Shown here piece by piece: positions 1 to 64,000 of a stretch of 64,000 nucleotides of DNA; the first letter of the stretch is position 1, and each line of letters starts with the position of its first letter. Source of the DNA: Parafilimonas terrae. Its GTDB lineage: Bacteria > Bacteroidota > Bacteroidia > Chitinophagales > Chitinophagaceae. The stretch covers positions 310,001 to 374,000 of the forward strand of contig NZ_FOXQ01000002.1 of NCBI RefSeq assembly GCF_900115755.1, given 5' to 3'. The position numbers and the translations under genes were made by a program. A model generated the notes under the pieces. That model made no database searches and was not told where the DNA came from. It saw nothing but the letters and a program-made list of their open reading frames with translations.

Positions 1-52
1 AATTATTATGATACTAAATACAATTACGAACCTGGAATAATCACAGGCTTAT

Positions 53-73
53 ATTCACTATTCACGATTCACG
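53..73. repeat. Three tandem 7-bp ATTCAC(T/G) units
   Basis: ATTCACT-ATTCACG-ATTCACG runs without gaps just past the 3' end of the GH105 gene. Degenerate versions of the same unit recur in other intergenic regions of this window (about 6190-6215, 48508-48535, 62540-62565 and 62662-62690). Confidence 0.6.
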
Positions 74-77
74 TAAA

Positions 78-1970
78 TCATTGTTTTATCAGCCACTTCG
101 CCAGTTCTTCTGCCGCCTTATAATTCTCAAACTCTTTTGGCAGTTTTCTTCCGTTAGTATATTCATTATATAACCAGGGATCACCCACCGCAAACACAGT
201 GCCTTTACCATATTTAGCAACGGCCATGATGTTTTTATCTTCTTTTGTAAGCACAGCTTTTGCCGGGGATTGGAGTTGCAGGGTGGATAATTCTTTTATG
301 TAAATCTTTTTGGTTGATTTAAAAATTGGATTGTTTGCATTAATGTTTATAGCGCCCATTTCAAACTGTGCGCCTGTAACGCGGTTATAGGAACCTTCAT
401 TAAAATGAATGCCAAATGTGGCAGCGAGATTGTTGAAATGTTCAAACTCTGCATTGCCCGAATCGTTGCCTAATAACAATAATGTGCCGCCCTGTTTTAC
501 CCAATCGCTGATAAGTTTTATATCATCTGCCTGTATATAGTTTGGATTGGGGTTTTCTTTCGGCGTATCAGGATCAACAATTATATACATGCTGGCTTTG
601 CTTAAAATGGCAGCCGTAGGTTTTTCAGCAGAAAATGTTGTAGCCACGCCATATTTATTAAACACATGGCCTAACAAAGAATAGCCATTGTTATCATCTT
701 CATTCCATACATAATGATATTGAATTGTATCATTTGATGCCGCATCATATTTTTTTTCATGGTTGAAATAACCATCTAATAAAACGGTTTTGCCCTTGCC
801 CAGATTCATTGTTGGTATCATATCCATTTCAGCGCACATTTGTATAAAAGCCCCAACACCTTTTAAATCATCCCGCACCACTTTTTCACGCAGGTAATAT
901 GCATAACTGCCATCGCGGTAAGGATTGCCGCCAAGCCCGCTTACACTTACCGTTCCATCAAGATGAACCAGCCCGTTTGCATCTTTTACTACAAATTTTT
1001 TAATGATGCCTTTATAACCTTTTTCAGCAGCAGGCAGGTAAGATGATGGGAGATAACCAAGCCTTGTGCCTTTTGCCAAAGCATATACAAACATGCACGA
1101 TGCGGATGCTTCAAAATAATTGCCCTGCCTGTTGGGAAAATTCAAAACATCCCACCATAAACCTGTTTTGTCATCCTGCACTTTTACAACAGCCGCTGCA
1201 AAGCGGTTGAGTATATCCACCAATTCTTTTTTGTGCGGATTATCGTCAGGAAAATATTGCAGCACATCCACCAATGCCATTCCATACCAGCCCATGGCAC
1301 GGCCCCAAAAATTAGGTGATGTACCGGTTTCTTTATTGGCCCATTGCTGTTCTTTCGATTCATCCCAGCCATGATACAACAAACCTGTTTTTGTATCTCT
1401 TGAATGCTTTTCCATAAATATAAACTGGCTGGCTATATCATTAAATGCCGTATCATCCTGCACCCGCTGCGCATACATGGCATAAAACGGTTCGCCCATA
1501 TATAAACCATCAAGCCACATTTGCCAGGGATATACTTTTTTATGCCAGAAACCACCTTCATGCGTACGCGGTTGTTCACGTAACTGTTCTCTTAATAATG
1601 ACGCGGCTTTAAAATATTTTTCCTTACCGGTAACATTATACAACATCAACAAAGCATTGCCATTTTTTATATTATCAATATTGTATTTTTCTTTGTCGTA
1701 TGTTTTTATGGTGCCATCGTCATTTACATAATGGTCAATATTTTTTTGTATGTAATTAAAATAATCTGCGTTGCCCGTGTTTTTCCACAATGCCTCAAGC
1801 CCGCCATATACAACGCCCTGGTCATACGTCCACACACGTGCCAGCGAATCTTTCCATACAGTCATCACGGTTTTTGCCATTGCTTCGCCGTAGGATAAGT
1901 TTTGCTGTGCTTTTGATACGCCTGCAGCGCAGCAAATCATAATTGCGATAAAAGTTTGTTTGTATTTCAT
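78..1970 (-). CDS. GH105/GH88-family unsaturated rhamnogalacturonyl hydrolase with C-terminal accessory domain
   Basis: 630 aa exported protein with an N-terminal signal peptide (hydrophobic to about residue 21, ending SKAQQ). Residues of about 30-385 match the alpha/alpha-barrel of YteR/YesR-type hydrolases, which remove the unsaturated uronic acid from the non-reducing end of pectin fragments made by lyases. Visible family segments include TYDQGVVYGGLEALW near the N-terminus and NFWGRAMGWYGMALVDVL in the middle. The last 230 residues or so form a separate domain resembling the DUF4350/glutamine-amidotransferase-like fold (SDWVKQGGTLLLLGND; AKYGKGTVFAVGDPWLYNE) that often follows GH105 in Bacteroidota. 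It lies 199 bp downstream of the GH28 gene on the same strand, so both probably serve the same substrate. Family assignment is firm; the exact linkage cleaved is inferred. Confidence 0.88.
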   Translation of the reverse strand: MKYKQTFIAIMICCAAGVSKAQQNLSYGEAMAKTVMTVWKDSLARVWTYDQGVVYGGLEALWKNTGNADYFNYIQKNIDHYVNDDGTIKTYDKEKYNIDNIKNGNALLMLYNVTGKEKYFKAASLLREQLREQPRTHEGGFWHKKVYPWQMWLDGLYMGEPFYAMYAQRVQDDTAFNDIASQFIFMEKHSRDTKTGLLYHGWDESKEQQWANKETGTSPNFWGRAMGWYGMALVDVLQYFPDDNPHKKELVDILNRFAAAVVKVQDDKTGLWWDVLNFPNRQGNYFEASASCMFVYALAKGTRLGYLPSSYLPAAEKGYKGIIKKFVVKDANGLVHLDGTVSVSGLGGNPYRDGSYAYYLREKVVRDDLKGVGAFIQMCAEMDMIPTMNLGKGKTVLLDGYFNHEKKYDAASNDTIQYHYVWNEDDNNGYSLLGHVFNKYGVATTFSAEKPTAAILSKASMYIIVDPDTPKENPNPNYIQADDIKLISDWVKQGGTLLLLGNDSGNAEFEHFNNLAATFGIHFNEGSYNRVTGAQFEMGAININANNPIFKSTKKIYIKELSTLQLQSPAKAVLTKEDKNIMAVAKYGKGTVFAVGDPWLYNEYTNGRKLPKEFENYKAAEELAKWLIKQ

Positions 1971-2169
1971 TCAACTAATTATTGTTAACCCTATGGGTTT
2001 ATTTTTTAGTATGTTACCAGCTTTTGTTCTTCGTGGCATCGTCCCTTGTGTCACTCCCTTGTACTGCATATTTTCATGGCAGCTTTGCGTCATCGTGCCT
2101 TTATGGTTTATTATTTTTTGGGCCACGGAGACTCAAAGGCACGAAGAAACACCATACTTATACAATGTA
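1971..2169. other. Intergenic spacer with degenerate inverted GGCACGA-type sequences
   Basis: The 199 bp between the GH28 and GH105 genes contain sequences such as CAAAGGCACGAAGAAAC and, inverted, GTTCTTCGTGGCATCGT and TCATCGTGCCTTTATGG. They look like a decayed intergenic repeat able to fold back. No credible gene is present; the short plus-strand ORFs here have no recognisable features. Confidence 0.4.
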
Positions 2170-3792
2170 TTATTCTTTCGTTAAAGCAGATTCTTCTGTT
2201 CCGTTAAATGCCGCCAGTTGTTTGGCATTGGAAGTATTGCTGTTTACAATTTTAATATCCTTTGTTTTTTCACCTGATAACTTCATCAGCAATGCTGCGT
2301 TATCATTATAACCAATATTGTCAAACAAAATTTTATCGCTATTAATAACATGAATTACCGGCGATGTTTCTTTTGTTACCAGTTGAATGTTTTTAAAATT
2401 AATGCCTGTTGCTTCAGAACATTCAATGCCTTTATTTGCCTGCAATACCATGTTGCTTAAATTAATATTGGAGATATGCATTTCCGGCAATCCCCTTATA
2501 AAAATGGCTTCTGATGCACCGTTGCAAACAACATTATCAAAGTAAAAATCTTTAAACACCGGCGTGCCTGCATCAACAGGTTTATATTCCACCTGCGGAA
2601 TGCCGTCAACTATTTTAGGCGAAGCGAAATAATACATATCAAACAATATGGCTTCATTCACTATGTCTTTCATATTTATGTCAGATGCATAAATGTTTTC
2701 TACCACGCCACCGCGGCCGCGTACTGTTTTAAAACGCAGGCCAATATCCGTTCCGATAAATGTGCAATCATGCACGTAAATATTTTTTGCACCGCCGCTC
2801 ATTTCACTGCCAATAACAAAGCCGCCATGTGCATGATATACCACGCAGTTTTTTATTTCAACATTTTGCGTGGGCATGCCGCGTTTACGGCCTTCTTCAT
2901 CACGCCCGCTTTTTATGCAGATACCATCGTCGCCCACATCAAATGTGCTGTTTTCAATTAAAACATTACTGCAGCTTTCCACATCAATGCCATCACCGTT
3001 TTGCGCATACCATGGGTTTTTTGCATAAATATTTCTAACCGTTAAATCTTCACACATCAGCGGGTGCAAACACCAGGCCGGTGAATTTTGAAATGTCACG
3101 CCTTCCAGCAAAACCCTTTTGCATTTTGTAAATACAAGCAGGTTAGGCCGTAAAAAATCTTTAATAGAAGCATAATCGTTTAAAGTTTTACCTGCTTCAA
3201 TCACACCCGGTTTTTTTGTTTTTGTGCCACGCACATAACTTTCAGAAGGGTACCATTGTTTGCCATCATCACTTACAATGCCGCCTTTCTTTAATAAGTT
3301 TTCCCATTCCGTTTCAGATAATTTATCATGGTTTACAGCCCGCCAAACGCCGCCGTTGCCATCAATAATACCACTGCCGGTTATAGCAATATTTTCTGCA
3401 TTGGTTGCAGATAAAGGTGATTGATTCCGATACGCAGGCAAGCCTTCATAATTGCCTTCTACTAATTTATATTGCGTCTTATCATCAGTAAACTGCAGCA
3501 ATGCATCTTTGGCCAGGTGCAGGTTTACATTCGATAATAAAACAATGGGGCCTGTTAACCAAAATCCTTGTGGTATTAACACTACGCCGCCACCTTTTTT
3601 ATTGCAATCAGCAATAGCATCGTTAATGCTTTTTGTATTCAGCGTTAATCCATCTGCCCTGGCGCCATAACTGGTTATATTAAACGTATCCGTTTTAAAA
3701 ACTGTTGGTGCAGGGGCTTTTATGTTTTGTGCTGTTAATGTTGTGCAGCTAACTGTAAACATTAAAAAAGCCAGGCAATATTTTATCATCAA
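2170..3792 (-). CDS. GH28-family polygalacturonase-like glycoside hydrolase
   Basis: 540 aa exported protein (signal peptide about residues 1-21, ending TLTAQN). The right-handed beta-helix is typical of polygalacturonases and exo-poly-galacturonosidases, which hydrolyse galacturonan chains. GH28 catalytic elements are present in order: NGDGID, then VGDDGICIKSGRDEEG (the Asp-Asp pair plus cationic subsite), then HGGFVIGSEMSGG, then GLRFKTVRGRGG (substrate-binding Arg/Lys). The N-terminal part begins with FNITSYGARADG, the usual start of the helix. It lies upstream of the GH105 gene on the same strand. A LacI-type palindrome sits about 70 bp upstream of the ATG and suggests sugar-responsive control. 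Endo versus exo action, and galacturonan versus another uronide, cannot be settled from sequence alone. Confidence 0.9.
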   Translation of the reverse strand: MMIKYCLAFLMFTVSCTTLTAQNIKAPAPTVFKTDTFNITSYGARADGLTLNTKSINDAIADCNKKGGGVVLIPQGFWLTGPIVLLSNVNLHLAKDALLQFTDDKTQYKLVEGNYEGLPAYRNQSPLSATNAENIAITGSGIIDGNGGVWRAVNHDKLSETEWENLLKKGGIVSDDGKQWYPSESYVRGTKTKKPGVIEAGKTLNDYASIKDFLRPNLLVFTKCKRVLLEGVTFQNSPAWCLHPLMCEDLTVRNIYAKNPWYAQNGDGIDVESCSNVLIENSTFDVGDDGICIKSGRDEEGRKRGMPTQNVEIKNCVVYHAHGGFVIGSEMSGGAKNIYVHDCTFIGTDIGLRFKTVRGRGGVVENIYASDINMKDIVNEAILFDMYYFASPKIVDGIPQVEYKPVDAGTPVFKDFYFDNVVCNGASEAIFIRGLPEMHISNINLSNMVLQANKGIECSEATGINFKNIQLVTKETSPVIHVINSDKILFDNIGYNDNAALLMKLSGEKTKDIKIVNSNTSNAKQLAAFNGTEESALTKE

Positions 3793-3861
3793 TCGTTGAT
3801 TTTATTAATAAACATTTTCTGCATATTTCTTAATAAAATCTGTATCCAGCTAATTTAATTA

Positions 3862-3876
3862 CGGAAACGTTTTCCG
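3862..3876. promoter_or_regulatory. LacI-type operator candidate upstream of GH28 gene
   Basis: CGGAAACGTTTTCCG is an inverted repeat with 6-bp arms (CGGAAA/TTTCCG) around CGT, 70 bp upstream of the GH28 start. AACGTTTT-centred palindromes are typical of LacI/GalR-family operators. A related AAAACGTTTT palindrome lies upstream of kduD at 47588. The remainder of the 322-bp gap 3793-4114 shows no gene. Confidence 0.5.
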
Positions 3877-4114
3877 GTTTGAAAAGCCCTGCCTAACTAA
3901 TGCTGACTGGCACAAATAGTTTTATATAAATGCTTGCATTTGTATCCGGAGCGCCTTATCGTAATCAGGTATTGCACCATTATATTCTGCTTCCTGGAAA
4001 TGAGAAGACTACATAATCCACCATTGCCCTGCTTTCCGTGATACTTTTGTTATAATTCCGCAACTGCTTTGGGATACCGTGTTTGTTTTTTTGTGCTATC
4101 AAAATAAAATAACA

Positions 4115-5413
4115 ATGAAAACAAACACTATCAAAACATGCATTATGCTGGGTATATCAGCTTTATTGTTTGCTTCCTGCAAAAAAGATGATGCACCTCC
4201 TGCGCAGGCTAATACCATCACCATCGAAAATGTATTGGACAGCAAACCGCTTGTTGAATCCGGAACCTTCCAGGGAACGGGAACACCGCCGGTAATATTG
4301 CCGGGCCAATCCACATCTATTACTTTCTCTGCAGCCAGGAATCAATATATCACTTTTGCAACCATGTATGGCTGGAGCAATGATTTATTTTTCGCCCCCG
4401 AAAACCCCGGCATTAAATTATACAATGATGATGGCACGCCAATAACAGGCGATGTTTCATCTCAGATAAAATTGTGGGACAACGGCACCCGCGAAAACCA
4501 AACACCCGGCATGTCTGTTACACATCCCGGCACGGCTGAAACCACCGCTAAAAATATTAAAGAAGTAAACGGAACGGATGACTATGGCCATACTTATCTT
4601 CCGGCATCTCAACTGATGAATGTATCGCTTACTTACGACGGTAACTCCATGTTTACGCTTACCATTAAAAATAATTCAGGCAAAACACAAAACGAAACGC
4701 CATTCAGCCCCGGTGTTTGGGCTATTTCTTATGTAGCGGGTGGCGGCCAGTTGCTCCCCAATGCTATCTATACATCAGGCCAGCCCACTGCAAACGGGCT
4801 TACCAATATTGCTGAAATGGGCGATAACGCTGTTTTAAGCAGCTACCTTTCTGGCCTTACCGGCATTTTTACACCATTATCCCCGGTGCTGGTTGTGGTA
4901 TATAGCGGCGCCGAAAACCCGTTTTATAAAGTGGGTGAAAACGACAGGGGAGAAGGCCTGAAAGATCTGGCGCAAAAAGGGAATGCTGATATATTAGCCG
5001 ATGCTTTAAGAACAAAGCCCGGCATTAAAAATGTATATGTTTTAAAGGAAGCTACCAACACCGTATTGCTGCCAAAAATTAATGGCGCTGATGGCGGAAA
5101 AGTCTCGCAGGCCTTATCTGTCAGTAAAGGAGACAGGGTTGCTATTGCTACGATGTACGGCTTTTCAAACGACTGGTTTTTTGCCACAACCGGTAATGAT
5201 ATAGATGTCACACAAAAAGGAGATGTATCTGCCACTATAGGTTTATTTGATGACGGAACGGCTGTAAACCAGTTTCCCGGGGCGGGCATTACGCAGTTTA
5301 ACCTCGCTGGCACACCGCTTGATGAAAGTAAGCCTATTGAAGCAGTGCCCAACCCCAATGCATTTACAACGCTGCCTGCAATAAATGATATTATTAAAGT
5401 AACGATTCAATAA
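4115..5413 (+). CDS. Spondin-domain lipoprotein (two Spondin_N-like repeats)
   Basis: 432 aa from the ATG at 4115. A GTG 36 bp upstream would add 12 residues that break the signal sequence, so I chose the ATG. The signal peptide ends in a lipobox (LLFASC at about residues 13-18), so this is a lipoprotein. Two similar halves are visible: YITFATMYGWSNDLFFAPEN followed by SSQIKLWDNGTRENQTPG, and later VAIATMYGFSNDWFFAT followed by SATIGLFDDGTAVNQFPGAG. This ATMYG(F/W)SND(L/W)FFA motif is characteristic of bacterial spondin-N proteins, which are thought to be extracellular adhesion-type modules; no enzymatic activity is known. It is a single-gene unit with no obvious functional link to the flanking genes. 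Confidence 0.85.
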   Translation: MKTNTIKTCIMLGISALLFASCKKDDAPPAQANTITIENVLDSKPLVESGTFQGTGTPPVILPGQSTSITFSAARNQYITFATMYGWSNDLFFAPENPGIKLYNDDGTPITGDVSSQIKLWDNGTRENQTPGMSVTHPGTAETTAKNIKEVNGTDDYGHTYLPASQLMNVSLTYDGNSMFTLTIKNNSGKTQNETPFSPGVWAISYVAGGGQLLPNAIYTSGQPTANGLTNIAEMGDNAVLSSYLSGLTGIFTPLSPVLVVVYSGAENPFYKVGENDRGEGLKDLAQKGNADILADALRTKPGIKNVYVLKEATNTVLLPKINGADGGKVSQALSVSKGDRVAIATMYGFSNDWFFATTGNDIDVTQKGDVSATIGLFDDGTAVNQFPGAGITQFNLAGTPLDESKPIEAVPNPNAFTTLPAINDIIKVTIQ

Positions 5414-5473
5414 TTTTCAGCAATAGCCAAAGTGCAGCCAACCTTTGGCGTTACTGCCAATAAAACTTAGCAC

Positions 5474-6184
5474 ATGAATATCATTTATTTGATCTTTATA
5501 AAGCATTTCAAAAAAGCAGCCGTTATATTTTTTGCAATTCCGTTTGCAGCATGCGGGCAACAGGCATCGCTTATCAATCAAACAAAAACATTTGAAAAAA
5601 TGACACAAACAAAAAGAGAAAATGCAGTAAACAGTAACGGGACACATGCAACCGACACTGCAACCTTTGCCGCCGGATGTTTCTGGTGTGTGGAAGAACA
5701 GTTTAAACAATTGAATGGTATAATATCTGTAACATCGGGCTTTACCGGCGGCGATGTGGCGAACCCCAGCTATAAATTAGTTTGCACCGGCACAACCGGC
5801 CACGCAGAGGCTTGCAATATTGTATATGATCCTTCAAAGATCTCTTATGATGAATTACTTGCCGCATTCTTTGTGGCGCATGACCCCACGCAGCTTAACC
5901 GGCAAGGCAACGATGTGGGCACACAATACCGCTCAGCCATTTTTTATCATAACGATGAACAAAAAGAGCTGGCTGAATATTATATCCATAAATTAGATGA
6001 AGAAAAGGCTTATGATAAAAAAATCGTTACAGAAGTAAGCCCATACACGGTATTTTATAAGGCGGAAGATTATCACAAGGATTATTACGATAATAATATG
6101 GATCAGCCTTATTGCCGGCTTGTAATAAAGCCTAAATTGGACAAGTTTCGCAAAGTGTTTAAGGGAAAGCTGGTTAATGAATGA
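5474..6184 (+). CDS. msrA: Peptide-methionine (S)-S-oxide reductase MsrA, lipoprotein form
   Basis: 236 aa. Reduces the S-epimer of methionine sulfoxide in oxidised proteins. The catalytic motif GCFWC lies at residues 68-72 with nucleophilic Cys69, followed by VTSGFTGGDVANPSY, GHAEACNIVYDP and the HDPTQLNRQGNDVGTQYRS signature. About 65 extra N-terminal residues hold a membrane signal and a probable lipobox (FAAC at about 24-27), so the enzyme should act on the periplasmic face. An internal ATG at about residue 43 would give a cytosolic form, but the signal peptide argues for the long start. msrB follows on the same strand and is also a lipoprotein, giving an exported MsrA/MsrB pair. Confidence 0.93.
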   Translation: MNIIYLIFIKHFKKAAVIFFAIPFAACGQQASLINQTKTFEKMTQTKRENAVNSNGTHATDTATFAAGCFWCVEEQFKQLNGIISVTSGFTGGDVANPSYKLVCTGTTGHAEACNIVYDPSKISYDELLAAFFVAHDPTQLNRQGNDVGTQYRSAIFYHNDEQKELAEYYIHKLDEEKAYDKKIVTEVSPYTVFYKAEDYHKDYYDNNMDQPYCRLVIKPKLDKFRKVFKGKLVNE

Positions 6185-6392
6185 TAAGTAAGGAATAGTG
6201 AATGGTGAGCAGTGAATGATACAGAAGGATTTTGATTGTATAATTAAATGCAATACCCGTTTATAAAAATTAAACGTGATTGCAATAACGATCAAGTTTC
6301 AAGCTTCAGGGTTTATGACCTAACGAATGACAGTTCACCACTCACTTAATTATATTAATAAAAACAGTCTTGCACTTTTTAACTGTAATAAA

Positions 6393-6923
6393 ATGAAACC
6401 TGTATTTATAACCTGCCTGCTGTTCTGCATATTGGCAAGCTGCAGCAGCAATGCACAACAAAAAAACAATGATATGATGACAAAAGAAGATCACGTAAAC
6501 AACCCATATTATTCCCGCACAGATACAATGCATTTAAATGTAAGCGATGCAGAATGGAAGAAAATTTTGCCTCATGATTTATATGCCGTTGCCCGTGAGC
6601 AAAACACGGAAATGGCTTTTACCGGCAAGTATTGGAACTCCGATGAAAAAGGCACTTATTATTGCGCTGTATGCGGCAATAAACTGTTTCGCTCCACTGC
6701 AAAATTTGCAAGCACCTGCGGCTGGCCCAGTTTTTTTGAAACAGAAAGAAAAAACAGTGTTATTTATAAAGAAGATAATTCGCATGGCATGCACCGCATT
6801 GAAGTGGAATGCGCCCGCTGTAACTCACACCTGGGGCACATTTTTGATGACGGCCCGGCGCCTACTTACAAGCGTTATTGTATGAATTCTGTTTCCCTTG
6901 ATTTTGTGCCTGATGGTATGTGA
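6393..6923 (+). CDS. msrB: Peptide-methionine (R)-S-oxide reductase MsrB, lipoprotein form
   Basis: 176 aa from the ATG at 6393. The upstream in-frame ATG at 6327 adds 22 residues ahead of a good lipoprotein signal (LLFCILASCSS), so the later start is preferred. Reduces the R-epimer of methionine sulfoxide. Zinc-binding CxxC pairs are seen in YYCAVCGNKLF and VECARCNSHLGH. CGWPSFFE and the catalytic cysteine in RYCMNSVSLDF are conserved; Met replaces the more usual Ile/Val after that cysteine. The 208-bp gap from msrA carries only degenerate GTGAATG repeats. The pair probably repairs periplasmic proteins under oxidative stress. Confidence 0.93.
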   Translation: MKPVFITCLLFCILASCSSNAQQKNNDMMTKEDHVNNPYYSRTDTMHLNVSDAEWKKILPHDLYAVAREQNTEMAFTGKYWNSDEKGTYYCAVCGNKLFRSTAKFASTCGWPSFFETERKNSVIYKEDNSHGMHRIEVECARCNSHLGHIFDDGPAPTYKRYCMNSVSLDFVPDGM

Positions 6924-6938
6924 GTATCATAAGTTTTC

Positions 6939-7310
6939 TTAATTGAAAAATAGCCGGCCATACGCAATCAAAATGCAAAACAGGAAAAGAATAAGATTAG
7001 TAAGAACATTTTTAATCTCGTTTCTTTTATAATGTATGCTTGCTGCAAAAGGCATAATGAAAGCCAGGCAAAGGGCTGCAACAGGTGTTAACCAGGGTGT
7101 GATATGGAAATACACAGGTGCAATTAATCCTGCCGCACCTGCTATCTCCGAAACACCGATAAATTTTATAAAAAGGGCAGGAAGCCCTTCTACGCCTGTT
7201 TGGCCTTTTGCCACCAATATCCGCTCTGGCAATATAGATTTACAAATACCTGAATAAAGAAAAGTTATTGCTGTAATTATTTGTAAAATCCAAAGAATAG
7301 TGTTGTTCAT
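6939..7310 (-). CDS. DoxX-family membrane protein
   Basis: About 123 aa starting MNNTILWILQ. An in-frame TTG 66 bp upstream is less plausible because the added residues are not hydrophobic and would cover an FNR-like box. Four hydrophobic segments are visible (ILQIITAITFLYSG; FIGVSEIAGAAGLI; LTPVAALCLAFIMP; NLILFLFCILIAYG). The segment order and GxSEIxGAAGLI motif match small DoxX/DoxD-like proteins, whose biochemical role is mostly unknown. It lies downstream of a Crp/Fnr gene on the same strand and next to a TTGAC-N4-ATCAA site, so it is probably controlled by a regulator of that family. Confidence 0.8.
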   Translation of the reverse strand: MNNTILWILQIITAITFLYSGICKSILPERILVAKGQTGVEGLPALFIKFIGVSEIAGAAGLIAPVYFHITPWLTPVAALCLAFIMPFAASIHYKRNEIKNVLTNLILFLFCILIAYGRLFFN

Positions 7311-7311
7311 A

Positions 7312-7339
7312 ACCTTTGTATTTTTTGTAATACAAAGGT
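7312..7339. promoter_or_regulatory. Inverted repeat directly upstream of doxX-like gene
   Basis: Perfect 11-bp arms (ACCTTTGTATT / AATACAAAGGT) separated by 6 bp, ending one or two bases from the DoxX ATG. It overlaps the region where the -7 box (CACCTTTG on the minus strand, 7342-7335) and transcription start would lie, so it may be an operator or a 5'-UTR hairpin. Confidence 0.45.
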
Positions 7340-7362
7340 GAAAACAGCAGCCGGCAAAACCT

Positions 7363-7376
7363 TTGACATTTATCAA
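7363..7376 (-). promoter_or_regulatory. FNR/DNR-like box TTGAC-N4-ATCAA
   Basis: Nine of ten positions match the FNR consensus TTGAT-N4-ATCAA. Its centre is about 60 bp upstream of the DoxX ATG and about 40 bp upstream of the start predicted from CACCTTTG, the class II activator spacing. It falls just after the stop of the Crp/Fnr gene. Confidence 0.5.
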
Positions 7377-7380
7377 AAAA

Positions 7381-7944
7381 TCAGATCTGCGAACGTATTC
7401 TGCTCAAAGTTTCCTGTGTAATGCCGAGATAGGAAGCAATCATGCCAAGCGGCACTCTTTGTATAAAAGAAGGGCTTGTTTTCATTAATACCTGGTAACG
7501 TTCCAACGCGGTTGCAAAATGCAAGTCGTCAAATTTTTGCTGTAACTGCACCAATCCAAATGATACAAGTTTCCTGTAAAGGTTTTCTATATCGTGGTAT
7601 TTGCTGCAAAGATTGTCAAGATCATTATAGTGAAGTGCATAAAGAACGGAATCTTCCAAAAGTTCAATTCCGCGCCTGTCTGGCTTTCGGGTAATAAAGC
7701 TGATAATAGAAGATGCAAATGAATGTTCATCGCTTATCCAGTCTGTAACATCTTTACCATCTTTCAGATAGTAAGTCCGCGTTAATCCACTGTCTATAAA
7801 GTAAGTAAAATTGCAGGTGGTATCAGGCTTAACAAGAATATGCCCCCTGGGTAATATCAGCTTTTTTAAATGTGCTGCCAGCGCCTGCCGGCCTTGTGCA
7901 GACAGGCGGGTATATTGAGAAACCGTTGAAAAAAAATTATCCAT
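7381..7944 (-). CDS. Crp/Fnr-family transcriptional regulator
   Basis: 187 aa. The N-terminal cyclic-nucleotide-binding-type beta-roll covers about residues 10-120 (LKKLILPRGHILVKPDTTC; YFIDSGLTRTYYLKDGKDVTDW). The short C-terminal helix-turn-helix PLGMIASYLGITQETLSRIR is typical of the compact Bacteroidota members that end at the recognition helix. No cysteine cluster for an FNR-type 4Fe-4S centre is visible, so the signal sensed is unknown. It precedes the DoxX gene on the same strand and lies beside the nir/nos region, but a role in denitrification is only suggested by position. Confidence 0.85.
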   Translation of the reverse strand: MDNFFSTVSQYTRLSAQGRQALAAHLKKLILPRGHILVKPDTTCNFTYFIDSGLTRTYYLKDGKDVTDWISDEHSFASSIISFITRKPDRRGIELLEDSVLYALHYNDLDNLCSKYHDIENLYRKLVSFGLVQLQQKFDDLHFATALERYQVLMKTSPSFIQRVPLGMIASYLGITQETLSRIRSQI

Positions 7945-8031
7945 TTCTGCAATTCAAAATTTTTACAGCAGCATTAAACATTACAATAAATCAGGTGTTT
8001 GTTCGGTTATTATTTTTCGTAGATGGCTGCC

Positions 8032-8379
8032 TTATTTTTTATCTAATAATTCTTTCAACGCTGCTGCCTGGCTATGTATTTCATCTTTGGCGCCGTAAAC
8101 CAGCGTAACGGTTTTATGCTTTTTTATTAGCTGCTTTAATTCATCAAGCGCTGAAGATTGCTGCAGCTCTGCTTTGTATTTTGTTTTAAATGCTTCCCAT
8201 TTTGCCGCATCATGGTTAAACCATTTACGCAGGACAGTTGATGGTGCAATGTCTTTCAGCCAGATATCAACATGCATGTCTTCTTTCTTAATGCCACGCG
8301 GCCATAACCTGTCAACCAGTATCCGAAACCCGTCTGTCTTTTCTTTTTCTTCGTAAGCCCTTTTTAACCTGATATTCAT
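8032..8379 (-). CDS. DUF488-family protein (YeaO-like)
   Basis: 115 aa. Matches the short DUF488 family through IRLKRAYEEK, FRILVDRLWPRGIKKE, WLKDIAPS, LRKWFNHD and VTLVYGAKDE. No catalytic function is established for the family. It starts 2 bp after the truncated haemoglobin gene and belongs to the same apparent transcript as cupin and trHb. DUF488 genes often sit in stress-related or nitrite/NO-linked operons, which agrees with the location just downstream of nirK. Confidence 0.87.
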   Translation of the reverse strand: MNIRLKRAYEEKEKTDGFRILVDRLWPRGIKKEDMHVDIWLKDIAPSTVLRKWFNHDAAKWEAFKTKYKAELQQSSALDELKQLIKKHKTVTLVYGAKDEIHSQAAALKELLDKK

Positions 8380-8381
8380 GT

Positions 8382-8771
8382 TTAGCGCATAATTTTAAAT
8401 GGTGATGCAATTTTTGTTTCCATTATGGCGGCAATGCTTGCTGCTTTTTCTTTTACTATATCAGCTTTCTTTCCTTCAAATAATTCATCAACCGTTCCAG
8501 TAAACAACAGCAGCCAGCGCTGAAAATGTTCCTTTGTAAACGGCACCTGTTCATTAAGATGTATATGCACGCTCATAGGATTGCCCACATATTTATTGGT
8601 GAGAAAAATAATATTCTCCCAAAAATCATACATCACCGGTAAATGCTTTTCCCAGTTCACTTTTGCTATATCATTAAAAATAAACCCAATCACATCATCC
8701 TGCTTTACCTTATCGTAAAAGGTATTTACCATGCGCTCAACATCGGCCCTACTTTTAATATCCTGTTTCAT
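8382..8771 (-). CDS. Group III truncated haemoglobin
   Basis: 129 aa. Length and sequence fit group III (P-type) truncated globins: VERMVNTFYDKVKQDDVIGFIF at the N-terminus, HLPVMYDFWENIIF in the middle, and the proximal haem ligand His in FTKEHFQRWLLLF. Such globins bind O2 and NO, and related members protect against NO or aid low-oxygen respiration. It is tightly spaced between cupin (4 bp) and DUF488 (2 bp), in the run that begins with nirK. NO scavenging next to a NO-producing nitrite reductase is the likely role, though this is inferred. Confidence 0.9.
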   Translation of the reverse strand: MKQDIKSRADVERMVNTFYDKVKQDDVIGFIFNDIAKVNWEKHLPVMYDFWENIIFLTNKYVGNPMSVHIHLNEQVPFTKEHFQRWLLLFTGTVDELFEGKKADIVKEKAASIAAIMETKIASPFKIMR

Positions 8772-8775
8772 AGAG

Positions 8776-9066
8776 TTATTTTATGATTAATATTATAGCA
8801 TCTGTCACAGCTTTTACATCGTGTGTTTCAAATGCTTTAAAAGAAAACATATCTCCCTTTTTTAACTCATATACTTTTTCTTTTAAGGTGAAAATAATTT
8901 CGCCTTCGGCCACCATTAAAAATGCATCAGTTGCTGAATGATGCGGCTTCAGCATTTCTTCTTTTTTCAATTGAAGCAGCACTGTATGAAAGCGCTCGTT
9001 TTTATAAACCTGCTTCGATTTTATTTTTTCAAAATCTTCCTGCTGGTATATGTTCCCTAAAATCAT
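8776..9066 (-). CDS. Small cupin-domain protein
   Basis: 96 aa single-domain cupin: LKPHHSATDAFLMVAEGEIIF is the first metal-site motif in degenerate form and FSFKAFETHDVKA the second. Histidines in both motifs could bind a metal. It starts 55 bp downstream of nirK and is followed at 4 bp by the truncated haemoglobin gene. The function is not predictable; in this setting a sensor or small metalloprotein linked to nitrite/NO metabolism is possible. Confidence 0.82.
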   Translation of the reverse strand: MILGNIYQQEDFEKIKSKQVYKNERFHTVLLQLKKEEMLKPHHSATDAFLMVAEGEIIFTLKEKVYELKKGDMFSFKAFETHDVKAVTDAIILIIK

Positions 9067-9120
9067 TTTATCAATTAAAATTTACTATACATACTACAGT
9101 TAAATAATCTAATAAACTAA

Positions 9121-10257
9121 CTACTTTATGGGTGATGGTTTTTCAATTTGCTTCATATAAGAACTATCCCATTGCCCGGCTACTTTTATCTGAGCTATTG
9201 CGCCATAATCAAAAGCTTCTATAAGGTTGTGGTTTAAAAACACATAGGTTCCCGGTTCCCTGAATTTGTATAAAGCAGCGGCTGCAGAACCGCCCGGCAC
9301 TGCCCATGTTTCAAAATCTGTATAAGGCCTGTTATTAAATTTTCCGCCGGGCCAGTAAAGATCGGCATGGCCGCCAATTAAATGAAAACGTGTATCGCGG
9401 TTGGCCTGCGAAGTAATGAACAAAACTTTTTCGCCAACATTGGCAGTAAGTGCATTCTTACCTAACAGGGCGCCTTCATGCCCGTTAAAAACAATGTTGG
9501 TGGGCATGAGTGTTTTTATTGATTCGCCTGCTGCCTGCACTGCCTGCTGCGGCGTTGCAATATTTATTATTTTACCGTCTTTGTCTTTAGGCAAATAAAA
9601 ATCCTGTTCAACAATGTAGTAGGCACGGTCAAATGTTACTGCATTGCCATTCTCATCTTTTAAGCCATCGCGTGGCAAAACCATTATTACGCCGTTCATA
9701 CCTGCCGTAACATGAATAGGCACCATTGTTCCGCCCGGTGCACAGTGATATACAAACACACCCGGCCTTGTGCACCTGAACCTGAACTTAGCTTCCTGGC
9801 CGGGGTTTACGAGCGTTAGATCGCCGCCGCCCATAGCTCCAGTGGCTGCATGAAAATCTATATTGTGTTGTTGAGTATTAGTGGCAGGGTTTTTTAAAGT
9901 GAGGTCTATAAAATCATCCTGGTGTGCAACGATAATAGGCGCTGGTACTGTGCCATTAAAAGTGAAAACCCATGCAGAATCGCCGGGTGCTACTTCAATT
10001 TTTTTTTCTTCAGCCGTTAAAGTAACATCAATAACTTTTGGGCCGTCTTTATCAACCTGCTCAAACTTTGGCAACATGGGAGGTGGCACCAGTTCTTCAG
10101 TTACATGTTTAAGGTTATCACCGTTTCCGCTGAACTGTGCATCAATAACCGAAGTGTTATTGTTTTTACATGCAGTAAAAAAAAATAACACTGCTATTGT
10201 AAATAACTTAAGACCATTCGAAAACCCTTGTGTTGAAAAAGCCTGTTTTTGCATCAT
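9121..10257 (-). CDS. nirK: Copper-containing nitrite reductase NirK, lipoprotein
   Basis: 378 aa. Reduces nitrite to NO in the periplasm. A signal peptide with lipobox (FFFTAC, Cys30) anchors it. Both cupredoxin domains and all copper ligands are present: type 1 His131, Cys172, His182 and Met187; type 2 His136, His171 and His343 (NHNLIEAF). Catalytic Asp134 (HNIDFHAATG) and His292 (FHLIGGHAD) are retained. The Cys-His segment CAPGGTMVPIH has one more residue than the classic CAPxGMVPWH, and Ile replaces the Trp before the His ligand. It starts 69 bp after nosY on the same strand, so it may be read from the nos operon, from its own promoter, or both. The adjacent second ATG gives an almost identical product. 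Confidence 0.95.
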   Translation of the reverse strand: MMQKQAFSTQGFSNGLKLFTIAVLFFFTACKNNNTSVIDAQFSGNGDNLKHVTEELVPPPMLPKFEQVDKDGPKVIDVTLTAEEKKIEVAPGDSAWVFTFNGTVPAPIIVAHQDDFIDLTLKNPATNTQQHNIDFHAATGAMGGGDLTLVNPGQEAKFRFRCTRPGVFVYHCAPGGTMVPIHVTAGMNGVIMVLPRDGLKDENGNAVTFDRAYYIVEQDFYLPKDKDGKIINIATPQQAVQAAGESIKTLMPTNIVFNGHEGALLGKNALTANVGEKVLFITSQANRDTRFHLIGGHADLYWPGGKFNNRPYTDFETWAVPGGSAAAALYKFREPGTYVFLNHNLIEAFDYGAIAQIKVAGQWDSSYMKQIEKPSPIK

Positions 10258-10326
10258 TCTTCAATTTAAGCGTGAGTAATATTGTTGAATTTATGCAGCA
10301 GGAGATGTTCAAATTTATACCATGCT

Positions 10327-11094
10327 TTATAAATCTTTCTTTTTAAATTTTTTCATGCTTAACCAAACTGGTATAATCACCCATAGCAATAAAACAGTAA
10401 CTGCAACAAACGAGCCTGTTTGCGATCCGAAGAAATCTTTAAATATAGCGCCTGTATAACCCATCAATGCAGAAACGTCCATGCGTAATAAAATTAAGAT
10501 GCGGCAGAGGTCAACCGGGTTAAATGCGCTGGTAAATACCATGAATTTATCAAGCGGGTAATCTTCAAACTGGAAAAGAATAAACAATATCAGCCCGTCG
10601 AATATCAATGCAAAATATAACCACAATAAAATGGTAATGCCAATGCCTTTTGCTTTATCGCGGGTAAGCACGGCAGCGAGCAATGCAATGGCAACAAATA
10701 TTATGGATAAGATTATGCCTGCGCCCAGCATAATAAAACCTGTAGCGGAAGGCTGGTAAATAATAATAGGAATGCCTGCACCAATAAAATAAGCAATGCT
10801 TAATGCGGCTGCCAGGCCATAAAACAAACTCAGCCAGATGGATTTTCTTTTTAAAGGCTGGCTTACGAGCAACTCAATAAATTCTGCGCTGTTATAAATG
10901 TAAATGGCTGAAAAAATAACAGACATAAGCGGCACAATAAGCAGCGTAATATTTAACAGGCTTAGCATGCCTTTGGAAGCATCATCCTGGAGTGCAAATA
11001 CACTGAATGAAATGATCAGTAATAAAACCGTATATGCCAGTACAATTTTATTGCGCAGAATATCAGCCGTTACATATTTAATTATCTTTTTCAT
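10327..11094 (-). CDS. nosY: NosY-type ABC transporter permease
   Basis: 255 aa with six predicted membrane segments and the ABC-2 type permease pattern (VPLMSVIFSAIYIYNSAEFIELLVSQPL near the second segment). Together with NosF and NosD it forms the NosDFY complex, which supplies sulfur and/or copper for CuZ assembly in N2O reductase. The start overlaps the nosF stop by 4 bp, so the two are translationally coupled. nirK follows 69 bp downstream. Confidence 0.9.
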   Translation of the reverse strand: MKKIIKYVTADILRNKIVLAYTVLLLIISFSVFALQDDASKGMLSLLNITLLIVPLMSVIFSAIYIYNSAEFIELLVSQPLKRKSIWLSLFYGLAAALSIAYFIGAGIPIIIYQPSATGFIMLGAGIILSIIFVAIALLAAVLTRDKAKGIGITILLWLYFALIFDGLILFILFQFEDYPLDKFMVFTSAFNPVDLCRILILLRMDVSALMGYTGAIFKDFFGSQTGSFVAVTVLLLWVIIPVWLSMKKFKKKDL

Positions 11095-11804
11095 GAACGT
11101 TGATTATGCATGACACTTACAATGGCCCTTGCCAGTTTTTGCTGGCCGGTTTCATTGCGGAGTATATTAATATTTTTATGGAACAAAAGCTTGCCTTCCT
11201 GCATATATATTACCTGTGTTACCAGCTCATCAAGATCGCTTAATATGTGTGAGGTAATGATTACAAGCCTGCCTTTTTTAATCTGCGCTTTAATTTTCTC
11301 TTTTAAAATTTCGGAAGCAACAGGGTCTAAGCCTGCAGTGGGTTCATCTAAAATCAATACATCCGTATTAAATAAAAAAGCCAGCGAAGCGCTTACTTTT
11401 TGCCTTGTGCCGCCGCTTAGTGTGCGCATTCTTTTTTTCAGCATTGCATTCAATCCAAAACTTTCAATCAGCTCTTCATCAAAAGCGGTATTGTAAGGGC
11501 TGCGAATATCTTTTATCATGGCTATCACCTGCCCGATGGTCATGTTTTCAGGATAGCGGCCTATTTGCGGCATATAGCCAATGTGACGGCGGTATTGCCA
11601 GTCGCGTAAAATATTTTTATCATTGAATGTAATAAAGCCGCTATCGGGCACCACCATTCCTAATATCGATTTTATTAAAGTTGTTTTGCCGCTGCCGTTT
11701 GGCCCCATCAGCGCAATACATTCGCCTTTCATAAAATTTACCGAAACGTCGTCCAGCGCTTTCAGCTTACCAAAACGTTTGGTGAGGTTGCTTGCAATAA
11801 TCAT
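11091..11804 (-). CDS. nosF: NosF-type ABC transporter ATPase
   Basis: 237 aa ABC ATPase. Walker A is GPNGSGKTTL, the signature is TLSGGTRQKVSA, Walker B is DVLILDEPTAGLDP, and the switch His lies in VIITSHILSD. It energises the NosDFY maturation complex for N2O reductase at the inner membrane. It overlaps nosD by 4 bp upstream and nosY by 4 bp downstream, which supports the assignment over a generic ABC ATPase. Confidence 0.93.
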   Translation of the reverse strand: MIIASNLTKRFGKLKALDDVSVNFMKGECIALMGPNGSGKTTLIKSILGMVVPDSGFITFNDKNILRDWQYRRHIGYMPQIGRYPENMTIGQVIAMIKDIRSPYNTAFDEELIESFGLNAMLKKRMRTLSGGTRQKVSASLAFLFNTDVLILDEPTAGLDPVASEILKEKIKAQIKKGRLVIITSHILSDLDELVTQVIYMQEGKLLFHKNINILRNETGQQKLARAIVSVMHNQRS

Positions 11805-13045
11805 AAGGCTAATGGTTTCATTAATGGAAAATTATCTTTCAGGTTTTCCGGCGTAATACCGGGCAATACTTTTTCTGTTTTATCAAACAGCGTTACCATA
11901 AAACTTCTGAACAGCACCATCGCCGATGGATTTTTTTCTACTATCATTGAAAACAAACTTACGGGCCGGTAAGGCACATCGCCAATGCGGTCTTTATTTA
12001 TATCATAACCTTCATATTTGTCCCAATAATTATGATCGAATGTGTTGAGCACCAGCGAGCCATTGGTAGCAATATCAAATGTGTTGTTCTGAAAATTATT
12101 ATAGAGGATATGATTGTCGCTGCAGCTTGCCTGCACACGCATAGCCCATCCATTGCTGTTAAAAACATTCTTCTCTACTTTAATCCTTGTTGTGCCTTCT
12201 GCATGAATACCAATTGTGTTGTTTGTAAAATGGTTATGATAAATATAGCCGTCTGTAATCTCTTTCAGTAATAAGCCATAAGCGCCATCGCCCCAGTTTT
12301 TAATAAATGAATTGCCTGTCATTTTTACGCCATGTGAATACATAACCGCAACGCCTGAACCATTTTGTTTAAAGATGTTTGAAATGTATGCATCGTTATG
12401 TGAGAACATGAAATGCAAACCATAACGAAGATTATTTTCAGAAATATTTTTTTGAACGATGGAATTGGTTACAAACTCAAAATAGATTCCATCGCGATGG
12501 CCTTTGATGGTGTTATCTGTAATGCGCAGATTGTCGCATTTCCAGCAATGAATGCCGTTGCCGCTGCTTGATTCTTTGGCATAAGCCTTCAAATGATTGT
12601 TGGTGATAATACAGTTATTGCTGTATTGCGTTAACACGCCCCAGTAAGCATCATCAATTATATTGTTTGAAATAGTTACATTATCTGCATGAAAAATTTT
12701 AATGGCGGCAATATCATTTACATCAGACTTTCCTGAATGCTGCAGCCTGAAATTATCAATTACCACATTAGGCGCTTTAATTAAAATGATCTGGTATTTG
12801 TTTTCACCATCTAAAACAGGTTGCTGAATACCTTTCAATACAATAGTTTTATCAATTACAATTTCCTGTTCTTTATACAACCCTGTTTCAACTAAAATTG
12901 TATCGCCGCTTTTACAATGCTGCAATGCTGCTTTAATTGAAGTAAATGGTTTGTTTTTACCAACAACCAGCGTAGCTGCATTTAACTGGGCTGCATAAAA
13001 AATGCAGCCTGCAAAAAAGAAAACTATGACTGAAAAAATTTTCAT
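11801..13045 (-). CDS. nosD: Periplasmic copper-binding/maturation protein NosD
   Basis: 414 aa with a signal peptide (about residues 1-22) and a right-handed beta-helix of NosD type: repeated N-x-I-x-x-N turns such as NIIDDAYWGVLTQYSNNCIITNNH, and a C-terminal FDHNYWDKYEGYD motif common to NosD proteins. It is the periplasmic partner of NosFY in building the CuZ centre. It starts 38 bp after nosL ends and overlaps nosF by 4 bp. Operon order L-D-F-Y is the usual Bacteroidota order. Confidence 0.93.
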   Translation of the reverse strand: MKIFSVIVFFFAGCIFYAAQLNAATLVVGKNKPFTSIKAALQHCKSGDTILVETGLYKEQEIVIDKTIVLKGIQQPVLDGENKYQIILIKAPNVVIDNFRLQHSGKSDVNDIAAIKIFHADNVTISNNIIDDAYWGVLTQYSNNCIITNNHLKAYAKESSSGNGIHCWKCDNLRITDNTIKGHRDGIYFEFVTNSIVQKNISENNLRYGLHFMFSHNDAYISNIFKQNGSGVAVMYSHGVKMTGNSFIKNWGDGAYGLLLKEITDGYIYHNHFTNNTIGIHAEGTTRIKVEKNVFNSNGWAMRVQASCSDNHILYNNFQNNTFDIATNGSLVLNTFDHNYWDKYEGYDINKDRIGDVPYRPVSLFSMIVEKNPSAMVLFRSFMVTLFDKTEKVLPGITPENLKDNFPLMKPLAL

Positions 13046-13083
13046 TGATTTTAATCATCAGTAACCGGTAACTGCATATTGAT

Positions 13084-13518
13084 TTATTTAATGAGCTCAT
13101 CCCAGTTTAAAGGCATGCCGCCAGGCAGCTTATTCATTACCATAGCAAGACTGTCGCGGTTATCGAAAGCTGCAATATTACCGTTCATGGGGCTGTGCAA
13201 AAGATCGCTTTTATACAACAGTAAACTTTCGTTTGCTTTTATAAGATCATGGCTGCCGCTAAAGTTTACGGCATACATATCTTTAATATCGCTTTTTGCA
13301 ATGTTGCTTTCTTTTAAAAACGACATGAGGCAATGCAGGTCATCAAACTTATACACCTTGCCTTTCGTGGTAATTATTTCGCCCCCAAACTGTGGATCGG
13401 ATATTGTCATTTTACAAAAGCTGCATGGCTCTTTGCCGAGCTGAAAAGGCTCAGGCCCTGCAGATGTGCATGCAACCAGTAACGATAATGTTATGATTAC
13501 AGCAACTATGTTTTTCAT
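13084..13518 (-). CDS. nosL: NosL copper chaperone lipoprotein
   Basis: 144 aa from the ATG at 13518, which overlaps the stop of the preceding gene; an upstream start would add 28 non-signal residues. The lipoprotein signal is SLLVACTS. The Cu(I)-binding motif CSFCKM lies in KEPCSFCKMTISDP, followed by the NosL-type segment GKVYKFDDLHCLMSFLK. NosL delivers copper to apo-NosZ in the periplasm. It belongs to the membrane protein-nosL-nosD-nosF-nosY run. Confidence 0.93.
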   Translation of the reverse strand: MKNIVAVIITLSLLVACTSAGPEPFQLGKEPCSFCKMTISDPQFGGEIITTKGKVYKFDDLHCLMSFLKESNIAKSDIKDMYAVNFSGSHDLIKANESLLLYKSDLLHSPMNGNIAAFDNRDSLAMVMNKLPGGMPLNWDELIK

Positions 13519-14111
13519 AATAACTTTTTTTCTTTTTTTGAAATGATAATCTGAAACGACATGCAAAGCACCAGCAAAACAGCGGCTGCAATAAATACCC
13601 ATCCACCAATATCCGGGATGGAAAATGCGCCAAAATTTAGTAACTGCTTATAACCGAGCAAAGGTGGCTGGTAAGCCATGCCGGGCACACGTATCGGCGC
13701 TTCTGAATTAAGATTGTGGCCGTAATTATATTCCCATCTCCAGAAATCAAACATGGCTACAATACAAAATGCAACAAACAAAACTGTTGTGAAGTACAAC
13801 ATGCTTTTCCGGTTGCTGATGGCTGTAACAAATACCAGCACTGCAAAAAATATAATACAGTAAGGCAATATGGTAAACTCAATAAAATCGTTGGCGTGCA
13901 AGGTCCTCATGCCTATGTAATGGTTAAGCCCGTTAATAATTTCTACATCGCCGCCAAGCTTTCCTGCAAATATCTGCAGTGCCAGCCCTTCAGGATACTG
14001 AGGCGCCGTTAATTCTATTTTCCATATAGGAAAAAATAAAACCAGCACCAGTAATAAGGCTGAAAGAAAAGTAAGTGATCTTATCCAGGGCTTTAACTTG
14101 TTTTGTTTCAT
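13515..14111 (-). CDS. Conserved membrane protein of the nos cluster (NosB-like position)
   Basis: 198 aa with four predicted membrane segments (about 12-30, 76-96, 104-122 and 168-188) and two long periplasmic or cytoplasmic loops. No domain is recognised with certainty. It is the first gene after nosZ in the maturation operon and overlaps nosL by 4 bp. In clade II nos clusters an integral membrane protein called NosB often occupies the place after nosZ; this may be its counterpart, but the residues do not prove homology. The segments FFPIWKIELTAPQYPEGL and FDFWRWEYNYGHNLN are conspicuously aromatic. A role in NosZ maturation or electron supply is an inference from position. Confidence 0.7.
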   Translation of the reverse strand: MKQNKLKPWIRSLTFLSALLLVLVLFFPIWKIELTAPQYPEGLALQIFAGKLGGDVEIINGLNHYIGMRTLHANDFIEFTILPYCIIFFAVLVFVTAISNRKSMLYFTTVLFVAFCIVAMFDFWRWEYNYGHNLNSEAPIRVPGMAYQPPLLGYKQLLNFGAFSIPDIGGWVFIAAAVLLVLCMSFQIIISKKEKKLL

Positions 14112-14284
14112 CCGTATATTTTTTTATTCCTTTTTAGCCTGATGGAACGCCCTGAGATACATAATTCCTGCATGATTAAAATTTTATATGGGCGTTTCAT
14201 TGAGCTTTAGGTTTTATTAAAACTTACAGGCGGCGTTTTAAACCATTTCATTGCTCCACATGCATCAGCTTTTAGTTTAAAAAG

Positions 14285-14339
14285 AAGGGTGAGAATTATG
14301 ATGAAAATTGTGCGGCTGAAACACAACATTCTCACCCTT
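14285..14339 (-). terminator. Terminator-like hairpin after nosZ
   Basis: Perfect 12-bp arms AAGGGTGAGAAT / ATTCTCACCCTT enclose a 31-nt loop. Read on the minus strand the second arm is followed by CTTTTTAAAC, a short T tract. It starts 7 bp past the nosZ stop, so it may end the cytochrome c-nosZ transcript or stabilise its 3' end and limit read-through into the nosL-nosY genes. Confidence 0.6.
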
Positions 14340-14345
14340 GCAATA

Positions 14346-16346
14346 TTATTTACTGATAGTAGTTGTGTCTTTACCACCCGGAGCTTTATCGCCTGTGCCA
14401 AATGCCAGGGGCACTTTGCTTCCTTTGGGTGAGATGCGTATATAGCCGGACATTTCCTGGTGCAGGGCGCTGCAGAAATCAGTGCAATAGAAAGGATATA
14501 TTCCAACTTTTTCCGGCACCCATTTAAGCGTGCGTGTTTCACCCGGCATTATCAGCAACTCCGCTGTACTGGCAGCTTTAATGGCAAAGCCATGCGGTAT
14601 ATCCCAATCCTGCTCCTGGTTAGTAACATGAAAATAAACTTCATCGCCCACCTGCACGCCTTCAATATTATCCGGTGCAAGGTGAGAACGTATTGCCGTC
14701 ATATAAACATGAACCTTATTGCCTTCACGCACCACTTTGGCATTGGGCTCGCCCTTGGCGGCATAAGTGTTTTCATTTTGCATGATATCATAAAACTTCT
14801 TGCTCTTATCTTTTATGAGGCTGGCTTCAATAGCCTGTGCATAGTGCGGCTCGCCGATGGTTGGAAAATCGAGTATCAGCTGCATCTTATCGCCTGATAT
14901 ATCATATAACTGTGCACTCTGCGCAAGTTCCGGGCCTGTGGGCAGGTAACGGTCTTTGGTGATCTTGTTATAAGCAATAACATATTTTGCATTTGGCTTT
15001 TTGGTATCGCCGCCCGGAATGCTTAAGTGGCCGATGGAATAATAAGTGGGCGCACGGTCAAGCACTTTCAGGTCTTTAATATTCCATTTCACAATTTCAG
15101 ATGAAATAAAGAATGACGTATAAGCGTTGCCTTTGCCATCAAACTCTGTATGTAATGGGCCAAGGCCTGGTTTCTGCACTTCGCCATATAAAACATCTTC
15201 ATATTTTAATACAGGGATGTTTTCGTAAGTACCATCAAATTTTTTGTTGTTGATGGCATTCATCATTTTACTGAAACTCAATACAGGTATTAATGCCGCA
15301 AGCTTGCCTGAACCAACAATATATTCTCCTGTGGGGTCAACATCGCAGCCATGCGGAGACTTAGGGCAAGGCATCATATAAGCTATGCCCGGCAATGCCA
15401 TTGCATCTAAAACAGTAACTTCTGTTTCTATGGTTGAAGTGGCCGTTTGTGTTTTTTCATCATACACATTATGTGCATATTTCACCTGTTGCTTCACACC
15501 CTTGCCCTGTTGCAGGTATTCTTCTGCTTTCTTCCAGTTAATAGCCATGATAAAGTCTTTATCACGCTGTGATGCGTTTACTTCCAGCAATGTATGCGCC
15601 TGTTCTGTATTGTAGCAGGAGAAGAAGAACCATCCATGTGACGGGCCTTTACCGGCATGGCTCAGGTCGAGGTTAATGCCTGGTATTTTTAACTGGAAGG
15701 CAATCTTCATGTTGCCGGAATTTTTGTCAACGCTTACAAAGCTTATCGTACCAAGGAAATTCTTTTTATAAGAATCGATTGGCACGTCACCATCTGCATT
15801 ATCGGGCGGTACGCTGAAGCGGGTGCCTGCAACAATATATTCTGTATTTTCTGTGGCGAAAGGAGAGGAGTGGTTACCTGCACTGTTAGGCAGCTCCAGT
15901 ATTTCAGCCGTGTTATAAGTGCTTAAATCAATACGTGCAATACGGGGTGTGTTATTACCGTTGCCAAACACCCAGCGCCCATCAATTTCGCCGTTTGTTT
16001 GTGAAGCTTCTATATGATGCAGATCATCCCACGGAATGAAACCGTGTGAAGTGTTGAGCATGGGTTTTGATTCTTCACTGTAACCATAACCGGCCTGCGG
16101 GTCAACAGAGAACACGGGTATTACGCGAAGCAATCTTCCCGAAGGTAATCCATACACGCTCATTTGCCCGCTGAAACCGCCGGAAACAAAATCGTAAAAT
16201 TCATCGTACTTGCCGGGTGGCACATACGTTTTTTGCGCAGCATCAGCGCTTACCGCATTGGCAGTATTTTTTGGTTTGCATGAGTAAGCACATAGCATTA
16301 GTGCTGCCGCCAGTGCAAGTGCTGCCGGCACATTTGATAGTTTCAT
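14346..16346 (-). CDS. nosZ: Nitrous-oxide reductase NosZ, clade II (Sec-type) form
   Basis: 666 aa. Reduces N2O to N2 in the periplasm. The N-terminus is a Sec/lipoprotein-type signal (cysteine at residue 23, AYSCKP) with no twin-arginine motif, which is the hallmark of clade II (atypical) NosZ. CuZ-region histidines are seen in DDLHHIEASQTNGEIDGRWV (His110/111), SHAGKGPSHGWFFFS and KSPHGCDVDPTGEYIV. The C-terminal cupredoxin domain carries the CuA site CTDFCSALHQEM with Cys621, Cys625, His629 and Met632. It starts 21 bp after a cytochrome c lipoprotein gene, its likely co-transcribed electron donor. There is no nosR, as usual for clade II. An FNR-like box lies upstream of the pair. Confidence 0.97.
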   Translation of the reverse strand: MKLSNVPAALALAAALMLCAYSCKPKNTANAVSADAAQKTYVPPGKYDEFYDFVSGGFSGQMSVYGLPSGRLLRVIPVFSVDPQAGYGYSEESKPMLNTSHGFIPWDDLHHIEASQTNGEIDGRWVFGNGNNTPRIARIDLSTYNTAEILELPNSAGNHSSPFATENTEYIVAGTRFSVPPDNADGDVPIDSYKKNFLGTISFVSVDKNSGNMKIAFQLKIPGINLDLSHAGKGPSHGWFFFSCYNTEQAHTLLEVNASQRDKDFIMAINWKKAEEYLQQGKGVKQQVKYAHNVYDEKTQTATSTIETEVTVLDAMALPGIAYMMPCPKSPHGCDVDPTGEYIVGSGKLAALIPVLSFSKMMNAINNKKFDGTYENIPVLKYEDVLYGEVQKPGLGPLHTEFDGKGNAYTSFFISSEIVKWNIKDLKVLDRAPTYYSIGHLSIPGGDTKKPNAKYVIAYNKITKDRYLPTGPELAQSAQLYDISGDKMQLILDFPTIGEPHYAQAIEASLIKDKSKKFYDIMQNENTYAAKGEPNAKVVREGNKVHVYMTAIRSHLAPDNIEGVQVGDEVYFHVTNQEQDWDIPHGFAIKAASTAELLIMPGETRTLKWVPEKVGIYPFYCTDFCSALHQEMSGYIRISPKGSKVPLAFGTGDKAPGGKDTTTISK

Positions 16347-16367
16347 ATATCAGGTTGTTTTTATTTT

Positions 16368-16847
16368 TTATTTAGCGCCATCATTTTTACGCATGAATTC
16401 GAGGATGTGGCGTGCATCATCATCTGTAAGATTTTGGTTAGGCATTCTTACGAGGCATATTTCGAGCTGTGATTGTAATGCGGGGTCTTTATCAATCATG
16501 GCATCAGGATTAGTAATAAAATTCATGATCCATGCAGGCTGATGCCTTTCGGTAACACCGGCCCAGCCCGGCCCAACTAATTTTTCATCGGTAAGCTTGT
16601 GACAGGCAGAACATTTTACATCGAATATTTTTTTACCTGCATCTGCCATTGTTGCATCCAGCGGGCCAACCTCAACATTTGAGAATTTTCCTTCACCGCG
16701 GTGTGGATCATAGTCTGCTAAAGATTTGGTACCTGCATTCTGATCAGTACTGTTACTATCAGCATTGCTATTGTCATTGTTGCCGGCACCGCCTGAGCAG
16801 GCGTACAACAAGGCAGAGATAATTGTAATTGCAAGCATTTTCTTCAT
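16368..16847 (-). CDS. Cytochrome c lipoprotein, probable electron donor to NosZ
   Basis: 159 aa from the ATG at 16847; a longer in-frame start would put about 42 residues ahead of a clear lipoprotein signal (SALLYACSGG). A single haem c site CSACH lies near residue 80, and an axial Met is likely in VRMPNQNL. A low-complexity Asn/Asp/Ser-rich linker (about residues 20-40) follows the lipid anchor. It is immediately upstream of nosZ and shares its promoter, consistent with the small cytochromes (nosC type) of clade II clusters. The FNR-like palindrome is 57 bp upstream of the start. Confidence 0.9.
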   Translation of the reverse strand: MKKMLAITIISALLYACSGGAGNNDNSNADSNSTDQNAGTKSLADYDPHRGEGKFSNVEVGPLDATMADAGKKIFDVKCSACHKLTDEKLVGPGWAGVTERHQPAWIMNFITNPDAMIDKDPALQSQLEICLVRMPNQNLTDDDARHILEFMRKNDGAK

Positions 16848-16875
16848 AGTTGTGTCTGTTTGTTTTAATAATATG

Positions 16876-16884
16876 CAAAGTTTA
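16876..16884 (-). promoter_or_regulatory. Putative -7 element of cytochrome c-nosZ promoter
   Basis: On the minus strand this reads TAAACTTTG, close to the Bacteroidetes TAnnTTTG box but with one extra spacer base. It places transcription start near 16869, about 43 bp from the centre of the FNR-like palindrome, as in class II activation. Confidence 0.4.
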
Positions 16885-16903
16885 AAATCCAAGGGGCTTT
16901 TAG

Positions 16904-16921
16904 TTATGACTGAAATCATAA
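16904..16921. promoter_or_regulatory. FNR/DNR-like box between crp/fnr gene and cytochrome c-nosZ
   Basis: TTATGA-N6-TCATAA is an inverted repeat with perfect 6-bp arms. Its core TGAC-N4-ATCA is one base away from the FNR core TGAT-N4-ATCA. It lies between two divergent units and is the probable site through which the adjacent Crp/Fnr protein activates nosZ and perhaps controls itself. Confidence 0.6.
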
Positions 16922-16972
16922 AAACAATAAGTAATGGCATGATTAATGTCAACTTTTTATAATCCGATTGCA

Positions 16973-16980
16973 TAAATTTG
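16973..16980 (+). promoter_or_regulatory. Putative -7 element of crp/fnr gene
   Basis: TAAATTTG matches the Bacteroidetes TAnnTTTG -7 consensus and sits 21 bp before the ATG at 17002. The matching -33 TTTG is not clear. Confidence 0.45.
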
Positions 16981-17001
16981 GAATACTGAAAGCCACACTC
17001 A

Positions 17002-17595
17002 ATGATACAGGAAGATATTTTGCTTACTTATGGGGCAACATTTAGAAAATATACGAAAGATCAATGTATTTTTTTTGAAGGCGATGAGCCCCTGTTTTTT
17101 TTCCAGATCTCAAAGGGGTCTGTGCGTATGGTAAATATTTTCAGGGATGGGAAAGAATTCATACAAGGTTTATTTAATGAAGGACAAAGCTTTGGCGAGC
17201 CCTCTTTATTAATAAACTCCTGTTATCCTGCTACTGCTATTGCCAATGAGGATACCGTTATAATAAAAATGACAAAAGAAAATTTTTTGTACCTGCTGCG
17301 CAATAACGATGAGATATTATATGATTTTGCAACAATGCTGGGTGCAATGCTCTATATGAAAACTGCTATGACAAAAGAAATTGCCAGGGAAAGGCCGCAT
17401 CATCGCATAGCTACTTTATTGCACATGCTTAAAAAACAAAGCGGCTGCCCTAAAGAAAAAACATTTAAGATTGAATTATCGCGCCAGCGTATTGCGGATA
17501 TGCTTGGCTTGCGCGTGGAAACCGTTATACGCAACATGAAGAGGCTGGAAGAAGATGGGTTTATTGCTATCAAAAAAGGAAAAGCATATATATGA
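17002..17595 (+). CDS. Crp/Fnr-family regulator, probable denitrification regulator (DNR/NnrR-like)
   Basis: 197 aa. The N-terminal beta-roll sensor covers about residues 15-125 (CIFFEGDEPLFFFQISKGSVRM; GQSFGEPSLLINSCYPATA). A long dimer helix and then the winged helix SRQRIADMLGLRVETVIRNMKRLEEDGFI follow. It lacks the N-terminal cysteine cluster of FNR, so it probably does not carry a 4Fe-4S centre; NO-responsive DNR/NnrR proteins likewise lack it. It is divergent from cytochrome c-nosZ with a shared FNR-like palindrome, and a second such site overlaps its own stop codon ahead of the next gene. Regulation of nos and the downstream gene is inferred from that arrangement. Confidence 0.85.
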   Translation: MIQEDILLTYGATFRKYTKDQCIFFEGDEPLFFFQISKGSVRMVNIFRDGKEFIQGLFNEGQSFGEPSLLINSCYPATAIANEDTVIIKMTKENFLYLLRNNDEILYDFATMLGAMLYMKTAMTKEIARERPHHRIATLLHMLKKQSGCPKEKTFKIELSRQRIADMLGLRVETVIRNMKRLEEDGFIAIKKGKAYI

Positions 17596-17606
17596 TTAAG
17601 ATCATA
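17591..17606 (+). promoter_or_regulatory. FNR/DNR-like box upstream of the 17641 gene
   Basis: TATGA-N6-TCATA with the exact core TGAT-N4-ATCA. It overlaps the stop codon of the regulator gene. Its centre is about 42 bp before the ATG of the next gene, where transcription probably starts a few bases after CTTTGCC (17631). Confidence 0.6.
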
Positions 17607-17640
17607 AAAATGCTATACAGTTGTTTTTTTCTTTGCCGCA

Positions 17641-18873
17641 ATGACTATAAGCTTATATAAATGGCTGCGCATTGCAGTTTTTAACCTGTTGCTTGTGGCT
17701 TTTCTTGGCCTTGTTATGCGGTATAAAATTGCTTTTAGCCTGCCCTTTATTACTCAAAAATATTTTCTAAATGCGCATTCGCATTTTGCATTTGCAGGCT
17801 GGATTACGCAGGCCCTTATGACTTTTATTGCATTTTATATTGCAAAGAACAAGGCATCTTTTTCACTTAAAAAATATAACCGTTTATTGTTTGCTAATTT
17901 GATAACGGCTTATGGCATGCTGTTTTGCTTTCCGTTTGAAGGCTACGGATTGATGTCGATTATTTTTTCAACGTTGTCAATTTTTGTATCGTATGCATTT
18001 GCTATTGTGGTATGGCGCGATTTAAACAGGATTAATAAAAAAACTGTTACCCATGCGTGGATAAAGGCCGCTTTAATCTGGAGTGCGCTATCATCAATCG
18101 GCCCTTATACGTTAGCCTATATGATGGCAACAGGGCACATTTATCAAAATATATACCTGGCATCAATTTATTTCTACCTGCATTTTCAATATAACGGTTG
18201 GTTCTTTTTTACGTGTATGGGCTTATTCATGAATAAGCTGCCGGAATTGCTGTTCTCTGTCAAGCTGAAGAAAAATATTTTTTATGCATTTGCGTTTGCC
18301 TGCCTGCCAGCTTACTTTCTGTCTGCATTATGGCTTCCTATTCCAACATGGATTTATATTATTGTTGTAGCAGCTGCTTTTGTGCAGGTTATTGCATGGG
18401 GTGCATTATCTGTAAAGCTTGTTTCAAACCGCATTGCCATTTTTTCACAACAGCATAAGCCTGTTACATGGCTTTTTGTTTTGCCGGGAATAGCGCTAAG
18501 CATAAAACTATTGCTGCAGTTAGGTTCTACCATTCCTGCATTAAGCACGTGGGCTTTTGGTTTCAGGCCCATTGTAATTGGCTACCTGCACCTTGTGTTC
18601 CTTGGCATATTCAGCATATTTATCCTGGCATATAATTTATACAATGGGTATTTTGAATATAACAACCGGTTTGCACGGGGCGCATGGATTTTTATAGCGG
18701 GCATTATTTTAAATGAGGCGCTGCTGATGCTGCAGGGGCTTGATGCCATTACTTATACAGGTGTTCCGTATATAAACGAACTGCTGCTCGGTGCTGCAAT
18801 TGTGATGTTTGTTGGCATACTTATTTTGAATATGGCAACTGTTTCCAGTAAGCAAAACAAGGGCAACATTTAA
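17641..18873 (+). CDS. Polytopic membrane protein resembling haem-copper oxidase/NnrS subunits
   Basis: 410 aa with 11-12 predicted membrane helices and no soluble domain. Histidines sit in helix contexts like those of haem-copper oxidases or NnrS: NAHSHFAFAGW (His46, His48), YLHFQYNGWFFF (His181) and GYLHLVFLG (His317). I cannot place it in a named enzyme family, and the full CuB/haem ligand set of an oxidase is not obvious. The HxHxxxAGW motif is shared with the NnrS-like protein at 38100. It directly follows the Crp/Fnr gene and has its own FNR-like box, so it is probably expressed during denitrification. It could be an accessory protein for NO handling, a haem/copper membrane protein, or a divergent reductase subunit. 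Confidence 0.65.
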   Translation: MTISLYKWLRIAVFNLLLVAFLGLVMRYKIAFSLPFITQKYFLNAHSHFAFAGWITQALMTFIAFYIAKNKASFSLKKYNRLLFANLITAYGMLFCFPFEGYGLMSIIFSTLSIFVSYAFAIVVWRDLNRINKKTVTHAWIKAALIWSALSSIGPYTLAYMMATGHIYQNIYLASIYFYLHFQYNGWFFFTCMGLFMNKLPELLFSVKLKKNIFYAFAFACLPAYFLSALWLPIPTWIYIIVVAAAFVQVIAWGALSVKLVSNRIAIFSQQHKPVTWLFVLPGIALSIKLLLQLGSTIPALSTWAFGFRPIVIGYLHLVFLGIFSIFILAYNLYNGYFEYNNRFARGAWIFIAGIILNEALLMLQGLDAITYTGVPYINELLLGAAIVMFVGILILNMATVSSKQNKGNI

Positions 18874-18958
18874 TCTTAATGATTTTAATGGTTGCCCTTA
18901 TAAACATGATCAGTGAATTGTCAGTGGCGAGTGTGGAGGATTGTATAATAATAACTAT

Positions 18959-19423
18959 TCAATAGCGCACTTCTTCCGTTCTTTCATACTTACCGGTTTT
19001 CATGGTAAGCTTAATGCGAAATACAATCCCTTTTATTTCATTCAGGTTTTCCGGAACAAATGGCCATTCTTCTGTAAGCTGCACTGTTTTGCTTGTTATT
19101 ACAGGCAAATTGCGGTTAAGCAAGATTTGCAGTGCCTCCCGACGTTCTTCTTCCCCGGTTATTTCTTCAAATTGGCCCCATGCAATCACACATTGCCAGT
19201 TGCCCATATTTTCCATCAGGTAAGTTTCAAAACAAACTTTTGGGTTTTGCCGCATCATATTTATTTTCATTCCTTCCTCTGTGTGCACATACACATAACC
19301 GTTTTCATAAGCATAGCTTACAGGAACTACATACGTAATATCGTTTGCATTACAGCCAATGTGCCCGATTATCTGATGTCGCAGAACGGTTTCGATAGCA
19401 TCATTTCCAAGGTTACCAAACAT
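18959..19423 (-). CDS. Pyridoxamine 5'-phosphate oxidase-like FMN-binding protein
   Basis: 154 aa split-barrel flavoprotein of the PNPOx-like superfamily: LRHQIIGHIGCNA, YVVPVSYAYENGYVYVHTEEG, and MRQNPKVCFET are the typical flavin-barrel segments. The substrate is unknown. It is divergent from a universal stress protein gene, and the intergenic DNA holds three FNR-like sites, so it may be part of the low-oxygen or nitrosative response. Confidence 0.85.
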   Translation of the reverse strand: MFGNLGNDAIETVLRHQIIGHIGCNANDITYVVPVSYAYENGYVYVHTEEGMKINMMRQNPKVCFETYLMENMGNWQCVIAWGQFEEITGEEERREALQILLNRNLPVITSKTVQLTEEWPFVPENLNEIKGIVFRIKLTMKTGKYERTEEVRY

Positions 19424-19468
19424 ATTTTTGATTTTAGGTAAAAGTACCTTGCTGTTTACGTTGCATTT

Positions 19469-19482
19469 GTGATGAACATCAA
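19469..19482. promoter_or_regulatory. FNR/DNR-like box GTGAT-N4-ATCAA
   Basis: Nine of ten positions match TTGAT-N4-ATCAA. It lies 46 bp upstream of the FMN-protein start and could serve that divergent gene. A 10-bp palindrome AATGATCATT follows at 19496-19505. Confidence 0.5.
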
Positions 19483-19535
19483 TTTAACTGCTGATAATGA
19501 TCATTGGCCTGCTGCCTGGTAAACTGTTGTGGAAA

Positions 19536-19551
19536 TATGATATTAATCATC
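19536..19551. promoter_or_regulatory. FNR/DNR-like box with TGAT-N4-ATCA core
   Basis: TATGA-N6-TCATC, one base short of the perfect TATGA-N6-TCATA palindrome seen at 16905 and 17591, and containing the exact TGAT-N4-ATCA core. It lies about 70 bp upstream of the universal stress protein start. Confidence 0.5.
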
Positions 19552-19558
19552 CCGCATT

Positions 19559-19572
19559 TTGATGCACATCAT
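19559..19572. promoter_or_regulatory. FNR/DNR-like box TTGAT-N4-ATCAT
   Basis: Nine of ten positions match the FNR consensus. Centre about 54 bp before the universal stress protein ATG, the best placed of the three boxes for activating that gene. Confidence 0.5.
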
Positions 19573-19619
19573 ATTGAAGGGAAAGGGACGGATATAAATT
19601 CGTTGCTCATTTTTTATAC

Positions 19620-20405
19620 ATGCAATCGATTATAACGCCCACCGATTTCTCGCAAGCTTCATTAAACGCTGTGAATTATGCAGCGGACACAGCACTTGCC
19701 TTAAATGCCAGGCTCGTGGTTTTGCATGCAACCGGCACGCCCGGCACCGGCAGTATTTATTCGGCATTTGAACATGATGAAATTGATGAAAAATTAAACA
19801 GGCTAAAAAATGATTTAATAAAAAGAACGAATAAAAAAATACCAGTGCACACTAAGAAAAGCATTGGTTTTACGGAGAGCGAGATCATTAACGTATGCAG
19901 GTATCAAAAGCCACTGGCCGTAATTATGGCTACAAGAGGTGCAAACTTCAAGAAGCATTTTTTTATGGGCAGCATTACGGTTTATCTTTCAAAAAATCTC
20001 GAATACCCTGTAATTGTTGTGCCCCGCGATCTTGAGCATAAACCTATTCAAAAAATATTGATGGCAACAGACCTTGAGAATATACACGGGTTGCCAATAG
20101 AAAGAATAAAAAATATTGTAACGGCTTTTAATGCGCAGCTTGATGTTGTGCATGTGTGTAACGGAGAAGAAAAGCAGGAGATGGCTTCAGGCCGCATGCA
20201 TGAATTAACTGGTTACCTGAGTGGTTGCAATGCGCATGGTCATATTATTTACCATAGAAATGTATATGAAGGGATTATAGATTTTGCAAAAGAAAATAAC
20301 GCTGATATTATTTTAACCTGCCCCAAAAAGCATAGCTTCTTTTACAAAAGCAAATCGAAGCAGTTAATATTTAAAGCGCCATTTGCAGTAATGACACTTC
20401 AATAA
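19620..20405 (+). CDS. Tandem universal stress protein (UspA family)
   Basis: 261 aa containing two Usp folds (about 1-138 and 139-261). The first is the clearer: MQSIITPTDFSQASLNAVNYA, then the family end motif GSITVYLSKNLEYPVIVVP. The second begins QKILMATDLENIHG and ends with FKAPFAVMTLQ but lacks a full G-2x-G-9x-G(S/T) ATP loop. Such proteins act in cytosolic stress adaptation, often under Crp/Fnr control in low oxygen. Two or three FNR-like boxes upstream support that here. The next small gene follows after 6 bp. Confidence 0.88.
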   Translation: MQSIITPTDFSQASLNAVNYAADTALALNARLVVLHATGTPGTGSIYSAFEHDEIDEKLNRLKNDLIKRTNKKIPVHTKKSIGFTESEIINVCRYQKPLAVIMATRGANFKKHFFMGSITVYLSKNLEYPVIVVPRDLEHKPIQKILMATDLENIHGLPIERIKNIVTAFNAQLDVVHVCNGEEKQEMASGRMHELTGYLSGCNAHGHIIYHRNVYEGIIDFAKENNADIILTCPKKHSFFYKSKSKQLIFKAPFAVMTLQ

Positions 20406-20411
20406 AATGTA

Positions 20412-20777
20412 ATGAAATTGTTTATAGATAAAGAAAGCAGGGTAGGTGATGTAAAAAAAATATTTACAAGCTGCTACCCGTTTTTAAAAATAGAGCTGTA
20501 TAAAAAATCTTTTGCCAATAATTTCATTGCCGTAAAAAAAGAACCGCTGGCTGCAACGGTGAGGATAAATGAATTTATGCATGCAGCTAATGAAATTGTT
20601 ATTGACATAAGCCATAATGTTACAGTTGCAGAATTGGAAAGCCAGTTTGATGATATTGGCTTTATTACAGAAGTTTTCAGGAAATCTGGCAACGTATGGA
20701 TAGCTTCTTCTTTAACTGACAACTGGACGCTGCAGCAGCAGAATGCAGAAGGTAAAGAAATAAGCAGCCATTTTTAA
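20412..20777 (+). CDS. Conserved hypothetical protein co-transcribed with Usp gene
   Basis: 121 aa, soluble, no signal or membrane segment. I do not recognise a domain. The sequence is alternating beta/alpha in character (FLKIELYKKSF; VAELESQFDDIGFITEVFRKSG; VWIASSLTDNWTLQQQN). It starts 6 bp after the universal stress protein gene and so shares its transcript and probably its oxygen or NO regulation. Confidence 0.7.
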   Translation: MKLFIDKESRVGDVKKIFTSCYPFLKIELYKKSFANNFIAVKKEPLAATVRINEFMHAANEIVIDISHNVTVAELESQFDDIGFITEVFRKSGNVWIASSLTDNWTLQQQNAEGKEISSHF

Positions 20778-20914
20778 AGAGTTGTTAGTTGTTGCACGGG
20801 AAAAAGCAAAGAAAAAGCACAATAAAAAAACCGCAACCGGCATAACAATTTTGTACAAACTTCTTTAGCTGCACTTCAAAAAACAATTCATGCATTATGT
20901 GCACTTATCGTTGT

Positions 20915-22240
20915 TCACCCTGCCAGATATGCATTCGCCTTTTCTTCTTTAAACCTTGCATTTTTGCCATCCCAATGCAATGTTTCATCCGGGAACCTTG
21001 CTGCAATCACGCCTAATAAAATAACTTCCGTAAGCTTTGCAGAGTATGAAAAAGGTGCACTGCATTTTGTTCTTCCCAGGCAGGCATCCACAAATTCATG
21101 ATAATGTTTCGGGCTGCCCTCCTCATAGCTGGCAGCAGGCTTGCCTGCTTTTCCGTCCGGGTCATATTTATTTATATCAATTTCCCGGAAAGCGCCATCC
21201 ACTATCAGCTTAGGCATTTTCATGAAATGCGGCAATAATAACCGCTGGCCATTTTCTCCTATAAACATAGCGCCCTGATCCGGCAATTTTTCACCTCCGG
21301 GAAGTATTAACTCATCCTGCGCTTCCGGCGCACCTTCACCATCGTACCAAACCCATTCGAGCGTTTGGGCAGTGTACTTCGTTTCGGGGAAAGTATAAGA
21401 AACATGATTTTTTTCAGGATGGCCAAAATCGGTTGGCTGCCTGCAGGAATTTTTTACTGTAAGAGGAACAGTTAATTGTAATGCATTATAAGGTGTGTCA
21501 AAAATGTGAACGCCCATATCGCCCAAAGTACCACAACCATAATCAATGCATTTTCTCCAGTTGGAAGGATGATAAAATCCCTCTTTGTAAGGTCTTTTGC
21601 GTGCAGTGCCCAGCCATAAATCCCAGTTCAATCCTTCCGGTACAGGATCGCTGCCTTCTGGCGCCGGGCCATCATAACCCCACACTTTTGGCGACCAGGC
21701 AATTACTTTTTTAACTTTTCCAACAATGCCTTTTTGAATTAAAATGGTAGCCAGTTTATATTCATAAAAAGAATGCACCTGTATGCCCATTTGTGTTACC
21801 AGTTTCTTTTGGGCTGCCACTGCATCCATCTTTCTTGAGTCGGAAATGTAATGGGTTAAAGGTTTTTGGCAATACACGTTTTTATTCAGTTCCATAGCCA
21901 TTAACGAAACCGGCGCATGTGCATGATCCGTTGTGGATACAACCACTGCGTCTATACTGCCGCCGATATTTTTGAACATCTCTTTATAATCAGTAAATGT
22001 TTGCGCATTGGCATAAGTGTTTTTAATCTCATTTAATTTATTTGCATCAACATCACAAAGAGCCACTACTTCCACATCGGGATGAGAAGCAATATCATGC
22101 AAATCACTCAAACCCTGGCCTCCTAAACCCACCTGTGCTATCCTTAATTTATTACCGGTAACAATTGCCCGTGAAGGAAAGGGCAGGAGGAAAGCCATGC
22201 TTCCTGCAACTGTGGTTTTTATAAAACTTCTTCTTTTCAT
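20915..22240 (-). CDS. Gfo/Idh/MocA-family oxidoreductase with Tat signal
   Basis: 441 aa. A twin-arginine signal (MKRRSFIKTTVAG) precedes a Rossmann NAD(P)-binding domain (LRIAQVGLGGQGLSDL) and the conserved EKP-like motif, here NVYCQKPLTHYISD, in which Gln replaces the usual Glu. The C-terminal part carries SNWRKCIDYGCGTLGDMGVHIFD, typical of the exported Bacteroidota subgroup acting on sugars or glycosides. Substrate is unknown. It is monocistronic, convergent with the Usp-linked gene. Confidence 0.88.
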   Translation of the reverse strand: MKRRSFIKTTVAGSMAFLLPFPSRAIVTGNKLRIAQVGLGGQGLSDLHDIASHPDVEVVALCDVDANKLNEIKNTYANAQTFTDYKEMFKNIGGSIDAVVVSTTDHAHAPVSLMAMELNKNVYCQKPLTHYISDSRKMDAVAAQKKLVTQMGIQVHSFYEYKLATILIQKGIVGKVKKVIAWSPKVWGYDGPAPEGSDPVPEGLNWDLWLGTARKRPYKEGFYHPSNWRKCIDYGCGTLGDMGVHIFDTPYNALQLTVPLTVKNSCRQPTDFGHPEKNHVSYTFPETKYTAQTLEWVWYDGEGAPEAQDELILPGGEKLPDQGAMFIGENGQRLLLPHFMKMPKLIVDGAFREIDINKYDPDGKAGKPAASYEEGSPKHYHEFVDACLGRTKCSAPFSYSAKLTEVILLGVIAARFPDETLHWDGKNARFKEEKANAYLAG

Positions 22241-22747
22241 TGTATTGTATTGTTTGAATGTTTACATTTTCTGCTAATAGTATTTCGTAACCGGAATGCC
22301 TGTTAATCCGGTTATCAAACTAAATTTTAATTTGTAATATACAGTATCTGTGTAAATGAAAAAGAAACCGTGTGAATTCTGTATAAAATTTCTCAACAGG
22401 GCCGGCTACAGGATTCATTCAAAAACAAAACAACATATTACCCCGGAGCTCCTGCTATTCCATCAACCCTTCTTTTGTTTCATTTATTTTTTTTCATTAT
22501 GTATTTTTGTTTCTACTATGTAACTTTGGATTGAGCAAGACCATTATTAAGCGACTGTTATAGGATATATTGCACCACGTGCAGCAAAGAAACCTGATTG
22601 CTATAAAAACACCTGTTACACATCGCTTCATAACATAGTTTCCTGGCAGTGCCGTAACACAGCAATGCGAAGGTGAACATCAAAACATCTTTTATTATTA
22701 TATTGATGCAAATTTTTTTATTATCGAACAATTAAAAAATAAACAAC
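22241..22747. other. 507-bp intergenic region between divergent oxidoreductase and peroxiredoxin genes
   Basis: AT-rich control DNA with no credible gene or RNA. TAACTTTG at 22521-22528 matches the TAnnTTTG -7 box in the peroxiredoxin direction, which would give a 5' leader of about 210 nt. I found no matching -33 TTTG at the usual distance, no FNR-like site and no long hairpin. Confidence 0.4.
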
Positions 22748-23410
22748 ATGAGTATCCGACTTGGTGACACCGCACCAGACTTTAAAGCAGAAACAACAAA
22801 AGGCCCTATCAATTTTCATGAATGGATTGGCGATGGCTGGGCTATGCTTTTTTCCCACCCCAAAGATTTTACCCCGGTATGTACAACCGAATTAGGATAT
22901 ATGGCAAGAATAGAACCTGAATTTACCAAACGCAATTGCAAGATCATTGGTCTTAGCGTAGATCCGGTGGAAAGCCATTTAAGATGGGAAAAAGATATTG
23001 AAGCAACACAGGGCGCTGCTGTGGGTTACCCTATGATTGGCGACCCGGAATTGGCTGTAGCAAAATTGTACGAAATGCTTCCGGCAGAAGAACCCAACAC
23101 TTCAGAAGGAAGGACGCCGGTTACCAACCAGACAGTTCGTACTGTTTTTGTAATAGGGCCTGATAAAAAAATAAAGCTGCACCTTACTTATCCAATGTCA
23201 ACCGGCCGCAACTTTAATGAGATTTTACGTGTGCTTGATTCTATACAGCTTACTTTGGCACATAAAGTTTCCACACCGGCCAACTGGAATAATGGCGAAG
23301 AAGTAATTATTCCTGCTGCATTATCAGAAGAAGAAGCAAAAGCAAAATATCCTGATGGCGTGAGAGTGGTTAACGCTTACCTGCGTTATGTGGCACAGCC
23401 GGGAAGCTAA
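22748..23410 (+). CDS. 1-Cys peroxiredoxin (Prx6 type)
   Basis: 220 aa. Thiol peroxidase reducing H2O2, organic peroxides and possibly peroxynitrite. The peroxidatic Cys is in HPKDFTPVCTTELGYMA (about residue 47). The C-terminal half has the Prx6-specific PVTNQTVRTVFVIGPDKKIKL and YPMSTGRNFNEILRVLDS, with no resolving cysteine. It is a single-gene unit closed by a terminator hairpin. Confidence 0.93.
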   Translation: MSIRLGDTAPDFKAETTKGPINFHEWIGDGWAMLFSHPKDFTPVCTTELGYMARIEPEFTKRNCKIIGLSVDPVESHLRWEKDIEATQGAAVGYPMIGDPELAVAKLYEMLPAEEPNTSEGRTPVTNQTVRTVFVIGPDKKIKLHLTYPMSTGRNFNEILRVLDSIQLTLAHKVSTPANWNNGEEVIIPAALSEEEAKAKYPDGVRVVNAYLRYVAQPGS

Positions 23411-23429
23411 TATTACCGGATAAATCTTT

Positions 23430-23480
23430 AACTCATAAGTTTAAAAAGTTTTTTTTAGGCTTATGAGTTTTTTATTTTTA
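23430..23480 (+). terminator. Rho-independent terminator after peroxiredoxin gene
   Basis: Ten-bp arms AACTCATAAG / CTTATGAGTT with a 20-nt loop, followed by TTTTTATTTTTA. It ends the peroxiredoxin transcript and may also serve the converging DUF5686 gene. Confidence 0.75.
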
Positions 23481-23539
23481 ATAGCATACTGCAGCGGCTC
23501 TAAAACGGAAAATCAATATCAAACCTGAAATAAAATATT

Positions 23540-26026
23540 TTACAGTGAGAACTTGAACCCGAAGAAAACACCGAACCTGTCAACACGCTCAGTTGGCAAA
23601 GGGCGTGGGAGTACACGCCAGATAAAATCAACACTGAAGAATTTGAAAATATTATCAACGCCAGTGCCTACTTCAAGGTACATTTTATTATCGAGCGTTT
23701 TAAAAGGATTGCCTGGTACAAAATTGAGTTTATAATTGGCATCAGACAGGCCGCCGATTATACCCTTGGCTTCCCAAAACTGGCGCAGCTTTAATTTGCG
23801 GGTAAGCTTTGTATAGCGGAATATGCCTGAGCCGATGTTATGTTCAATATTAAACCCGGCATAACGGTCAGTAAGGTATTCAAACCTGTCGATAAGATTA
23901 AATGAATATTTGCTGTAATAATACCAGTTATTACCGGGCAGAATGGCCAGCATTTGATAAGGCGCAGTGCCAAAAACTTTTCCTGCAAACACATTATAAT
24001 ACAAAGTGCCGTAGGGAGCAATTTTAAGGTAATCTGATACCGAAATATTTATTTTATCGTACCGGTAACTGCTGTTAAATGCACCCGGAAAAGCATGTGT
24101 ATAATTTAACTCAACAACCGGGTAGTTACTGCCGAGGTTATATCTTTCAAAATTATCTTCAATAGTGCGTTCCTGGTATGCATAGCGAAGCCGTAAACCT
24201 GTTTCAAATGTGCTGAAGGGGTCGCCTGTTTTTGCAGGAAAATAATTAGCGCCGGGAAGGTTTAATACAGCTTCATACTGCCTGCTGCTTGCCGTAAGGC
24301 CAATGCCAAACCCACTGAACGTTTCACGATAGTATTCAAACTTTTTTTCTGTAACCTGCTGCAGCCTGTACTCCATGCCCGGCTTGCGAAGAAAGAATCC
24401 GAACACGTTATCGGAGCCAAGCTGATCATAAACAACCTGGCCGTTATCAATATCTTTCTTATAATAAAAATCAATATAACTCCAGGGTGAACGGCTGAGC
24501 ATATATTTCGCTTCAGCCTTGCCTTTAAAGGTTTTGTCTGCAAAGCCATAAGCCAAATAACCGCGCAGGTTTAATTTCTTATTAAAACCGCGGTTGGTAG
24601 CCAGGTCAAAACGCATTCTTGTGCCTTCATACGTATTGCCCGATACCCAGTAATACCACGGGCCTATGCGCACATTACCAACATCGAGGGTGCCCGTTGT
24701 AAGAAAATTAAATGCATGCTGGTACCGTATATAAGTTTTATTGTTGGTTAAAGTGTCCAATACTTTATACACAGTTTGTTCATTGGCATTTAAAGGTTCG
24801 TGCCTTCTTTCCTGCCAGAAAGAATCGGGCTTGTTTTGAGCTCCGCGTTTTAATAAAATATCTTCATTCGATTTGTTGGAATCGAGCGCTGCTGTAACAA
24901 TGTTACTGTTAAGCAATACATTTTTATAGGTGGTGGTTTTACGCGCCTTTAACCCAAGCCTTTTTTTACTGATGGGTGTAATGTCAGCCACAAACTTATC
25001 CTTGTATAAAAACCAGGTGCTGTCGTTTACCAGCTTAAATTCCTGTATCAGCGTTAATCCCGTAATGAAATTAATGTTGGCATCTGTGGCAGGGCGCAGC
25101 ATTATTTTTTGTATGGAAAAACTGGTATCGTGCACCCAGCAATCCCCTTCAAAAAACTCACCGCCCGGGCGGTTTGGCTTAAAAGCAAAATGCACCAGCC
25201 TTTTACCTGCCAGGTATTGTGTATCGAGTAATTTGAAATTATAGAAATCATCGCCATTATCACTAAACGGCCCCACATACTCCCGGTTAAAAACAGGAAT
25301 AGTGTTATCATAAACATTTATGTTTTGATAAGTGTTGCCCAACTGCTTTATATAGCTTTCGTTTTCTATACCGTTGGTTATAGTAGCCTTTATTATTTCA
25401 CGTGTTTTGCGTGGGGCTTTCTGGTAATAATAATCAGAAAGTGTTTCGGTTAAATATACAGGCAGAAAAGGTTCTTTTTCCGACGTGCTGTCAACATAAT
25501 CCAGCACAAATTTTAAAGGTTTCAGGAGGAAATTTTTACCCAGTTTTTCTTTGTTCACATTATCAAGGTCAAGTTCCAGCTTATTATAAACCTCATAGCC
25601 GTAATTACTGAATTGCCGCCGGTCGTTTTCCGGTTTGTGTGCAATAATTTTTCGCCAAAACCATAAAGCACGGTTATATTTTGTTTTTACCACCACTTCA
25701 TCTTTTGACTGCATAACCGTAAGATGCACGGTGATAAAAGAAGAATCTTCTATATCGGCCACAGGTATTTTTGTGGGTTCATAACCAACGCTGGTGATAG
25801 TAATGGTATCAACGGCAGTGCGGCTGTTTAAAGTAATGGAAAATTTGCCAAGCGAATCGGTAAGCATGCCGCCATTTTGTATAGCAAATTTCACAGAAAC
25901 AAAAGGTATTGGCTCATCGCTTTGTTTATCCAATACTTCGCCCTGGATTATTTTGGTTTGGGCAACAGCATAAAACGGCATAAAGCTCATAAGCGCCGGT
26001 ATAAACTGCAACAACACCTTTCGCAT
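23540..26026 (-). CDS. DUF5686 outer-membrane protein with carboxypeptidase-like regulatory domain
   Basis: 828 aa. A signal peptide (to about residue 22) is followed by a CarboxypepD_reg-like beta-sandwich (KIIQGEVLDKQSDEPIPFVSVKF ... TITITSVGYEPTKIPV). A long DUF5686 region ends in beta-barrel-type aromatic strands with the C-terminal FGVFFGFKFSL. Members are thought to be outer-membrane proteins; function is not established. It stands alone between terminators. Confidence 0.88.
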   Translation of the reverse strand: MRKVLLQFIPALMSFMPFYAVAQTKIIQGEVLDKQSDEPIPFVSVKFAIQNGGMLTDSLGKFSITLNSRTAVDTITITSVGYEPTKIPVADIEDSSFITVHLTVMQSKDEVVVKTKYNRALWFWRKIIAHKPENDRRQFSNYGYEVYNKLELDLDNVNKEKLGKNFLLKPLKFVLDYVDSTSEKEPFLPVYLTETLSDYYYQKAPRKTREIIKATITNGIENESYIKQLGNTYQNINVYDNTIPVFNREYVGPFSDNGDDFYNFKLLDTQYLAGKRLVHFAFKPNRPGGEFFEGDCWVHDTSFSIQKIMLRPATDANINFITGLTLIQEFKLVNDSTWFLYKDKFVADITPISKKRLGLKARKTTTYKNVLLNSNIVTAALDSNKSNEDILLKRGAQNKPDSFWQERRHEPLNANEQTVYKVLDTLTNNKTYIRYQHAFNFLTTGTLDVGNVRIGPWYYWVSGNTYEGTRMRFDLATNRGFNKKLNLRGYLAYGFADKTFKGKAEAKYMLSRSPWSYIDFYYKKDIDNGQVVYDQLGSDNVFGFFLRKPGMEYRLQQVTEKKFEYYRETFSGFGIGLTASSRQYEAVLNLPGANYFPAKTGDPFSTFETGLRLRYAYQERTIEDNFERYNLGSNYPVVELNYTHAFPGAFNSSYRYDKINISVSDYLKIAPYGTLYYNVFAGKVFGTAPYQMLAILPGNNWYYYSKYSFNLIDRFEYLTDRYAGFNIEHNIGSGIFRYTKLTRKLKLRQFWEAKGIIGGLSDANYKLNFVPGNPFKTLDNKMYLEVGTGVDNIFKFFSVDFIWRVLPRPLPTERVDRFGVFFGFKFSL

Positions 26027-26245
26027 GTGGCAAAATTATTCTCAAACACGCAAATGTGTAAAGAATTATCAACCGTTTAACTAATTGTGTAAAAGGCCGT
26101 TTTGAAAAGTAAGCAAAAGTTATAAGATAAACACAACAGGAAAAACATCTAAAAAAAATTATAAAGATGCCTGTGTTACTATGCATGAAAATTAAAAAAT
26201 GTGGTTTGGTATGGAATTGGTTTAATTAATCGGAAAAAAGAATTT

Positions 26246-26803
26246 ATGAAAAACGAATCCACATCAAAAACCACTTCACGTACTACATCTAAAAGCGCTT
26301 CTAACGGGTCAGGCCACAAAGAAAATCTTTCAAAGATTTTTGAAGACACGCTGAAAGACATCTATTGGGCAGAAAAACATCTTTCCAAAGCATTACCCAA
26401 AATGAGTAAAGCTGCCTACGATGAGCAGTTAAGTGCGGCTTTCGACAATCATTTAAAAGAAACAGAAGGGCATATTGAAAGGCTGGAACAGGTGTTTGAA
26501 CAACTTGGTAAAAAAGCGCAGGCAAAAAAATGCCCTGCTATGGAAGGCCTGGTGGAAGAAGGCAAAGAAGCAATAGAAGAATACGATAAAGGTTATGCAC
26601 GGGATGCAGCCCTTATCATCGCCGCACAAAAAGTAGAGCATTATGAAATTGCAGCTTACGGTTCTTTAAAAGCACATGCAAAAATGATGGGTGAAGATGA
26701 AATTGTTTCTTTACTTGAACAAACAGAACAGGAAGAAGGCAATGCTGATAAAAAGCTTACGCAAATTTCAAAAACTGTAAATGAACAGGCCTACAGTGCA
26801 TAA
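26246..26803 (+). CDS. DUF892 ferritin-like protein (YciF/YciE type)
   Basis: 185 aa from the ATG at 26246; an upstream start adds 15 residues of poor character. The first 25-30 residues are a Ser/Thr/Lys-rich tail, and the rest is the four-helix ferritin-like DUF892 domain with metal-type residues in LKDIYWAEKHLSKALPKM, FDNHLKETEGHIERLEQVF and AAQKVEHYEIAAYGSLKA. Related YciF proteins are induced by stress, and iron or oxidant defence is likely. A 56-codon gene follows after 45 bp and the pair is closed by a strong terminator. Confidence 0.9.
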   Translation: MKNESTSKTTSRTTSKSASNGSGHKENLSKIFEDTLKDIYWAEKHLSKALPKMSKAAYDEQLSAAFDNHLKETEGHIERLEQVFEQLGKKAQAKKCPAMEGLVEEGKEAIEEYDKGYARDAALIIAAQKVEHYEIAAYGSLKAHAKMMGEDEIVSLLEQTEQEEGNADKKLTQISKTVNEQAYSA

Positions 26804-26848
26804 TGCAAGTGAAATAAATTTATTATTGAATCATTTAAATTAAATATT

Positions 26849-27019
26849 ATGAATAAGAAGATAATTGCAGGCGCAGTAATTGCATTGGCAGCCGGTATAG
26901 CCACATATATCTACAGGCGTAACAAAAATAAAATAAATGAATATGCAGCAGATGCATACGATGAAATAGGAGATACAATGCATGTTACAGAAGACAGGCT
27001 TGAAACAGCTTTCTCTTAA
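26849..27019 (+). CDS. Small membrane-anchored protein, 56 aa
   Basis: Translated by hand: MNKKIIAGAVIALAAGIATY then IYRRNKNK and an acidic tail ending ETAFS. One N-terminal hydrophobic segment (about 5-20) followed by a basic stop-transfer sequence suggests a single-pass membrane peptide with a short acidic cytoplasmic end. It is too short for the usual length filters, but has a good start, a 45-bp spacing from the DUF892 gene and a terminator 27 bp after its stop. Function unknown. Confidence 0.7.
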   Translation: MNKKIIAGAVIALAAGIATYIYRRNKNKINEYAADAYDEIGDTMHVTEDRLETAFS

Positions 27020-27046
27020 TTGTTTTCCAACCTTAGATTAAAACAG

Positions 27047-27072
27047 AACCCCGCCATCGGCGGGGTTTTTGT
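27047..27072 (+). terminator. Rho-independent terminator
   Basis: AACCCCGCC-ATC-GGCGGGGTT followed by TTTTG: a 9-bp GC-rich stem with a 3-nt loop. It closes the DUF892 and small-protein transcript. Confidence 0.92.
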
Positions 27073-27094
27073 TTGAACACTATTAAAAAAGGTA

Positions 27095-28066
27095 ATGAAA
27101 AAGCGTTTGTCTGTAAAAGGGTTGTTTGAAGTTTTTAAAGAATCATTTAAAGGATTTGGAAATGATAAAGTAACCAAGCTTAGCGGCAGCCTTGCTTATT
27201 ACACCGTTTTTTCATTAGGCCCGCTAATGGTAATTATTATTTCTTTATGCAGCATTTTTTTAGGCCGCGAAGCCATTGAAGGAAGAGTGTATGATCAGCT
27301 TGTAAATTTTGTGGGTGCCGATACCGCTTTGCAATTACAACAGGTAATTAAAAATGGTTTCATAAATGGTAAAGGCGCTTTTGCGGCCATTATTGGCGTT
27401 ATCACTTTATTAATAGGCGCTACCACTGTTTTTGGGGACATCCAGGATTCCATTAATAAAATATGGAACCTTAAACCCAAGCCTAAAAAAGGCTGGCTTA
27501 AAATGCTTCGCAACAGGTTTTTATCTTTTTCAGTAATAGCAAGCCTTGGTTTTTTATTGCTGGTATCGCTGGGTATATCTGCCATTATAGAAACTTTAAT
27601 GAGCAGTTTTAAAACCCGCTATCCAGATGTAGCGGTTCACATTGTTTACATTATAAACCTGGTATTAACATTCGGCATAACGACGCTGATATTTGCAGTA
27701 ATATTTAAAGTGCTGCCTGATGCACAGATTAAATGGAAAGATATAATGTCCGGCGCTGTTGCCACTTCTGTATTATTCATGTTGGGCAAATTCGCCATTT
27801 CATTTTATATAGCTAAAACAAATGTAGGCAGCACGTATGGCGCGGCAGGTTCCATTGTAATCCTGCTGGTATGGGTATATTACTCTTCAATTATTCTATA
27901 TTTTGGCGCGGAATTCACAAAGGCTTACGCTGTTAAATATGGCTCTTCCATTCATCCTAACGATTATGCGGTTACCATGAAACAGGTGGAAGTTGAAACG
28001 GGCGAACAAACTGTGCAATCAAATGAAAAAAAGGATGTGGCTGCAAATAAAAAACAAGTGAAATAG
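27095..28066 (+). CDS. YihY/BrkB-family inner-membrane protein
   Basis: 323 aa with six predicted membrane helices and the family motifs KLSGSLAYYTVFSLGPLMVI, GATTVFGDIQDSINKIWNL and YGAAGSIVILLVWVYYSSIILYFGAEFTKAYA. Formerly annotated as ribonuclease BN, now regarded as an uncharacterised membrane family. The C-terminal 50 residues are charged and cytoplasmic. It is expressed independently, starting 23 bp after a strong terminator. Confidence 0.9.
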   Translation: MKKRLSVKGLFEVFKESFKGFGNDKVTKLSGSLAYYTVFSLGPLMVIIISLCSIFLGREAIEGRVYDQLVNFVGADTALQLQQVIKNGFINGKGAFAAIIGVITLLIGATTVFGDIQDSINKIWNLKPKPKKGWLKMLRNRFLSFSVIASLGFLLLVSLGISAIIETLMSSFKTRYPDVAVHIVYIINLVLTFGITTLIFAVIFKVLPDAQIKWKDIMSGAVATSVLFMLGKFAISFYIAKTNVGSTYGAAGSIVILLVWVYYSSIILYFGAEFTKAYAVKYGSSIHPNDYAVTMKQVEVETGEQTVQSNEKKDVAANKKQVK

Positions 28067-28194
28067 TTAAATATATTTCTGGTTTTCAGGTTCCGGGCAT
28101 TCTAAGTTAATCACATGATTTAAACATTATATCTTGCAGCATTTTGTAACTGCTACTTGTATCTGTAGCTTAGTAGTTTGTTTTATTTGAAGTG

Positions 28195-30288
28195 ATGAAA
28201 TTATACCCGGAATCAGCAGAACAACAGCTTGAATTTTCTAAAATAAAAAACCTTTTAGCCGCATATTGCGATACTGATTATGCAAAAGAAAAGGTATCGC
28301 AGCTTCGCATTCATACCAAGAAAGAAATCATACAGCTCCAGTTGCAGCAGGCCCATGAATGTAAACTCGTAGTGGAGCAAGGCCAGTCATTGCCCAATAA
28401 TTTCAGTTTAAACCTAAACCGCAGTTTAAAATTATTAAGTATAGAAGGCGGTGTATTACAAACGGAAGATTTTATAAACATCCGCAAACTGGCTGCCAAT
28501 ACAGAAAGAATATTCCGCTGGTTTGATGCGGAGCGCAGGCTGGCCTATGCCGCGTTATATAAAGTGCTGGAAAATTCTTACTATGAAAAAACCATCATGC
28601 AAATGATTGATGAAATATTTGATGATGGCGGCAATATAAAAGATAATGCCAGCGAAGCACTTCAAAAAATAAGGCAAAACCTTTTTCGCAAACGCAATGA
28701 ATTAAGGCGTGTATTTGAGAAAGCCGTAGCCCGTTTGAACAGGGCCGGATACAGTGCGGAAATTGAAGAAAGTTTCAGCAATGGCAGGCGGGTAGTGGCT
28801 GTTTTTTCAGAATATAAACGGCAGGTAAAAGGCATTTTGCATGGCGAAAGCGACAGCCGTAAAACAGCTTTCATAGAACCCGAAGAAACCATAGAATTAA
28901 ATAATGAAGTTTTTTCGCTGGAAAATGAAGAGAAGAAAGAAATCTACCGGATTTTAAAACAGTTAACGGCGAACCTTTCCGTTTACGGCGGCCTTCTGTT
29001 GCAATGGCTGCAGATTGCCGGTGAATATGACTTTATAAATGCCAAGGCAAAATTTGGTATTGATATAAAAGGCAATTTTCCAAATATTTCAGATAAAGCC
29101 ATCGTTGATTTAAGGGAAGCATATCATCCGTTATTACTGCTGCATAATAAGCAATCGGGCAGGCAAACCATCCCGGTTACATTAAGGCTTGATGAACAAA
29201 ACCGCCTGCTTGTTATAAGCGGCCCTAATGCCGGTGGTAAAACTGTTACCATGAAAACCATCGGGCTTAACCAGGTGATGCTGCAAAGCGGGTTGCTGGT
29301 GCCGGTGCACCACGATTCTGAAATGGGTATTTTCAAACAATTATTTATTCACATAGGCGATACGCAAAGCATAGAATTTGACCTGAGCACTTATTCTTCG
29401 CATTTGCTGCACATGAAATATTTTATTGAACATGCAAATGGCAAAACATTGTTTTTTATTGATGAACTGGGCAGCGGCACAGACCCTAATCTTGGCGGTG
29501 CTTTCGCAGAAATTATTTTAAATGAGCTTAACCGCAAACATGCTTTCGGAATAGTTACAACTCATTACCTTAACCTTAAAACGTTTGCCAATAAAACTCC
29601 TGGAATTATTAACGGTTCCATGATGTTTGATGAAGAAAACCTTCAACCTTTATTCAAATTATCTGTTGGAAAACCGGGCAGTTCTTATACCTTTGCAATA
29701 GCAGAACGCATTGGTTTACCCAAACACCTCATTGCGAATGCTAAAAAGCTGGTTGATGAAAATCATTTCCGTTTGGATAAGTTGTTAAACAGAACGGAAA
29801 AGGATCTTCAAACATTGCAAAAGGAAAAGCTCGATCTGAAAAAGTTATTGTCCGAAAATGAGCAACTGAAAAAGCAATTATCAACTGAATTAAGTAGGGA
29901 AAAGCACAGGCAGCAAATTGAAGTGTTAAAACTTCAGAATAAGGTTACTGAAGAGCGGATAGCTTATCTCAGGGAAATGGAGCGTAAGCTTAAACAGATT
30001 GTTTTAGATTGGAAAAAGACCGAGAATAAAAATGAGGTAATTAAGCAGTTACAGGAACTTTTATTTAAGCGTAAGGATAACCAGGTTAAGAACAGGCTGG
30101 AAAAGAAAATTGAATCAAAATACAGGGAATTACAAACGCCTGTTTCAGTTGGTTCAAAAGTAAAAATGAAAAAGAATTTCCAGGTAGGCGAAGTAAAGGA
30201 AATACGCGGTAAAAGGGCTGTAGTGCAAATTGGAATGGTTCCAATTAATATTGATTTGAACGATCTCGTACCCGTGGAAGAGAAATAA
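28195..30288 (+). CDS. MutS2-family ATPase lacking the C-terminal Smr nuclease domain
   Basis: 697 aa from ATG 28195 (a GTG codon directly precedes it). Core and clamp regions are followed by the ABC-type ATPase with Walker A SGPNAGGKTVTMKTIG, Walker B TLFFIDELGSGTDP and GIVTTHYLNLKTFA. A long coiled coil (about 540-650) and a KOW-like beta segment (VGSKVKMKKNFQVGEVKEIRG) follow. Typical MutS2 proteins reach about 780 aa and end in an Smr endonuclease domain, absent here: the stop comes directly after the beta segment. MutS2 suppresses recombination or rescues collided ribosomes in other bacteria; without Smr this copy may act only through the ATPase. Confidence 0.9.
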   Translation: MKLYPESAEQQLEFSKIKNLLAAYCDTDYAKEKVSQLRIHTKKEIIQLQLQQAHECKLVVEQGQSLPNNFSLNLNRSLKLLSIEGGVLQTEDFINIRKLAANTERIFRWFDAERRLAYAALYKVLENSYYEKTIMQMIDEIFDDGGNIKDNASEALQKIRQNLFRKRNELRRVFEKAVARLNRAGYSAEIEESFSNGRRVVAVFSEYKRQVKGILHGESDSRKTAFIEPEETIELNNEVFSLENEEKKEIYRILKQLTANLSVYGGLLLQWLQIAGEYDFINAKAKFGIDIKGNFPNISDKAIVDLREAYHPLLLLHNKQSGRQTIPVTLRLDEQNRLLVISGPNAGGKTVTMKTIGLNQVMLQSGLLVPVHHDSEMGIFKQLFIHIGDTQSIEFDLSTYSSHLLHMKYFIEHANGKTLFFIDELGSGTDPNLGGAFAEIILNELNRKHAFGIVTTHYLNLKTFANKTPGIINGSMMFDEENLQPLFKLSVGKPGSSYTFAIAERIGLPKHLIANAKKLVDENHFRLDKLLNRTEKDLQTLQKEKLDLKKLLSENEQLKKQLSTELSREKHRQQIEVLKLQNKVTEERIAYLREMERKLKQIVLDWKKTENKNEVIKQLQELLFKRKDNQVKNRLEKKIESKYRELQTPVSVGSKVKMKKNFQVGEVKEIRGKRAVVQIGMVPINIDLNDLVPVEEK

Positions 30289-30305
30289 GAGGAGTAATAA
30301 CACAT

Positions 30306-30701
30306 ATGCCAGCTTTTGATAAAGTATTATTTATTGATGACGACATCATAACGGTAAAGATTTGCGAACGCTTAATAAAGCTTACGGACTTTGCTGCTGA
30401 ATTTGTTTCGTGCGAAGACGGTAGTAAGGCGCAAACTTTTTTAATGAAAAATACCGATAATTTGCCCGACCTGATATTCGTTGACCTGAATATGAGCGTG
30501 ATGAACGGGTGGGAGTTTATTGAGTGGTTTAATGTTTGGTCTGAAACAATAACTAAAGACATTCCCGTATATATATTTTCTTCGAGTTTATACAAGGAAG
30601 ATTATGACAGGGCCAGCAGTTATAAAACTGCGGGCTTTATTATAAAACCCATTACTGTTGAACATCTTTCAAAAATAACAGCCAAATATGCTTCCACGTA
30701 A
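30306..30701 (+). CDS. Single-domain response regulator (CheY-like)
   Basis: 131 aa receiver domain with no output domain. The acidic pocket is VLFIDDDIITV, the phospho-acceptor Asp is in LIFVDLNMSVMNGWEF, the conserved Ser is in VYIFSSSLYKED, and Lys is in AGFIIKPITVEHL. It starts 17 bp after mutS2, possibly co-transcribed. No histidine kinase is nearby, so the partner is unknown. Confidence 0.93.
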   Translation: MPAFDKVLFIDDDIITVKICERLIKLTDFAAEFVSCEDGSKAQTFLMKNTDNLPDLIFVDLNMSVMNGWEFIEWFNVWSETITKDIPVYIFSSSLYKEDYDRASSYKTAGFIIKPITVEHLSKITAKYAST

Positions 30702-30717
30702 TTTATGTTATAAAGCC

Positions 30718-30747
30718 TTTGCTGATACCGTTAACTAGCTACCTTTG
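30718..30747 (+). promoter_or_regulatory. Bacteroidetes-type promoter of glutaryl-CoA dehydrogenase gene
   Basis: TTTG (30718-30721), an 18-bp spacer, then TACCTTTG (30740-30747). Both elements match the TTTG / TAnnTTTG consensus for the main sigma factor of the phylum. The start codon is 32 bp downstream. Confidence 0.7.
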
Positions 30748-30779
30748 CCGGGCTTTATTTACTTATTAAAAAACACGCG

Positions 30780-31964
30780 ATGGCTTCCAGGACCGACAAT
30801 TTTCAATCGCCGGATTATTACCTTATAGATGAACTGTTAAGCGATGAACACAAGCTTGTTCGCGATACAGTACGCAATTATGTAAAGAAAGAAATTTCCC
30901 CCATTATTGAAGACTATGCGCAGCGCGCAGAATTCCCGGAATTTATAGTAAAGCAAATGGGTGAACTTGGCTGTTTTGGCCCAACCATTCCGCCTGAATA
31001 TGGCGGCGGCGGTTTGGATTATATCAGTTATGGATTAATGATGCAGGAACTGGAGCGCGGCGATAGCGGTGTTCGCTCAACAGCAAGCGTACAGGGCAGT
31101 TTGGTTATGCATCCCATTTATGCTTATGGCAGCGAAGAGCAACGTAAAAAATATTTACCTAAGCTGGCAAGCGGCGAATGGCTGGGATGTTTTGGCCTTA
31201 CCGAACCCGATTTTGGGAGCAATCCTGCGGGTATGGTAACGAATATTAAAGACGATGGCGATCATGTAATACTAAATGGCGCTAAAATGTGGATAAGCAA
31301 TGCGCCTTTTGCGCAGGTGGCGGTTGTTTGGGCCAAAGATGAATACGGAGAGATACGCGGTTTAGTTGTTGAGCATGGTATGGAAGGTTTTACAACGCCC
31401 ACAACGCATGGCAAATGGAGCCTGCGTGCCAGCGCTACGGGTGAACTCGTTTTTCATGATGTGCGCGTGCCCAAAGAAAATATTTTTCCAAACGTAAAAG
31501 GTTTAAAGGGGCCGCTTGGCTGTTTAACCAAAGCCCGTTATGGCATTGCCTGGGGCGCCCTTGGTGCTGCTATGGATTGTTATGATACAGCGCTCCAATA
31601 CAGCAAAGAACGCGTGCAGTTTGATAAACCTATCGGTGCATTCCAGTTACAGCAAAAAAAGCTGGCTGAAATGATAACCGAAATAACAAAAGCACAACTG
31701 CTTGTCTGGCGGCTTGGTGTTTTAATGAATGAAGACCGGGCAACACCTGCACAGGTAAGTATGGCCAAGCGCAACAGTTGCGAAATAGCCGCGGATATTG
31801 CCCGTAATGCAAGGGCCATGCTTGGCGGCATGGGTATTACCGGCGAATACAGTATTATGCGCCACATGATGAACCTTGAAAGCGTACTCACTTATGAAGG
31901 CACACATGATATTCATTTGCTTGTAACCGGGATGGATGTAACGGGTTTTAATGCGTTTAAATAA
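30780..31964 (+). CDS. Glutaryl-CoA dehydrogenase-like acyl-CoA dehydrogenase
   Basis: 394 aa FAD enzyme. Converts glutaryl-CoA to crotonyl-CoA in lysine/tryptophan breakdown. Subfamily signs are ELERGDSGVRSTASVQGSLVM, WLGCFGLTEPDFGSNPAGM, LRASATGELVFHDVRVP and the C-terminal YEGTHDIHLLVTGMDVTGF. A saccharopine dehydrogenase gene 20 kb away could belong to the same lysine pathway, but that link is only suggestive. Confidence 0.88.
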   Translation: MASRTDNFQSPDYYLIDELLSDEHKLVRDTVRNYVKKEISPIIEDYAQRAEFPEFIVKQMGELGCFGPTIPPEYGGGGLDYISYGLMMQELERGDSGVRSTASVQGSLVMHPIYAYGSEEQRKKYLPKLASGEWLGCFGLTEPDFGSNPAGMVTNIKDDGDHVILNGAKMWISNAPFAQVAVVWAKDEYGEIRGLVVEHGMEGFTTPTTHGKWSLRASATGELVFHDVRVPKENIFPNVKGLKGPLGCLTKARYGIAWGALGAAMDCYDTALQYSKERVQFDKPIGAFQLQQKKLAEMITEITKAQLLVWRLGVLMNEDRATPAQVSMAKRNSCEIAADIARNARAMLGGMGITGEYSIMRHMMNLESVLTYEGTHDIHLLVTGMDVTGFNAFK

Positions 31965-32030
31965 TCAGGTGAACGAAGATTAGGGATGTAAGATTTGCAG
32001 ATTTTTTTATTGCCTCAATGTAGTTACGTT

Positions 32031-32717
32031 TTAAACCTGCTTTAATGCAGAACGTTCTTCCAGTATGCGTTCTGCAATCATCATGTCAACCGGCCTTGTG
32101 ATTTTTATATTATCATATTCACCTTCCGTTAAAAAAATTTCAGTACCATAAGTTTCCACTACGGTTGCTTCATCTGTAAAAGCATCTGTATATTCCTGTT
32201 CAAAAGCCGGCAGAATAATATTGCTTAAAAATGTTTGCGGGGTTTGAATAATGCGAACATCTTCCCGCTTTGCAACGGTATGACAGGCATGATTTACGAT
32301 GCGTATGCTGTCTGTTGCAGCAACAGCAGGAACAGCGCTTCCATGTTCCAATGCATTTTTATAACAGCGCTGAATTAATGGCACTGAAACAAGACAGCGC
32401 ACAGCATCATGCACAAAAACCACAGATTCTTCTTTAATTTCTTTAAGGCCGCATTGCACGGAATGAAAGCGTGTATCGCCGCCTGTAATGATATTTATCC
32501 GGTCCTTTACTTCAAAGCTCTCAATAATAGCCTTGCCTTTTTGAATATGCTGGGCGGGTAAAACCAATATGATTTTTAAATCACTGTATGCCCGTAAAAA
32601 GGTGTCGAGTGTGTACCATAAAACAGCTTTTCCTTTCAGCAGCAAAAATTGTTTAGGTATAATATTGCCCATTCTTTTACCAGATCCGCCTGCAACTATT
32701 ACCGCATATTTTTTCAT
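32031..32717 (-). CDS. ispD: 2-C-methyl-D-erythritol 4-phosphate cytidylyltransferase IspD
   Basis: 228 aa. Couples CTP with MEP in the non-mevalonate isoprenoid pathway. Nucleotide-binding motif IVAGGSGKRMGNIIPKQFLLL at the N-terminus, then FVHDAVRCLVS and QTPQTFLSNI, then TDEATVVETYG and GEYDNIKITRPVDM are all IspD hallmarks. Single gene. Confidence 0.95.
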   Translation of the reverse strand: MKKYAVIVAGGSGKRMGNIIPKQFLLLKGKAVLWYTLDTFLRAYSDLKIILVLPAQHIQKGKAIIESFEVKDRINIITGGDTRFHSVQCGLKEIKEESVVFVHDAVRCLVSVPLIQRCYKNALEHGSAVPAVAATDSIRIVNHACHTVAKREDVRIIQTPQTFLSNIILPAFEQEYTDAFTDEATVVETYGTEIFLTEGEYDNIKITRPVDMMIAERILEERSALKQV

Positions 32718-32847
32718 TCAAAAATGTTTGTTTTTTTCAATTGCCTCATAAAGCCGTGCTATGTACATCGCCTTGTGTGAGGAAGATTATTATGCCGGTT
32801 TCATCGGGTAAAGAAAACGATTATTTCTTACTGATAATGGTGCAATA

Positions 32848-34356
32848 CTATTGTTTGGTGAATGTGTAAGGGTCGGTCTCAAGAAAGTCGTTCACTTTAA
32901 TATCAACTGAAACTACTCTGGCGCCGTCTGTTACAAAGTGCACGGGGAAAATTCCATAGGCTGGATTACTGTATTCAAGCAGCCACTCATTGCTATCCAT
33001 GTATTCAATTTTTGCAGTGAGGTTATGCTTGTTGAATTTTAAAACCATATCTCCGCCAACAATTCTTATCGACATATCCCCGAAAACAGGATTGGTATAA
33101 TCGCCTGTGTAAACGCTCAAGGAAAGCGGTGTTTTTTTATTCTTAACCCTTGCTTTATATGACTCTATTTCACTAAGCCTGCTGTTGCGGGCTTCAAGAT
33201 AATTTGGCAAAGCCAGGGCGCTGTAATCTTTTGAAGGCAAACCAAAATATGCATCCAATATTTTATAGCGAAGCAATTCAAAAAACGACTGGTTATCGTT
33301 GTTTGTAAAAATTGCAATACCAAGGTTTTCTTCCGGCACAAAACAGGTATTGGTTACAAAGCCATCAGCGCCGCCGGTGTGTTCAAATACCTGTTTGCCG
33401 CCATAATCGCTCATAAAAACGCCCAATCCATAACCGAAATAATGATAAGGCAGGAAAGCATTTTTGCGGCTGGTAATAATCGTATTCATATCCCTTGTGG
33501 TGCGAATGGCCGGCCAAGGAATAATCTGCTTGTCATTATAACGGCCACTGTCAAGCTGCATCAGCAACCATTTTGAAATATCTTTCACACAGCTTACGAT
33601 AGAACCGGCAGGGGCCATATTGTCAATATTATCATAAGGCAGTTTCTGTAAAGTTTCACTGAACGAATTACTATAAGGTGTTGCGGCGCCGGGCATTTGC
33701 TCCATATTATTACCAAGCGTGTGCGTGTTTTCCATGCCTAATGGCTCAACAATATTATCATACACATACACTTCCCATGGCTTGTGTGTAACTTTTTCAA
33801 TTACCTGGCCCGCAGTTAAAAAACAGGTATTGCAATAGCCCCATTGCTGCCTGAAATTGCCTGTTGGTTTCAGCAGGCGCATTTTATACATGAGCGAATC
33901 CCTTGAATACTGGGAATTCCAGAATGTAAAATCGCCCTGGAAAGTTTTTGTGCCGAGATGATGAGAGAGCATATCCCTTATGGTTACCAGCTCGGTTGTT
34001 GTGCTGTCATACACCCGGTACCAGGGGAAATATTTTGTGATTTTATCATTTAATGAAAGTTCATTTTCATAGTCAAGTTTTGCAAGCGATGTGCCGGTAA
34101 AAAGCTTGGTGTTGCTTGCAATCATAAAAAGCGTGTTCTCGTCAACAGGCTCTTTTGTTTCAAGATTACGAACGCCATAACCTTTCATTAAGACTACTTT
34201 GCCATCTTTTACAATTGCAATGGCAAGACCGGGAATCTTCCAGTCTTTCATGCCTTTGTTAATATAACTATCAATACTATCTTTTACAAAGGAGGGTTGA
34301 GATTTAGCGTACGTGATTCCCAAAAGCAGAAGGATACAAAGCATTGTCTTTTTCAT
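32848..34356 (-). CDS. Exported class C beta-lactamase-like serine hydrolase
   Basis: 502 aa with a signal peptide (to about residue 19). The serine beta-lactamase/D-aminopeptidase fold is shown by SxxK (MIASNTKLFTG), the YxN-type motif (GYCNTCF), and the third-box HTG (FEHTGGADGFV). About 100 C-terminal residues form a DUF3471-like beta domain. It is more likely a peptidase or esterase acting on D-amino-acid peptides or cell wall than a resistance enzyme. Confidence 0.88.
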   Translation of the reverse strand: MKKTMLCILLLLGITYAKSQPSFVKDSIDSYINKGMKDWKIPGLAIAIVKDGKVVLMKGYGVRNLETKEPVDENTLFMIASNTKLFTGTSLAKLDYENELSLNDKITKYFPWYRVYDSTTTELVTIRDMLSHHLGTKTFQGDFTFWNSQYSRDSLMYKMRLLKPTGNFRQQWGYCNTCFLTAGQVIEKVTHKPWEVYVYDNIVEPLGMENTHTLGNNMEQMPGAATPYSNSFSETLQKLPYDNIDNMAPAGSIVSCVKDISKWLLMQLDSGRYNDKQIIPWPAIRTTRDMNTIITSRKNAFLPYHYFGYGLGVFMSDYGGKQVFEHTGGADGFVTNTCFVPEENLGIAIFTNNDNQSFFELLRYKILDAYFGLPSKDYSALALPNYLEARNSRLSEIESYKARVKNKKTPLSLSVYTGDYTNPVFGDMSIRIVGGDMVLKFNKHNLTAKIEYMDSNEWLLEYSNPAYGIFPVHFVTDGARVVSVDIKVNDFLETDPYTFTKQ

Positions 34357-34637
34357 GATAGCAATTAAGCTTGAAAGATAATAATTTAATAAAATTGCCC
34401 TCCCTTAGCAAAAACCGTACGCAATTTTCTGTTTTACCTGTTGCTTAACTGCTGAATTCCGGATAATTATTTTTCATGCGATATTTTGCCTTCATGCAAT
34501 AAACGGGTACTCTCGCTTTTGAACCTGCCGGTGTGCCGTTATTATTTTTATGTGTATTTTAATGAGAAGGCCATACAGCAAGTGATTGTTCGCTTTGCCG
34601 CTTTCTCTTATCTTCGTTACACTTCTAAATTTTTTTT

Positions 34638-36002
34638 ATGAACCAATGGAAAGAATATCAACAACAGAATAAAGAGCGCTTCTTAAATGAATTAATTGAT
34701 TTGCTGCGCATACCCAGCGTAAGCGCACGCAGTGAGCATAAAGATGATATGCTGGCCTGTGCAGAAGCTATGAAGCAAAAATTAATTGATGCAGGCGCTG
34801 ATAAAGCTGAAGTATATAAAACGGCCGGCCATCCTATTGTATATGGTGAAAAAATAATCGATGCATCAAAGCCTGCCGTATTAGTGTATGGGCATTATGA
34901 TGTGCAGCCGCCCGATCCGCTGGAACTCTGGCACAGCGGGCCGTTTGAACCGGTTGTAAAAGACGGGAAACTATATGCCCGCGGCTCTGCCGACGATAAA
35001 GGCCAGGTATATATGCATGTGAAGGCGTTTGAAACAATGACTGCCACTAACTCGCTTTCAACCAATATTAAATTTATTATTGAAGGCGAAGAGGAAGTGG
35101 GCAGCCCGAACCTTGCCACTTTTGTAAAAGAACATAAAGATTTATTAAAGGCCGATGTAATTCTCATAAGTGATACCTCTATGCTAAGCCTTGATACACC
35201 AAGTATGGATGTTGGCGTGCGTGGCCTGAGTTATATTGAAGTTGAAATAACCGGTCCTGACCGCGATTTGCACAGCGGTGTATATGGCGGTGCTGTTGCC
35301 AATCCTATTACTATACTTGCGCAGATGATAGCGAGCCTGCACGATAAAAATAATCACATAACTATACCTGGTTTTTATGATGATGTGGTGGAATCTTCTG
35401 CTGAAGAAAGAAAACTGATGGCTGAAGCACCATTTGATGCGGAAGCTTATAAGAAGGACCTCGGCATAAATGAATTATGGGGTGAGAAGGGTTATACAAC
35501 CAATGAACGGACAGGCATTCGTCCTACACTTGAACTGAATGGTATATGGGGTGGTTATACAGGTGAAGGTTCCAAAACTGTTTTGCCTTCAAAAGCGCAT
35601 GCAAAGATCAGTTGCCGGCTGGTGCCCAATCAAAAATCAGAAGCAATAACGGAATTGCTCATTAATCATTTGAAGAAAATTACACCGCCTTATGTGGATA
35701 TAAAAATTATGGTGCATCACGGTGGCGAACCATATATGACGCCTATTGAAAGCAAGGGTTATAAAGCGGCTGCAAAAGCCATTGAAACAACTTTTGGAAA
35801 AGCGCCGATCCCCGTACGCGGCGGCGGAAGCATTCCTATCTGCTCATTATTTGAACAGGAACTTGGCATAAAAATTATTTTCATGGGCTTTGGTTTAGAC
35901 AGTGACAACCTGCATAGCCCGAATGAAAAATTCGATCTTGCCAATTATTATAAAGGCATTGAAACCATTCCATATTTTCATAAATATTTTGCGGAAGAAT
36001 AA
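34638..36002 (+). CDS. M20-family dipeptidase
   Basis: 454 aa cytosolic metallopeptidase of the M20 dipeptidase subgroup. Zinc ligands and flanks are visible: VLVYGHYDVQPPDPLELW (His, Asp), GRGSADDKG-type ARGSADDKGQVY, IEGEEEVGSPNL with the Glu-Glu pair, and GGSIPICSLFEQ near the end. Probably cleaves dipeptides with broad specificity. The transcript ends at a strong hairpin 70 bp downstream. Confidence 0.92.
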   Translation: MNQWKEYQQQNKERFLNELIDLLRIPSVSARSEHKDDMLACAEAMKQKLIDAGADKAEVYKTAGHPIVYGEKIIDASKPAVLVYGHYDVQPPDPLELWHSGPFEPVVKDGKLYARGSADDKGQVYMHVKAFETMTATNSLSTNIKFIIEGEEEVGSPNLATFVKEHKDLLKADVILISDTSMLSLDTPSMDVGVRGLSYIEVEITGPDRDLHSGVYGGAVANPITILAQMIASLHDKNNHITIPGFYDDVVESSAEERKLMAEAPFDAEAYKKDLGINELWGEKGYTTNERTGIRPTLELNGIWGGYTGEGSKTVLPSKAHAKISCRLVPNQKSEAITELLINHLKKITPPYVDIKIMVHHGGEPYMTPIESKGYKAAAKAIETTFGKAPIPVRGGGSIPICSLFEQELGIKIIFMGFGLDSDNLHSPNEKFDLANYYKGIETIPYFHKYFAEE

Positions 36003-36072
36003 AAGCTATTGTTTAAGTTATGTATCATACAAATGCATTTGCTTAAAACCAGCACTGCCTAACTCACTTCAT

Positions 36073-36110
36073 AATCTGCCCGAAGCTATAAGTTTAGCTT
36101 CGGGCAGATT
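36073..36110 (+). terminator. Strong terminator hairpin after M20 dipeptidase
   Basis: A 16-bp perfect stem from 36073-36088 and 36095-36110 around the loop TAAGTT; the core is CTGCCCGAAGCTA pairing with TAGCTTCGGGCAG. Followed by TTCGTTTG, a short T-rich stretch. Confidence 0.85.
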
Positions 36111-36203
36111 TCGTTTGTAATGCCCCGGATATGCTTTCGGATTAGCCAGCTTATCTGATAAATATTGCTGACATATTAGATGATAACACGCATTTAATTT
36201 GCT

Positions 36204-36243
36204 CTAAAAAAATAAAAGACAAATTTGTCTTTTATTTTTTTAG
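36204..36243. promoter_or_regulatory. Perfect 40-bp palindrome, candidate Rrf2/NsrR operator
   Basis: Two exact 20-bp arms with no spacer; the left arm is CTAAAAAAATAAAAGACAAA and the right arm is its reverse complement. It contains the motif AATAAAAGA-N8-TCTTTTATT, also found upstream of the Rrf2 gene at 39826. Its TTTG (36224-36227) is the -33 element for the -7 box TACTTTTG at 36248, so a bound repressor would block the promoter. AAGACAAATTTGTCTT resembles the shape of NsrR operators. A terminator role is unlikely because it is 100 bp past the previous terminator. Confidence 0.7.
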
Positions 36244-36255
36244 CATGTACTTTTG
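36224..36255 (+). promoter_or_regulatory. Promoter of the DUF2249/hemerythrin operon
   Basis: TTTG (36224-36227), a 20-bp gap, then TACTTTTG (36248-36255) fits TTTG / TAnnTTTG. The -33 lies exactly at the centre of the 40-bp palindrome. Start codon 37 bp downstream. Confidence 0.65.
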
Positions 36256-36292
36256 CGTTGTTATTAAACCACACAATTAAAAATTAAACATT

Positions 36293-37198
36293 ATGGTAAC
36301 GGCAGAAATTTTAGATGTTACCCGGATAGAACCAAAACTTAAACATCCAACTATTTTTAAGCATTTTGATGAGCTGGAGGCCGGTGAAAGTTTTATTATT
36401 GATAATGATCATGATCCAAAACCATTGTATTATCAGCTCCTGGGTGAACGCGGTAATATATTTAAGTGGGAATACCTTCAGCAGGGGCCCTTGCGCTGGC
36501 AGGTTAAAATTGCCAAAAACAAAAATGAAGAGCAGGAAAATGCTGTGTCGGTTTCTGAAAAAGACCTGCGCAAGGCTACCGTATTTAAAGCAAAAGGGAT
36601 TGATTATAGCTGCAATACCGGTAAAGCATCTGAAAAAATATCAGAAGGGGAGAAGAAGCATATTGCTTTGCCCGGCATTGATAAACTGCAACTGAATTTT
36701 CTCTCAGATTATATCACTAACACGTATCATGCTTATATAAAAAGCAATGCAGAGGTTATAACAGGATTAGCAGAAAAAGTTGCTGAACGGCATGGCAGCC
36801 AGTACCCGCAACTAAACCGTCTTGCACAATCCATACCTTATTTTTTTAAGAGCCTTCAGGTGCATATTGATAAAGAAGACAATGCTGTTTTGCCGGCTAT
36901 CAAACAAATTGCATCAGCAGAAAACAGCAGTGTTGAAGATGAAATAACTGATTTGGATATTGTTAAACAATCACTGCTGTTATTGCAGAAGGAGCATGTG
37001 ATTATTACAGAAGACCTTGAGTATTTCCGCAGGCTAACTAATAATTACACGCTGCCTGATGGCGCCTGCAATTCATTTACTTATTTCTATCAAAAGCTGG
37101 AAGAATTGCATAGCACACTCGTGCATTGTATGCATGTGGAAGAAGATATGCTTTTTCCAAAAGTATCTGCGCTTGAAGCGGAAGCAGCAGAGGTTTAG
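36293..37198 (+). CDS. DUF2249-hemerythrin fusion protein (RIC-like)
   Basis: 301 aa. Residues of about 5-80 are a DUF2249 domain (ILDVTRIEPKLKHPTIFKHF; LEAGESFIIDNDHDPKPLYYQLLG). Residues of about 140-295 are a hemerythrin-type four-helix bundle of the RIC/ScdA kind: NFLSDYITNTYHAYIK, VAERHGSQYPQ, VHIDKEDNAVLPAI, LLQKEHVIITEDLEYFR and VHCMHVEEDMLFPKV supply the His and Glu for a di-iron site. RIC proteins repair iron-sulfur proteins damaged by NO or peroxide. It is the first gene of a four-gene operon behind the 40-bp palindrome. The DUF2249 part may bind a small ligand or partner; its role is unknown. Confidence 0.85.
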   Translation: MVTAEILDVTRIEPKLKHPTIFKHFDELEAGESFIIDNDHDPKPLYYQLLGERGNIFKWEYLQQGPLRWQVKIAKNKNEEQENAVSVSEKDLRKATVFKAKGIDYSCNTGKASEKISEGEKKHIALPGIDKLQLNFLSDYITNTYHAYIKSNAEVITGLAEKVAERHGSQYPQLNRLAQSIPYFFKSLQVHIDKEDNAVLPAIKQIASAENSSVEDEITDLDIVKQSLLLLQKEHVIITEDLEYFRRLTNNYTLPDGACNSFTYFYQKLEELHSTLVHCMHVEEDMLFPKVSALEAEAAEV

Positions 37199-37228
37199 TT
37201 GTGCACATTGCAATAAAATTATATCGCC

Positions 37229-38080
37229 ATGGAAAAAATGATTATCAATGATCATACAAAAATATCGGAACTGATAGCCCTTAATAAGGCGGCCATTGAT
37301 GCTATTGCAGCAGTTGCAAAACCGTTGCGCCGTTTAAAAAATCCTGTGCTGAGGAAGGTGATGGCTTCAAGGGTAAACATATCAGAGGCGGCAAAAATGG
37401 CTGATTGTAATGTAAAAGATATTGTGGCAGCATTAATACCACTGGGTTTCAGTTATGAAATAACTTCTTCAGTTAAAGAAGCAGCTATTCAACCTAAGCC
37501 CATTTGGCTGCGCAATACAAAAGAAAGCGATATTATATGGTATGATGTGCGTCCCATAATCGAGTCGGGCACAGACCCGCTGAGAAATATAATGGGAAAG
37601 TTTAAAGAAGTGGCGCCTGGCAAAGTATTATGCATCATCAACAGTTTTATTCCAACGCCATTAATTCATTTGCTGAAACAGGAAAAGGCAGAAGACAGTT
37701 ATGTGGAAGCAAAAAGCAACACTGAATTTTATACTTATTTCCTGAAAAAGCAAAGAGACGATGTTGTAAATAAAGCTGCAGCTAATACAGGTGAGAAAGT
37801 GATTATGGATGATGCTGATTCTTTTCAATCGGTACATAATGCTTTTTCAAAAGAAAAGATTAAAGAAATAGATGTGCGCCACCTGGAGATGCCATTGCCA
37901 ATGCAAACTATTTTAAAAGCATTAGAAGAATTGCCAAAAGGCAATATGTTATTTGTTCATCACAAAAGAGTGCCTGTATATCTTCTTGAAGATCTTGCAA
38001 ATAAAAATTATGAAGTGCATATTCACACGATTGATGAAAAGAATGTGAAGATGATCTTATTTGAAACTTCATCAGTATAA
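37229..38080 (+). CDS. DUF1858 plus two DUF2249-like domains
   Basis: 283 aa, cytosolic. The N-terminal 70 residues match DUF1858/ScdA-N-type helical domains (NDHTKISELIALNKAAIDAI ... CNVKDIVAALIPLGF). Two DUF2249-like modules follow: IIWYDVRPIIESGTDPLRNI ... VLCIINSFIPTPLIHLL and IKEIDVRHLEMPLPMQTIL ... MLFVHHKRVPVYLLEDLANK. DUF2249 proteins are common beside NO and nitrite reduction genes, but the function is unproved. It lies 30 bp after the DUF2249-hemerythrin gene and 19 bp before the NnrS-like gene. Confidence 0.82.
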   Translation: MEKMIINDHTKISELIALNKAAIDAIAAVAKPLRRLKNPVLRKVMASRVNISEAAKMADCNVKDIVAALIPLGFSYEITSSVKEAAIQPKPIWLRNTKESDIIWYDVRPIIESGTDPLRNIMGKFKEVAPGKVLCIINSFIPTPLIHLLKQEKAEDSYVEAKSNTEFYTYFLKKQRDDVVNKAAANTGEKVIMDDADSFQSVHNAFSKEKIKEIDVRHLEMPLPMQTILKALEELPKGNMLFVHHKRVPVYLLEDLANKNYEVHIHTIDEKNVKMILFETSSV

Positions 38081-38099
38081 CATTAAATAATCCTGCTCA

Positions 38100-39368
38100 A
38101 TGGCAGATATTAATATAGGCAAAGCACCACCCAACAATGCAGTTCTTCCTTTTTATGCAACGGCCACCATCGCATTTTGGGCACTTTGCCTTTTATTGTT
38201 TTTTGATGCAGGTAATCTTACAAACCACTATTTCAATCCACACCTGCTGGCAATTGTACATACAGCAGCGCTGGGCTGGGGAACGATGGTCATCTTTGGC
38301 GCAGCACATCAACTGCTGCCTGTAATTTGTGAGCGTGATTTGTTCAGCCCAACAATTGCGGCTATATGCTGGTACACATTAACAGCAGGTGTCGCTTTAC
38401 TTATTGTTGCTTTCTATAACTTTTATACCGGATGGGTGATGATCAGTGGCGGCACGCTGATTGTGTTATCAGCATGTGCTTATTTTATCAATGTATTATT
38501 TACAAGCCACATTTGTATTCGTTATTCTGTAGTGAAATTATTTGTTGTTACTTCAGGTGCATGGTTATTGTTTACGGCTATAGCAGGATTACTGCTTGCA
38601 ATTAATTTACGATATCCTTTCTTCAGCAAAAGCCACCTTGAGATTTTAAAGTTGCACGCACATGCAGGGTTAGCTGGCTGGTTTCTTCAACTAATAACCG
38701 GTGTGAGCAGTAAACTTGTGCCTATGTTTTTGTTAGGCAAATCTGCAAGGCAAAAGCTGCTGCTATATGCTTGCTTGTTTCAAAATGCAGGGTTATTATT
38801 TTTTCTATTGGATGGTTATTTTTTTGGCATTACTGCAGCAAGGGTTATTATATATGTCATATTGGTTGCTGCCGGTATTGTATGCTGGCTAATGTATTTA
38901 TATGATGCATTTAGAAGCCGCGTTAGAAAAAATATAGACATTCAAATGAAACATACTTTTATTTCTTTCCTGTGCCTGGGCGCCGCTATATTATTGATAC
39001 CTGTAATTGTATATGCCGCAGGTTCCCGTTGGGCAATATTATACGGCGCCCTTTTATTTATGGGATGGATAACAGGTATTATACTTGGTAAAACATTTAA
39101 AACATTACCTTTTATAGTATGGAATGCGCATTACAAAACGCTTTCAGGAAAAGTAAAGGTTCCTTTACCTAAACAATTGTATAGTGAAGTTCTGGTTAAA
39201 TGGCAATTCAGGCTTTACATAGCTGCCGTTATATTGCTTTGCGCTGGCATCGTTATAAATGCGACTGTTATTATCCGTATCGCATCTGCAATATGGATAA
39301 TGGTGTCTTCGCTGTATGTGATAAATGTAATGAAGGTGCTGCTGCATAAAACAAAAATTGTATCATGA
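38100..39368 (+). CDS. NnrS-like/haem-copper-like polytopic membrane protein
   Basis: 422 aa with about 12 membrane helices. Histidine-bearing helices are HTAALGWGTMVIFGAAHQLLP (His54, His70), LKLHAHAGLAGWFLQL and FIVWNAHYKTLSG, like those of NnrS and cytochrome oxidase subunit I relatives that bind haem and copper. NnrS proteins protect against NO in other bacteria. It overlaps the following MIP18-like gene by 4 bp. Shares the HxHxxxAGW motif with the protein at 17641. Whether it binds haem is inferred. Confidence 0.78.
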   Translation: MADINIGKAPPNNAVLPFYATATIAFWALCLLLFFDAGNLTNHYFNPHLLAIVHTAALGWGTMVIFGAAHQLLPVICERDLFSPTIAAICWYTLTAGVALLIVAFYNFYTGWVMISGGTLIVLSACAYFINVLFTSHICIRYSVVKLFVVTSGAWLLFTAIAGLLLAINLRYPFFSKSHLEILKLHAHAGLAGWFLQLITGVSSKLVPMFLLGKSARQKLLLYACLFQNAGLLFFLLDGYFFGITAARVIIYVILVAAGIVCWLMYLYDAFRSRVRKNIDIQMKHTFISFLCLGAAILLIPVIVYAAGSRWAILYGALLFMGWITGIILGKTFKTLPFIVWNAHYKTLSGKVKVPLPKQLYSEVLVKWQFRLYIAAVILLCAGIVINATVIIRIASAIWIMVSSLYVINVMKVLLHKTKIVS

Positions 39369-39691
39369 CTATATCATTAAGCGATCCATTTTCTGAGGAA
39401 AAATTAAAAGCACAGGAAGCACTATATAGTGTGATAGACCCGGAGCTTTTTGTGAATGTGATAGACCTTGGGCTGATATATGATGTAGCGTTTGACGGGG
39501 ATAATATTGTTGTAACGATGACGCTCTCCACACCGCATTGCCCGATGGGCGAAGCCATTACCAACGGAGTGCAAAATGCATTGGAAAAAGTTTTTCCGGG
39601 TAAAGAAATAAGAATTGATCTGACATTTGATCCTCCCTGGGGGTTTGAAATGCTTACGCAGGAAGGCAGGATGCAATTGGGATTGAAATGA
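39365..39691 (+). CDS. MIP18/SufT-like metal-sulfur cluster assembly factor (DUF59)
   Basis: 108 aa. Matches the DUF59 family through ALYSVIDPELFVNVIDLGLIYD, VVTMTLSTPHCPMGEAI (with the conserved Cys) and IDLTFDPPWGFEMLT. Such proteins help insert or repair Fe-S clusters. The 4-bp overlap with the NnrS-like gene shows translational coupling. It fits a module that rebuilds Fe-S proteins damaged by NO. Confidence 0.92.
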   Translation: MTISLSDPFSEEKLKAQEALYSVIDPELFVNVIDLGLIYDVAFDGDNIVVTMTLSTPHCPMGEAITNGVQNALEKVFPGKEIRIDLTFDPPWGFEMLTQEGRMQLGLK

Positions 39692-39825
39692 GCCTGTAAG
39701 CACGGCCGGCCCGCGATAGCAGTCTGATCGAAAGGAGGAGTGTGAATATATTTTTGAAATGCTTCATCAGGCCGGCTTCACTGTGCCGATGTAAGATTCC
39801 CGCTGCCTGCAAAATTTATTTAGCA

Positions 39826-39851
39826 AATAAAAGAGTTTTTTATCTTTTATT
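39826..39851. promoter_or_regulatory. Candidate autoregulatory Rrf2 operator
   Basis: AATAAAAGA-N8-TCTTTTATT: perfect 9-bp arms and the same 8-bp spacing as the core of the 40-bp palindrome at 36204. It covers the -33 region of the Rrf2 promoter whose -7 box is at 39865. Confidence 0.65.
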
Positions 39852-39864
39852 ACAGATTGGGTTT

Positions 39865-39872
39865 TATCTTTG
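39865..39872 (+). promoter_or_regulatory. Putative -7 box of the Rrf2 gene
   Basis: TATCTTTG matches TAnnTTTG exactly and lies 14 bp after the inverted repeat and 17 bp before the ATG. Confidence 0.6.
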
Positions 39873-39889
39873 CACCATAAAAACAAAGA

Positions 39890-40321
39890 ATGTTTTCAAA
39901 AACCTGCGAGTATGCTATAAGGGCTATGATATTTATTGCACAAAAAACAAAACAGGATAGCAGGGTTGGTATAAAAGATATAGCCAAAGGCATTAATTCA
40001 CCCGAACATTTTATTGCAAAAATTTTGCAGGATTTAACCCGCAAAGGCTTGCTGCAATCTGCAAAAGGCCCTTCCGGCGGGTTTTATCTTGATAAGACAT
40101 CTATGAAACAATCGCTGGCAGACGTTGTGAAGGCAGTGGATGGCGATAAGATTTTTTATGGCTGCGGCCTCGGTTTAAAGCAATGCTCGGAAATAAAACC
40201 ATGCCCCATTCATTTTCAATTCAAGAAGGTGCGACAGGAGTTATCAAATATGCTGCAAAACGCAAGAATAGATGCTTTTACAGAAGCGCTTGAAAATAAT
40301 ACGGCTTTTTTAAGAAGATAA
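39890..40321 (+). CDS. Rrf2-family regulator (NsrR/IscR-like)
   Basis: 143 aa. The winged helix at the N-terminus (MFSKTCEYAIRAMIFIAQKT; SPEHFIAKILQDLTRKGLLQSAKGPSGGFYL) is followed by three cysteines in YGCGLGLKQCSEIKPCPIH, the expected Fe-S cluster ligands of NsrR/IscR. It probably senses NO or Fe-S status and represses both its own gene and the 36293 operon through the shared palindrome. It stands at the head of the cbb3-like oxidase cluster, 46 bp before the CcoN-like gene. Confidence 0.92.
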   Translation: MFSKTCEYAIRAMIFIAQKTKQDSRVGIKDIAKGINSPEHFIAKILQDLTRKGLLQSAKGPSGGFYLDKTSMKQSLADVVKAVDGDKIFYGCGLGLKQCSEIKPCPIHFQFKKVRQELSNMLQNARIDAFTEALENNTAFLRR

Positions 40322-40334
40322 ATTTTTTTGAAAT

Positions 40335-40360
40335 AATAAAAGACAAAAAGGTATTAATAT
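40335..40360. promoter_or_regulatory. Half-site of the Rrf2 motif upstream of CcoN-like gene
   Basis: AATAAAAGACAAA is identical over 13 bp to the left part of the 36204 palindrome. The right arm is degenerate (TATTAATAT, 4 of 9 matching TCTTTTATT). It lies in the 46-bp gap between Rrf2 and the oxidase gene. Confidence 0.45.
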
Positions 40361-40367
40361 CTTAAAT

Positions 40368-42533
40368 ATGAAATGCAGGAATAAATTATTGATGAAATGC
40401 CTGGTTATTATCCCATTGCTGTTTACCGCTTTTCCATTGTGGGCGCAGGGCATGAAACCATCGGCTTTTTCGTTTGAATCAAAAGAAGCATGGCTGTGGC
40501 TTATGCTAATCATTGCGCTTATGCTGCTCATAGCTGCCGTTATGCTTAAGGAAAAGGTTTCAGCATTAACGAGCAATTATAAAAAGCACAAAACAGAAGC
40601 ATATAAAGAGAAGCTAAAGGAATATACACAGCAGCTCAACAGCAAACAGATTGAACAATTATTGCAGCACCGTAATAAAAAATCTTTCCGCAATGCAGGC
40701 AATATTCTCTTAATCTTTTTTGCATCATTATTTATTTTTTTACCAGGCAGCCTTATAGCTCAAACACCCGAAAAGCCCGATGCATCTTCATTGCTGGGCG
40801 AAGGCGGCATTATTATTACCATCATACTAATTCTAATTCCTATACTGGCCGGCCTTATTCTTCTTACCATTAAAATAAGCAATGCCATAAACCGGCAGCG
40901 GAATAAGATGCGGCTTGAAGAAGCCGCAAAGCTGGCCGAATACCTTGAAACATTGCCGGATGAAGAAATAAATGATGTGTTGAAGAAGAGAAAAGAAGCG
41001 CTCGATTATTCGCTTACGCATAATGAATTGTCAGGAAGCGAACCCGCAGAAGATTCAAGAGGTTTGCTGAACATTAGCCAGGAGCCGGGCATGCCGATAG
41101 TTGCCATTAAAAAGAAAGCCTTGCCGCGGCCTAATATTGATCCTGCTTTATCCCGGCTGGTACTTTGGTATTTAGGTTGCGCTGCATTTTGGTTGCTGTT
41201 TGGAACCACTATCGGCGAATACCTCGGTATTAAATTCGTGGCGCCCGATGCTGACCATGTGAGCTGGCTTAGCTTTGGCCGTTTACGTCCTGTGCATACT
41301 AATTCTGTATTCTGGGGCTGGGCTTCACTGGGCATGCTTGGGCTGGGTAACTATATAGTGCCGAGGGTAAGCAATGTAAAAATGTATAGCATAAAACTTG
41401 GCTGGTATGCGCTGTTCTTTATTAATGCGGCGGTTATTATTGGTTCTGTTTGTTTAATGGCAGGCATTAATAACGGCGGCGGCGAATACCGCGAATATAT
41501 ATGGCCTGTAATGCTGCTATTCGGTATTGGCCTTGCACTCAGCCTCATCAATTATATTAAAACCATTGCCGTCCGAACCACAAAAGAAATTTATATCTCT
41601 AACTGGTATATGGTATCGGCTATTATTTTCACTATCGTAATCTCACTAACTGCTTATATTCCTTCCTGGCAAAATGGTTTGGGAGAAACCATCGTTCAGG
41701 GTTATTACATGCACCAGGGTGTAGGAATGTGGTTTATGTTGTTTACACTTGGCATTGTGTATTATTTCCTGCCGCAGCAACTTAATAAACCTATTTATTC
41801 CTACAGCCTTGGTATTCTTGCTTTCTGGACACAAATATTATTTTACACGCTTATCGGCACACACCATTTTGTATTCAGCGCTATACCCTGGTGGCTGCAA
41901 ACCGTAGCTATAGTTGGCAGCGGGGGCATGGCTATTCCGGTAATTGCAGGCACCACTAATTTCCTGATGACTTTTAAAGGCGCCTGGTATAAAATAAAAG
42001 ACAGCTATACGCTTCCTTTCTTTTTGGTAGGTATCATCTTTTACTTCACAGGTTCCATGCAGGGTACGGCAGAAGCATTCCGTTCTACCAATCTTATCTG
42101 GCATTTTACTGATTTTACCGTAGCGCATTCCCATCTAACCATGTACGGTATTATATCTTTCTTTTTATGGGCCTGCATATATGCTGTGGTGCCAAGGCTT
42201 ACCGGCAAAGAAGCACCGCAAATAACAGTGGGCGCTCATTTCTGGATGGCCCTGATAGGATTACTTTTTTACACTGTGCCGCTTATGTATGGCAGCACAT
42301 TAAAAGGTTTATTGTGGCTGAATGGCAAGCCTTTTATGGATGGTGTAAAGCTAATGGAACCTTACTGGTTATGGCGGGCAATTGGCGGCACCCTTATGTG
42401 GCTTTCTCATGTATTCTTTGCTTATAATATGTATAAGATGATAAAACGCACTAACGAAGTAGATGTAAAATCATCTGCTATTCAGCAACTCGAAAAAGAC
42501 AGTTCATTCATTTCACCTGCCAAATCATATTAA
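40368..42533 (+). CDS. cbb3-type oxidase catalytic subunit (CcoN-like) with long N-terminal extension
   Basis: 721 aa. Residues of about 258-690 are a CcoN-type haem-copper core with 12 helices: low-spin haem ligand His310 (SFGRLRPVHTNSV), CuB ligands His449 (YMHQGVG) and His499/His500 (IGTHHFVF), Tyr493 at the position of the cross-linked tyrosine, and His587/His589 (TVAHSHLTMYG). The NorB signature glutamate four residues after the first CuB histidine is absent. Unusually, about 255 residues precede the core: a signal-like segment (10-26), helices near 43-60, 110-131 and 147-169, and charged coiled-coil stretches. Canonical cbb3 enzymes reduce O2, and some also reduce NO. The Rrf2 and RIC neighbours suggest NO-linked expression. 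Confidence 0.87.
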   Translation: MKCRNKLLMKCLVIIPLLFTAFPLWAQGMKPSAFSFESKEAWLWLMLIIALMLLIAAVMLKEKVSALTSNYKKHKTEAYKEKLKEYTQQLNSKQIEQLLQHRNKKSFRNAGNILLIFFASLFIFLPGSLIAQTPEKPDASSLLGEGGIIITIILILIPILAGLILLTIKISNAINRQRNKMRLEEAAKLAEYLETLPDEEINDVLKKRKEALDYSLTHNELSGSEPAEDSRGLLNISQEPGMPIVAIKKKALPRPNIDPALSRLVLWYLGCAAFWLLFGTTIGEYLGIKFVAPDADHVSWLSFGRLRPVHTNSVFWGWASLGMLGLGNYIVPRVSNVKMYSIKLGWYALFFINAAVIIGSVCLMAGINNGGGEYREYIWPVMLLFGIGLALSLINYIKTIAVRTTKEIYISNWYMVSAIIFTIVISLTAYIPSWQNGLGETIVQGYYMHQGVGMWFMLFTLGIVYYFLPQQLNKPIYSYSLGILAFWTQILFYTLIGTHHFVFSAIPWWLQTVAIVGSGGMAIPVIAGTTNFLMTFKGAWYKIKDSYTLPFFLVGIIFYFTGSMQGTAEAFRSTNLIWHFTDFTVAHSHLTMYGIISFFLWACIYAVVPRLTGKEAPQITVGAHFWMALIGLLFYTVPLMYGSTLKGLLWLNGKPFMDGVKLMEPYWLWRAIGGTLMWLSHVFFAYNMYKMIKRTNEVDVKSSAIQQLEKDSSFISPAKSY

Positions 42534-42538
42534 TCATA

Positions 42539-43552
42539 ATGGAATTCTTTAATAATCATAAAAAGCTTTTTGGTACTGCCACGTTAATGTTTGTTGGTTT
42601 AACGTTGATGGTGGCAATTCTGCCGGCTATCCATAACCAGGAAAATAACCAGCAATTGCCCGGAGCAGAAAAATTGAGTGCTGACGCTGTGAAGGGCAAA
42701 GCATTGTTTGTAGCGAATGGATGTGTTGCCTGCCATACGCAACAGGTACGCAATGTGGATATGGATAAAAGCTGGGGCAGCCGCCCCAGCCTTGCGGCAG
42801 ATTATGCTGGTATAAAACGCACCGATTTCTGGCGTAACACTGCCACATTAATGGGAACAGAACGTACAGGCCCGGACCTTACTGATGTGGGTAACCGCCA
42901 GCCATCAAAGGACTGGAACCTTGTGCATCTTTTTAACCCGCGCATTGTGGTGAAGGAATCTGTGATGCCTGCTTATTCCTGGTTGTTCACCATAAAAAAA
43001 GAACCTTCAAAAAATGATGTGGTGGTAAACGTTCCTGCGGAATATTTAAAAGGGAAGGAAGGCAAAGTGGTGGCAACAAAAGATGCCCTGTATTTGATTG
43101 CTTATCTCCAGTCGCGCAAGCAAACCAAGTTGCCAGACGGAACTGCTCAACCAGAATTCTTATATAAAAGAGAAGTAAAAAAAGAAGCTGCGGGCGGCGC
43201 TGCTGCTGAAGATGCAGGTGCAAACGGACAAGCATTATTTGTTGCCAACTGCCAGTCATGCCACCAGGAAAATGGGGAAGGCCTGCCAGGTGCATTTCCG
43301 CCGTTAAAAGGAAGCCCTGTGGTATTGGGCGATGACCTTGAGTTATATGTGAATATTATAATGAATGGTTATGATGCAAGGCAGGAATACGGTGTAATGC
43401 CGGCAGTAGGAACCAATATGAGTTTCAGTGAAAACGAAGTGTCTGCTATCATCAATTATGAACGCAGCAGTTGGGGTAATAACGGCAAACACGTGACGCC
43501 TGAAGAAGTGAAGAAGATCATGGATTTTGTAAAATTAAACGCCCCCAAATAA
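42539..43552 (+). CDS. CcoO-like cytochrome c fused to a second cytochrome c domain
   Basis: 337 aa. One N-terminal membrane anchor (about 11-30) is followed by a CcoO-type domain: haem site CVACH (Cys62, Cys65, His66), QQVRNVD, TERTGPDLTDVGNRQ, HLFNPRIVVKESVMPAYSWLF with axial Met143. A linker rich in Ala/Glu (about 211-229) leads to a second cytochrome c with CQSCH (Cys238, Cys241, His242) resembling a CcoP module. So subunits II and part of III seem merged. It begins 5 bp after the CcoN-like gene. It would carry electrons from soluble donors to the haem-copper centre. Confidence 0.9.
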   Translation: MEFFNNHKKLFGTATLMFVGLTLMVAILPAIHNQENNQQLPGAEKLSADAVKGKALFVANGCVACHTQQVRNVDMDKSWGSRPSLAADYAGIKRTDFWRNTATLMGTERTGPDLTDVGNRQPSKDWNLVHLFNPRIVVKESVMPAYSWLFTIKKEPSKNDVVVNVPAEYLKGKEGKVVATKDALYLIAYLQSRKQTKLPDGTAQPEFLYKREVKKEAAGGAAAEDAGANGQALFVANCQSCHQENGEGLPGAFPPLKGSPVVLGDDLELYVNIIMNGYDARQEYGVMPAVGTNMSFSENEVSAIINYERSSWGNNGKHVTPEEVKKIMDFVKLNAPK

Positions 43553-43818
43553 TGAAGAAATTAATAAACAGTATCCTTATTTTTTTTGTCGCATCAGTGG
43601 GCACTGTTGCGGCATGCCCTGCCTGTGAACAGAGCCAGCCTAAAATTTTAAGAGGCATTACACATGGTGCGGGCCCGGACAGCCGCTGGGATTATCTTAT
43701 CGTATATATAGCTGTCATAATTGTGTTAGCAACGCTTTTCTTTTCAGTGAAATGGCTTGTAAAGCCAGGTGAAAAATCGAAAGAACACATTAAGCGAATG
43801 ATTTTAAACAACCAATAA
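43552..43818 (+). CDS. Small membrane protein with CPAC motif
   Basis: 88 aa. A signal-like N-terminus runs to about residue 20, then CPACEQSQPKILRG with a CxxC pair on the periplasmic side, a membrane helix (about 47-67) and a basic tail. The start overlaps the stop of the cytochrome gene (TAATG), so it is translationally coupled to it. No domain recognised. The CxxC could bind copper or a haem-maturation intermediate; CcoQ/CcoH-like assembly roles are possible but unproved. Confidence 0.75.
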   Translation: MKKLINSILIFFVASVGTVAACPACEQSQPKILRGITHGAGPDSRWDYLIVYIAVIIVLATLFFSVKWLVKPGEKSKEHIKRMILNNQ

Positions 43819-43819
43819 T

Positions 43820-44224
43820 ATGCGTGATAAAAGTACCATATTCATTTTTATTGATGAGGATACCAAGCCTGTGGCAGAAGTGCTTTCACCGGTGAGTTTT
43901 GAATTAGATACCCGCAAGCTTACGGATGGAGAACATATATTGAAGATTGTGAGTAAAGATCCTGCGGGCAAAGAAGGCATCCGTAAAATTCCGTTCGTTG
44001 TGCGCAATGGCCCTGCCATAGCGGTTGAAGGGATTAAAGAAAATGCGGTAGTAGATGGCGTGCTGCCCTTGATGATTAATGCTTATGGCAAAGGCGATCA
44101 GAAATCTTTTCTTATTGAAGGAAGTGAAACGCCGCAAAGCATTCCTGCCTGGGTTTGGATACTTATCATTGGCTTTACAGGATGGGCGCTGTTTTACCTG
44201 GTGAGATATTTTGCTGCATCATAA
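43820..44224 (+). CDS. Single-pass membrane protein with beta-rich soluble domain
   Basis: 134 aa. Residues 1-105 form an extracytoplasmic-type beta domain (TIFIFIDEDTKPVAEVLSP; DGEHILKIVSKDPAGKEG) resembling bacterial Ig-like or cupredoxin-shaped modules. A C-terminal helix (IPAWVWILIIGFTGWALFYL) anchors it. No signal peptide is seen, so its orientation is uncertain. It begins 1 bp after the previous gene in the oxidase operon. No metal-ligand set is evident. Confidence 0.7.
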   Translation: MRDKSTIFIFIDEDTKPVAEVLSPVSFELDTRKLTDGEHILKIVSKDPAGKEGIRKIPFVVRNGPAIAVEGIKENAVVDGVLPLMINAYGKGDQKSFLIEGSETPQSIPAWVWILIIGFTGWALFYLVRYFAAS

Positions 44225-44319
44225 ATCTTGAATGGCAGCGGCATAAAGCGTTTCATCATAGCAAATAATAATGAATTAACTGAAATTAATCTTATTAAAA
44301 AGCTCAATATTCATTCAAC

Positions 44320-44751
44320 ATGGCAACAGTAAAATTACCCGTAGCAATTGTTATCACTTTTGTGTGGATTGGCTTTGTTTGCGCTATCAGCTTTATGGAA
44401 TCATGGATTAAATTCCGGGCGCCTAACGTTACACTTTCTGTGGGGCTCGGCATAGGCCGAATTGTTTTTAAAGCGCTCAATCGTGTGGAAATTTTATTAT
44501 CGGTTATCATATTTATTAACCTGCTGCTTTCAGGAAACCAACTGTTAACACTCCGTAATCTTACTTTTTTTATTCCATTATTAGTCGTTCTTATGCAGGC
44601 TTTCTGGCTTTTGCCGGCGCTCGATGCACGTGCTGAGCTACGCATGCAGAATGCAGTGCTGCCGCCATCCAACCTGCATTTTTATTATATAGGAACAGAA
44701 GTGCTTAAAGTGGCATGCCTGTTCATATTTGGCACTTCTCTTTTCAAATAA
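44320..44751 (+). CDS. Four-helix membrane protein of the oxidase cluster
   Basis: 143 aa, almost all membrane: helices near 6-25, 55-75, 82-100 and 122-140. Contains SFMESWIKFRAP and FWLLPALDARAELRM in loops. No domain is assigned with confidence. It is 95 bp after the preceding gene and 13 bp before the RIC gene, and so is probably co-expressed with them. Confidence 0.7.
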   Translation: MATVKLPVAIVITFVWIGFVCAISFMESWIKFRAPNVTLSVGLGIGRIVFKALNRVEILLSVIIFINLLLSGNQLLTLRNLTFFIPLLVVLMQAFWLLPALDARAELRMQNAVLPPSNLHFYYIGTEVLKVACLFIFGTSLFK

Positions 44752-44764
44752 AAAATATTTAATC

Positions 44765-45493
44765 ATGAATAATATAACAGCGCATACCATCGTGGGCCAA
44801 CTGGTAGCCAGCGATTATAATACTGCATCCGTATTTCAATCTTATGGCATTGATTTTTGCTGCAAAGGCAATAAGACTATTGACGAAGCCTGTGCGAATC
44901 AAAAAATAGATGTAAATAATTTGTTGAATGCATTGCAACAGGCTACTGCGAAAAGTGATGAAAAGGCAATTGATTATAATTCCTGGCCATTGGACCTGCT
45001 TGCCGATTACATTGAAAAAAAACATCACCGTTATGTAGAAATGAAAACAGGAGAGATAAAACCTTTTCTCAACAAAGTAGTAAGCGTGCACGGTTCGCGG
45101 CATCCCGAGCTTGAAGAAGTGCAGCAATTATTTGATGAATCTGCAGGTGAATTAGCCATGCACATGAAAAAAGAAGAATTGATTTTATTTCCGTTTATAA
45201 GAAAAATGGTGGCTGCTGCAAACAGTGGCGACGATCTTACTGCGCCGCGTTTTGGAACAGTACAAAATCCTATTGCTGCAATGCTGCATGAACATAATGC
45301 GGAAGGTGATCGTTTTGGCAGGATAGCAGCGCTTACGCAAAACTATACGCCGCCTGCTGACGCCTGCAACACATACAGGGTTACTTTGGCTATGCTGAAA
45401 GCATTTGAAGAAGACCTGCATTTGCACATTCACCTGGAGAATAACATTCTTTTTCCAAAAGCTATTGCAATGGAAGAACAAATGCTGCATTAG
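44765..45493 (+). CDS. RIC/ScdA-type iron-sulfur cluster repair di-iron protein
   Basis: 242 aa from ATG 44765. The N-terminal ScdA_N (DUF542) domain carries YGIDFCCKGNKTIDEAC with the characteristic Cys-Cys. The hemerythrin bundle supplies KHHRYVEMK, VVSVHGSRHPELEEV, AMHMKKEELILFPFI, LHEHNAEGDRFG and LHLHIHLENNILFPKA, all His/Glu ligand positions of the di-iron site. Restores Fe-S clusters after NO or peroxide damage. It is the last gene of the cbb3-like cluster, matching the DUF2249-hemerythrin paralogue at 36293. Confidence 0.95.
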   Translation: MNNITAHTIVGQLVASDYNTASVFQSYGIDFCCKGNKTIDEACANQKIDVNNLLNALQQATAKSDEKAIDYNSWPLDLLADYIEKKHHRYVEMKTGEIKPFLNKVVSVHGSRHPELEEVQQLFDESAGELAMHMKKEELILFPFIRKMVAAANSGDDLTAPRFGTVQNPIAAMLHEHNAEGDRFGRIAALTQNYTPPADACNTYRVTLAMLKAFEEDLHLHIHLENNILFPKAIAMEEQMLH

Positions 45494-45588
45494 AGTTTGA
45501 ATGGTTGCTGCTTATAATTAGGAAAAGGATGAAGCATTGAATTCGTTTAATTTGCAACATGCAACACTTAATTATAAGCCGCAACATG

Positions 45589-47556
45589 ATGAAGCATTCC
45601 ATCTTATTACTATTAGTTGGTTTTGTATCAGCAAACTCGTTTGCCCAATCAGTTGAACAATCTGTATATAACCCTAAAGAATTGTTCGCACAAAATTTCT
45701 TTACTAAGAATGGAAACGAATTCCGCTCATCAAACGGCGCTCCCGGCCCGCAATACTGGCAAAACAAAGCAGACTATAATATTAAAGCAGCCATCGACAC
45801 CGTATCTAATATTTTAACCGCTGCTGAAACCATTTATTATACTAACAACGGTCCTGATTCATTGCCTTCTTTATGGTTAGAAATTGATCAGAATACCTAT
45901 AAAGAAGATGCCCGGTCAAACTTTTACACAACAGGCCGGCGTGTAAATAAAATGCATACAAACGGGTATGAATTTAAAAGTATTTCAACCGGGTATAAGG
46001 GCAAAACCTCAACAGCAGATTATATTATTACCGATACAAGATTGCAGTTAAGGTTAGCGAATGCGTTACCGCCAAAACAAAGCATAACCATTAATATCAG
46101 TTATCAATATACTATACCGGGCGCTTTTGGCGGAAGAACAGATTACTATGCAACCAGGAATGGAAAGGTGTATGAAATAGCACAATGGTACCCACGTATG
46201 TGTGTATATGATGATTTAAATGGCTGGGCAAATCTTCCTTTTCTTGGAAGCGGCGAATTTTATTGCGAGTATGGCGATTTTGATTATACAGTTACTGTAC
46301 CTCAAGGGATGATTGTTGCGGGCAGCGGAGAATTGCTGAACGAAAAAGAAGTATTGTCACCAGCACAAATAAAAAGATTGAATGATGCAAGAGCAAGCAA
46401 TGAAACTGTAATGATAAGAACGCAGGATGAAGTGAACAATGATGCTCAAAAAACATTCAGCAACAAAACCCTTACCTGGCATTTTAAAATGAACAATACA
46501 CGCGATGTGGCATTTGGCGTATCAAAGGCATATATGTGGGATGCCGCAAAAGTGAATTTACCTGATAGCAAAAAATGTTTGGCAATGTCTGTTTATCCTG
46601 TTGAAAGCGCAGGCAATGATGCATGGGGCAGGGCAACGGAATACCTGAAAAAATCAATTGAATATTTTTCAGAGAAATGGTTTGTATATCCATATCCTGT
46701 TGCTATAAATGAAGCAGGTGTGGCAGGTGGCATGGAATATCCCGGAATTGTGTTTGACGGCTGGCGCGATAAGTCTGATGAATTGTATTGGGTAACGGCG
46801 CATGAAATTGGCCATAACTGGTTTCCAATGATTGTGGGCAGTGATGAGCGCCGTTATGCATGGATGGATGAAGGCTTCAATACATTTATTGATGTATATG
46901 CGGCTGATGATTTTAATAAAGGCGAATATGCGCCTAAACGCGATGGTGAATATGCACCTAAGAAAGGTAATCCTGCTGATGAAATTGTGCCGTTATTAAA
47001 AGATTCATTGGCGCCTTCTATGATGAGCCGCGCCGATATGCTTACAGAAAAATACCGCCATCCATTGGTGTATTTTAAACCGGCATTTGGTTTGGTTTTA
47101 CTGCGTGAAGTTATATTGGGTCACGACCGTTTTGATTATGCATTTAAAAAATACACCGAACGATGGGCTTATAAACATCCTTCACCGGATGATTTTTTCA
47201 GAACCATGAATAATGAAGCAGGCGAAGACTTATCATGGTTTTGGAAAGAATGGTTTGTACACAATTGGCAATTGGATATTGCAGTTGCAGATGTAAGCAA
47301 TAAAACGGAAGAAGGCGCAAACGCCGCAACCATTGTTATAAATAATCTGCAAAAAATGGCCATGCCCTGCACCGTTGAACTGACTTTAAAAGATGGCAGT
47401 AAACAGCTTGTGCAATTGCCTGTGGAAACATGGCTGCAATCAGCCAAATTTATATTGCGTGTAAAAACATCGCAGCCGGTACAATCAGTTATTGTAGATC
47501 CCAAACATGAATTGCCTGACAGTAACAGGAATAATAATGTATGGAAAGCAAGTTGA
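45589..47556 (+). CDS. M1-family metallopeptidase, exported
   Basis: 655 aa from ATG 45589, chosen because MKHSILLLLVGF aligns with the N-terminus of the paralogue at 53537; a start 30 bp upstream is possible. The signal peptide ends at NSFAQS. The zinc motif [18 protein letters not shown] with the Glu 18 residues on ([11 protein letters not shown]) is complete. The GGMEYPG motif ([14 protein letters not shown]), the M1 exopeptidase signature, precedes it. Probably an aminopeptidase degrading periplasmic or extracellular peptides. A paralogue lies 6 kb away on the other strand. Confidence 0.93.
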   Translation: MKHSILLLLVGFVSANSFAQSVEQSVYNPKELFAQNFFTKNGNEFRSSNGAPGPQYWQNKADYNIKAAIDTVSNILTAAETIYYTNNGPDSLPSLWLEIDQNTYKEDARSNFYTTGRRVNKMHTNGYEFKSISTGYKGKTSTADYIITDTRLQLRLANALPPKQSITINISYQYTIPGAFGGRTDYYATRNGKVYEIAQWYPRMCVYDDLNGWANLPFLGSGEFYCEYGDFDYTVTVPQGMIVAGSGELLNEKEVLSPAQIKRLNDARASNETVMIRTQDEVNNDAQKTFSNKTLTWHFKMNNTRDVAFGVSKAYMWDAAKVNLPDSKKCLAMSVYPVESAGNDAWGRATEYLKKSIEYFSEKWFVYPYPVAINEAGVAGGMEYPGIVFDGWRDKSDELYWVTAHEIGHNWFPMIVGSDERRYAWMDEGFNTFIDVYAADDFNKGEYAPKRDGEYAPKKGNPADEIVPLLKDSLAPSMMSRADMLTEKYRHPLVYFKPAFGLVLLREVILGHDRFDYAFKKYTERWAYKHPSPDDFFRTMNNEAGEDLSWFWKEWFVHNWQLDIAVADVSNKTEEGANAATIVINNLQKMAMPCTVELTLKDGSKQLVQLPVETWLQSAKFILRVKTSQPVQSVIVDPKHELPDSNRNNNVWKAS

Positions 47557-47587
47557 ATATAATCCCGGCGATTTATATATAATGGCT

Positions 47588-47597
47588 AAAACGTTTT
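47588..47597. promoter_or_regulatory. LacI-type operator candidate upstream of kduD
   Basis: AAAACGTTTT is a perfect palindrome centred on CG, 85 bp before the kduD start. It shares AAACGTTTTC with the site upstream of the GH28 gene at 3862, which suggests one regulator for extracellular and intracellular steps of pectin use. Confidence 0.5.
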
Positions 47598-47681
47598 CGT
47601 AAATAAAGGCTTTGGTTCTATCAGTCATAAATAATATACTTCGTACACTTGCTTCTTTAATTCATTACAGGATAAATTATA

Positions 47682-48449
47682 ATGAGCTTGCAATCTTTAT
47701 TTGATCTTTCAGGAAAAACGGCACTGGTTACCGGTTGCGATAAAGGTATTGGTAAAGCATACGCAATTGCTTTGGCCGAAGCCGGTGCAGATATTATTGG
47801 CGCATCCCGTTCACTGGAAAGCGGCAGCAGCATTGAAAAAGAAGTTACAGCGCTTGGCAAATTATTCAAGCCCTATAAAGTTGATCTTGGCGACAGGGCG
47901 GGCATATATGCTTTTATAGAAAAAGTAAAAGCTGAAAATAAAACCATTTATATACTTGTAAATAATGCAGGCATTATTATGCGCAAGCCTGCGGCAGAAC
48001 ATCCCGATGAATATTGGGATAAAGTGATTGACATAAACCTTAATGCCCAGTTTATTTTAACCCGTGAGTTTGGAAAAGATATGATTGAAAAAGGCTTGGG
48101 TAAAATTGTGTTTACCTGTTCGTTGCTTTCTTACCAGGGCGGTATTACGGTGCCAGGTTATACAGCAAGTAAATCAGCTATAGCAGGACTTGTAAAAGCA
48201 TTTGCCAACGAATGGGCTGGCAAGGGCGTTAACATAAATGGCATTGCGCCCGGTTATATTGCAACAGATAATACAAAACCTTTGCGTGAAGATGCAGTAA
48301 GAAATAAATCAATCCTCGAACGTATTCCGGCTAACCGCTGGGGCACACCCGAAGATTTAAAAGGCGCAATTGTATTTTTATGTTCACATGCATCAGATTA
48401 TGTAAATGGCACTATATTAAATGTTGATGGCGGCTGGATGGCGAGGTAA
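47682..48449 (+). CDS. kduD: 2-dehydro-3-deoxy-D-gluconate 5-dehydrogenase KduD
   Basis: 255 aa short-chain dehydrogenase: cofactor motif TGCDKGIGKAYA, NNAG (VNNAGIIMR), catalytic Ser in TCSLLSYQG and YxxxK in YTASKSAIAG, with the C-terminal LNVDGGWMAR. The pattern FDLSGKTALVTG and the neighbour kduI indicate KduD, which turns 2,5-diketo-3-deoxygluconate into KDG in pectin breakdown. A 99-bp gap leads to kduI on the same strand. Confidence 0.93.
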   Translation: MSLQSLFDLSGKTALVTGCDKGIGKAYAIALAEAGADIIGASRSLESGSSIEKEVTALGKLFKPYKVDLGDRAGIYAFIEKVKAENKTIYILVNNAGIIMRKPAAEHPDEYWDKVIDINLNAQFILTREFGKDMIEKGLGKIVFTCSLLSYQGGITVPGYTASKSAIAGLVKAFANEWAGKGVNINGIAPGYIATDNTKPLREDAVRNKSILERIPANRWGTPEDLKGAIVFLCSHASDYVNGTILNVDGGWMAR

Positions 48450-48548
48450 GGAGAAGCAGGAATAGGGAATTGGGTGTAAGGAGTTAGATATAATTGCAGA
48501 GACTTACATTCACGGTTCACTTTTGACAATTCACGAAAAAAGATAATC

Positions 48549-49379
48549 ATGGAAATAAGATTTGAACACGGTATTAAAGAAACAGCAGCAATGCAAACAG
48601 AAGAATTGCGTTCATCTTTTCTGGTTGACAAGCTGATGCAGGATGATAAAATTCAATTGGTATATTCTCATTATGACCGCGTAATTGTTGGCGGCGCCAA
48701 GCCCGTTAATCAAAAATTATTTTTAGATACACATGCAGAACTGCGTGCTGATTATTTTTTACTGCGCCGTGAGCTGGGTATTATTAACGTTGGCGGCAAA
48801 GGAAAAGTTACTGCCGATGATGTTGTGTATGAGCTGGATAAACTTGACTGTTTATATGTAGGCAAGGGCATACAAAAAGTTTTTTTTGAAAGTGCTGATG
48901 CAACACAGCCCGCCGTTTTTTACCTGTTGTCGTCGCCGGCGCACGCTGCATATCCTGTGCAGGTTGCCCGAAAAGCAGAAGTGGAAAACGCAGTGCTTGG
49001 TTCTTTGCAAACCAGCAATGAAAGAACCATCTATCGTTATATTCATGAGAATGGTTTAAAGAGTTGCCAGCTTGTAATGGGTTTAACCATTTTAAATACC
49101 GGAAGTGTTTGGAATACCATGCCCGCACACACTCATACACGCCGCATGGAAGCTTATTTTTATTTTGATGTGGCCGATGACCAGCGTGTATTTCATTTTA
49201 TGGGCCAGCCACAGCAAACAAGACATATTGTGGTGGCTAATCATGAAGCGGTTATTTCACCGTCGTGGAGTATTCATGCAGGCTGTGGCACCAGTAATTA
49301 TGGATTTATATGGGGCATGGCCGGCGAAAATTATACTTATTCCGATATGGATGCGGTAGCTATTGCTGATTTAAAATAA
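48549..49379 (+). CDS. kduI: 5-dehydro-4-deoxy-D-glucuronate isomerase KduI
   Basis: 276 aa, the usual length. Isomerises the unsaturated uronate released from pectin by lyases and GH105 enzymes. Conserved metal-site segments include TMPAHTHTRRMEAYFYFD, HFMGQPQQTRHIVVANHEAV and SPSWSIHAGCGTSNYGFIWG with His and Glu ligands. Directly after kduD in a probable two-gene operon, and functionally downstream of the GH105/GH28 genes at the left end of the window. Confidence 0.96.
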   Translation: MEIRFEHGIKETAAMQTEELRSSFLVDKLMQDDKIQLVYSHYDRVIVGGAKPVNQKLFLDTHAELRADYFLLRRELGIINVGGKGKVTADDVVYELDKLDCLYVGKGIQKVFFESADATQPAVFYLLSSPAHAAYPVQVARKAEVENAVLGSLQTSNERTIYRYIHENGLKSCQLVMGLTILNTGSVWNTMPAHTHTRRMEAYFYFDVADDQRVFHFMGQPQQTRHIVVANHEAVISPSWSIHAGCGTSNYGFIWGMAGENYTYSDMDAVAIADLK

Positions 49380-49514
49380 CATGGTATTGACCTTCGTCTT
49401 CGCAGCAAATCAGGTATTCAACCTTGATTATATTTACAAACATCAATAAAGGCTCTTTAAAAGATTTGCAGGCTTAAGTGACCGATTATTTAAATTTGAA
49501 ATAAACAAATTAAT

Positions 49515-49973
49515 ATGAAAACACTTATGCTAACCTGCATTTCCATGCTCTTTTGTTTTTGCCAGTTGCAGGCACAAACAAACAGTAATTATGATTCGGT
49601 GCTTGCCAAAAAATTACAGGCCGATGATTACGGAATGAAATCATATATTTTAGTTATGCTGAAGAAGGGAAGTGCTGCTGATACATCTAAAACAACCCTT
49701 GCAACTATTTTCAGGGGGCACATGGACAACATAAAAAAACTTGCTGCTGAAAATAAATTAGTGCTTGCCGGCCCAACAGGAAATAATGATAAAGGCTACG
49801 AAGGCATATTTGTTTTTAATACTTCCAACATTAACGAAGCCAAACAGTGGTTAAGCACCGACCCTGCTTTTCAATCCAAACACCTGGATGCAGAACTGTA
49901 TGAATGGTATGGCCCTGCAGCCTTGCAGGAAATAATTAGCCTGAATCAAAAAATTACAAAAAAGAGTTTCTGA
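49515..49973 (+). CDS. YciI-like protein with signal peptide
   Basis: 152 aa. A signal peptide (to about residue 21, ending LQAQTNS) is followed by a YciI-like dimeric alpha/beta fold: YILVMLKKGSAAD, FRGHMDNIKKLAAENKLVLAGP and NEAKQWLSTDPAFQSKHLDAE, including the GP near the end of the first half. Export is less usual for the family. No activity known. TAAATTTG at 49491-49498 upstream is a possible -7 box. Confidence 0.82.
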   Translation: MKTLMLTCISMLFCFCQLQAQTNSNYDSVLAKKLQADDYGMKSYILVMLKKGSAADTSKTTLATIFRGHMDNIKKLAAENKLVLAGPTGNNDKGYEGIFVFNTSNINEAKQWLSTDPAFQSKHLDAELYEWYGPAALQEIISLNQKITKKSF

Positions 49974-50084
49974 ACTTATGAATGCTTTCTTTTAACAGGC
50001 ATATTAACTGCTGCCGGAAATTTTATCATAGCATTTACAATAAATAAATGAAATTGGTCATTATATATTTATTCGTATTAAACT

Positions 50085-51524
50085 ATGAGTGTAAAAGTAT
50101 ATCGCCTGTTGCGCAATAATAGAGAAGAAGGCCCTTTTACGGCAGAGGAGCTTATTCAAAAAAGCCTGCAACCATACGATTTAATATGGGTTGATGGCAG
50201 CAGTGCGGCATGGCGTTACCCTGGAGAAATACCGCAGTTTAAACAATACGCGCCTTTGCCCGGTGAAAGCAATGCCATGCAACCGGCAATGAACAACTTT
50301 CCAAAAACAACGAAACCTGCTGCGCATGTTGCAACTGCAGTTAACAATAATATTTCGCCGGTTGTAAAGGAAAAACCCCGTTATAAGGTTTCTGCGGCGT
50401 GGAGCAAAATTCAAACAGCGGCTGCGCCTGCCATTAAAAATAATCAGCCTGAAAATGAAAAGAAAAGCAGTGTAAAAAAGAGCATGGTTACAGGCCGTTT
50501 AAATAGCGTATCATCAAAATCTTTAAGCTGGGAAGATGCATGGCTGGATTGGGAAAAAGAAAAGGATGGCATATCGGCTACCGCACAAAAAATACTTTTT
50601 AATACAAGGAACGCACCTGATAAAAAAACACCAACACTTCAAACGAAATATGCACAGCCGCTTCACGCATTGGAAGATAAATACATTGATAATATTTTGC
50701 AGCAAAAGCAAAAAACAAAACGGTCGTTTTCATTTGGCAAAACAGGGGATTTTATATTGCCGGCGTTTGCTTTGATCATAATTTTCAGCATTGCATACTG
50801 GCTTTTTCATGACACGGACATGCCCGCGATACCTTCACCCGCTTCAAAAAAGCAGGTAGTTTCCGGCGCTAATACAGCCAATTCAATTCAAACTATTAAT
50901 GCCTCCACAGGTGAAAAGCCCGGCACTTCGTCCACACAGCAGCAGGCTGATTTAATTTCTAAAAACACAGTGCTGGCTGAACGTGCTAAAGAAAGGAAAA
51001 AAGTATATGCACAGCCTGCCGTTAACCATGATTCGAAACCTGCTGATAAAACTGTGGCAATATTACCTGTATCAATGCAGAATGCACAGCAATCCAGCGA
51101 TGATATTGATAAGGCACAGGCACTCAATAATGAGGCTGCGGATAATTCAAAGCCGGTTGGGAACAGCAAAGATGAAGGTATTAGCGTAAAGAATATTACT
51201 GCGGCAAAGCCGTTAATAAGCAGTAAAAAAATTATAGCGAATTATGTGAAATTGCCATCGCAGGTTGAAATGAAGAATGGTATAGCCAATATTAAAATTG
51301 AAAATGTGGGCGATGTTGATCTCGACCTGGTTGTTGTGGATGTGCAATATTTTAATGCCGCCAACAACTTTAAAAAAGGCGAAACATTTTATTTGCATAA
51401 TTTAAGGGCAGGCAGGGATGTAACAATTAAAACTCCGAAAGATGCAGCTTCTGCTTACGCTACGTCTAAAATTTCTCTCATTAGTTCGGATGCAAAACAG
51501 TTATATGTAGTGAATGATAACTGA
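50085..51524 (+). CDS. GYF-domain membrane protein
   Basis: 479 aa. Residues of about 4-50 form a GYF_2 domain (VYRLLRNNREEGPFTAEELI ... DLIWVDGSSAAWRYPGE). A long low-complexity linker holds many Lys, Ala and Asn. A membrane helix lies at about 226-245 (FILPAFALIIIFSIAYW). The outer part is Ala/Lys/Asn-rich and then ends in a beta-sandwich-like module (EMKNGIANIKIENVGDVDLD ... LRAGRDVTIKTPKDA). The GYF end should be cytoplasmic. Function unknown. Confidence 0.8.
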   Translation: MSVKVYRLLRNNREEGPFTAEELIQKSLQPYDLIWVDGSSAAWRYPGEIPQFKQYAPLPGESNAMQPAMNNFPKTTKPAAHVATAVNNNISPVVKEKPRYKVSAAWSKIQTAAAPAIKNNQPENEKKSSVKKSMVTGRLNSVSSKSLSWEDAWLDWEKEKDGISATAQKILFNTRNAPDKKTPTLQTKYAQPLHALEDKYIDNILQQKQKTKRSFSFGKTGDFILPAFALIIIFSIAYWLFHDTDMPAIPSPASKKQVVSGANTANSIQTINASTGEKPGTSSTQQQADLISKNTVLAERAKERKKVYAQPAVNHDSKPADKTVAILPVSMQNAQQSSDDIDKAQALNNEAADNSKPVGNSKDEGISVKNITAAKPLISSKKIIANYVKLPSQVEMKNGIANIKIENVGDVDLDLVVVDVQYFNAANNFKKGETFYLHNLRAGRDVTIKTPKDAASAYATSKISLISSDAKQLYVVNDN

Positions 51525-51536
51525 CCTATACATTCC

Positions 51537-51544
51537 TAAATTTG
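51537..51544 (+). promoter_or_regulatory. Putative -7 box of saccharopine dehydrogenase gene
   Basis: TAAATTTG matches TAnnTTTG, 16 bp before the ATG. No clear TTTG lies at the -33 position. Confidence 0.4.
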
Positions 51545-51560
51545 AGTACAAATTTTTATA

Positions 51561-53081
51561 ATGCCAGTTGAACTTACCTCGAAACATATTGTGTTATTTG
51601 GCGCCGGGAAATCTTCATCCGTTCTTATTGATTATCTTAAACAATTAGCTGCAGCAAAGAAATGGCAGGTTACTGTTGCAGATAACGATCTCCAATTGGT
51701 GCAGCAAAAAGTTGGTACACATAAAAATGTTACAGCAGTATCTGTAGATATAACCAATGCTGAACAAAGAAAAAAGTATATAGGCAGCGCGGATATTGTT
51801 ATTTCTCTAATGCCGGCGCAGTTGCATTACCTGGTGGCTGTTGACTGCATTGAATTAAAAAAACATTTGCTCACGGCTTCTTATGTTGATGATAATATAA
51901 AGAAGCATGCGAATGACATCAAACAAAGCAATCTTTTATTTTTATATGAAATGGGGCTCGATCCCGGTATTGACCACATGAGCGCCATGCAGCTTATTCA
52001 TTCAATAAAAGAACAGGGCGGCAGGGTTATTTCTTTTAAATCGCATTGCGGCGGATTGATTGCCCCAGAAAGCGATGATAATCCCTGGCATTATAAAATA
52101 AGTTGGAACCCGCGCAACATAATTATGGCCGGAAAAGCAGGGGCGGTATATAAAGAGAACGGAGAAACTGTTACTTTAAAATATGAAGAATTATTTTCCG
52201 GGAAGCACGGTGTAAATGTGCCGGGCTTAGGCTGGTATGCATTTTATGCTAACCGCGATTCGCTTGGATATATGTCGTTATATAATCTTGAGGAGGCGGA
52301 AACTTTTATGCGCACAACATTAAGGCATCCGGATTTTTGTTTTGGCTGGAAAAATATTATTGACCTTAAATTAACCGGTGAAGAAAAGGTGTATGAAACG
52401 GATGGGCTAACCATATCATCTTTTTTCAGGCAGCATTTTGAAAAGCATGGCTTTGGTGAATGGCTTACGCAATTGCTTAGCTCAAGGCTTGAATATGCAA
52501 AAAAAATGATGGAGCAGCTAATGAACCTTATGCAGGCGGAACAGGATGCTATAAGCGAAGGAGAGGAGCCTGAGGATGATTTTATGATGATTGATGAAAA
52601 AGGTAACCTGACAACGCTTAATGTGGATGATGTAAAAAGTAAAGCGGCCGAAAGTGTGGCAATCCAGATGCATGAAGCCAATCTTACGCTGAAACAATTA
52701 TTTTTCCTCGGTTTGAATGATGATACGCTTATCAATAAAGGGTTGTGCAGTGCTGCGGATATTATGCAGTTTGTTGCAGAAAAAAAACTGGCATTGCAAA
52801 CCGGCGATAAGGACATGATAGTAATGCTGCACGAAATAGAATATGAAACTGATAATAAAAAATCTGCTGTAAAGTCTTCGCTTATTGTAAAAGGCGATGA
52901 TAATATTCATACGGCGATGGCTAAAACGGTGGGGCTGCCGCTGGGCATTGCCGCCAAATTAATACTGGAAGGAAAAATTAATGAAACAGGATTGCTTATT
53001 CCAAACCTTCCTTCTATTTACCAGCCTGTTCTTGAAGAATTAAAGCAGCACGATATTGCCTTTAGCGAAGAAAAAGCATAA
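51561..53081 (+). CDS. Saccharopine dehydrogenase-family protein
   Basis: 506 aa. The N-terminal Rossmann domain (HIVLFGAGKSSSVLIDYLKQL; ADIVISLMPAQLHYLVAVDCI) and the C-terminal saccharopine dehydrogenase domain (FLYEMGLDPGIDHMSAMQLI; FKSHCGGLIAPESDDNPWHYK; LPLGIAAKLILEGKI near the end) are intact. An acidic insert (about 330-350, EGEEPEDDFMMIDEKG) interrupts the C-terminal domain. Likely cleaves saccharopine to aminoadipate semialdehyde and glutamate in lysine breakdown, which could lead towards the glutaryl-CoA dehydrogenase at 30.8 kb. Confidence 0.85.
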   Translation: MPVELTSKHIVLFGAGKSSSVLIDYLKQLAAAKKWQVTVADNDLQLVQQKVGTHKNVTAVSVDITNAEQRKKYIGSADIVISLMPAQLHYLVAVDCIELKKHLLTASYVDDNIKKHANDIKQSNLLFLYEMGLDPGIDHMSAMQLIHSIKEQGGRVISFKSHCGGLIAPESDDNPWHYKISWNPRNIIMAGKAGAVYKENGETVTLKYEELFSGKHGVNVPGLGWYAFYANRDSLGYMSLYNLEEAETFMRTTLRHPDFCFGWKNIIDLKLTGEEKVYETDGLTISSFFRQHFEKHGFGEWLTQLLSSRLEYAKKMMEQLMNLMQAEQDAISEGEEPEDDFMMIDEKGNLTTLNVDDVKSKAAESVAIQMHEANLTLKQLFFLGLNDDTLINKGLCSAADIMQFVAEKKLALQTGDKDMIVMLHEIEYETDNKKSAVKSSLIVKGDDNIHTAMAKTVGLPLGIAAKLILEGKINETGLLIPNLPSIYQPVLEELKQHDIAFSEEKA

Positions 53082-53147
53082 CCGCATTGTTTTCTTCTTT
53101 CCGGATACCCATAAACTTTTTAGCTGCTGATTTCGACTTCGCTCAAT

Positions 53148-53175
53148 AATAGTCTTCGGCTCCGCTCAGACTATT
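53148..53175. repeat. Short inverted repeat after saccharopine dehydrogenase gene
   Basis: Arms AATAGTCT / AGACTATT around TCGGCTCCGCTC. The flanking TTCGACTTCGCTC sequence is of the REP-like type commonly seen between Bacteroidota genes. It lies in the 455-bp gene-free stretch 53082-53536, which otherwise holds only the palindromic terminator at 53343. Confidence 0.5.
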
Positions 53176-53342
53176 GCAAATCCATCCTCCCAAATACGGG
53201 ATTTTTCCCCTATTCAACGGTATAAATCACGTAAAAAATTATATCGCTGCAACTTTATTTTGCATGCAAAGGTTTAAAACAGTTCACCCCTAAAACTATT
53301 TTAAGATGTACCTATGCAAACATCAGTGGATTTTAAGGCAAA

Positions 53343-53370
53343 AAAGGCGTGCATTTAAATGCACGCCTTT
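53343..53370. terminator. Bidirectional palindromic terminator
   Basis: A perfect 28-bp palindrome whose arms are AAAGGCGTGCATTT and its complement, preceded by A residues and followed by ATTTTGTTT. It separates the converging saccharopine dehydrogenase and M1 peptidase genes. Confidence 0.85.
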
Positions 53371-53536
53371 ATTTTGTTTATATAACTAACTTATTGTGCT
53401 ATTAAAATTTTAGAGAGTATCTATTAAATAACGTTCTTAATTCGTCATGTCGGGGGATAACGAGACATTTCTGCACTTGTTATTGTTGTTGAAATGACGG
53501 TTCAATCTCCTTTATAGTTAAGCAGCATAACAGCTA

Positions 53537-55483
53537 TTAATTGCCTTCCAGTACATTGTTTGATGTATCAATATCAGGATAATCATGATCCGGATCTATG
53601 GTAACCTTTACAACTTTGCTGGCCGAAGGGTAGCGGAAAGTCCATGAACCGCCGCGCTGCCATATTTCAGCAGGCAGGGTGATAGTATCTTTTTTACCAT
53701 TCTCCTGTTCAATCAGCAATGGCACCGGCAACACCATTTGTTCGTTGTTTACAACAGTTATTAAGGCGCCTTTTGCAGGATCATTTTCAACGTATTTAAT
53801 TTCCTTAACGCCCTGGTCCAGCTTATCGTTGGTCATAAACCAACCGCGCCAGAAATAGGAGAGGTCTTCACCGCCCACGTTTTCCATTGTTCTAAAGAAA
53901 TCATACGGCGTTGGATGCTTAAACGCCCATCTTGCAATGTAAGTTCTGAAAGCAGAATCAAATGTTTCTTCGCCCAAAATATGCTTACGTAAAATATCAA
54001 GCCCGGCGCCCGGTTTCCGGTAAGCTGCATTGCCCAGGAAAGGCTGTTGCGTTACATCGGGAATGGTCATAATAGCATCAGCATTCTTTCTGAACATAGA
54101 GGTTGCCGCACGCTGCACATCAGCCTTCCTGTAATATTCACCTTTATTAAATTCTTTGGTGGCAATACCATTGATGAAAGTATTAAAACCCTCATCCATC
54201 CAGGGATATTTTCTTTCATTGGAACCAACGATCATGGGAAACCAGTTATGCCCAAACTCATGGTCGGTTACGCCCCATAATCCACCGTTTTTAGCTTTCC
54301 ATGAACAAAACACGATGCCGGGATATTCCATACCGCCCACACGGCCTGCCACGTTGGTGGCTGAAGGATAAGTAAATTCATACCATTGCTTAGAATTAAA
54401 TTCAATGGTGCCCTTTGTGTATTCGGTAGAACGGCCCCAGGCTTCGTTGCCGGCGCTTTCAACAGGATAAACAGATTGCGCCAATGCCTTCTTGCCGCTT
54501 GGTAAGTTTATGCGGGCAGCATCCCAAATAAATGCCTTTGATGCAGCCCATGCCACATCCCTTGTTTGTTTGCACAGAAAATGCCAGGTAAGCGTGGGTT
54601 TATAGGGATGATAAGTATTGCCGTTTAATTCATCTGCGCCAACAATGGTAACTGTTTTTTCGCTGTTTTTTGCCTGTGCAATGCGGTTTAAAACAGTTGG
54701 CGTATACACCTCTTTGGGGTTTTGTATTTCACCTGAGCCAACTATAATTAAGTTAGACGGTGCAGTGATAGTATAATCAATATCGCCGTATTCCAGGTAA
54801 AATTCACCGGCGCCGAGATAAGGCAAGGTGTTCCAGCCAAGCACATCATCAAACACACACATGCGCGGGTACCATTGTGCAATTTCATATACCCAGCCAT
54901 TTTGCGTATTCAGCCTTGCCATGCGGTCTGTGCCATATTCCGGCACTGAAAATGAATAATCAATTTTCAATTGAACCGTGCCGGTTTTTGCTTTCAGTGT
55001 ATCGGGCAGCCAAACCTGCATGCGCGTATCGCTTATGCGGTATTTGGGTTTTATTGATTTGCCTTTGGATAATATTTCAACTGAATTTATTTCATCACCG
55101 TTGGTAAAAGTGCGGGCTGCCCAGCGGCCGCCTGATTGGAGCGTGGTAGCCTGGGCGCGGCTGTCTTCGCGATAGATATTCTGGTCTAACTGCAGCCAGA
55201 GAAATTTCATCGCGTCGGGGCTGTTGTTTTTGTAGGTGATAACAACAGAACCGGTAACCTTATGCTGTGCCGTATCCAGCGTAACCGCAATTTTATAATC
55301 TGCGCGGTTTTGCCAGTATGCCGGGCCAGGTTCGCCACTGGCACTGCGGTATTCATTTCCATTACTCGGATAAAAAAGCGGGTTAAATGCAATGTGCTGA
55401 TCGTAGCGGGAGCTGTCGTTTTGTGCAGCAACAAAGCCACAAGCCACCATCAGCAGCGTTAAGCTGAGGAATAAATGTTTCAT
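53537..55483 (-). CDS. M1-family metallopeptidase, exported (paralogue)
   Basis: 648 aa with a signal peptide ([20 protein letters not shown]). Full zinc site: [20 protein letters not shown] with Glu in [12 protein letters not shown]; the substrate motif [14 protein letters not shown] precedes it. About half of the residues match the M1 protein at 45589 by eye, including the N-terminal [20 protein letters not shown] block, so the pair derive from duplication. Probable peptide-degrading enzyme of the periplasm or outside. Confidence 0.93.
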
Positions 55484-55675
55484 GAAATTTAATTAAGTGA
55501 TGGCCGCTAAGATAAATGCTAAAGTGCTTTAACAAGCTAAAAAAAGTTTAAGATTTGCGGCCTGCACCCATGCAGCGGAAAAACAGCCTGGGGCCTGCTT
55601 ACTTAACGTGAGCCCGGGATAAGACATATTTAAAACCGGATTACCAAATTAAGGATGACTGCAAAATATAAGGCG

Positions 55676-55705
55676 CTTCGAACGTCATTCCGACGACAGG
55701 AGAAA
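55676..55705. repeat. 30-bp direct repeat, left copy
   Basis: CTTCGAACGTCATTCCGACG followed by ACAGGAGAAA. Matches the copy at 56255-56284 in 29 of 30 positions and the same orientation. The GIY-YIG gene lies between the two. Confidence 0.8.
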
Positions 55706-55773
55706 AAACGCAAAGCAATTCACCGGGGCCTAAAAAAATAAATATGAATTTAATAGCACAACACGTTAATACC

Positions 55774-56073
55774 TCACCATTTTTCAATTTCAATCCACAG
55801 GTCAATCCAATTTGGTTTTATTGAATTGATCAATTTTTCTTTCTTTAGCCTGCCCCACTTTTTTATTTGTTTTTCTCTCAGGATTGCTTCTTCTATTGAA
55901 AAAAAGTTTTCATAATACACACAATATTCCAGGTTGTATTCATCAGTAAAGCTGCCTTTGAAAAAATGATTTTTATGCTGGCGGATTCTTGCCTGTAAAT
56001 CTGACGTTACTCCAATATATAGAGTCGTCTTTAACTTATTTGTCATTATGTAAACACTTCCACCTTTTGTCAT
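55774..56073 (-). CDS. GIY-YIG nuclease-family protein
   Basis: 99 aa, a single GIY-YIG domain (UvrC/endonuclease family): SVYIMTN opens the fold in place of GIY, TLYIGVTSDLQARIRQH holds the YIG and the catalytic Arg, and Glu lies in FFSIEEAILREKQIKKW, followed by NPNW-type KPNWIDL. Stand-alone proteins of this type are numerous in Bacteroidota and of unknown role. This copy sits between two 30-bp direct repeats. Confidence 0.9.
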   Translation of the reverse strand: MTKGGSVYIMTNKLKTTLYIGVTSDLQARIRQHKNHFFKGSFTDEYNLEYCVYYENFFSIEEAILREKQIKKWGRLKKEKLINSIKPNWIDLWIEIEKW

Positions 56074-56123
56074 TGTGTTGAAAAATGGTTATTCTAAGAT
56101 ATATTATTTTGGCTCCCACCCTT

Positions 56124-56200
56124 AATTTCGGGAGATTTCTCAGTCGCATGAATGATTTGTTTAAAAGACAATCATTCTGCAATGCTCCTTCGAAATGACG
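56124..56200. repeat. Degenerate inverted copy of the intergenic repeat
   Basis: Starts ATTTCGGGAGATTTCTC and ends TTCGAAATGACG, which are the reverse of parts of the right-hand repeat copy (GACGACAGGAGAAACCTCCC). Between them GAATGAT and ATCATTC pair. It resembles the widespread intergenic palindromic repeats of Bacteroidota. Part of the 318-bp gene-free stretch 56074-56391. Confidence 0.55.
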
Positions 56201-56254
56201 GGCCGCTTATAAATTAAACTTACTAAATCAATAAGATCGCAAAAACACAAACCA

Positions 56255-56284
56255 CTTCGAACGTCATTTCGACGACAGGAGAAA
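56255..56284. repeat. 30-bp direct repeat, right copy
   Basis: CTTCGAACGTCATTTCGACG followed by ACAGGAGAAA. One base different from the copy at 55676. It lies about 110 bp upstream of the WG-repeat-like gene. Confidence 0.8.
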
Positions 56285-56391
56285 CCTCCCGAAATGGATG
56301 GGTTATGATATTATAGCATGAGAGTGCAGGTTTGTTGGGCTGATGCCTGGACTGACAATAATGCTTTGCGGGCTGGGGGAGCGTAGTTTGG

Positions 56392-57351
56392 ATGGATACA
56401 ACAAAAGTTGAACCGAAATTTACAGGGTTTACAAGCGCTGGTAAGTTTGACAACATTATTGCAGTTACAGAACAAAACAGTGATGAATGGAGCAGTTATT
56501 ATTTTACAAAACAAGGTAGAATTATTGGCAGGGACAGTTTATACATTTTTGATAATGGTGCTGATTGTGAAAGTGAGGGCTTTATTCGTTTCAGAGACCA
56601 AAAAACCGGCAAAGCTGGAATGTTTAATAAAAACGGAGATATTGTAATTCCTGCCATTTATAATGACTTGTCAAGAGTTAGAAATGGAATGGTAGCCGCA
56701 TTGAAAGGTGTGGAGAAAAAATATTGGGAAGGCGGGGAACATTATAGTTGGGTTGGCGGGCAGGAGTTTCTTATTGACACTAACAATAATATTCTTATTG
56801 AAGATTTTAAGCTTAATAATAATTTGAATTTTTTTTCACTTGAAAAAACAAAAGCCCCGCCGTCAGACACAACAAGAAAATCATTTTTAGCAATAGATGG
56901 CAGCTATTATTCATTTGTTGATTTTGAGAAAGAATTTAGCCAGTGGATTAAAAAAGAATTACTAACCAATTTAACTATTGAAAGGTTAATTGCTAATTCC
57001 TGCGATACAATTACCTGGGAAACACCAAACGGATGGAGAAGTGCCAATAAAGAAAAACTTATTACCGGCAATTTTACAATTCTGAAAAATGGGTTATTAG
57101 AAATTTTGCAACCCCAAACCGGCTACTTCATTTCAAGCGATGGACTAAACCCATTTATGTTTAAAGGGGATGAATTTGAAAAATATTTCAATAATTGTGG
57201 TGAACCAAAAGATTGGATTTACCCTGCAATGTCTATAATAATTTCCCATAAAAACAAAAAGAGCTTTACGCAAAACCATTATGAATTTTTACGGACAGGA
57301 AACGGTTATAAACTAATGTGCCTGGTAATAAGAAACGGAAAAATGAAATAG
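56392..57351 (+). CDS. WG-repeat-like protein, possibly 5'-truncated
   Basis: 319 aa. Residues of about 60-160 show WG/KWG-type repeats (GKAGMFNKNGDIVIPAIYNDL; FRDQKTGKAG). The rest is not recognised. Family members normally carry an export signal or several more repeats ahead of this point; here the frame starts abruptly at MDTTKVEPKFTGF right after a repeat-rich stretch, so the true 5' end may be lost. Function unknown. Confidence 0.65.
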   Translation: MDTTKVEPKFTGFTSAGKFDNIIAVTEQNSDEWSSYYFTKQGRIIGRDSLYIFDNGADCESEGFIRFRDQKTGKAGMFNKNGDIVIPAIYNDLSRVRNGMVAALKGVEKKYWEGGEHYSWVGGQEFLIDTNNNILIEDFKLNNNLNFFSLEKTKAPPSDTTRKSFLAIDGSYYSFVDFEKEFSQWIKKELLTNLTIERLIANSCDTITWETPNGWRSANKEKLITGNFTILKNGLLEILQPQTGYFISSDGLNPFMFKGDEFEKYFNNCGEPKDWIYPAMSIIISHKNKKSFTQNHYEFLRTGNGYKLMCLVIRNGKMK

Positions 57352-57363
57352 TTTTACTTTTTT

Positions 57364-57795
57364 ATGCAAACATTACCCGCAAATTATAAACGTAAACCTG
57401 GCGGCGCTAAACCACTGGTTGCAGTCATGGTATTTTTAGCAGTAATGCTTACGTTTAATATAAAGCTTATGGCACAGGAAAAAATGCAAATGGTTAGGTT
57501 GGCAAAAATTAAAGTGGACTCTTTGCAACTGGAAAAATATAATGCTGCATTGCGGGAACAAATGACAACCGCTATCCGTACTGAGCCGGGCGTATTAACG
57601 TATTATGCTGTTGCTGATAAAAATGATCCTTCCAATATTACCATACTTGAAATATATGCAGACAAGGCAGCTTATGAAATGCATATACAAACACCACATT
57701 TTAAAAAATATAAGGAGGTTGTAAAAAATATGGTTCAATCGCTGGAGCTTGTTGATGTTACATTGGTTGGCTCAGCCAAAAAGCCAGGCTTGTAA
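57364..57795 (+). CDS. ABM-domain (antibiotic biosynthesis monooxygenase-like) exported protein
   Basis: 143 aa. A basic start and hydrophobic helix (about 18-37, LVAVMVFLAVMLTFNIKLMA) is followed by a dimeric alpha-beta-barrel ABM domain: MVRLAKIKVDSLQLEKYNAALREQ, EPGVLTYYAVADKNDPS, ILEIYADKAAYEMHIQTPHFKKY. Probably faces the periplasm. Such domains act on quinones, haem or peroxides, but nothing here fixes the substrate. It starts 12 bp after the WG-like gene. Confidence 0.85.
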   Translation: MQTLPANYKRKPGGAKPLVAVMVFLAVMLTFNIKLMAQEKMQMVRLAKIKVDSLQLEKYNAALREQMTTAIRTEPGVLTYYAVADKNDPSNITILEIYADKAAYEMHIQTPHFKKYKEVVKNMVQSLELVDVTLVGSAKKPGL

Positions 57796-57852
57796 TTTGA
57801 ATGCCTTCATCGCCGGGCATTCATTCAGTTTGCAAAGGCATTTGCTATGTCT

Positions 57853-59166
57853 CTAACCCTTCACGGCTTTCAGCAGAGACAGCAGCCAGTCGTAATCAGA
57901 TTTCTTCCATTTAAAAAATCCGGCGAAATGCAGCGGGTTGTTGCGGTAATAAAACCACACTACAATAGCAGTATTAACAAAGTAACTAATGGTGCTTACA
58001 ATGGCGGCGGCAATTATACCATACTTTGGCACAAAAATGAGGCCGCCAATAATGGTTATAACCAGGCCGGCAATTGCTGCATACAGGTTTACGCTTACTT
58101 TTCCTTTCCCATTAAAATAGGCCGATAATAAGGTTGCCACGCTTAAGGCAAAAATGCCGGGTATTAAAATAAGCATGGGCAATTGCATCTTATTAAAACT
58201 CTCGCCAAATACAATAGTGAAAAACTGTTTGCCGAATATGGCTATGCCAATAAAAATCAATAAAAACAATTGCGAAAAAATTCTTGACATCGCCATAATG
58301 GCATTGTTCAGTTTATTATCGTCGGCGCCGCTCGCCGTGGTAGGAAAAACAACCACAGCAATTATCTGCGGAATGATGAGCATCATTTGCCCGATCTTGG
58401 AAACCTGTATATAATTGCCCAGGTCTTCCGGCGTGCAAACAGGGCTGTATTTCACAAACACATAATCAACCCTGTACACCAAAAAGAAAATGGCGTTGGC
58501 GCCAAGCGCTGTAAAAGAATATTTAAGCAATTGCCTGAACAGGCTGCCCGCAGGAAAGCCGGGTTTGCCTTCTTTTCTGTAAAGGATGATATATGATGCA
58601 AATACCAGCAGGCCACCAGCGAAATAAGTGGCGAAATATAAAAACGTTATCCATTGCACCTGGCCTTCATCCGGCATAGATGCCTTGCCGGGAATAAGCA
58701 ATACATACAAAATGTTTACAAGCGATAATAAAATATTGGGCAGGTAATAATTCTCTTTTGTGTAATAAATGGCTGACCCATAGTTGGCCAGCGACAGGCC
58801 GGATACAAATACAAACCCGTATAAACAATACCAGGTTATTTCAGTTGAAGTGGCAGCAGGATTAATTAAGTAATATAGATAAATCAACAGCGCCATAATA
58901 GCGCCTGCAGCCATGCTCCAAACTGCGGCAATGGTAAGCAGTTTATTACGGTGAATAATATTGGCCGATGCAAAATAGGTTAAGCCCGGTTCGCCACCGA
59001 GGCTTAACACCACCTGCATAAAAGAAAAAATAATGGATATAAAATAAAGGTTGCCCGTAGCGCCTGCCCTTAAATAACGGGATAAAAAAACATTTACCAG
59101 CAGCACTGAAAAAAAGTAGAGGCTACGCCAGATGATACCTTGCGTTAAAAGTTTTTTTAAACCCAT
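57853..59166 (-). CDS. Polysaccharide/lipid flippase of the MOP superfamily
   Basis: 437 aa with about 12-14 membrane helices. N-terminal KKLLTQGIIWRSLYFFSVLLVNVFL and the spaced helices match Wzx/RfbX-type oligosaccharide flippases. No glycosyltransferase genes are near, so the lipid-linked substrate is unknown. Its start is 9 bp downstream of tpiA, suggesting a joint transcript. Confidence 0.85.
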   Translation of the reverse strand: MGLKKLLTQGIIWRSLYFFSVLLVNVFLSRYLRAGATGNLYFISIIFSFMQVVLSLGGEPGLTYFASANIIHRNKLLTIAAVWSMAAGAIMALLIYLYYLINPAATSTEITWYCLYGFVFVSGLSLANYGSAIYYTKENYYLPNILLSLVNILYVLLIPGKASMPDEGQVQWITFLYFATYFAGGLLVFASYIILYRKEGKPGFPAGSLFRQLLKYSFTALGANAIFFLVYRVDYVFVKYSPVCTPEDLGNYIQVSKIGQMMLIIPQIIAVVVFPTTASGADDNKLNNAIMAMSRIFSQLFLLIFIGIAIFGKQFFTIVFGESFNKMQLPMLILIPGIFALSVATLLSAYFNGKGKVSVNLYAAIAGLVITIIGGLIFVPKYGIIAAAIVSTISYFVNTAIVVWFYYRNNPLHFAGFFKWKKSDYDWLLSLLKAVKG

Positions 59167-59175
59167 TGGGTTAGG

Positions 59176-59937
59176 TTATTTCAGGCTTTTTATGATGGTA
59201 ATAAACTCATCGGCAATAAGCGATGCGCCGCCCACCAGGCCACCATCAACATCGGGCTGTGAAAAAATTTCTTTGGCGTTGCTGGCCTTTACGCTGCCGC
59301 CGTATAAAATACTGATGTTGCCGGCTACTTCTTTGCCAAACTTGCCGGCCAACACTTTGCGCAGGTGCGCATGCATTTCCTGCGCTTGTTCGCTGGTAGC
59401 AGTTTTGCCCGTGCCAATTGCCCATATTGGTTCATAGGCAATAACGATTTTTTGAATATCATCTTTTGAAAAATGAAATAAAGATTCTTCGAGCTGTGTG
59501 GCCACAAATTCGTTTTGTGTGCCTGCTTCGCGAATGCTAAGCGGTTCGCCGCAGCAAAAGATAGGAGTGATGTTATATTCTAAAGCAATATTTAATTTTT
59601 CTGCTAAAAACTGGTTGCTTTCCTGAAAATATTCACGGCGTTCAGAATGGCCAAGCACAACATATTGAATGCCGAGCGACTGCAGCATTTCTACAGAAAC
59701 TTCGCCTGTATAAGCGCCGGATTTTTTGCTGTAACAATTTTCTGCTGCAATAAAATAATTGTGTTTTCCTTCAATGGCTTTTTGCGCCAGTTGCAGGTAA
59801 GGAAAAGGCACTGCAAAAACAGCGGCCTGATCTTGCCCGGGCTGAATACCGGCAGCAACAATATCATTAATCAAAGTTTCGGCTTTATCAACTGTAAGGT
59901 TCATTTTCCAGTTTGCTGCGGCAATTTGCTTTCTCAT
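59176..59937 (-). CDS. tpiA: Triosephosphate isomerase
   Basis: 253 aa glycolytic TIM barrel. Signature residues: Asn/Lys in AAANWKMN, His in VVLGHSERREYF, the catalytic Glu in AYEPIWAIGTGKTA, then ILYGGSVKASNA and DGGLVGGASL. Full-length. Confidence 0.98.
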   Translation of the reverse strand: MRKQIAAANWKMNLTVDKAETLINDIVAAGIQPGQDQAAVFAVPFPYLQLAQKAIEGKHNYFIAAENCYSKKSGAYTGEVSVEMLQSLGIQYVVLGHSERREYFQESNQFLAEKLNIALEYNITPIFCCGEPLSIREAGTQNEFVATQLEESLFHFSKDDIQKIVIAYEPIWAIGTGKTATSEQAQEMHAHLRKVLAGKFGKEVAGNISILYGGSVKASNAKEIFSQPDVDGGLVGGASLIADEFITIIKSLK

Positions 59938-60099
59938 TGTATGTTTTGTTTTTTATTGTGATTATTATTAGAGAAGTCTGAGACTTCACGCATAATTCCT
60001 GCGAAGCCCGGAGACTTGGCAGAGCGGTTTAAGTTTTTTCTGACCAGAAGAAATTTTTCGCTGCGCGAATATGTATAACCTATGCCTGCTCATTAAATT

Positions 60100-61263
60100 T
60101 TAACGGCGGTCAAAAATATACTTTAGCGCAGATATTTCGGCAGAAGATAATTTTTCGCCTTTTAATTCTTTCCAGTTATTGATGTGCTCAATAGCTTTTT
60201 CAAATTTATAGCTGGTTGATTGTTGTAAGTTCCAGGTAAAGTCTTCAATAATTTTTGGCGTTAGCCCTTTGCTAACGATATTACAGCAGGTACCTATTAT
60301 TGAGCCGGTATTGATTGAAGTATTAATGGCAGTGCGTGAATAATCGCCCATAATTACGCCAAACTTTCTGCCTGCATCTACGTTTACGCCATAAGCTTCA
60401 TGAAATATGTTTACAAGCCCCGCTGTGTTTTTAATATTACTGTTGCTGGTGCCTGCGCCAAGGTTGCACCAACTGCCGATAACAGAATCGCCAAGATAGC
60501 CATCGTGTGCTTTATTGCTGTGCGATTGCAAAATGCTGTTTTTAATTTCGCCTCCTGCAACACAATAGGGGCCAATAGTTGTGGCGCCATAAATTTTGGC
60601 GCCCATTTTTACAGTAGCAAATTCACCTATAGCAACAGGGCCACGCAATATAGCGCCTTCCATTATAGTTGCATTTTTGCCAATATAAACAGGGCCTGTT
60701 GAAGCATTGATGATGCAATGTTCAACCACAGCGCCTTCTTCGATAATAATATTTTCAGGCTGGTTTGTTTTAATGACCTGAGGTAAAGGCTGGCTCATGC
60801 TTCTTGCAAACAACAATAAAAAATCTTTACGCAGTTGTTCATCATTCCATAAAAATAATTGCCAGGGATATTGCAGCCGTATAACATTTTCAGCTTCTGT
60901 AAAGCTTGTAAAATATTTTTCGGGTTTATTCAATGTATCATTGTCAATTAAAGCTGTTGCCCTGCATGCAATGATGCCGTCATCATCCCTTAAAGTTTCA
61001 CCAGGCTGGAGGGAAAGAATTTGTGAGCGCAGGTTATCCTCATCTTTCAGCGAAGCGTCTATATATAAATATTCATCATCAGGCGGAGCTTCGTATAAGC
61101 CTGCGAGATAATCTTCAGCCTGTATAAACACCGGCAGGCCGCTTATGGTTTCCCATCGTTCTTTGATGGAAAAAATACCATAGCGTATATCGGCTACAGC
61201 TTTTGTTTGTGTAAGTGGGTATAAATTTTGCTTTGCATTTGTGTCAAATAAAATAATTACCAT
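60100..61263 (-). CDS. GlmU-like sugar nucleotidyltransferase/left-handed beta-helix protein
   Basis: 387 aa. The N-terminal part is a reduced nucleotidyltransferase-like domain (TQTKAVADIRYGIFSIKERW) without the usual GxGTRM loop. Residues of about 170-330 form a left-handed hexapeptide beta-helix (VVEHCIINASTGPVYIGKNA, GAILRGPVAIGEFATVKMGA, GVIMGDYSRTAINTSINTG). It matches the Bacteroidota family of putative sugar nucleotidyl transferases related to GlmU; the exact reaction is unknown. Confidence 0.85.
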   Translation of the reverse strand: MVIILFDTNAKQNLYPLTQTKAVADIRYGIFSIKERWETISGLPVFIQAEDYLAGLYEAPPDDEYLYIDASLKDEDNLRSQILSLQPGETLRDDDGIIACRATALIDNDTLNKPEKYFTSFTEAENVIRLQYPWQLFLWNDEQLRKDFLLLFARSMSQPLPQVIKTNQPENIIIEEGAVVEHCIINASTGPVYIGKNATIMEGAILRGPVAIGEFATVKMGAKIYGATTIGPYCVAGGEIKNSILQSHSNKAHDGYLGDSVIGSWCNLGAGTSNSNIKNTAGLVNIFHEAYGVNVDAGRKFGVIMGDYSRTAINTSINTGSIIGTCCNIVSKGLTPKIIEDFTWNLQQSTSYKFEKAIEHINNWKELKGEKLSSAEISALKYIFDRR

Positions 61264-61363
61264 AAGTGTAAAGATATTGTTGTAAAAAAATTTGAAATGA
61301 AATTTTATACACTATCGCATTACATTTACCGCGAACAAAGTATTACAATAAAGTAGCCGATTC

Positions 61364-62530
61364 ATGCAGCATACACGAATTTTAGCCCTTTTTTTTGTTT
61401 TAGTTTTTTGTTTTGTTTTTATAAGATGTTCATCGGGCACTGCTAAAAGCAATGCCGGTAAAAAAGATACGGTTGGCCTTACAACAGATTTTAAATTTAC
61501 AGGTTTAAGCGCTGCGCAGGCTGCGGCATACACCAATGCTATTGATGAATTTTATCAAAAGAGGCTGGTAAGAACGGGCTTTAACGGCGCCATACTTGTT
61601 GCCAAGAACGGGCAGGTTTTGTTTGAACAATATCGCGGGTATGGAAATTTTATTACCAAAGATTCTGTTACGCCGCATACGCCTTTTCATATTGCTTCCA
61701 CTTCAAAAACATTTACAGGTATGGCTGTTTTGAAGTTGTGGGAAAATGGAAAGCTTTCGCTTGAAGATACGCTGCAAAAATATTTTCCGCAACTGCCGTA
61801 TAAAGGCATTACTATAAGAAATTTATTAAGTCATCGCAGCGGCTTGCCCAACTATTTATATTTTATGGATAGCATTTGGGACAAGCATAAAGAAATGACG
61901 AATGAAGATGTGCTGAATGCAATGATTGTGCATAAACCGCGTATCCAGAATTTGCCTGACAGAAGGTTTCAATATTGCAATACCAACTTTGTTTTGCTGG
62001 CTTTAATAGTGGAAAAAATAACGGGGCAAAAGTTTCCTGATTACATGAAGAAAACGCTGTTTGAACCGCTGGGCATGCACGATACTTATATTTTTTCCAT
62101 AAAAGATACGGCTAATTATAATCCTACCTGGTCTGTTTCAAGAGGATTCCCGATGGATCAATACGATTGCACTTACGGTGATAAGAATGTATATAGTACA
62201 GTGCGGGATTTGCTTGCCTGGGACAAATCTTTATATCAGCATACTTATTTAAAAAGGTCAACGCTGGATATGGCTTTTACACCATTAAGCAATGAAGTGC
62301 GGTCTATGCATAATTATGGTTTAGCCTGGCGTTTATTTATTAAAAATAAAGACACGGTTATTTATCATAATGGTAAATGGCACGGTACGAATACATCGTT
62401 TATAAGATTGGTGCAAGATACAGCCACCATTATTGTTTTGGGTAATAAGGAAAACAGGAACATTTACCAGGCGAAAGAAATGGAATCCATCTTTAATGGC
62501 AAGCTGCAGATAGATAAACTGGATGAATGA
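61364..62530 (+). CDS. Exported serine hydrolase (class C beta-lactamase fold)
   Basis: 388 aa. N-terminal lipoprotein signal (FVFIRCSSG). Catalytic SxxK is in HIASTSKTFTGMA, and YCN in RFQYCNTNFVLL takes the place of YxN. The third-box motif is weak (YHNGKWHGTN, HNG). A D-peptidase or esterase is more likely than a drug-resistance enzyme. It is divergent from the GlmU-like gene across a 100-bp promoter region. Confidence 0.88.
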   Translation: MQHTRILALFFVLVFCFVFIRCSSGTAKSNAGKKDTVGLTTDFKFTGLSAAQAAAYTNAIDEFYQKRLVRTGFNGAILVAKNGQVLFEQYRGYGNFITKDSVTPHTPFHIASTSKTFTGMAVLKLWENGKLSLEDTLQKYFPQLPYKGITIRNLLSHRSGLPNYLYFMDSIWDKHKEMTNEDVLNAMIVHKPRIQNLPDRRFQYCNTNFVLLALIVEKITGQKFPDYMKKTLFEPLGMHDTYIFSIKDTANYNPTWSVSRGFPMDQYDCTYGDKNVYSTVRDLLAWDKSLYQHTYLKRSTLDMAFTPLSNEVRSMHNYGLAWRLFIKNKDTVIYHNGKWHGTNTSFIRLVQDTATIIVLGNKENRNIYQAKEMESIFNGKLQIDKLDE

Positions 62531-62733
62531 TAAACGTGAAGCAGCAATCGTGAAACGTGAATATAAGTTCGTGAAGATTTTAAATGTAAAACTGAAATCA
62601 AGCCCGAACAAAAGAAGATGAATAATAAGCCTGTCAATAATAATAATCAAATTTCGCCTTCACGTTTGACGTTTCATGATTCACTAAATTCAATCATTTT
62701 ATTATCTTCATCCGCAAACTAAAAACTAACTAT

Positions 62734-62741
62734 TATTTTTG
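62734..62741 (+). promoter_or_regulatory. Putative -7 box of sucD
   Basis: TATTTTTG matches TAnnTTTG, 20 bp before the start codon. A -33 TTTG is not clear. Confidence 0.4.
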
Positions 62742-62761
62742 CGGACTTTAATAAACTACAC

Positions 62762-63631
62762 ATGAGCGTATTGCTGAACAAGAATTCAAAAGTAATTGTA
62801 CAGGGTTTCACCGGTACAGAAGGCAGTTTTCATGCCAGCCAGATGATCGAATATGGAACCCAGGTTGTTGGTGGTGTTACGCCCGGCAAAGGCGGCAGCA
62901 CACATTTGGACAGGCCAGTTTTTAATACCGTTGCCGATGCTGTAAAAGATAGCGGCGCTAACGTGAGCATTATATTCGTGCCTCCTGCTTTTGCAGCCGA
63001 CGCTATTATGGAAAGCGCCGAAGCAGGTATTGAACTGATCGTTTGTATAACAGAGGGGATTCCTGTGCAGGATATGGTAAAAGTAAAAAATTACCTGCAG
63101 GGAAAATCGTCAAGGCTTATTGGTCCTAACTGCCCTGGTGTGATTACAGCAGATGAAGCCAAAGTAGGCATTATGCCCGGTTTTATTTTTAAGAAAGGCC
63201 GCATTGGCATTGTTTCAAAGTCCGGTACATTAACGTATGAAGCTGCCGACCAGGTTGTAAAGGCCGGCCTTGGCATAAGCACTGCCATTGGTATTGGCGG
63301 CGATCCTATTATTGGCACTACCACTAAAGAAGCTGTGGAATTATTTATGAATGATGATGAAACAGATGGTATTATTATGATTGGTGAAATTGGCGGTGGC
63401 ATGGAAGCTGAAGCCGCCCGCTGGATAAAAGATAACGGTAAAAAACCGGTTGTTGGTTTTATTGCAGGCCAAACAGCACCTCCGGGCCGCAGGATGGGCC
63501 ATGCAGGCGCCATTATTGGCGGCGCTGAAGATACGGCTGCCGCTAAAATGAAAATATTAAGCGAATGTGGCGTGCATGTGGTGGCCAGCCCTGCCGACAT
63601 TGGCAAAACAATGGCTGAGGTATTGAAATAA
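62762..63631 (+). CDS. sucD: Succinate-CoA ligase alpha subunit
   Basis: 289 aa TCA-cycle enzyme subunit. CoA-binding domain [21 protein letters not shown], then [20 protein letters not shown], and the active-site phospho-His in [15 protein letters not shown]. The beta-subunit gene (sucC) is not in the window. Confidence 0.97.
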
Positions 63632-63665
63632 ATTCATTGTTATATTTTGGAAAGCTGAATTGTAA

Positions 63666-63809
63666 GCCCTGCTTATATTTCAGCTTTTTTATTTAGTGCA
63701 GATTATACTTGTGCCGGAATATATCTTTATTATATCTATAATTTTGAAAGGCACATTAACCGGAATATGTTTATAGCAGCATATATTTTATCAAAATAAA
63801 ACAAACAGT
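63666..63809. repeat. 144-bp direct repeat, first copy
   Basis: Begins GCCCTG just after sucD, and recurs 191 bp downstream (63857-64000) with five differences in 144 positions, four of them C/T transitions. Contains no ORF. Confidence 0.85.
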
Positions 63810-63813
63810 AAAT

Positions 63814-63850
63814 AAAAACCTATAAGGTTTTAAAGACCTTATAGGTTTTT
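63814..63850. terminator. Terminator-like hairpin between the 144-bp repeats
   Basis: Perfect 15-bp arms AAAAACCTATAAGGT / ACCTTATAGGTTTTT around the loop TTTAAAG, with a T tract inside the right arm. Likely the sucD terminator or a structure belonging to the tandem repeat unit. Confidence 0.75.
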
Positions 63851-63856
63851 TTAACA

Positions 63857-64000
63857 GCCCTGTTTATATTTCAGCTTTTTTATTTAGCGCAGATTATACT
63901 TGTGCCGGAACATATCTTTATTATATCTATAATTTTGAAAGGCACATTAACCGGAATACGTTTATAGCAGCATATATTTTATCAAAATAAAAAAAACAGT
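63857..64000. repeat. 144-bp direct repeat, second copy
   Basis: 96.5% identical to the copy at 63666 and reaches the last base of the window, so the true extent and number of copies are unknown. Confidence 0.85.

Follow-up and report, generated by a model that had tools for sequence, protein, structure and literature searches.

The window, a stretch of 64,000 nucleotides, contains a nitrous-oxide reductase locus in which the gene for a Crp/Fnr-type regulator is flanked by two copies of one palindrome, TATGA-N6-TCATA (the box). The genes and features of the locus are the following.

8032..14111, minus strand: genes that follow nosZ on the same strand, for a membrane protein, nosL, nosD, an ABC ATPase (nosF-like), a permease (nosY-like), nirK, a cupin, a globin and DUF488
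8382..8771, minus strand: globin gene (PF01152, 21.2 bits; cut-off 21)
9121..10257, minus strand: nirK, in the gene run after nosZ
14346..16346, minus strand: nosZ, nitrous-oxide reductase of the Sec-dependent (clade II) type (TIGR04246, 920.5 bits; cut-off 625)
16368..16847, minus strand: cytochrome c (PF00034), first gene of the nos operon
16905..16920, no strand: box 1, TATGACTGAAATCATA, predicted operator of the cytochrome c-nosZ operon; recurs upstream of cytochrome c-nosZ in relatives
17002..17595, plus strand: Crp/Fnr-type regulator, 197 aa, recognition helix LRVETVIR
17591..17606, no strand: box 2, TATGATTAAGATCATA, predicted operator of gene 17641; at the same position in relatives
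17641..18873, plus strand: 410-aa membrane protein, predicted target of box 2, whose fold is predicted to be that of a haem-copper oxidase/NO reductase subunit

The nosF-like and nosY-like names come from gene order and the sequence as read, not from a family search. The genes at 8032..14111 are possibly an extension of the nos transcript.

The initial annotation described two matching TATGA-N6-TCATA boxes that bracket the Crp/Fnr gene, one between the regulator and cytochrome c-nosZ and the other on the stop codon of the regulator, ahead of gene 17641. Both positions are confirmed. Box 1 (centre 16912.5) lies between the cytochrome c and regulator genes, box 2 contains the regulator stop codon TGA (17593-17595), and these are the only exact matches in the window. 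At up to one mismatch, the window has 13 matches against 3.0 expected, a number reached in none of 100 shuffles. In the whole genome (4.99 Mb) the reversed pattern has two exact sites and the box six, of which three (L001, L004 and L005) are within long open reading frames and were set aside. A box followed by TTTG 23-27 bases downstream occurs at three sites in the genome, and at none for the reversed control. Two of these are the window boxes. The third is upstream of an operon for a small protein, a YHS protein and SCO1/SenC, in which the SCO1/SenC gene scores 79.9 bits with PF02630 and the YHS gene falls marginally under its cut-off.

TTTG lies exactly 33.5 bp from the centre of both window boxes, in opposite directions.

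16876..16884, minus strand: predicted -7 element of the nos promoter, TAAACTTTG, with TTTG at 16879-16876, 33.5 bp from box 1
17632..17635, plus strand: TTTG, predicted -7 core for gene 17641, at 33.5 bp from the centre of box 2

Relative to TAnnTTTG, the TA is one base further off in the box 1 promoter and is absent at the expected place in the box 2 promoter. The spacing itself is general. From 89 sites, one was dropped for incomplete flanks and 29 as redundant, and 54 of the remaining 59 show TTTG, TTTA or CTTG on one or both sides, at +33.5 or +34.5. At other offsets the tetramer occurs at a mean of 6.0 sites (maximum 11), and 1000 flank shuffles gave a mean of 5.1 (maximum 12). Loci L140-L169 were left out of this statistic because they had been fetched by a pattern already containing TTTG. 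In 46 non-redundant flanks chosen on the tetramer only, the positions that played no part in the choice favour T (72%), A (85%) and C/T (83%), which yields TAnnTTTGY; a -33-like TTG is found in four of the 46. The published Bacteroides -7 consensus is TANNTTTGY (PMC12632263). Since the -7 core TTTG is at +33.5, transcription is predicted to start ~40-42 bp from the box centre. This agrees with the class II spacing of 41-43 bp from centre to start that had been predicted for the two boxes, and the 54 sites would have a similar geometry. For gene 17641, the predicted start falls at or beside its ATG. Very short 17641 leaders appear to be usual, since the distance from box centre to ATG is 40-59 in relatives.

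Is the box tied to this particular regulator? A scan of species genomes confirmed 123 loci encoding relatives of the regulator, and we analysed the best 80 of them. In these best 80 of 123, the relatives are 39-55% identical to the regulator, and are mostly from Chitinophagaceae and Flavobacteriia, with a few other Bacteroidota; one locus labelled as a Kuenenia MAG (L051) is nearly the same as a Fluviicola locus (L042). The exact box is present in 69 of these 80 loci, with 87 copies against 3.4 expected, and is missing from 11. Over the same best 80 of 123 loci, exact copies of the FNR word TTGAT-N4-ATCAA number nine against 3.4 expected, and the CRP word TGTGA-N6-TCACA once against 1.1.

We also surveyed 147 genomes of the family to which the window belongs, calling the regulator at E<=1e-30, which gave 52 genomes with and 95 without it. 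Boxes followed by TTTG number 95 in the 52 regulator genomes (16 for the reversed control) and 45 in the other 95 (31 for the control). At least one such site is present in 41 of 52 genomes with the regulator versus 32 of 95 without, and 11 of the 52 have no exact box with TTTG. The counts differ between the two groups with a Mann-Whitney p of 1.7e-10, a value that ignores relatedness. NosZ scores above its cut-off in 48 of the 52 regulator genomes and in 27 of the 95 others.

Conservation upstream of nosZ in relatives had been set as a test of the motif, and it was found. Of the 75 genomes in which NosZ passes the cut-off, 30 were scanned, and two of these 30 loci have fewer than 120 bases upstream. 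Where the regulator is present, 18 of 21 nosZ loci have a box with no more than one mismatch (13 exact); where it is not, four of nine do (two exact). Each of six control words has 0 to 4 matches over all 30 loci. Some of the matches upstream of nosZ are to the box that lies past the regulator gene. In many nos promoters within the family the box reads TATGAYTNNACGCATA and is followed by TAATCTTG, with CTTG at +33.5. The same-genus genome G007 has a nosZ 90%, a cytochrome c 80% and a 17641 homologue 68% identical to those of the window, and there too an exact box, TATGACTTCTGTCATA, precedes cytochrome c, with CTTG at +33.5. At this locus the regulator has no match at E<=1e-3, and genome-wide there is only a 27% match in a 376-aa frame; G007 is 100% complete by its markers. 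In the gap between its nos operon and 17641 homologue (L215, G007:C133, 4820-5321) the box is kept, and neither a regulator gene nor a remnant of one was found. Either the gene was recently lost, or it lies in unassembled sequence, or the box is read by another protein. Both NosZ and the regulator are missing from G107, the other genome of the same genus.

The regulator belongs to the Crp/Fnr superfamily (PF00027, 69.6 bits with a cut-off of 27.5; PF13545, 47.7 bits with a cut-off of 27). It is under the cut-off of every NCBIfam model listed; it scores 37.9 bits with Fnr (cut-off 228) and 66.5 bits with the CRP equivalog (cut-off 266). Among 81 aligned relatives no cysteine position is conserved at 90% or more, and the FNR iron-sulphur cysteine set is not present. 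CRP contacts the cAMP phosphate through Arg82/Ser83. Alignment of the regulator with a Vfr chain places YPATA opposite QERSAWV, with gaps between, at the cAMP-contact stretch. The recognition helix, LRVETVIR, hardly varies over the 81 aligned sequences, in which R171, E173, T174, I176 and R177 are invariant, V172 is kept in 79 and V175 in 80. LRVETVIR is unique among the Crp/Fnr-type domains of this genome, the other four of which read differently at the recognition helix. In L018 (G000:C29), a frame with a receiver-like N-terminus (by eye) continues into a Crp-type domain with the recognition helix IATESLIR.

The symmetrised consensus of the box is TTATGAYYnnRRTCATAA, of which the TATGA core is the search word itself. 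The centre-aligned seventh base is A in TATGA-N6-TCATA boxes, G in CRP sites and T in FNR sites. V172 and I176 of the regulator are presumably the counterparts of FNR V208 and S212. Rodionov et al. describe a correlation of CRP residues 180 and 181 with the bases of the site (PMC1274295). The initial annotation noted that the boxes depart from FNR sites in favouring TATGA, and this agrees with the A at the outer base. It further suggested that the box may be the specific site for this regulator. Computationally, that suggestion is supported by the 26-fold enrichment of the box, its greater frequency in regulator genomes, and a near-invariant helix that the other such domains of the genome do not share.

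Which genes would such a regulator control? We clustered the first genes after correctly spaced boxes, with counts that include duplicate loci of one site. The classes are small membrane proteins (42), which are the largest class in Flavobacteriia, 17641 homologues (26), a globin-like family (21), cytochrome c-nosZ (14), RIC/ScdA (9) and fasciclin proteins (4). Singletons and pairs include hemerythrin, a NorC-like cytochrome c, a tryptophan-2,3-dioxygenase-like protein and PflA. NorC-like is our own naming, for a protein that Pfam assigns to cytochrome c, and the globin-like family is named by similarity to the window globin gene; the tested member of that cluster has no Pfam or NCBIfam match. 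A homologue of the window globin gene is present in 54 of the 80 loci (best 80 of 123). With the RIC model TIGR03652 (cut-off 204.7), the L050 protein scores 250.4 bits and the L165 protein is under the cut-off. In Salegentibacter loci, the RIC gene is followed by a 17641 homologue. The sites upstream of the nosZ operon and of RIC, globin, hemerythrin and NorC-like cytochrome genes are those expected for a role of the DNR/NnrR type, and we infer that the regulon is concerned with nitric oxide and nitrogen-oxide respiration.

Two further arrangements were seen among the box-controlled genes. At L066:5205-5549 and similar places, the box precedes genes for membrane-type proteins of 94-115 aa, of which one was tested and has no Pfam match. 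In a Fluviicola MAG (L042:4985-5896), a tryptophan-2,3-dioxygenase-like gene is divergent from a globin-family gene, and a single box stands at +33.5 to both.

Gene 17641 has no Pfam or NCBIfam match common to its relatives, and a sequence profile search of the PDB gave no match up to E = 1; only a fold search placed it. NnrS (PF05940) was rejected as its identity, with no match over the cut-off in any of 60 genomes. The structural model, made from 18 sequences (pLDDT 87.5, pTM 0.90), aligns with cbb3 CcoN over 406 residues (Z 33.3, rmsd 3.5) and with NO reductases (cNOR) over 395 (Z 32.7, rmsd 3.3) and 389 residues (Z 30.9, rmsd 3.2), at ~10% identity in each comparison. The protein is thus predicted to have the 12-helix fold of haem-copper oxidase/NO reductase subunit I. 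Members of the haem-copper superfamily have six metal- or haem-ligand histidines, in TM2, TM6, TM7 (two) and TM10 (two). In the 17641 protein this set is incomplete: the only conserved histidines are 46 and 48 (helix 2), 181 (helix 6) and 317 (helix 10). Most relatives have a further histidine at 44 that the window protein lacks. Because helix 7 has no histidines, reduction of O2 or NO by the known mechanism is unlikely, and a single-haem b protein seems more plausible. In Bacteroidota, members of the 17641 family repeatedly accompany clade II nosZ or RIC.

Additional box-like sequences were considered around other genes of the window. TATGATTAATATTATA, at 8782-8797, was rejected, being too near the globin start for class II spacing. 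No box was seen in the region upstream of nirK, and nirK was rejected as a direct target for that reason; its transcription may come from the nos promoter or be under some other control. That upstream region (10258-10326) carries a TAAATTTG element. Before the regulator gene itself there is one candidate.

16938..16953, no strand: CATGATTAATGTCAAC, a possible degraded autoregulatory box with three mismatches and TTTG at +31.5, identified by eye

At L111, L021, L022 and L023, a second box with one or two mismatches stands before the regulator gene, at +33.5 from TTTG; at L024, from the cultured relative Limnovirga soli, which has both of the flanking boxes, the corresponding box is degraded (three mismatches). 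The autoregulation-type box of near relatives is degraded in the window.

The computations establish a conserved motif, its constant distance from the -7 element and its tie to the regulator, whereas binding, activation and the signal are inferred. The best explanation, which we consider likely, is that the boxes are operators of the protein encoded at 17002-17595, that this protein is a Crp/Fnr class II activator, and that its signal is probably NO or anoxia. A dimer would bind the symmetrised consensus, with helix LRVETVIR reading the G-A core common to CRP and FNR sites and conferring a third specificity, for A at the outer base, distinct from the T of FNR sites and the G of CRP sites. The bound centre would lie ~41 bp before the transcription start and overlap the upstream end of the Bacteroidota promoter. 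A class II activator is the most likely kind of regulator because the promoter has a -7 element and no evident -33 element, and its upstream end is overlapped. Box 1 would switch on the cytochrome c-nosZ operon and box 2 gene 17641, whose message would be almost leaderless. A signal of nitric oxide, or of the anoxic state of nitrogen-oxide respiration, is suggested because the wider regulon comprises nosZ, the repair protein RIC/ScdA, globin, hemerythrin and copper delivery. Several points speak against the explanation: G007 has a box without the regulator, the TA is displaced or absent in the window, nirK lacks a box, autoregulation is degraded, and exact sites are missing from 11 of the 52 regulator genomes (box with TTTG) and from 11 of the best 80 of 123 loci (box alone). 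The small membrane proteins that dominate the targets in Flavobacteriia say nothing about NO.

An alternative explanation is that the boxes are real Crp/Fnr operators read mainly by some other regulator, with the neighbouring protein as one of several users. The nos box kept in G007 without a neighbouring regulator would fit this, as would the 32 of 95 ortholog-free genomes that have a box with TTTG (45 sites against 31 for the reversed control) and the near-box at four of nine nosZ loci without the regulator. Nevertheless, the four other Crp/Fnr-type domains of the genome differ in recognition helix, the excess of sites tracks the ortholog, and the 1e-30 cut-off may have missed diverged orthologs, so that we regard another main reader as improbable. 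Slightly less probable still is that the regulator mainly represses from the boxes, or both represses and activates. In many loci from Tenacibaculum the regulator gene has the box over its own start region (centre 8 bp upstream of the start), where bound protein would block; yet a globin gene diverges from the regulator there, with its -7 element at +33.5 from the same box, and activation fits the constant class II distance and the lack of a -33 element.

The superfamily and the palindrome geometry would also suit ordinary FNR- or CRP-type sites under oxygen or cAMP control. We judge this very unlikely given position 7, which is A and not T or G, the counts of both words in the best 80 of 123 loci, the lack of a conserved cysteine set, and scores far from the cut-offs of the NCBIfam models for CRP and Fnr. 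Palindromes of this kind could also arise by chance where DNA is AT-rich, and this genome has 57 with one mismatch allowed; as an account of the boxes, however, chance is refuted by the fixed spacing and opposed by the enrichment and the phylogenetic link, and we give it almost no credence. Activation by the regulator at the class II position is the reading that we retain.

E. coli FNR and CRP share the fold, the palindrome geometry and the class II position, but differ in their sites (TTGAT-N4-ATCAA and TGTGA-N6-TCACA) and in their ligands. Nitrosophilus labii is a thermophile outside Bacteroidota. Its clade II nosZ has been proposed to be under the control of a Crp/Fnr protein, but the site searched for in that study was TTGA-N6-TCAA (PMC11539149). 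DNR of Pseudomonas and beta-proteobacteria is a Crp/Fnr activator of nir, nor and nos that responds to NO and lacks FNR-type cysteines (PMC1274295); its site, however, is given as CTTGATnnnnATCAAG, and the regulator scores only 42.2 bits against PDB chain 3dkw of DNR, under the CRP-type chains. NnrR of alpha-proteobacteria is a Crp/Fnr regulator of nir, nor, nos and nnrS, with the different site ctTTGcgnnnncgCAAag. HcpR and HcpR2 are Crp/Fnr sensors of NO that are found in Bacteroidota as well, with a haem-dependent HcpR in Porphyromonas gingivalis (PMC12750200). In contrast to the boxes, their sites are of the TGTGA-, TTGAC- or GTAAC-type, and their target is hcp, not nosZ. Two Crp/Fnr proteins of P. 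gingivalis, HcpR and PgRsp, are linked to haem. None of the DNR, NnrR, HcpR and HcpR2 consensuses that we compared is TATGA-N6-TCATA. In the openly licensed literature we found no description of a TATGA-N6-TCATA site, nor of an operator for Bacteroidota nos genes.

These genes may form a Crp/Fnr regulon with its own operator that works like those of DNR and NnrR, groups of which the regulator is at most a candidate member. A more specific reading makes the regulator the equivalent, in Bacteroidota, of DNR/NnrR: a sensor of NO which, with a third specificity (for A at the outer base of the half-site), exerts class II control at -7/-33 promoters over clade II N2O reduction, NO repair and 17641, a previously unclassified haem-copper-fold protein. 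We advance this tentatively, with our doubts slightly outweighing our confidence. A substantial part of the biological removal of nitrous oxide is attributed to Bacteroidota that carry clade II nosZ. If the proposed regulon is right, the regulator, the operator consensus and the promoter geometry would predict nitrogen-oxide-responsive genes in Bacteroidota, an unclassified family with a haem-copper oxidase fold would be tied to the nitrogen-oxide response, and the regulator would provide a clean case of Crp/Fnr proteins changing DNA specificity.

One further likely member of the regulon lies within the window, downstream of gene 17641.

19536..19551, no strand: TATGATATTAATCATC, candidate upstream box of a tandem pair, one mismatch
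19558..19573, no strand: TTTGATGCACATCATA, candidate box with one mismatch and TAAATTCG at +29.5, upstream of a universal-stress gene

The two near-boxes are spaced 22 bp apart, and TAAATTCG follows the second at the class II position. The gene that they precede (19620-20405) matches PF00582 and is likely to be controlled with the others.

Follow-up and report, generated by a model that had tools for sequence, protein, structure and literature searches.

The window, by which we mean the whole 64-kb stretch of DNA analyzed, carries a gene for an Rrf2-family regulator (39890..40321, + strand; PF02082, 7e-26) between two operons read in the same direction. Upstream, operon 1 opens with a DUF2249 and hemerythrin protein resembling the C-terminal half of RIC (36293..37198; PF10006, 3e-24; PF01814, 7e-8), which scores 115 bits against TIGR03652, under the cut-off of 204.7. 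It is followed on the + strand by a DUF1858 and DUF2249 protein (37229..38080; PF10006, two matched stretches), a membrane protein with weak likeness to heme-copper oxidase subunit I and no Pfam family (38100..39368), and a MIP18/SufT-type Fe-S assembly protein (39365..39691; PF01883). Downstream, also on the + strand, lies a gene for a CcoN-like protein (cbb3-type subunit I; 40368..42533; PF00115, 1e-80) with an N-terminal extension of ~260 aa and a TIGR00780 score of 243.6 bits, under the cut-off of 583. Its operon continues with a FixO/CcoO-like mono-heme subunit fused to a cytochrome c domain, recognized by domain search (42539..43552), three small genes spanning 43552..44751 (43552-43818, 43820-44224, and 44320-44751; scans of the latter two found no family), and, as its last gene, a RIC/ScdA iron-sulfur repair di-iron protein (44762..45493; TIGR03652, 244.5 bits against a cut-off of 204.7). 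No isc/suf operon adjoins the Rrf2 gene, the only such neighbor being the MIP18-type gene upstream.

Putative operators at three promoters

Operator 1 (36204..36243, without strand), in front of the DUF2249-hemerythrin operon, is the palindrome that an earlier sequence-only reading had described, and we confirmed both its 20+20 bp arms without mismatch (CTAAAAAAATAAAAGACAAA/TTTGTCTTTTATTTTTTTAG) and the -33 TTTG at its center (36224-36227). It is the longest gapless palindrome of the window, the runner-up having 14-bp arms, and palindrome arms reach at most 12 bp throughout 1.07 Mb of related loci; with independent bases, a palindrome of this size is expected by chance ~1e-5 times per 5 Mb. 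A spacing of 20 nt separates the TTTG from the -7 box TACTTTTG (36248..36255, + strand), which fits the Bacteroidota -33/-7 promoter. Within the palindrome lies the conserved core AATAAAAGA-N8-TCTTTTATT (36211-36236). DUF2249-hemerythrin genes of the related loci L035, L036, L042, L156, L159, L160, and L167 have operators at the same position, and an extension similar to the outer 7 bp is not a general feature, being seen at just a few other sites (L035/L156, L160, L075), so the 26-bp core appears to be the functional unit.

Operator 2, AATAAAAGA-GTTTTTTA-TCTTTTATT (39826..39851, without strand), is an exact copy of this core at the Rrf2 promoter, as the same reading had reported; it covers the -33 region, a position that predicts autoregulation. 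The -7 box TATCTTTG follows 13 nt past it (39865..39872, + strand), the spacing that is also most frequent among relatives. The two exact copies in 64 kb compare with 0.26 expected at ≤3 mismatches, and they are the sole exact copies in the whole 4.99-Mb genome; of the next-best genomic look-alikes that we inspected, which have 2 mismatches or, in two cases, 3, nearly all lie within coding sequence.

At the third position, before the CcoN-like gene, a 13-bp half-site had been proposed. The identity holds, with AATAAAAGACAAA at 40335-40347 matching 36211-36223, but rather than standing alone it makes up the left half of an extended conserved element on the + strand, Operator 3 (AATAAAAGACAAAAAGGTATTAATATCTT, 40335..40363), with a -33 TTTG just upstream (40327-40330) and a -7 'TA' in its right arm (40352-40353). 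This class II form, AATAAAAGA-y-AAAAAGG-TATTAATATCTT, is fused to the CcoN-like promoter and kept across genera, with 15 matches to its 17-mer in 249 family genomes, 13 of them before a CcoN-like gene, and 0 in the control. The -7 region is without the TTTG of the usual TAnnTTTG, so the class II promoter is a putative one. A small RNA hairpin was also considered for the element and set aside, since its left side is near-invariant while its right side varies without compensation.

Conservation of the motif and its target genes

To assess the distribution of the motif, we surveyed orthologous genes in relatives, where its absence would argue against the proposed regulon; the motif was present. 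Of 101 orthologous loci from Chitinophagaceae, Sphingobacteriaceae, and Chryseobacterium-type genera, 99 have an operator with at least 14/18 matches over the promoter preceding Rrf2, compared with 2.1% (≥14) and 0.45% (≥15) in a Markov control. A search for the exact motif that was not anchored on Rrf2 returned 22 sites in 19 of 249 family genomes, and none for the reversed pattern. Seventeen of these sites adjoin Rrf2, DUF2249-hemerythrin/hemerythrin, CcoN-like or heme-copper-like genes, three adjoin cytochrome c or CoxB-like genes, and two have no assigned neighbor. Each of the genomes with exact sites that was also screened for Rrf2 carries the gene (8/8). In one genome (G035) the CcoN-like gene and Rrf2 are on different contigs, and the CcoN-like gene still has a perfect operator.

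In related loci, the operator precedes CcoN-like (22/34), RIC (21/40), DUF2249-HHE (9/15), hemerythrin-PAS (HHE-PAS, 7/7), and truncated globin genes (11/20), as compared with 19/842 other genes. Flavohemoglobin and qNOR are also found behind operators in relatives, the operator being rare before qNOR (1/31) and NirK (0/12); many homologs of NO genes in these loci lack an operator of their own, and many of these are internal to operons. Across 121 genomes, Rrf2 co-occurs with NosZ (Fisher, 1e-7), NOR (0.006), and CcoN-like genes (3e-4), statistics that carry no correction for shared ancestry. The small, self-contained circuit that had been envisaged is an apt description of this genome, where exact sites occur only here beside the regulator, and the regulon is wider in relatives. 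A sister Rrf2 clade with H40 of the recognition helix changed to A has the altered dyad TTTCGGA-N8-TCCGAAA at 10 loci; this covariation is suggestive only, because the A40 group arose once, with only one or two independent changes.

The regulator and the proposed circuit

The Rrf2 protein exceeds the family cut-offs (PF02082, 91.3 bits vs. 30; TIGR00738, 91.4 vs. 73.3), and E7, C92, C99, C105, and H108 are invariant in 96 orthologs. Its AlphaFold model (pLDDT 86.8) has a winged helix and a long C-terminal dimerization helix, with RsrR, NsrR (the NsrR-operator structure), CymR, and IscR as best Foldseek matches. The top-scoring named NCBIfam sub-families are RirA (NF008886, 61.6 bits vs. a cut-off of 193) and then IscR (TIGR02010, 55.1 vs. 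207.6), all far under cut-off. The protein also falls short of the NsrR equivalog cut-off (NF008240, 34.3 vs. 182), and it is no closer to E. coli NsrR than to IscR (25% identity to each); a tree with these two was dominated by long branches and did not place it. The earlier description 'NsrR-like' is thus apt for the predicted function only, given the missed NsrR cut-off, the 25% identity, and an operator unlike the published NsrR consensus.

We consider it about 80% probable that the sites are operators of the neighboring Rrf2 protein, a probable Fe-S repressor that is autoregulated and controls NO defense. The computations establish the conservation and position of the sites, their link to NO and denitrification genes, the ligand candidates, and the fold; direct binding, repression, the Fe-S cluster, and NO as the signal are what we infer from them. 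In the absence of NO, a cluster-loaded Rrf2 dimer would bind AATAAAAGA-N8-TCTTTTATT. At the class I sites (36211-36236 and 39826-39851) the dimer would mask the -33 box, TAnnTTTG following ~13 nt downstream. At the class II site (40335-40360) its place would be between the -7 region and a fixed -33 TTT[G/A], and a C to A change in the right arm lets the site itself provide the -7 'TA'. On exposure to NO, the cluster, whose predicted ligands are the three Cys and Glu7 (in NsrR, where the cluster is [4Fe-4S], three Cys and, in Streptomyces, Asp8), would be damaged; the protein would then leave the DNA, and rrf2 would be induced together with the DUF2249-hemerythrin and CcoN-like/RIC operons.

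Because RirA and IscR score best and NsrR is no closer than IscR, the protein could instead respond to iron or Fe-S status. On this account, which we regard as unlikely, the protein is a RirA/IscR-like regulator, and NO genes are induced only through NO damage to Fe-S clusters or the need for Fe-S repair. The presence of MIP18/SufT-type and RIC repair proteins among the regulon members agrees with it, as does the half-site layout ATAnnnGAC, which resembles that of IscR type-1 sites. However, targets in relatives are enzymes acting on NO (flavohemoglobin, truncated globins, and qNOR) and not genes for isc/suf or iron uptake, Rrf2 co-occurs with NosZ and NOR, and every named sub-family falls far under its cut-off. 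It is more doubtful still that another regulator binds the palindrome and that Rrf2 is one target among others. CRP/FNR-like genes do occur in the window (e.g., 7381-7944 and 17002-17595, by sequence inspection only), and in other bacteria NO genes are under the control of such regulators, namely HcpR, DNR, and NnrR (PMC1274295), but the site tracks the Rrf2 gene across genera and in all Rrf2-screened genomes with exact sites, the H40 to A sister clade has a matching altered dyad, and the conserved operator lacks the FNR-type TTGAT-N4-ATCAA. That the palindrome is a terminator, or an A/T-rich repeat that arose by chance, is scarcely credible: a consensus scan does list the A/T-rich palindrome as terminator-like, but a GC-rich terminator (36073-36110) already ends the upstream gene, the 26-bp core is kept at unrelated loci in promoters whose -7 boxes lie a fixed distance away, and the chance expectation is ~1e-5 per genome.

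The sites also draw attention to an unusual oxidase that may remove NO. The genome encodes NirK and NosZ but neither qNOR nor cNOR, which makes the CcoN-like complex a candidate NO reductase, and the CcoN-like product (40368..42533) a candidate NO-consuming oxidase or NO reductase. This protein keeps the cross-linkable Tyr (Y493) and has Gln565 in place of the conserved cbb3 Glu. Tentatively, the CcoN-like/CcoO-cytochrome c complex may be a cbb3-family respiratory NO reductase of Bacteroidota that have NirK and/or NosZ without qNOR or cNOR, and the class II operator embedded in its promoter may represent a separate kind of Rrf2 switch.

Significance and relation to known systems

Our full-text literature search turned up no description of either the regulon or the motif, and NO control in Bacteroidota outside HcpR systems appears to be poorly described. 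A defined operator allows the NO regulon to be listed in Chitinophaga, Niabella, Chryseobacterium, Pedobacter, and relatives; many such genera carry clade II NosZ and therefore consume N2O. It also marks the cbb3-like oxidase and DUF2249-hemerythrin as predicted induced genes, a testable answer to the question of how Bacteroidota with NirK and NosZ but without a classical NO reductase deal with NO. Overall, a regulator and matching sites that occur side by side in many Bacteroidota most likely switch on NO-defense and denitrification genes.

Among known systems, the CRP/FNR-type regulators HcpR (also in Bacteroides), DNR, and NnrR control NO and denitrification genes (PMC1274295) and are alike in function, while their protein family is unrelated and their operators are FNR-type. 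RsrR, a redox Rrf2 protein of Streptomyces (6hsd/6y42), is the top PDB match by structure and sequence at 22-23% identity. An acidic residue near the N-terminus is a cluster ligand in RsrR, but its Cys arrangement differs and it has no NO regulon. The rhizobial iron regulator RirA, best-scoring as a sub-family, differs in its iron uptake targets and in its IRO box, TGA-N9-TCA, which the operator here does not resemble. IscR shares the fold and the winged-helix DNA-binding region, H40 aligning with its recognition-helix region, in addition to the similar half-site layout, but it is set apart by its low identity and score, by the lack of an isc/suf operon at this locus, and by the NO-type targets found here.

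Similarly to NsrR of proteobacteria, Bacillus, and Streptomyces, the protein combines an Rrf2 fold, three conserved Cys, and an acidic N-terminal residue with palindromic operators over promoters and an NO detoxification regulon (RIC, DUF2249-hemerythrin, globins, flavohemoglobin, and qNOR, all behind operators in relatives); NsrR targets, taken over the whole group, include RIC, flavohemoglobin, NO reductase, and NirK (PMC1274295). It differs in having Glu7 rather than Asp8, a C-x6-C-x5-C spacing, and conserved CcoN-like and DUF2249-hemerythrin targets. Its operator, AATAAAAGA-N8-TCTTTTATT, likewise departs from the published NsrR consensus, gATGyAT-N5-ATrCATc (PMC1274295). The best reading is of an autoregulated Rrf2 repressor, probably Fe-S-containing and NO-sensing, that works like NsrR, although its HMM score, identity, and operator all place it outside the NsrR family of proteobacteria.

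A probable operator conserved upstream of the Rrf2 gene

The palindrome at 36204-36243 (operator 1) is exact, as claimed from the sequence alone, with two 20-bp arms and zero spacer. No other gapless palindrome in the window, or in 1.07 Mb of related loci, comes near it in length, and the chance expectation for one like it is ~1e-5 per 5 Mb. Its core, AATAAAAGA-N8-TCTTTTATT, does recur perfectly at 39826-39851 (operator 2), and these are the only two exact copies in the 4.99-Mb genome. The proposed 13-bp half-site, AATAAAAGACAAA at 40335-40347, is identical to 36211-36223 but proved to be the left part of a longer conserved element (operator 3, 40335-40363). Each of the three sites precedes an operon around the Rrf2 gene (39890-40321), led respectively by DUF2249-hemerythrin (36293), Rrf2 itself (39890) and a CcoN-like gene (40368), the last of these operons ending with the iron-sulfur repair protein RIC (44762). 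Elsewhere, a perfect 28-bp palindrome, AAAGGCGTGCATTTAAATGCACGCCTTT (53343-53370), lies between convergent genes and is probably a bidirectional terminator.

Loci with Rrf2 homologs were fetched from relatives (80 named and 30 further), and the ortholog set comprised 101 loci (Rrf2 at least 52% identical; 75 distinct training sites; a few species present twice). The motif was found near orthologous genes: within 150 bp upstream of Rrf2, at least 14 of the 18 arm positions match at 99/101 loci (2.1% of first-order Markov controls) and at least 15 at 92/101 (versus 0.45%), in genera including Chitinophaga, Niabella, Niastella, Terrimonas, Segetibacter, Pedobacter, Parapedobacter, Chryseobacterium and Epilithonimonas. 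Because the -7 box TAnnTTTG most commonly follows the operator at a distance of 13 nt, the operator covers the -33 region (class I).

A search independent of Rrf2, using the exact pattern AATAAAAGAYN6RTCTTTTATT, returned 22 sites in 19 of 249 family genomes, and the reversed pattern none. Seventeen adjoin Rrf2 (8), DUF2249-hemerythrin (5), other hemerythrin or heme-copper-like genes (3) or a CcoN-like gene (1); three adjoin cytochrome c or CoxB-like genes, and the remaining two are unassigned, one next to a small cupin-like gene (L165) and one at a contig end (L168). In genome G035, Rrf2 and the CcoN-like gene are on separate contigs, and the latter retains a perfect operator. Across the named loci, operators precede Rrf2 (71/76), CcoN-like (22/34), RIC (21/40), DUF2249-hemerythrin (9/15), hemerythrin-PAS (7/7) and truncated globin genes (11/20), versus 19/842 other genes. 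Sites also precede flavohemoglobin (L022), qNOR (L103) and, as a borderline case, NirK (L100), with identities checked by Pfam/NCBIfam. As none of these comparisons corrects for common descent, their probabilities are nominal.

A second class of element before the CcoN-like gene

The third site belongs to an element, AATAAAAGA-y-AAAAAGG-TATTAATATCTT or a variant, found at 77/137 loci a short distance past the Rrf2 stop, in most cases with the next gene following immediately. Of 249 genomes, 15 contain the 17-mer AAAAAGGTATTAATATC, each in a single copy; 13 of these copies precede a CcoN-like gene, and the reversed pattern is absent from all 249. In the logo of 69 sequences, TTT[G/A] is fixed 4 nt before the site in 52 and the left arm is intact; the right arm keeps T18, T20, T21 and T26, and in most sequences an A replaces C19 and so provides the 'TA' of a -7 box lying 21 nt past the -33. 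Abutting or nearly abutting the ATG, the element also precedes RIC (Chryseobacterium), truncated globin (L059/L078) and qNOR (L103). We read this class II element as a predicted operator that sits inside a leaderless or near-leaderless promoter, between its -33 and -7.

Two cases fit poorly: G035 has the element also downstream of a class I promoter, and in G005, a genome of the same genus as P. terrae whose closest Rrf2 is 45% identical, the CcoN-like gene (L199, C68:72900-73600) retains AACAGGTATTAATATCTT before the ATG without the AATAAAAGA arm. The latter suggests that the right part has a function of its own, and together they make a second role of that part in transcription or translation possible. 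In two Chitinophaga relatives (L110 7477, L114 6823), Rrf2 is followed by a tandem pair of elements resembling class II, AATAAAAGACAAAAAGGTATTTTACT ... AATAAAGGACAAAAAGGTATTAATAT.

Denitrification genes and the CcoN-like oxidase

At 8-17 kb the window encodes NirK (9121-10257), a truncated globin (8382-8771) and clade II NosZ (14346-16346), together with nos accessory genes (10327-13602), two CRP/FNR-like genes (7381-7944, 17002-17595) and a heme-copper-like membrane protein (17641-18873); no high-scoring Rrf2 operator was found in this cluster (7381-18873). The genome holds only three COX1-family proteins and neither qNOR nor cNOR, and the CcoN-like protein (40368-42533; N-terminal extension of ~260 aa) is its only obvious COX1-type candidate NO reducer. 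The His ligands of cbb3 and Tyr493 are retained in this family, whose Gln565 stands where cbb3 has Glu; judged from sequence, the enzyme may reduce NO or may be an NO-tolerant oxidase. CcoN-like proteins occur in 17 of 121 relatives, 14 with NosZ (Fisher 2e-4) and 11 with NosZ and no classical NOR; Rrf2 is likewise associated with NosZ (1e-7) and NOR (0.006), all nominal probabilities that ignore shared ancestry. In 14/16 genomes with both, linkage of the CcoN-like gene to Rrf2 is tight, with the two on one contig and <600 bp apart, and in G014 (L103) qNOR takes its exact place behind a class II element.

Two multi-spanning membrane proteins (38100-39368 and 17641-18870) resemble heme-copper oxidase subunit I without a Pfam match; in L029 and L172 similar proteins are encoded immediately downstream of operators, and a possible reading is an uncharacterised NO-related membrane family.

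The regulator and known NO-responsive systems

Across 96 Rrf2 orthologs, E7, C92, C99, C105 and H108 are invariant (C-x6-C-x5-C-P-x-H), with E7 aligning to Asp8 of E. coli NsrR. The AlphaFold model (pLDDT 86.8) matches RsrR, NsrR (including the NsrR-operator complex 7b0c), CymR and IscR. Rrf2 homologs whose recognition helix carries H40->A form a divergent group with TTTCGGA-N8-TCCGAAA as the upstream dyad instead (L033, L032, L124, L126, L132, L140, L034, L129, L123, L117), resembling a natural specificity switch; this agrees with Rrf2 recognising the site in front of its own gene, albeit in a single sister clade.

With operator position, conservation and target identity established computationally, the most likely model, for which we infer binding, repression, cluster and NO sensing, is that a cluster-bearing Rrf2 dimer would repress the DUF2249-hemerythrin and CcoN-like/RIC operons as well as its own gene, and that NO would relieve this repression.

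Our search of open-access full texts found no account of this operator or, for Bacteroidota, of a NO regulon under Rrf2. Rodionov et al. (2005, PMC1274295) defined NsrR, with the motif gATGyAT-N5-ATrCATc, in proteobacteria, Bacillus and Streptomyces, and placed dnrN of Bacteroides fragilis under HcpR control. The Rrf2 protein scores above superfamily cut-offs and reaches no named sub-family cut-off (RirA 61.6/193, IscR 55.1/207.6, NsrR 34.3/182 bits), and shares 25% identity with E. coli NsrR and likewise with E. coli IscR. The 'NsrR-like' label of the sequence-only reading thus applies to function alone: we class this system as one that probably works like NsrR and lies outside the NsrR family as defined.
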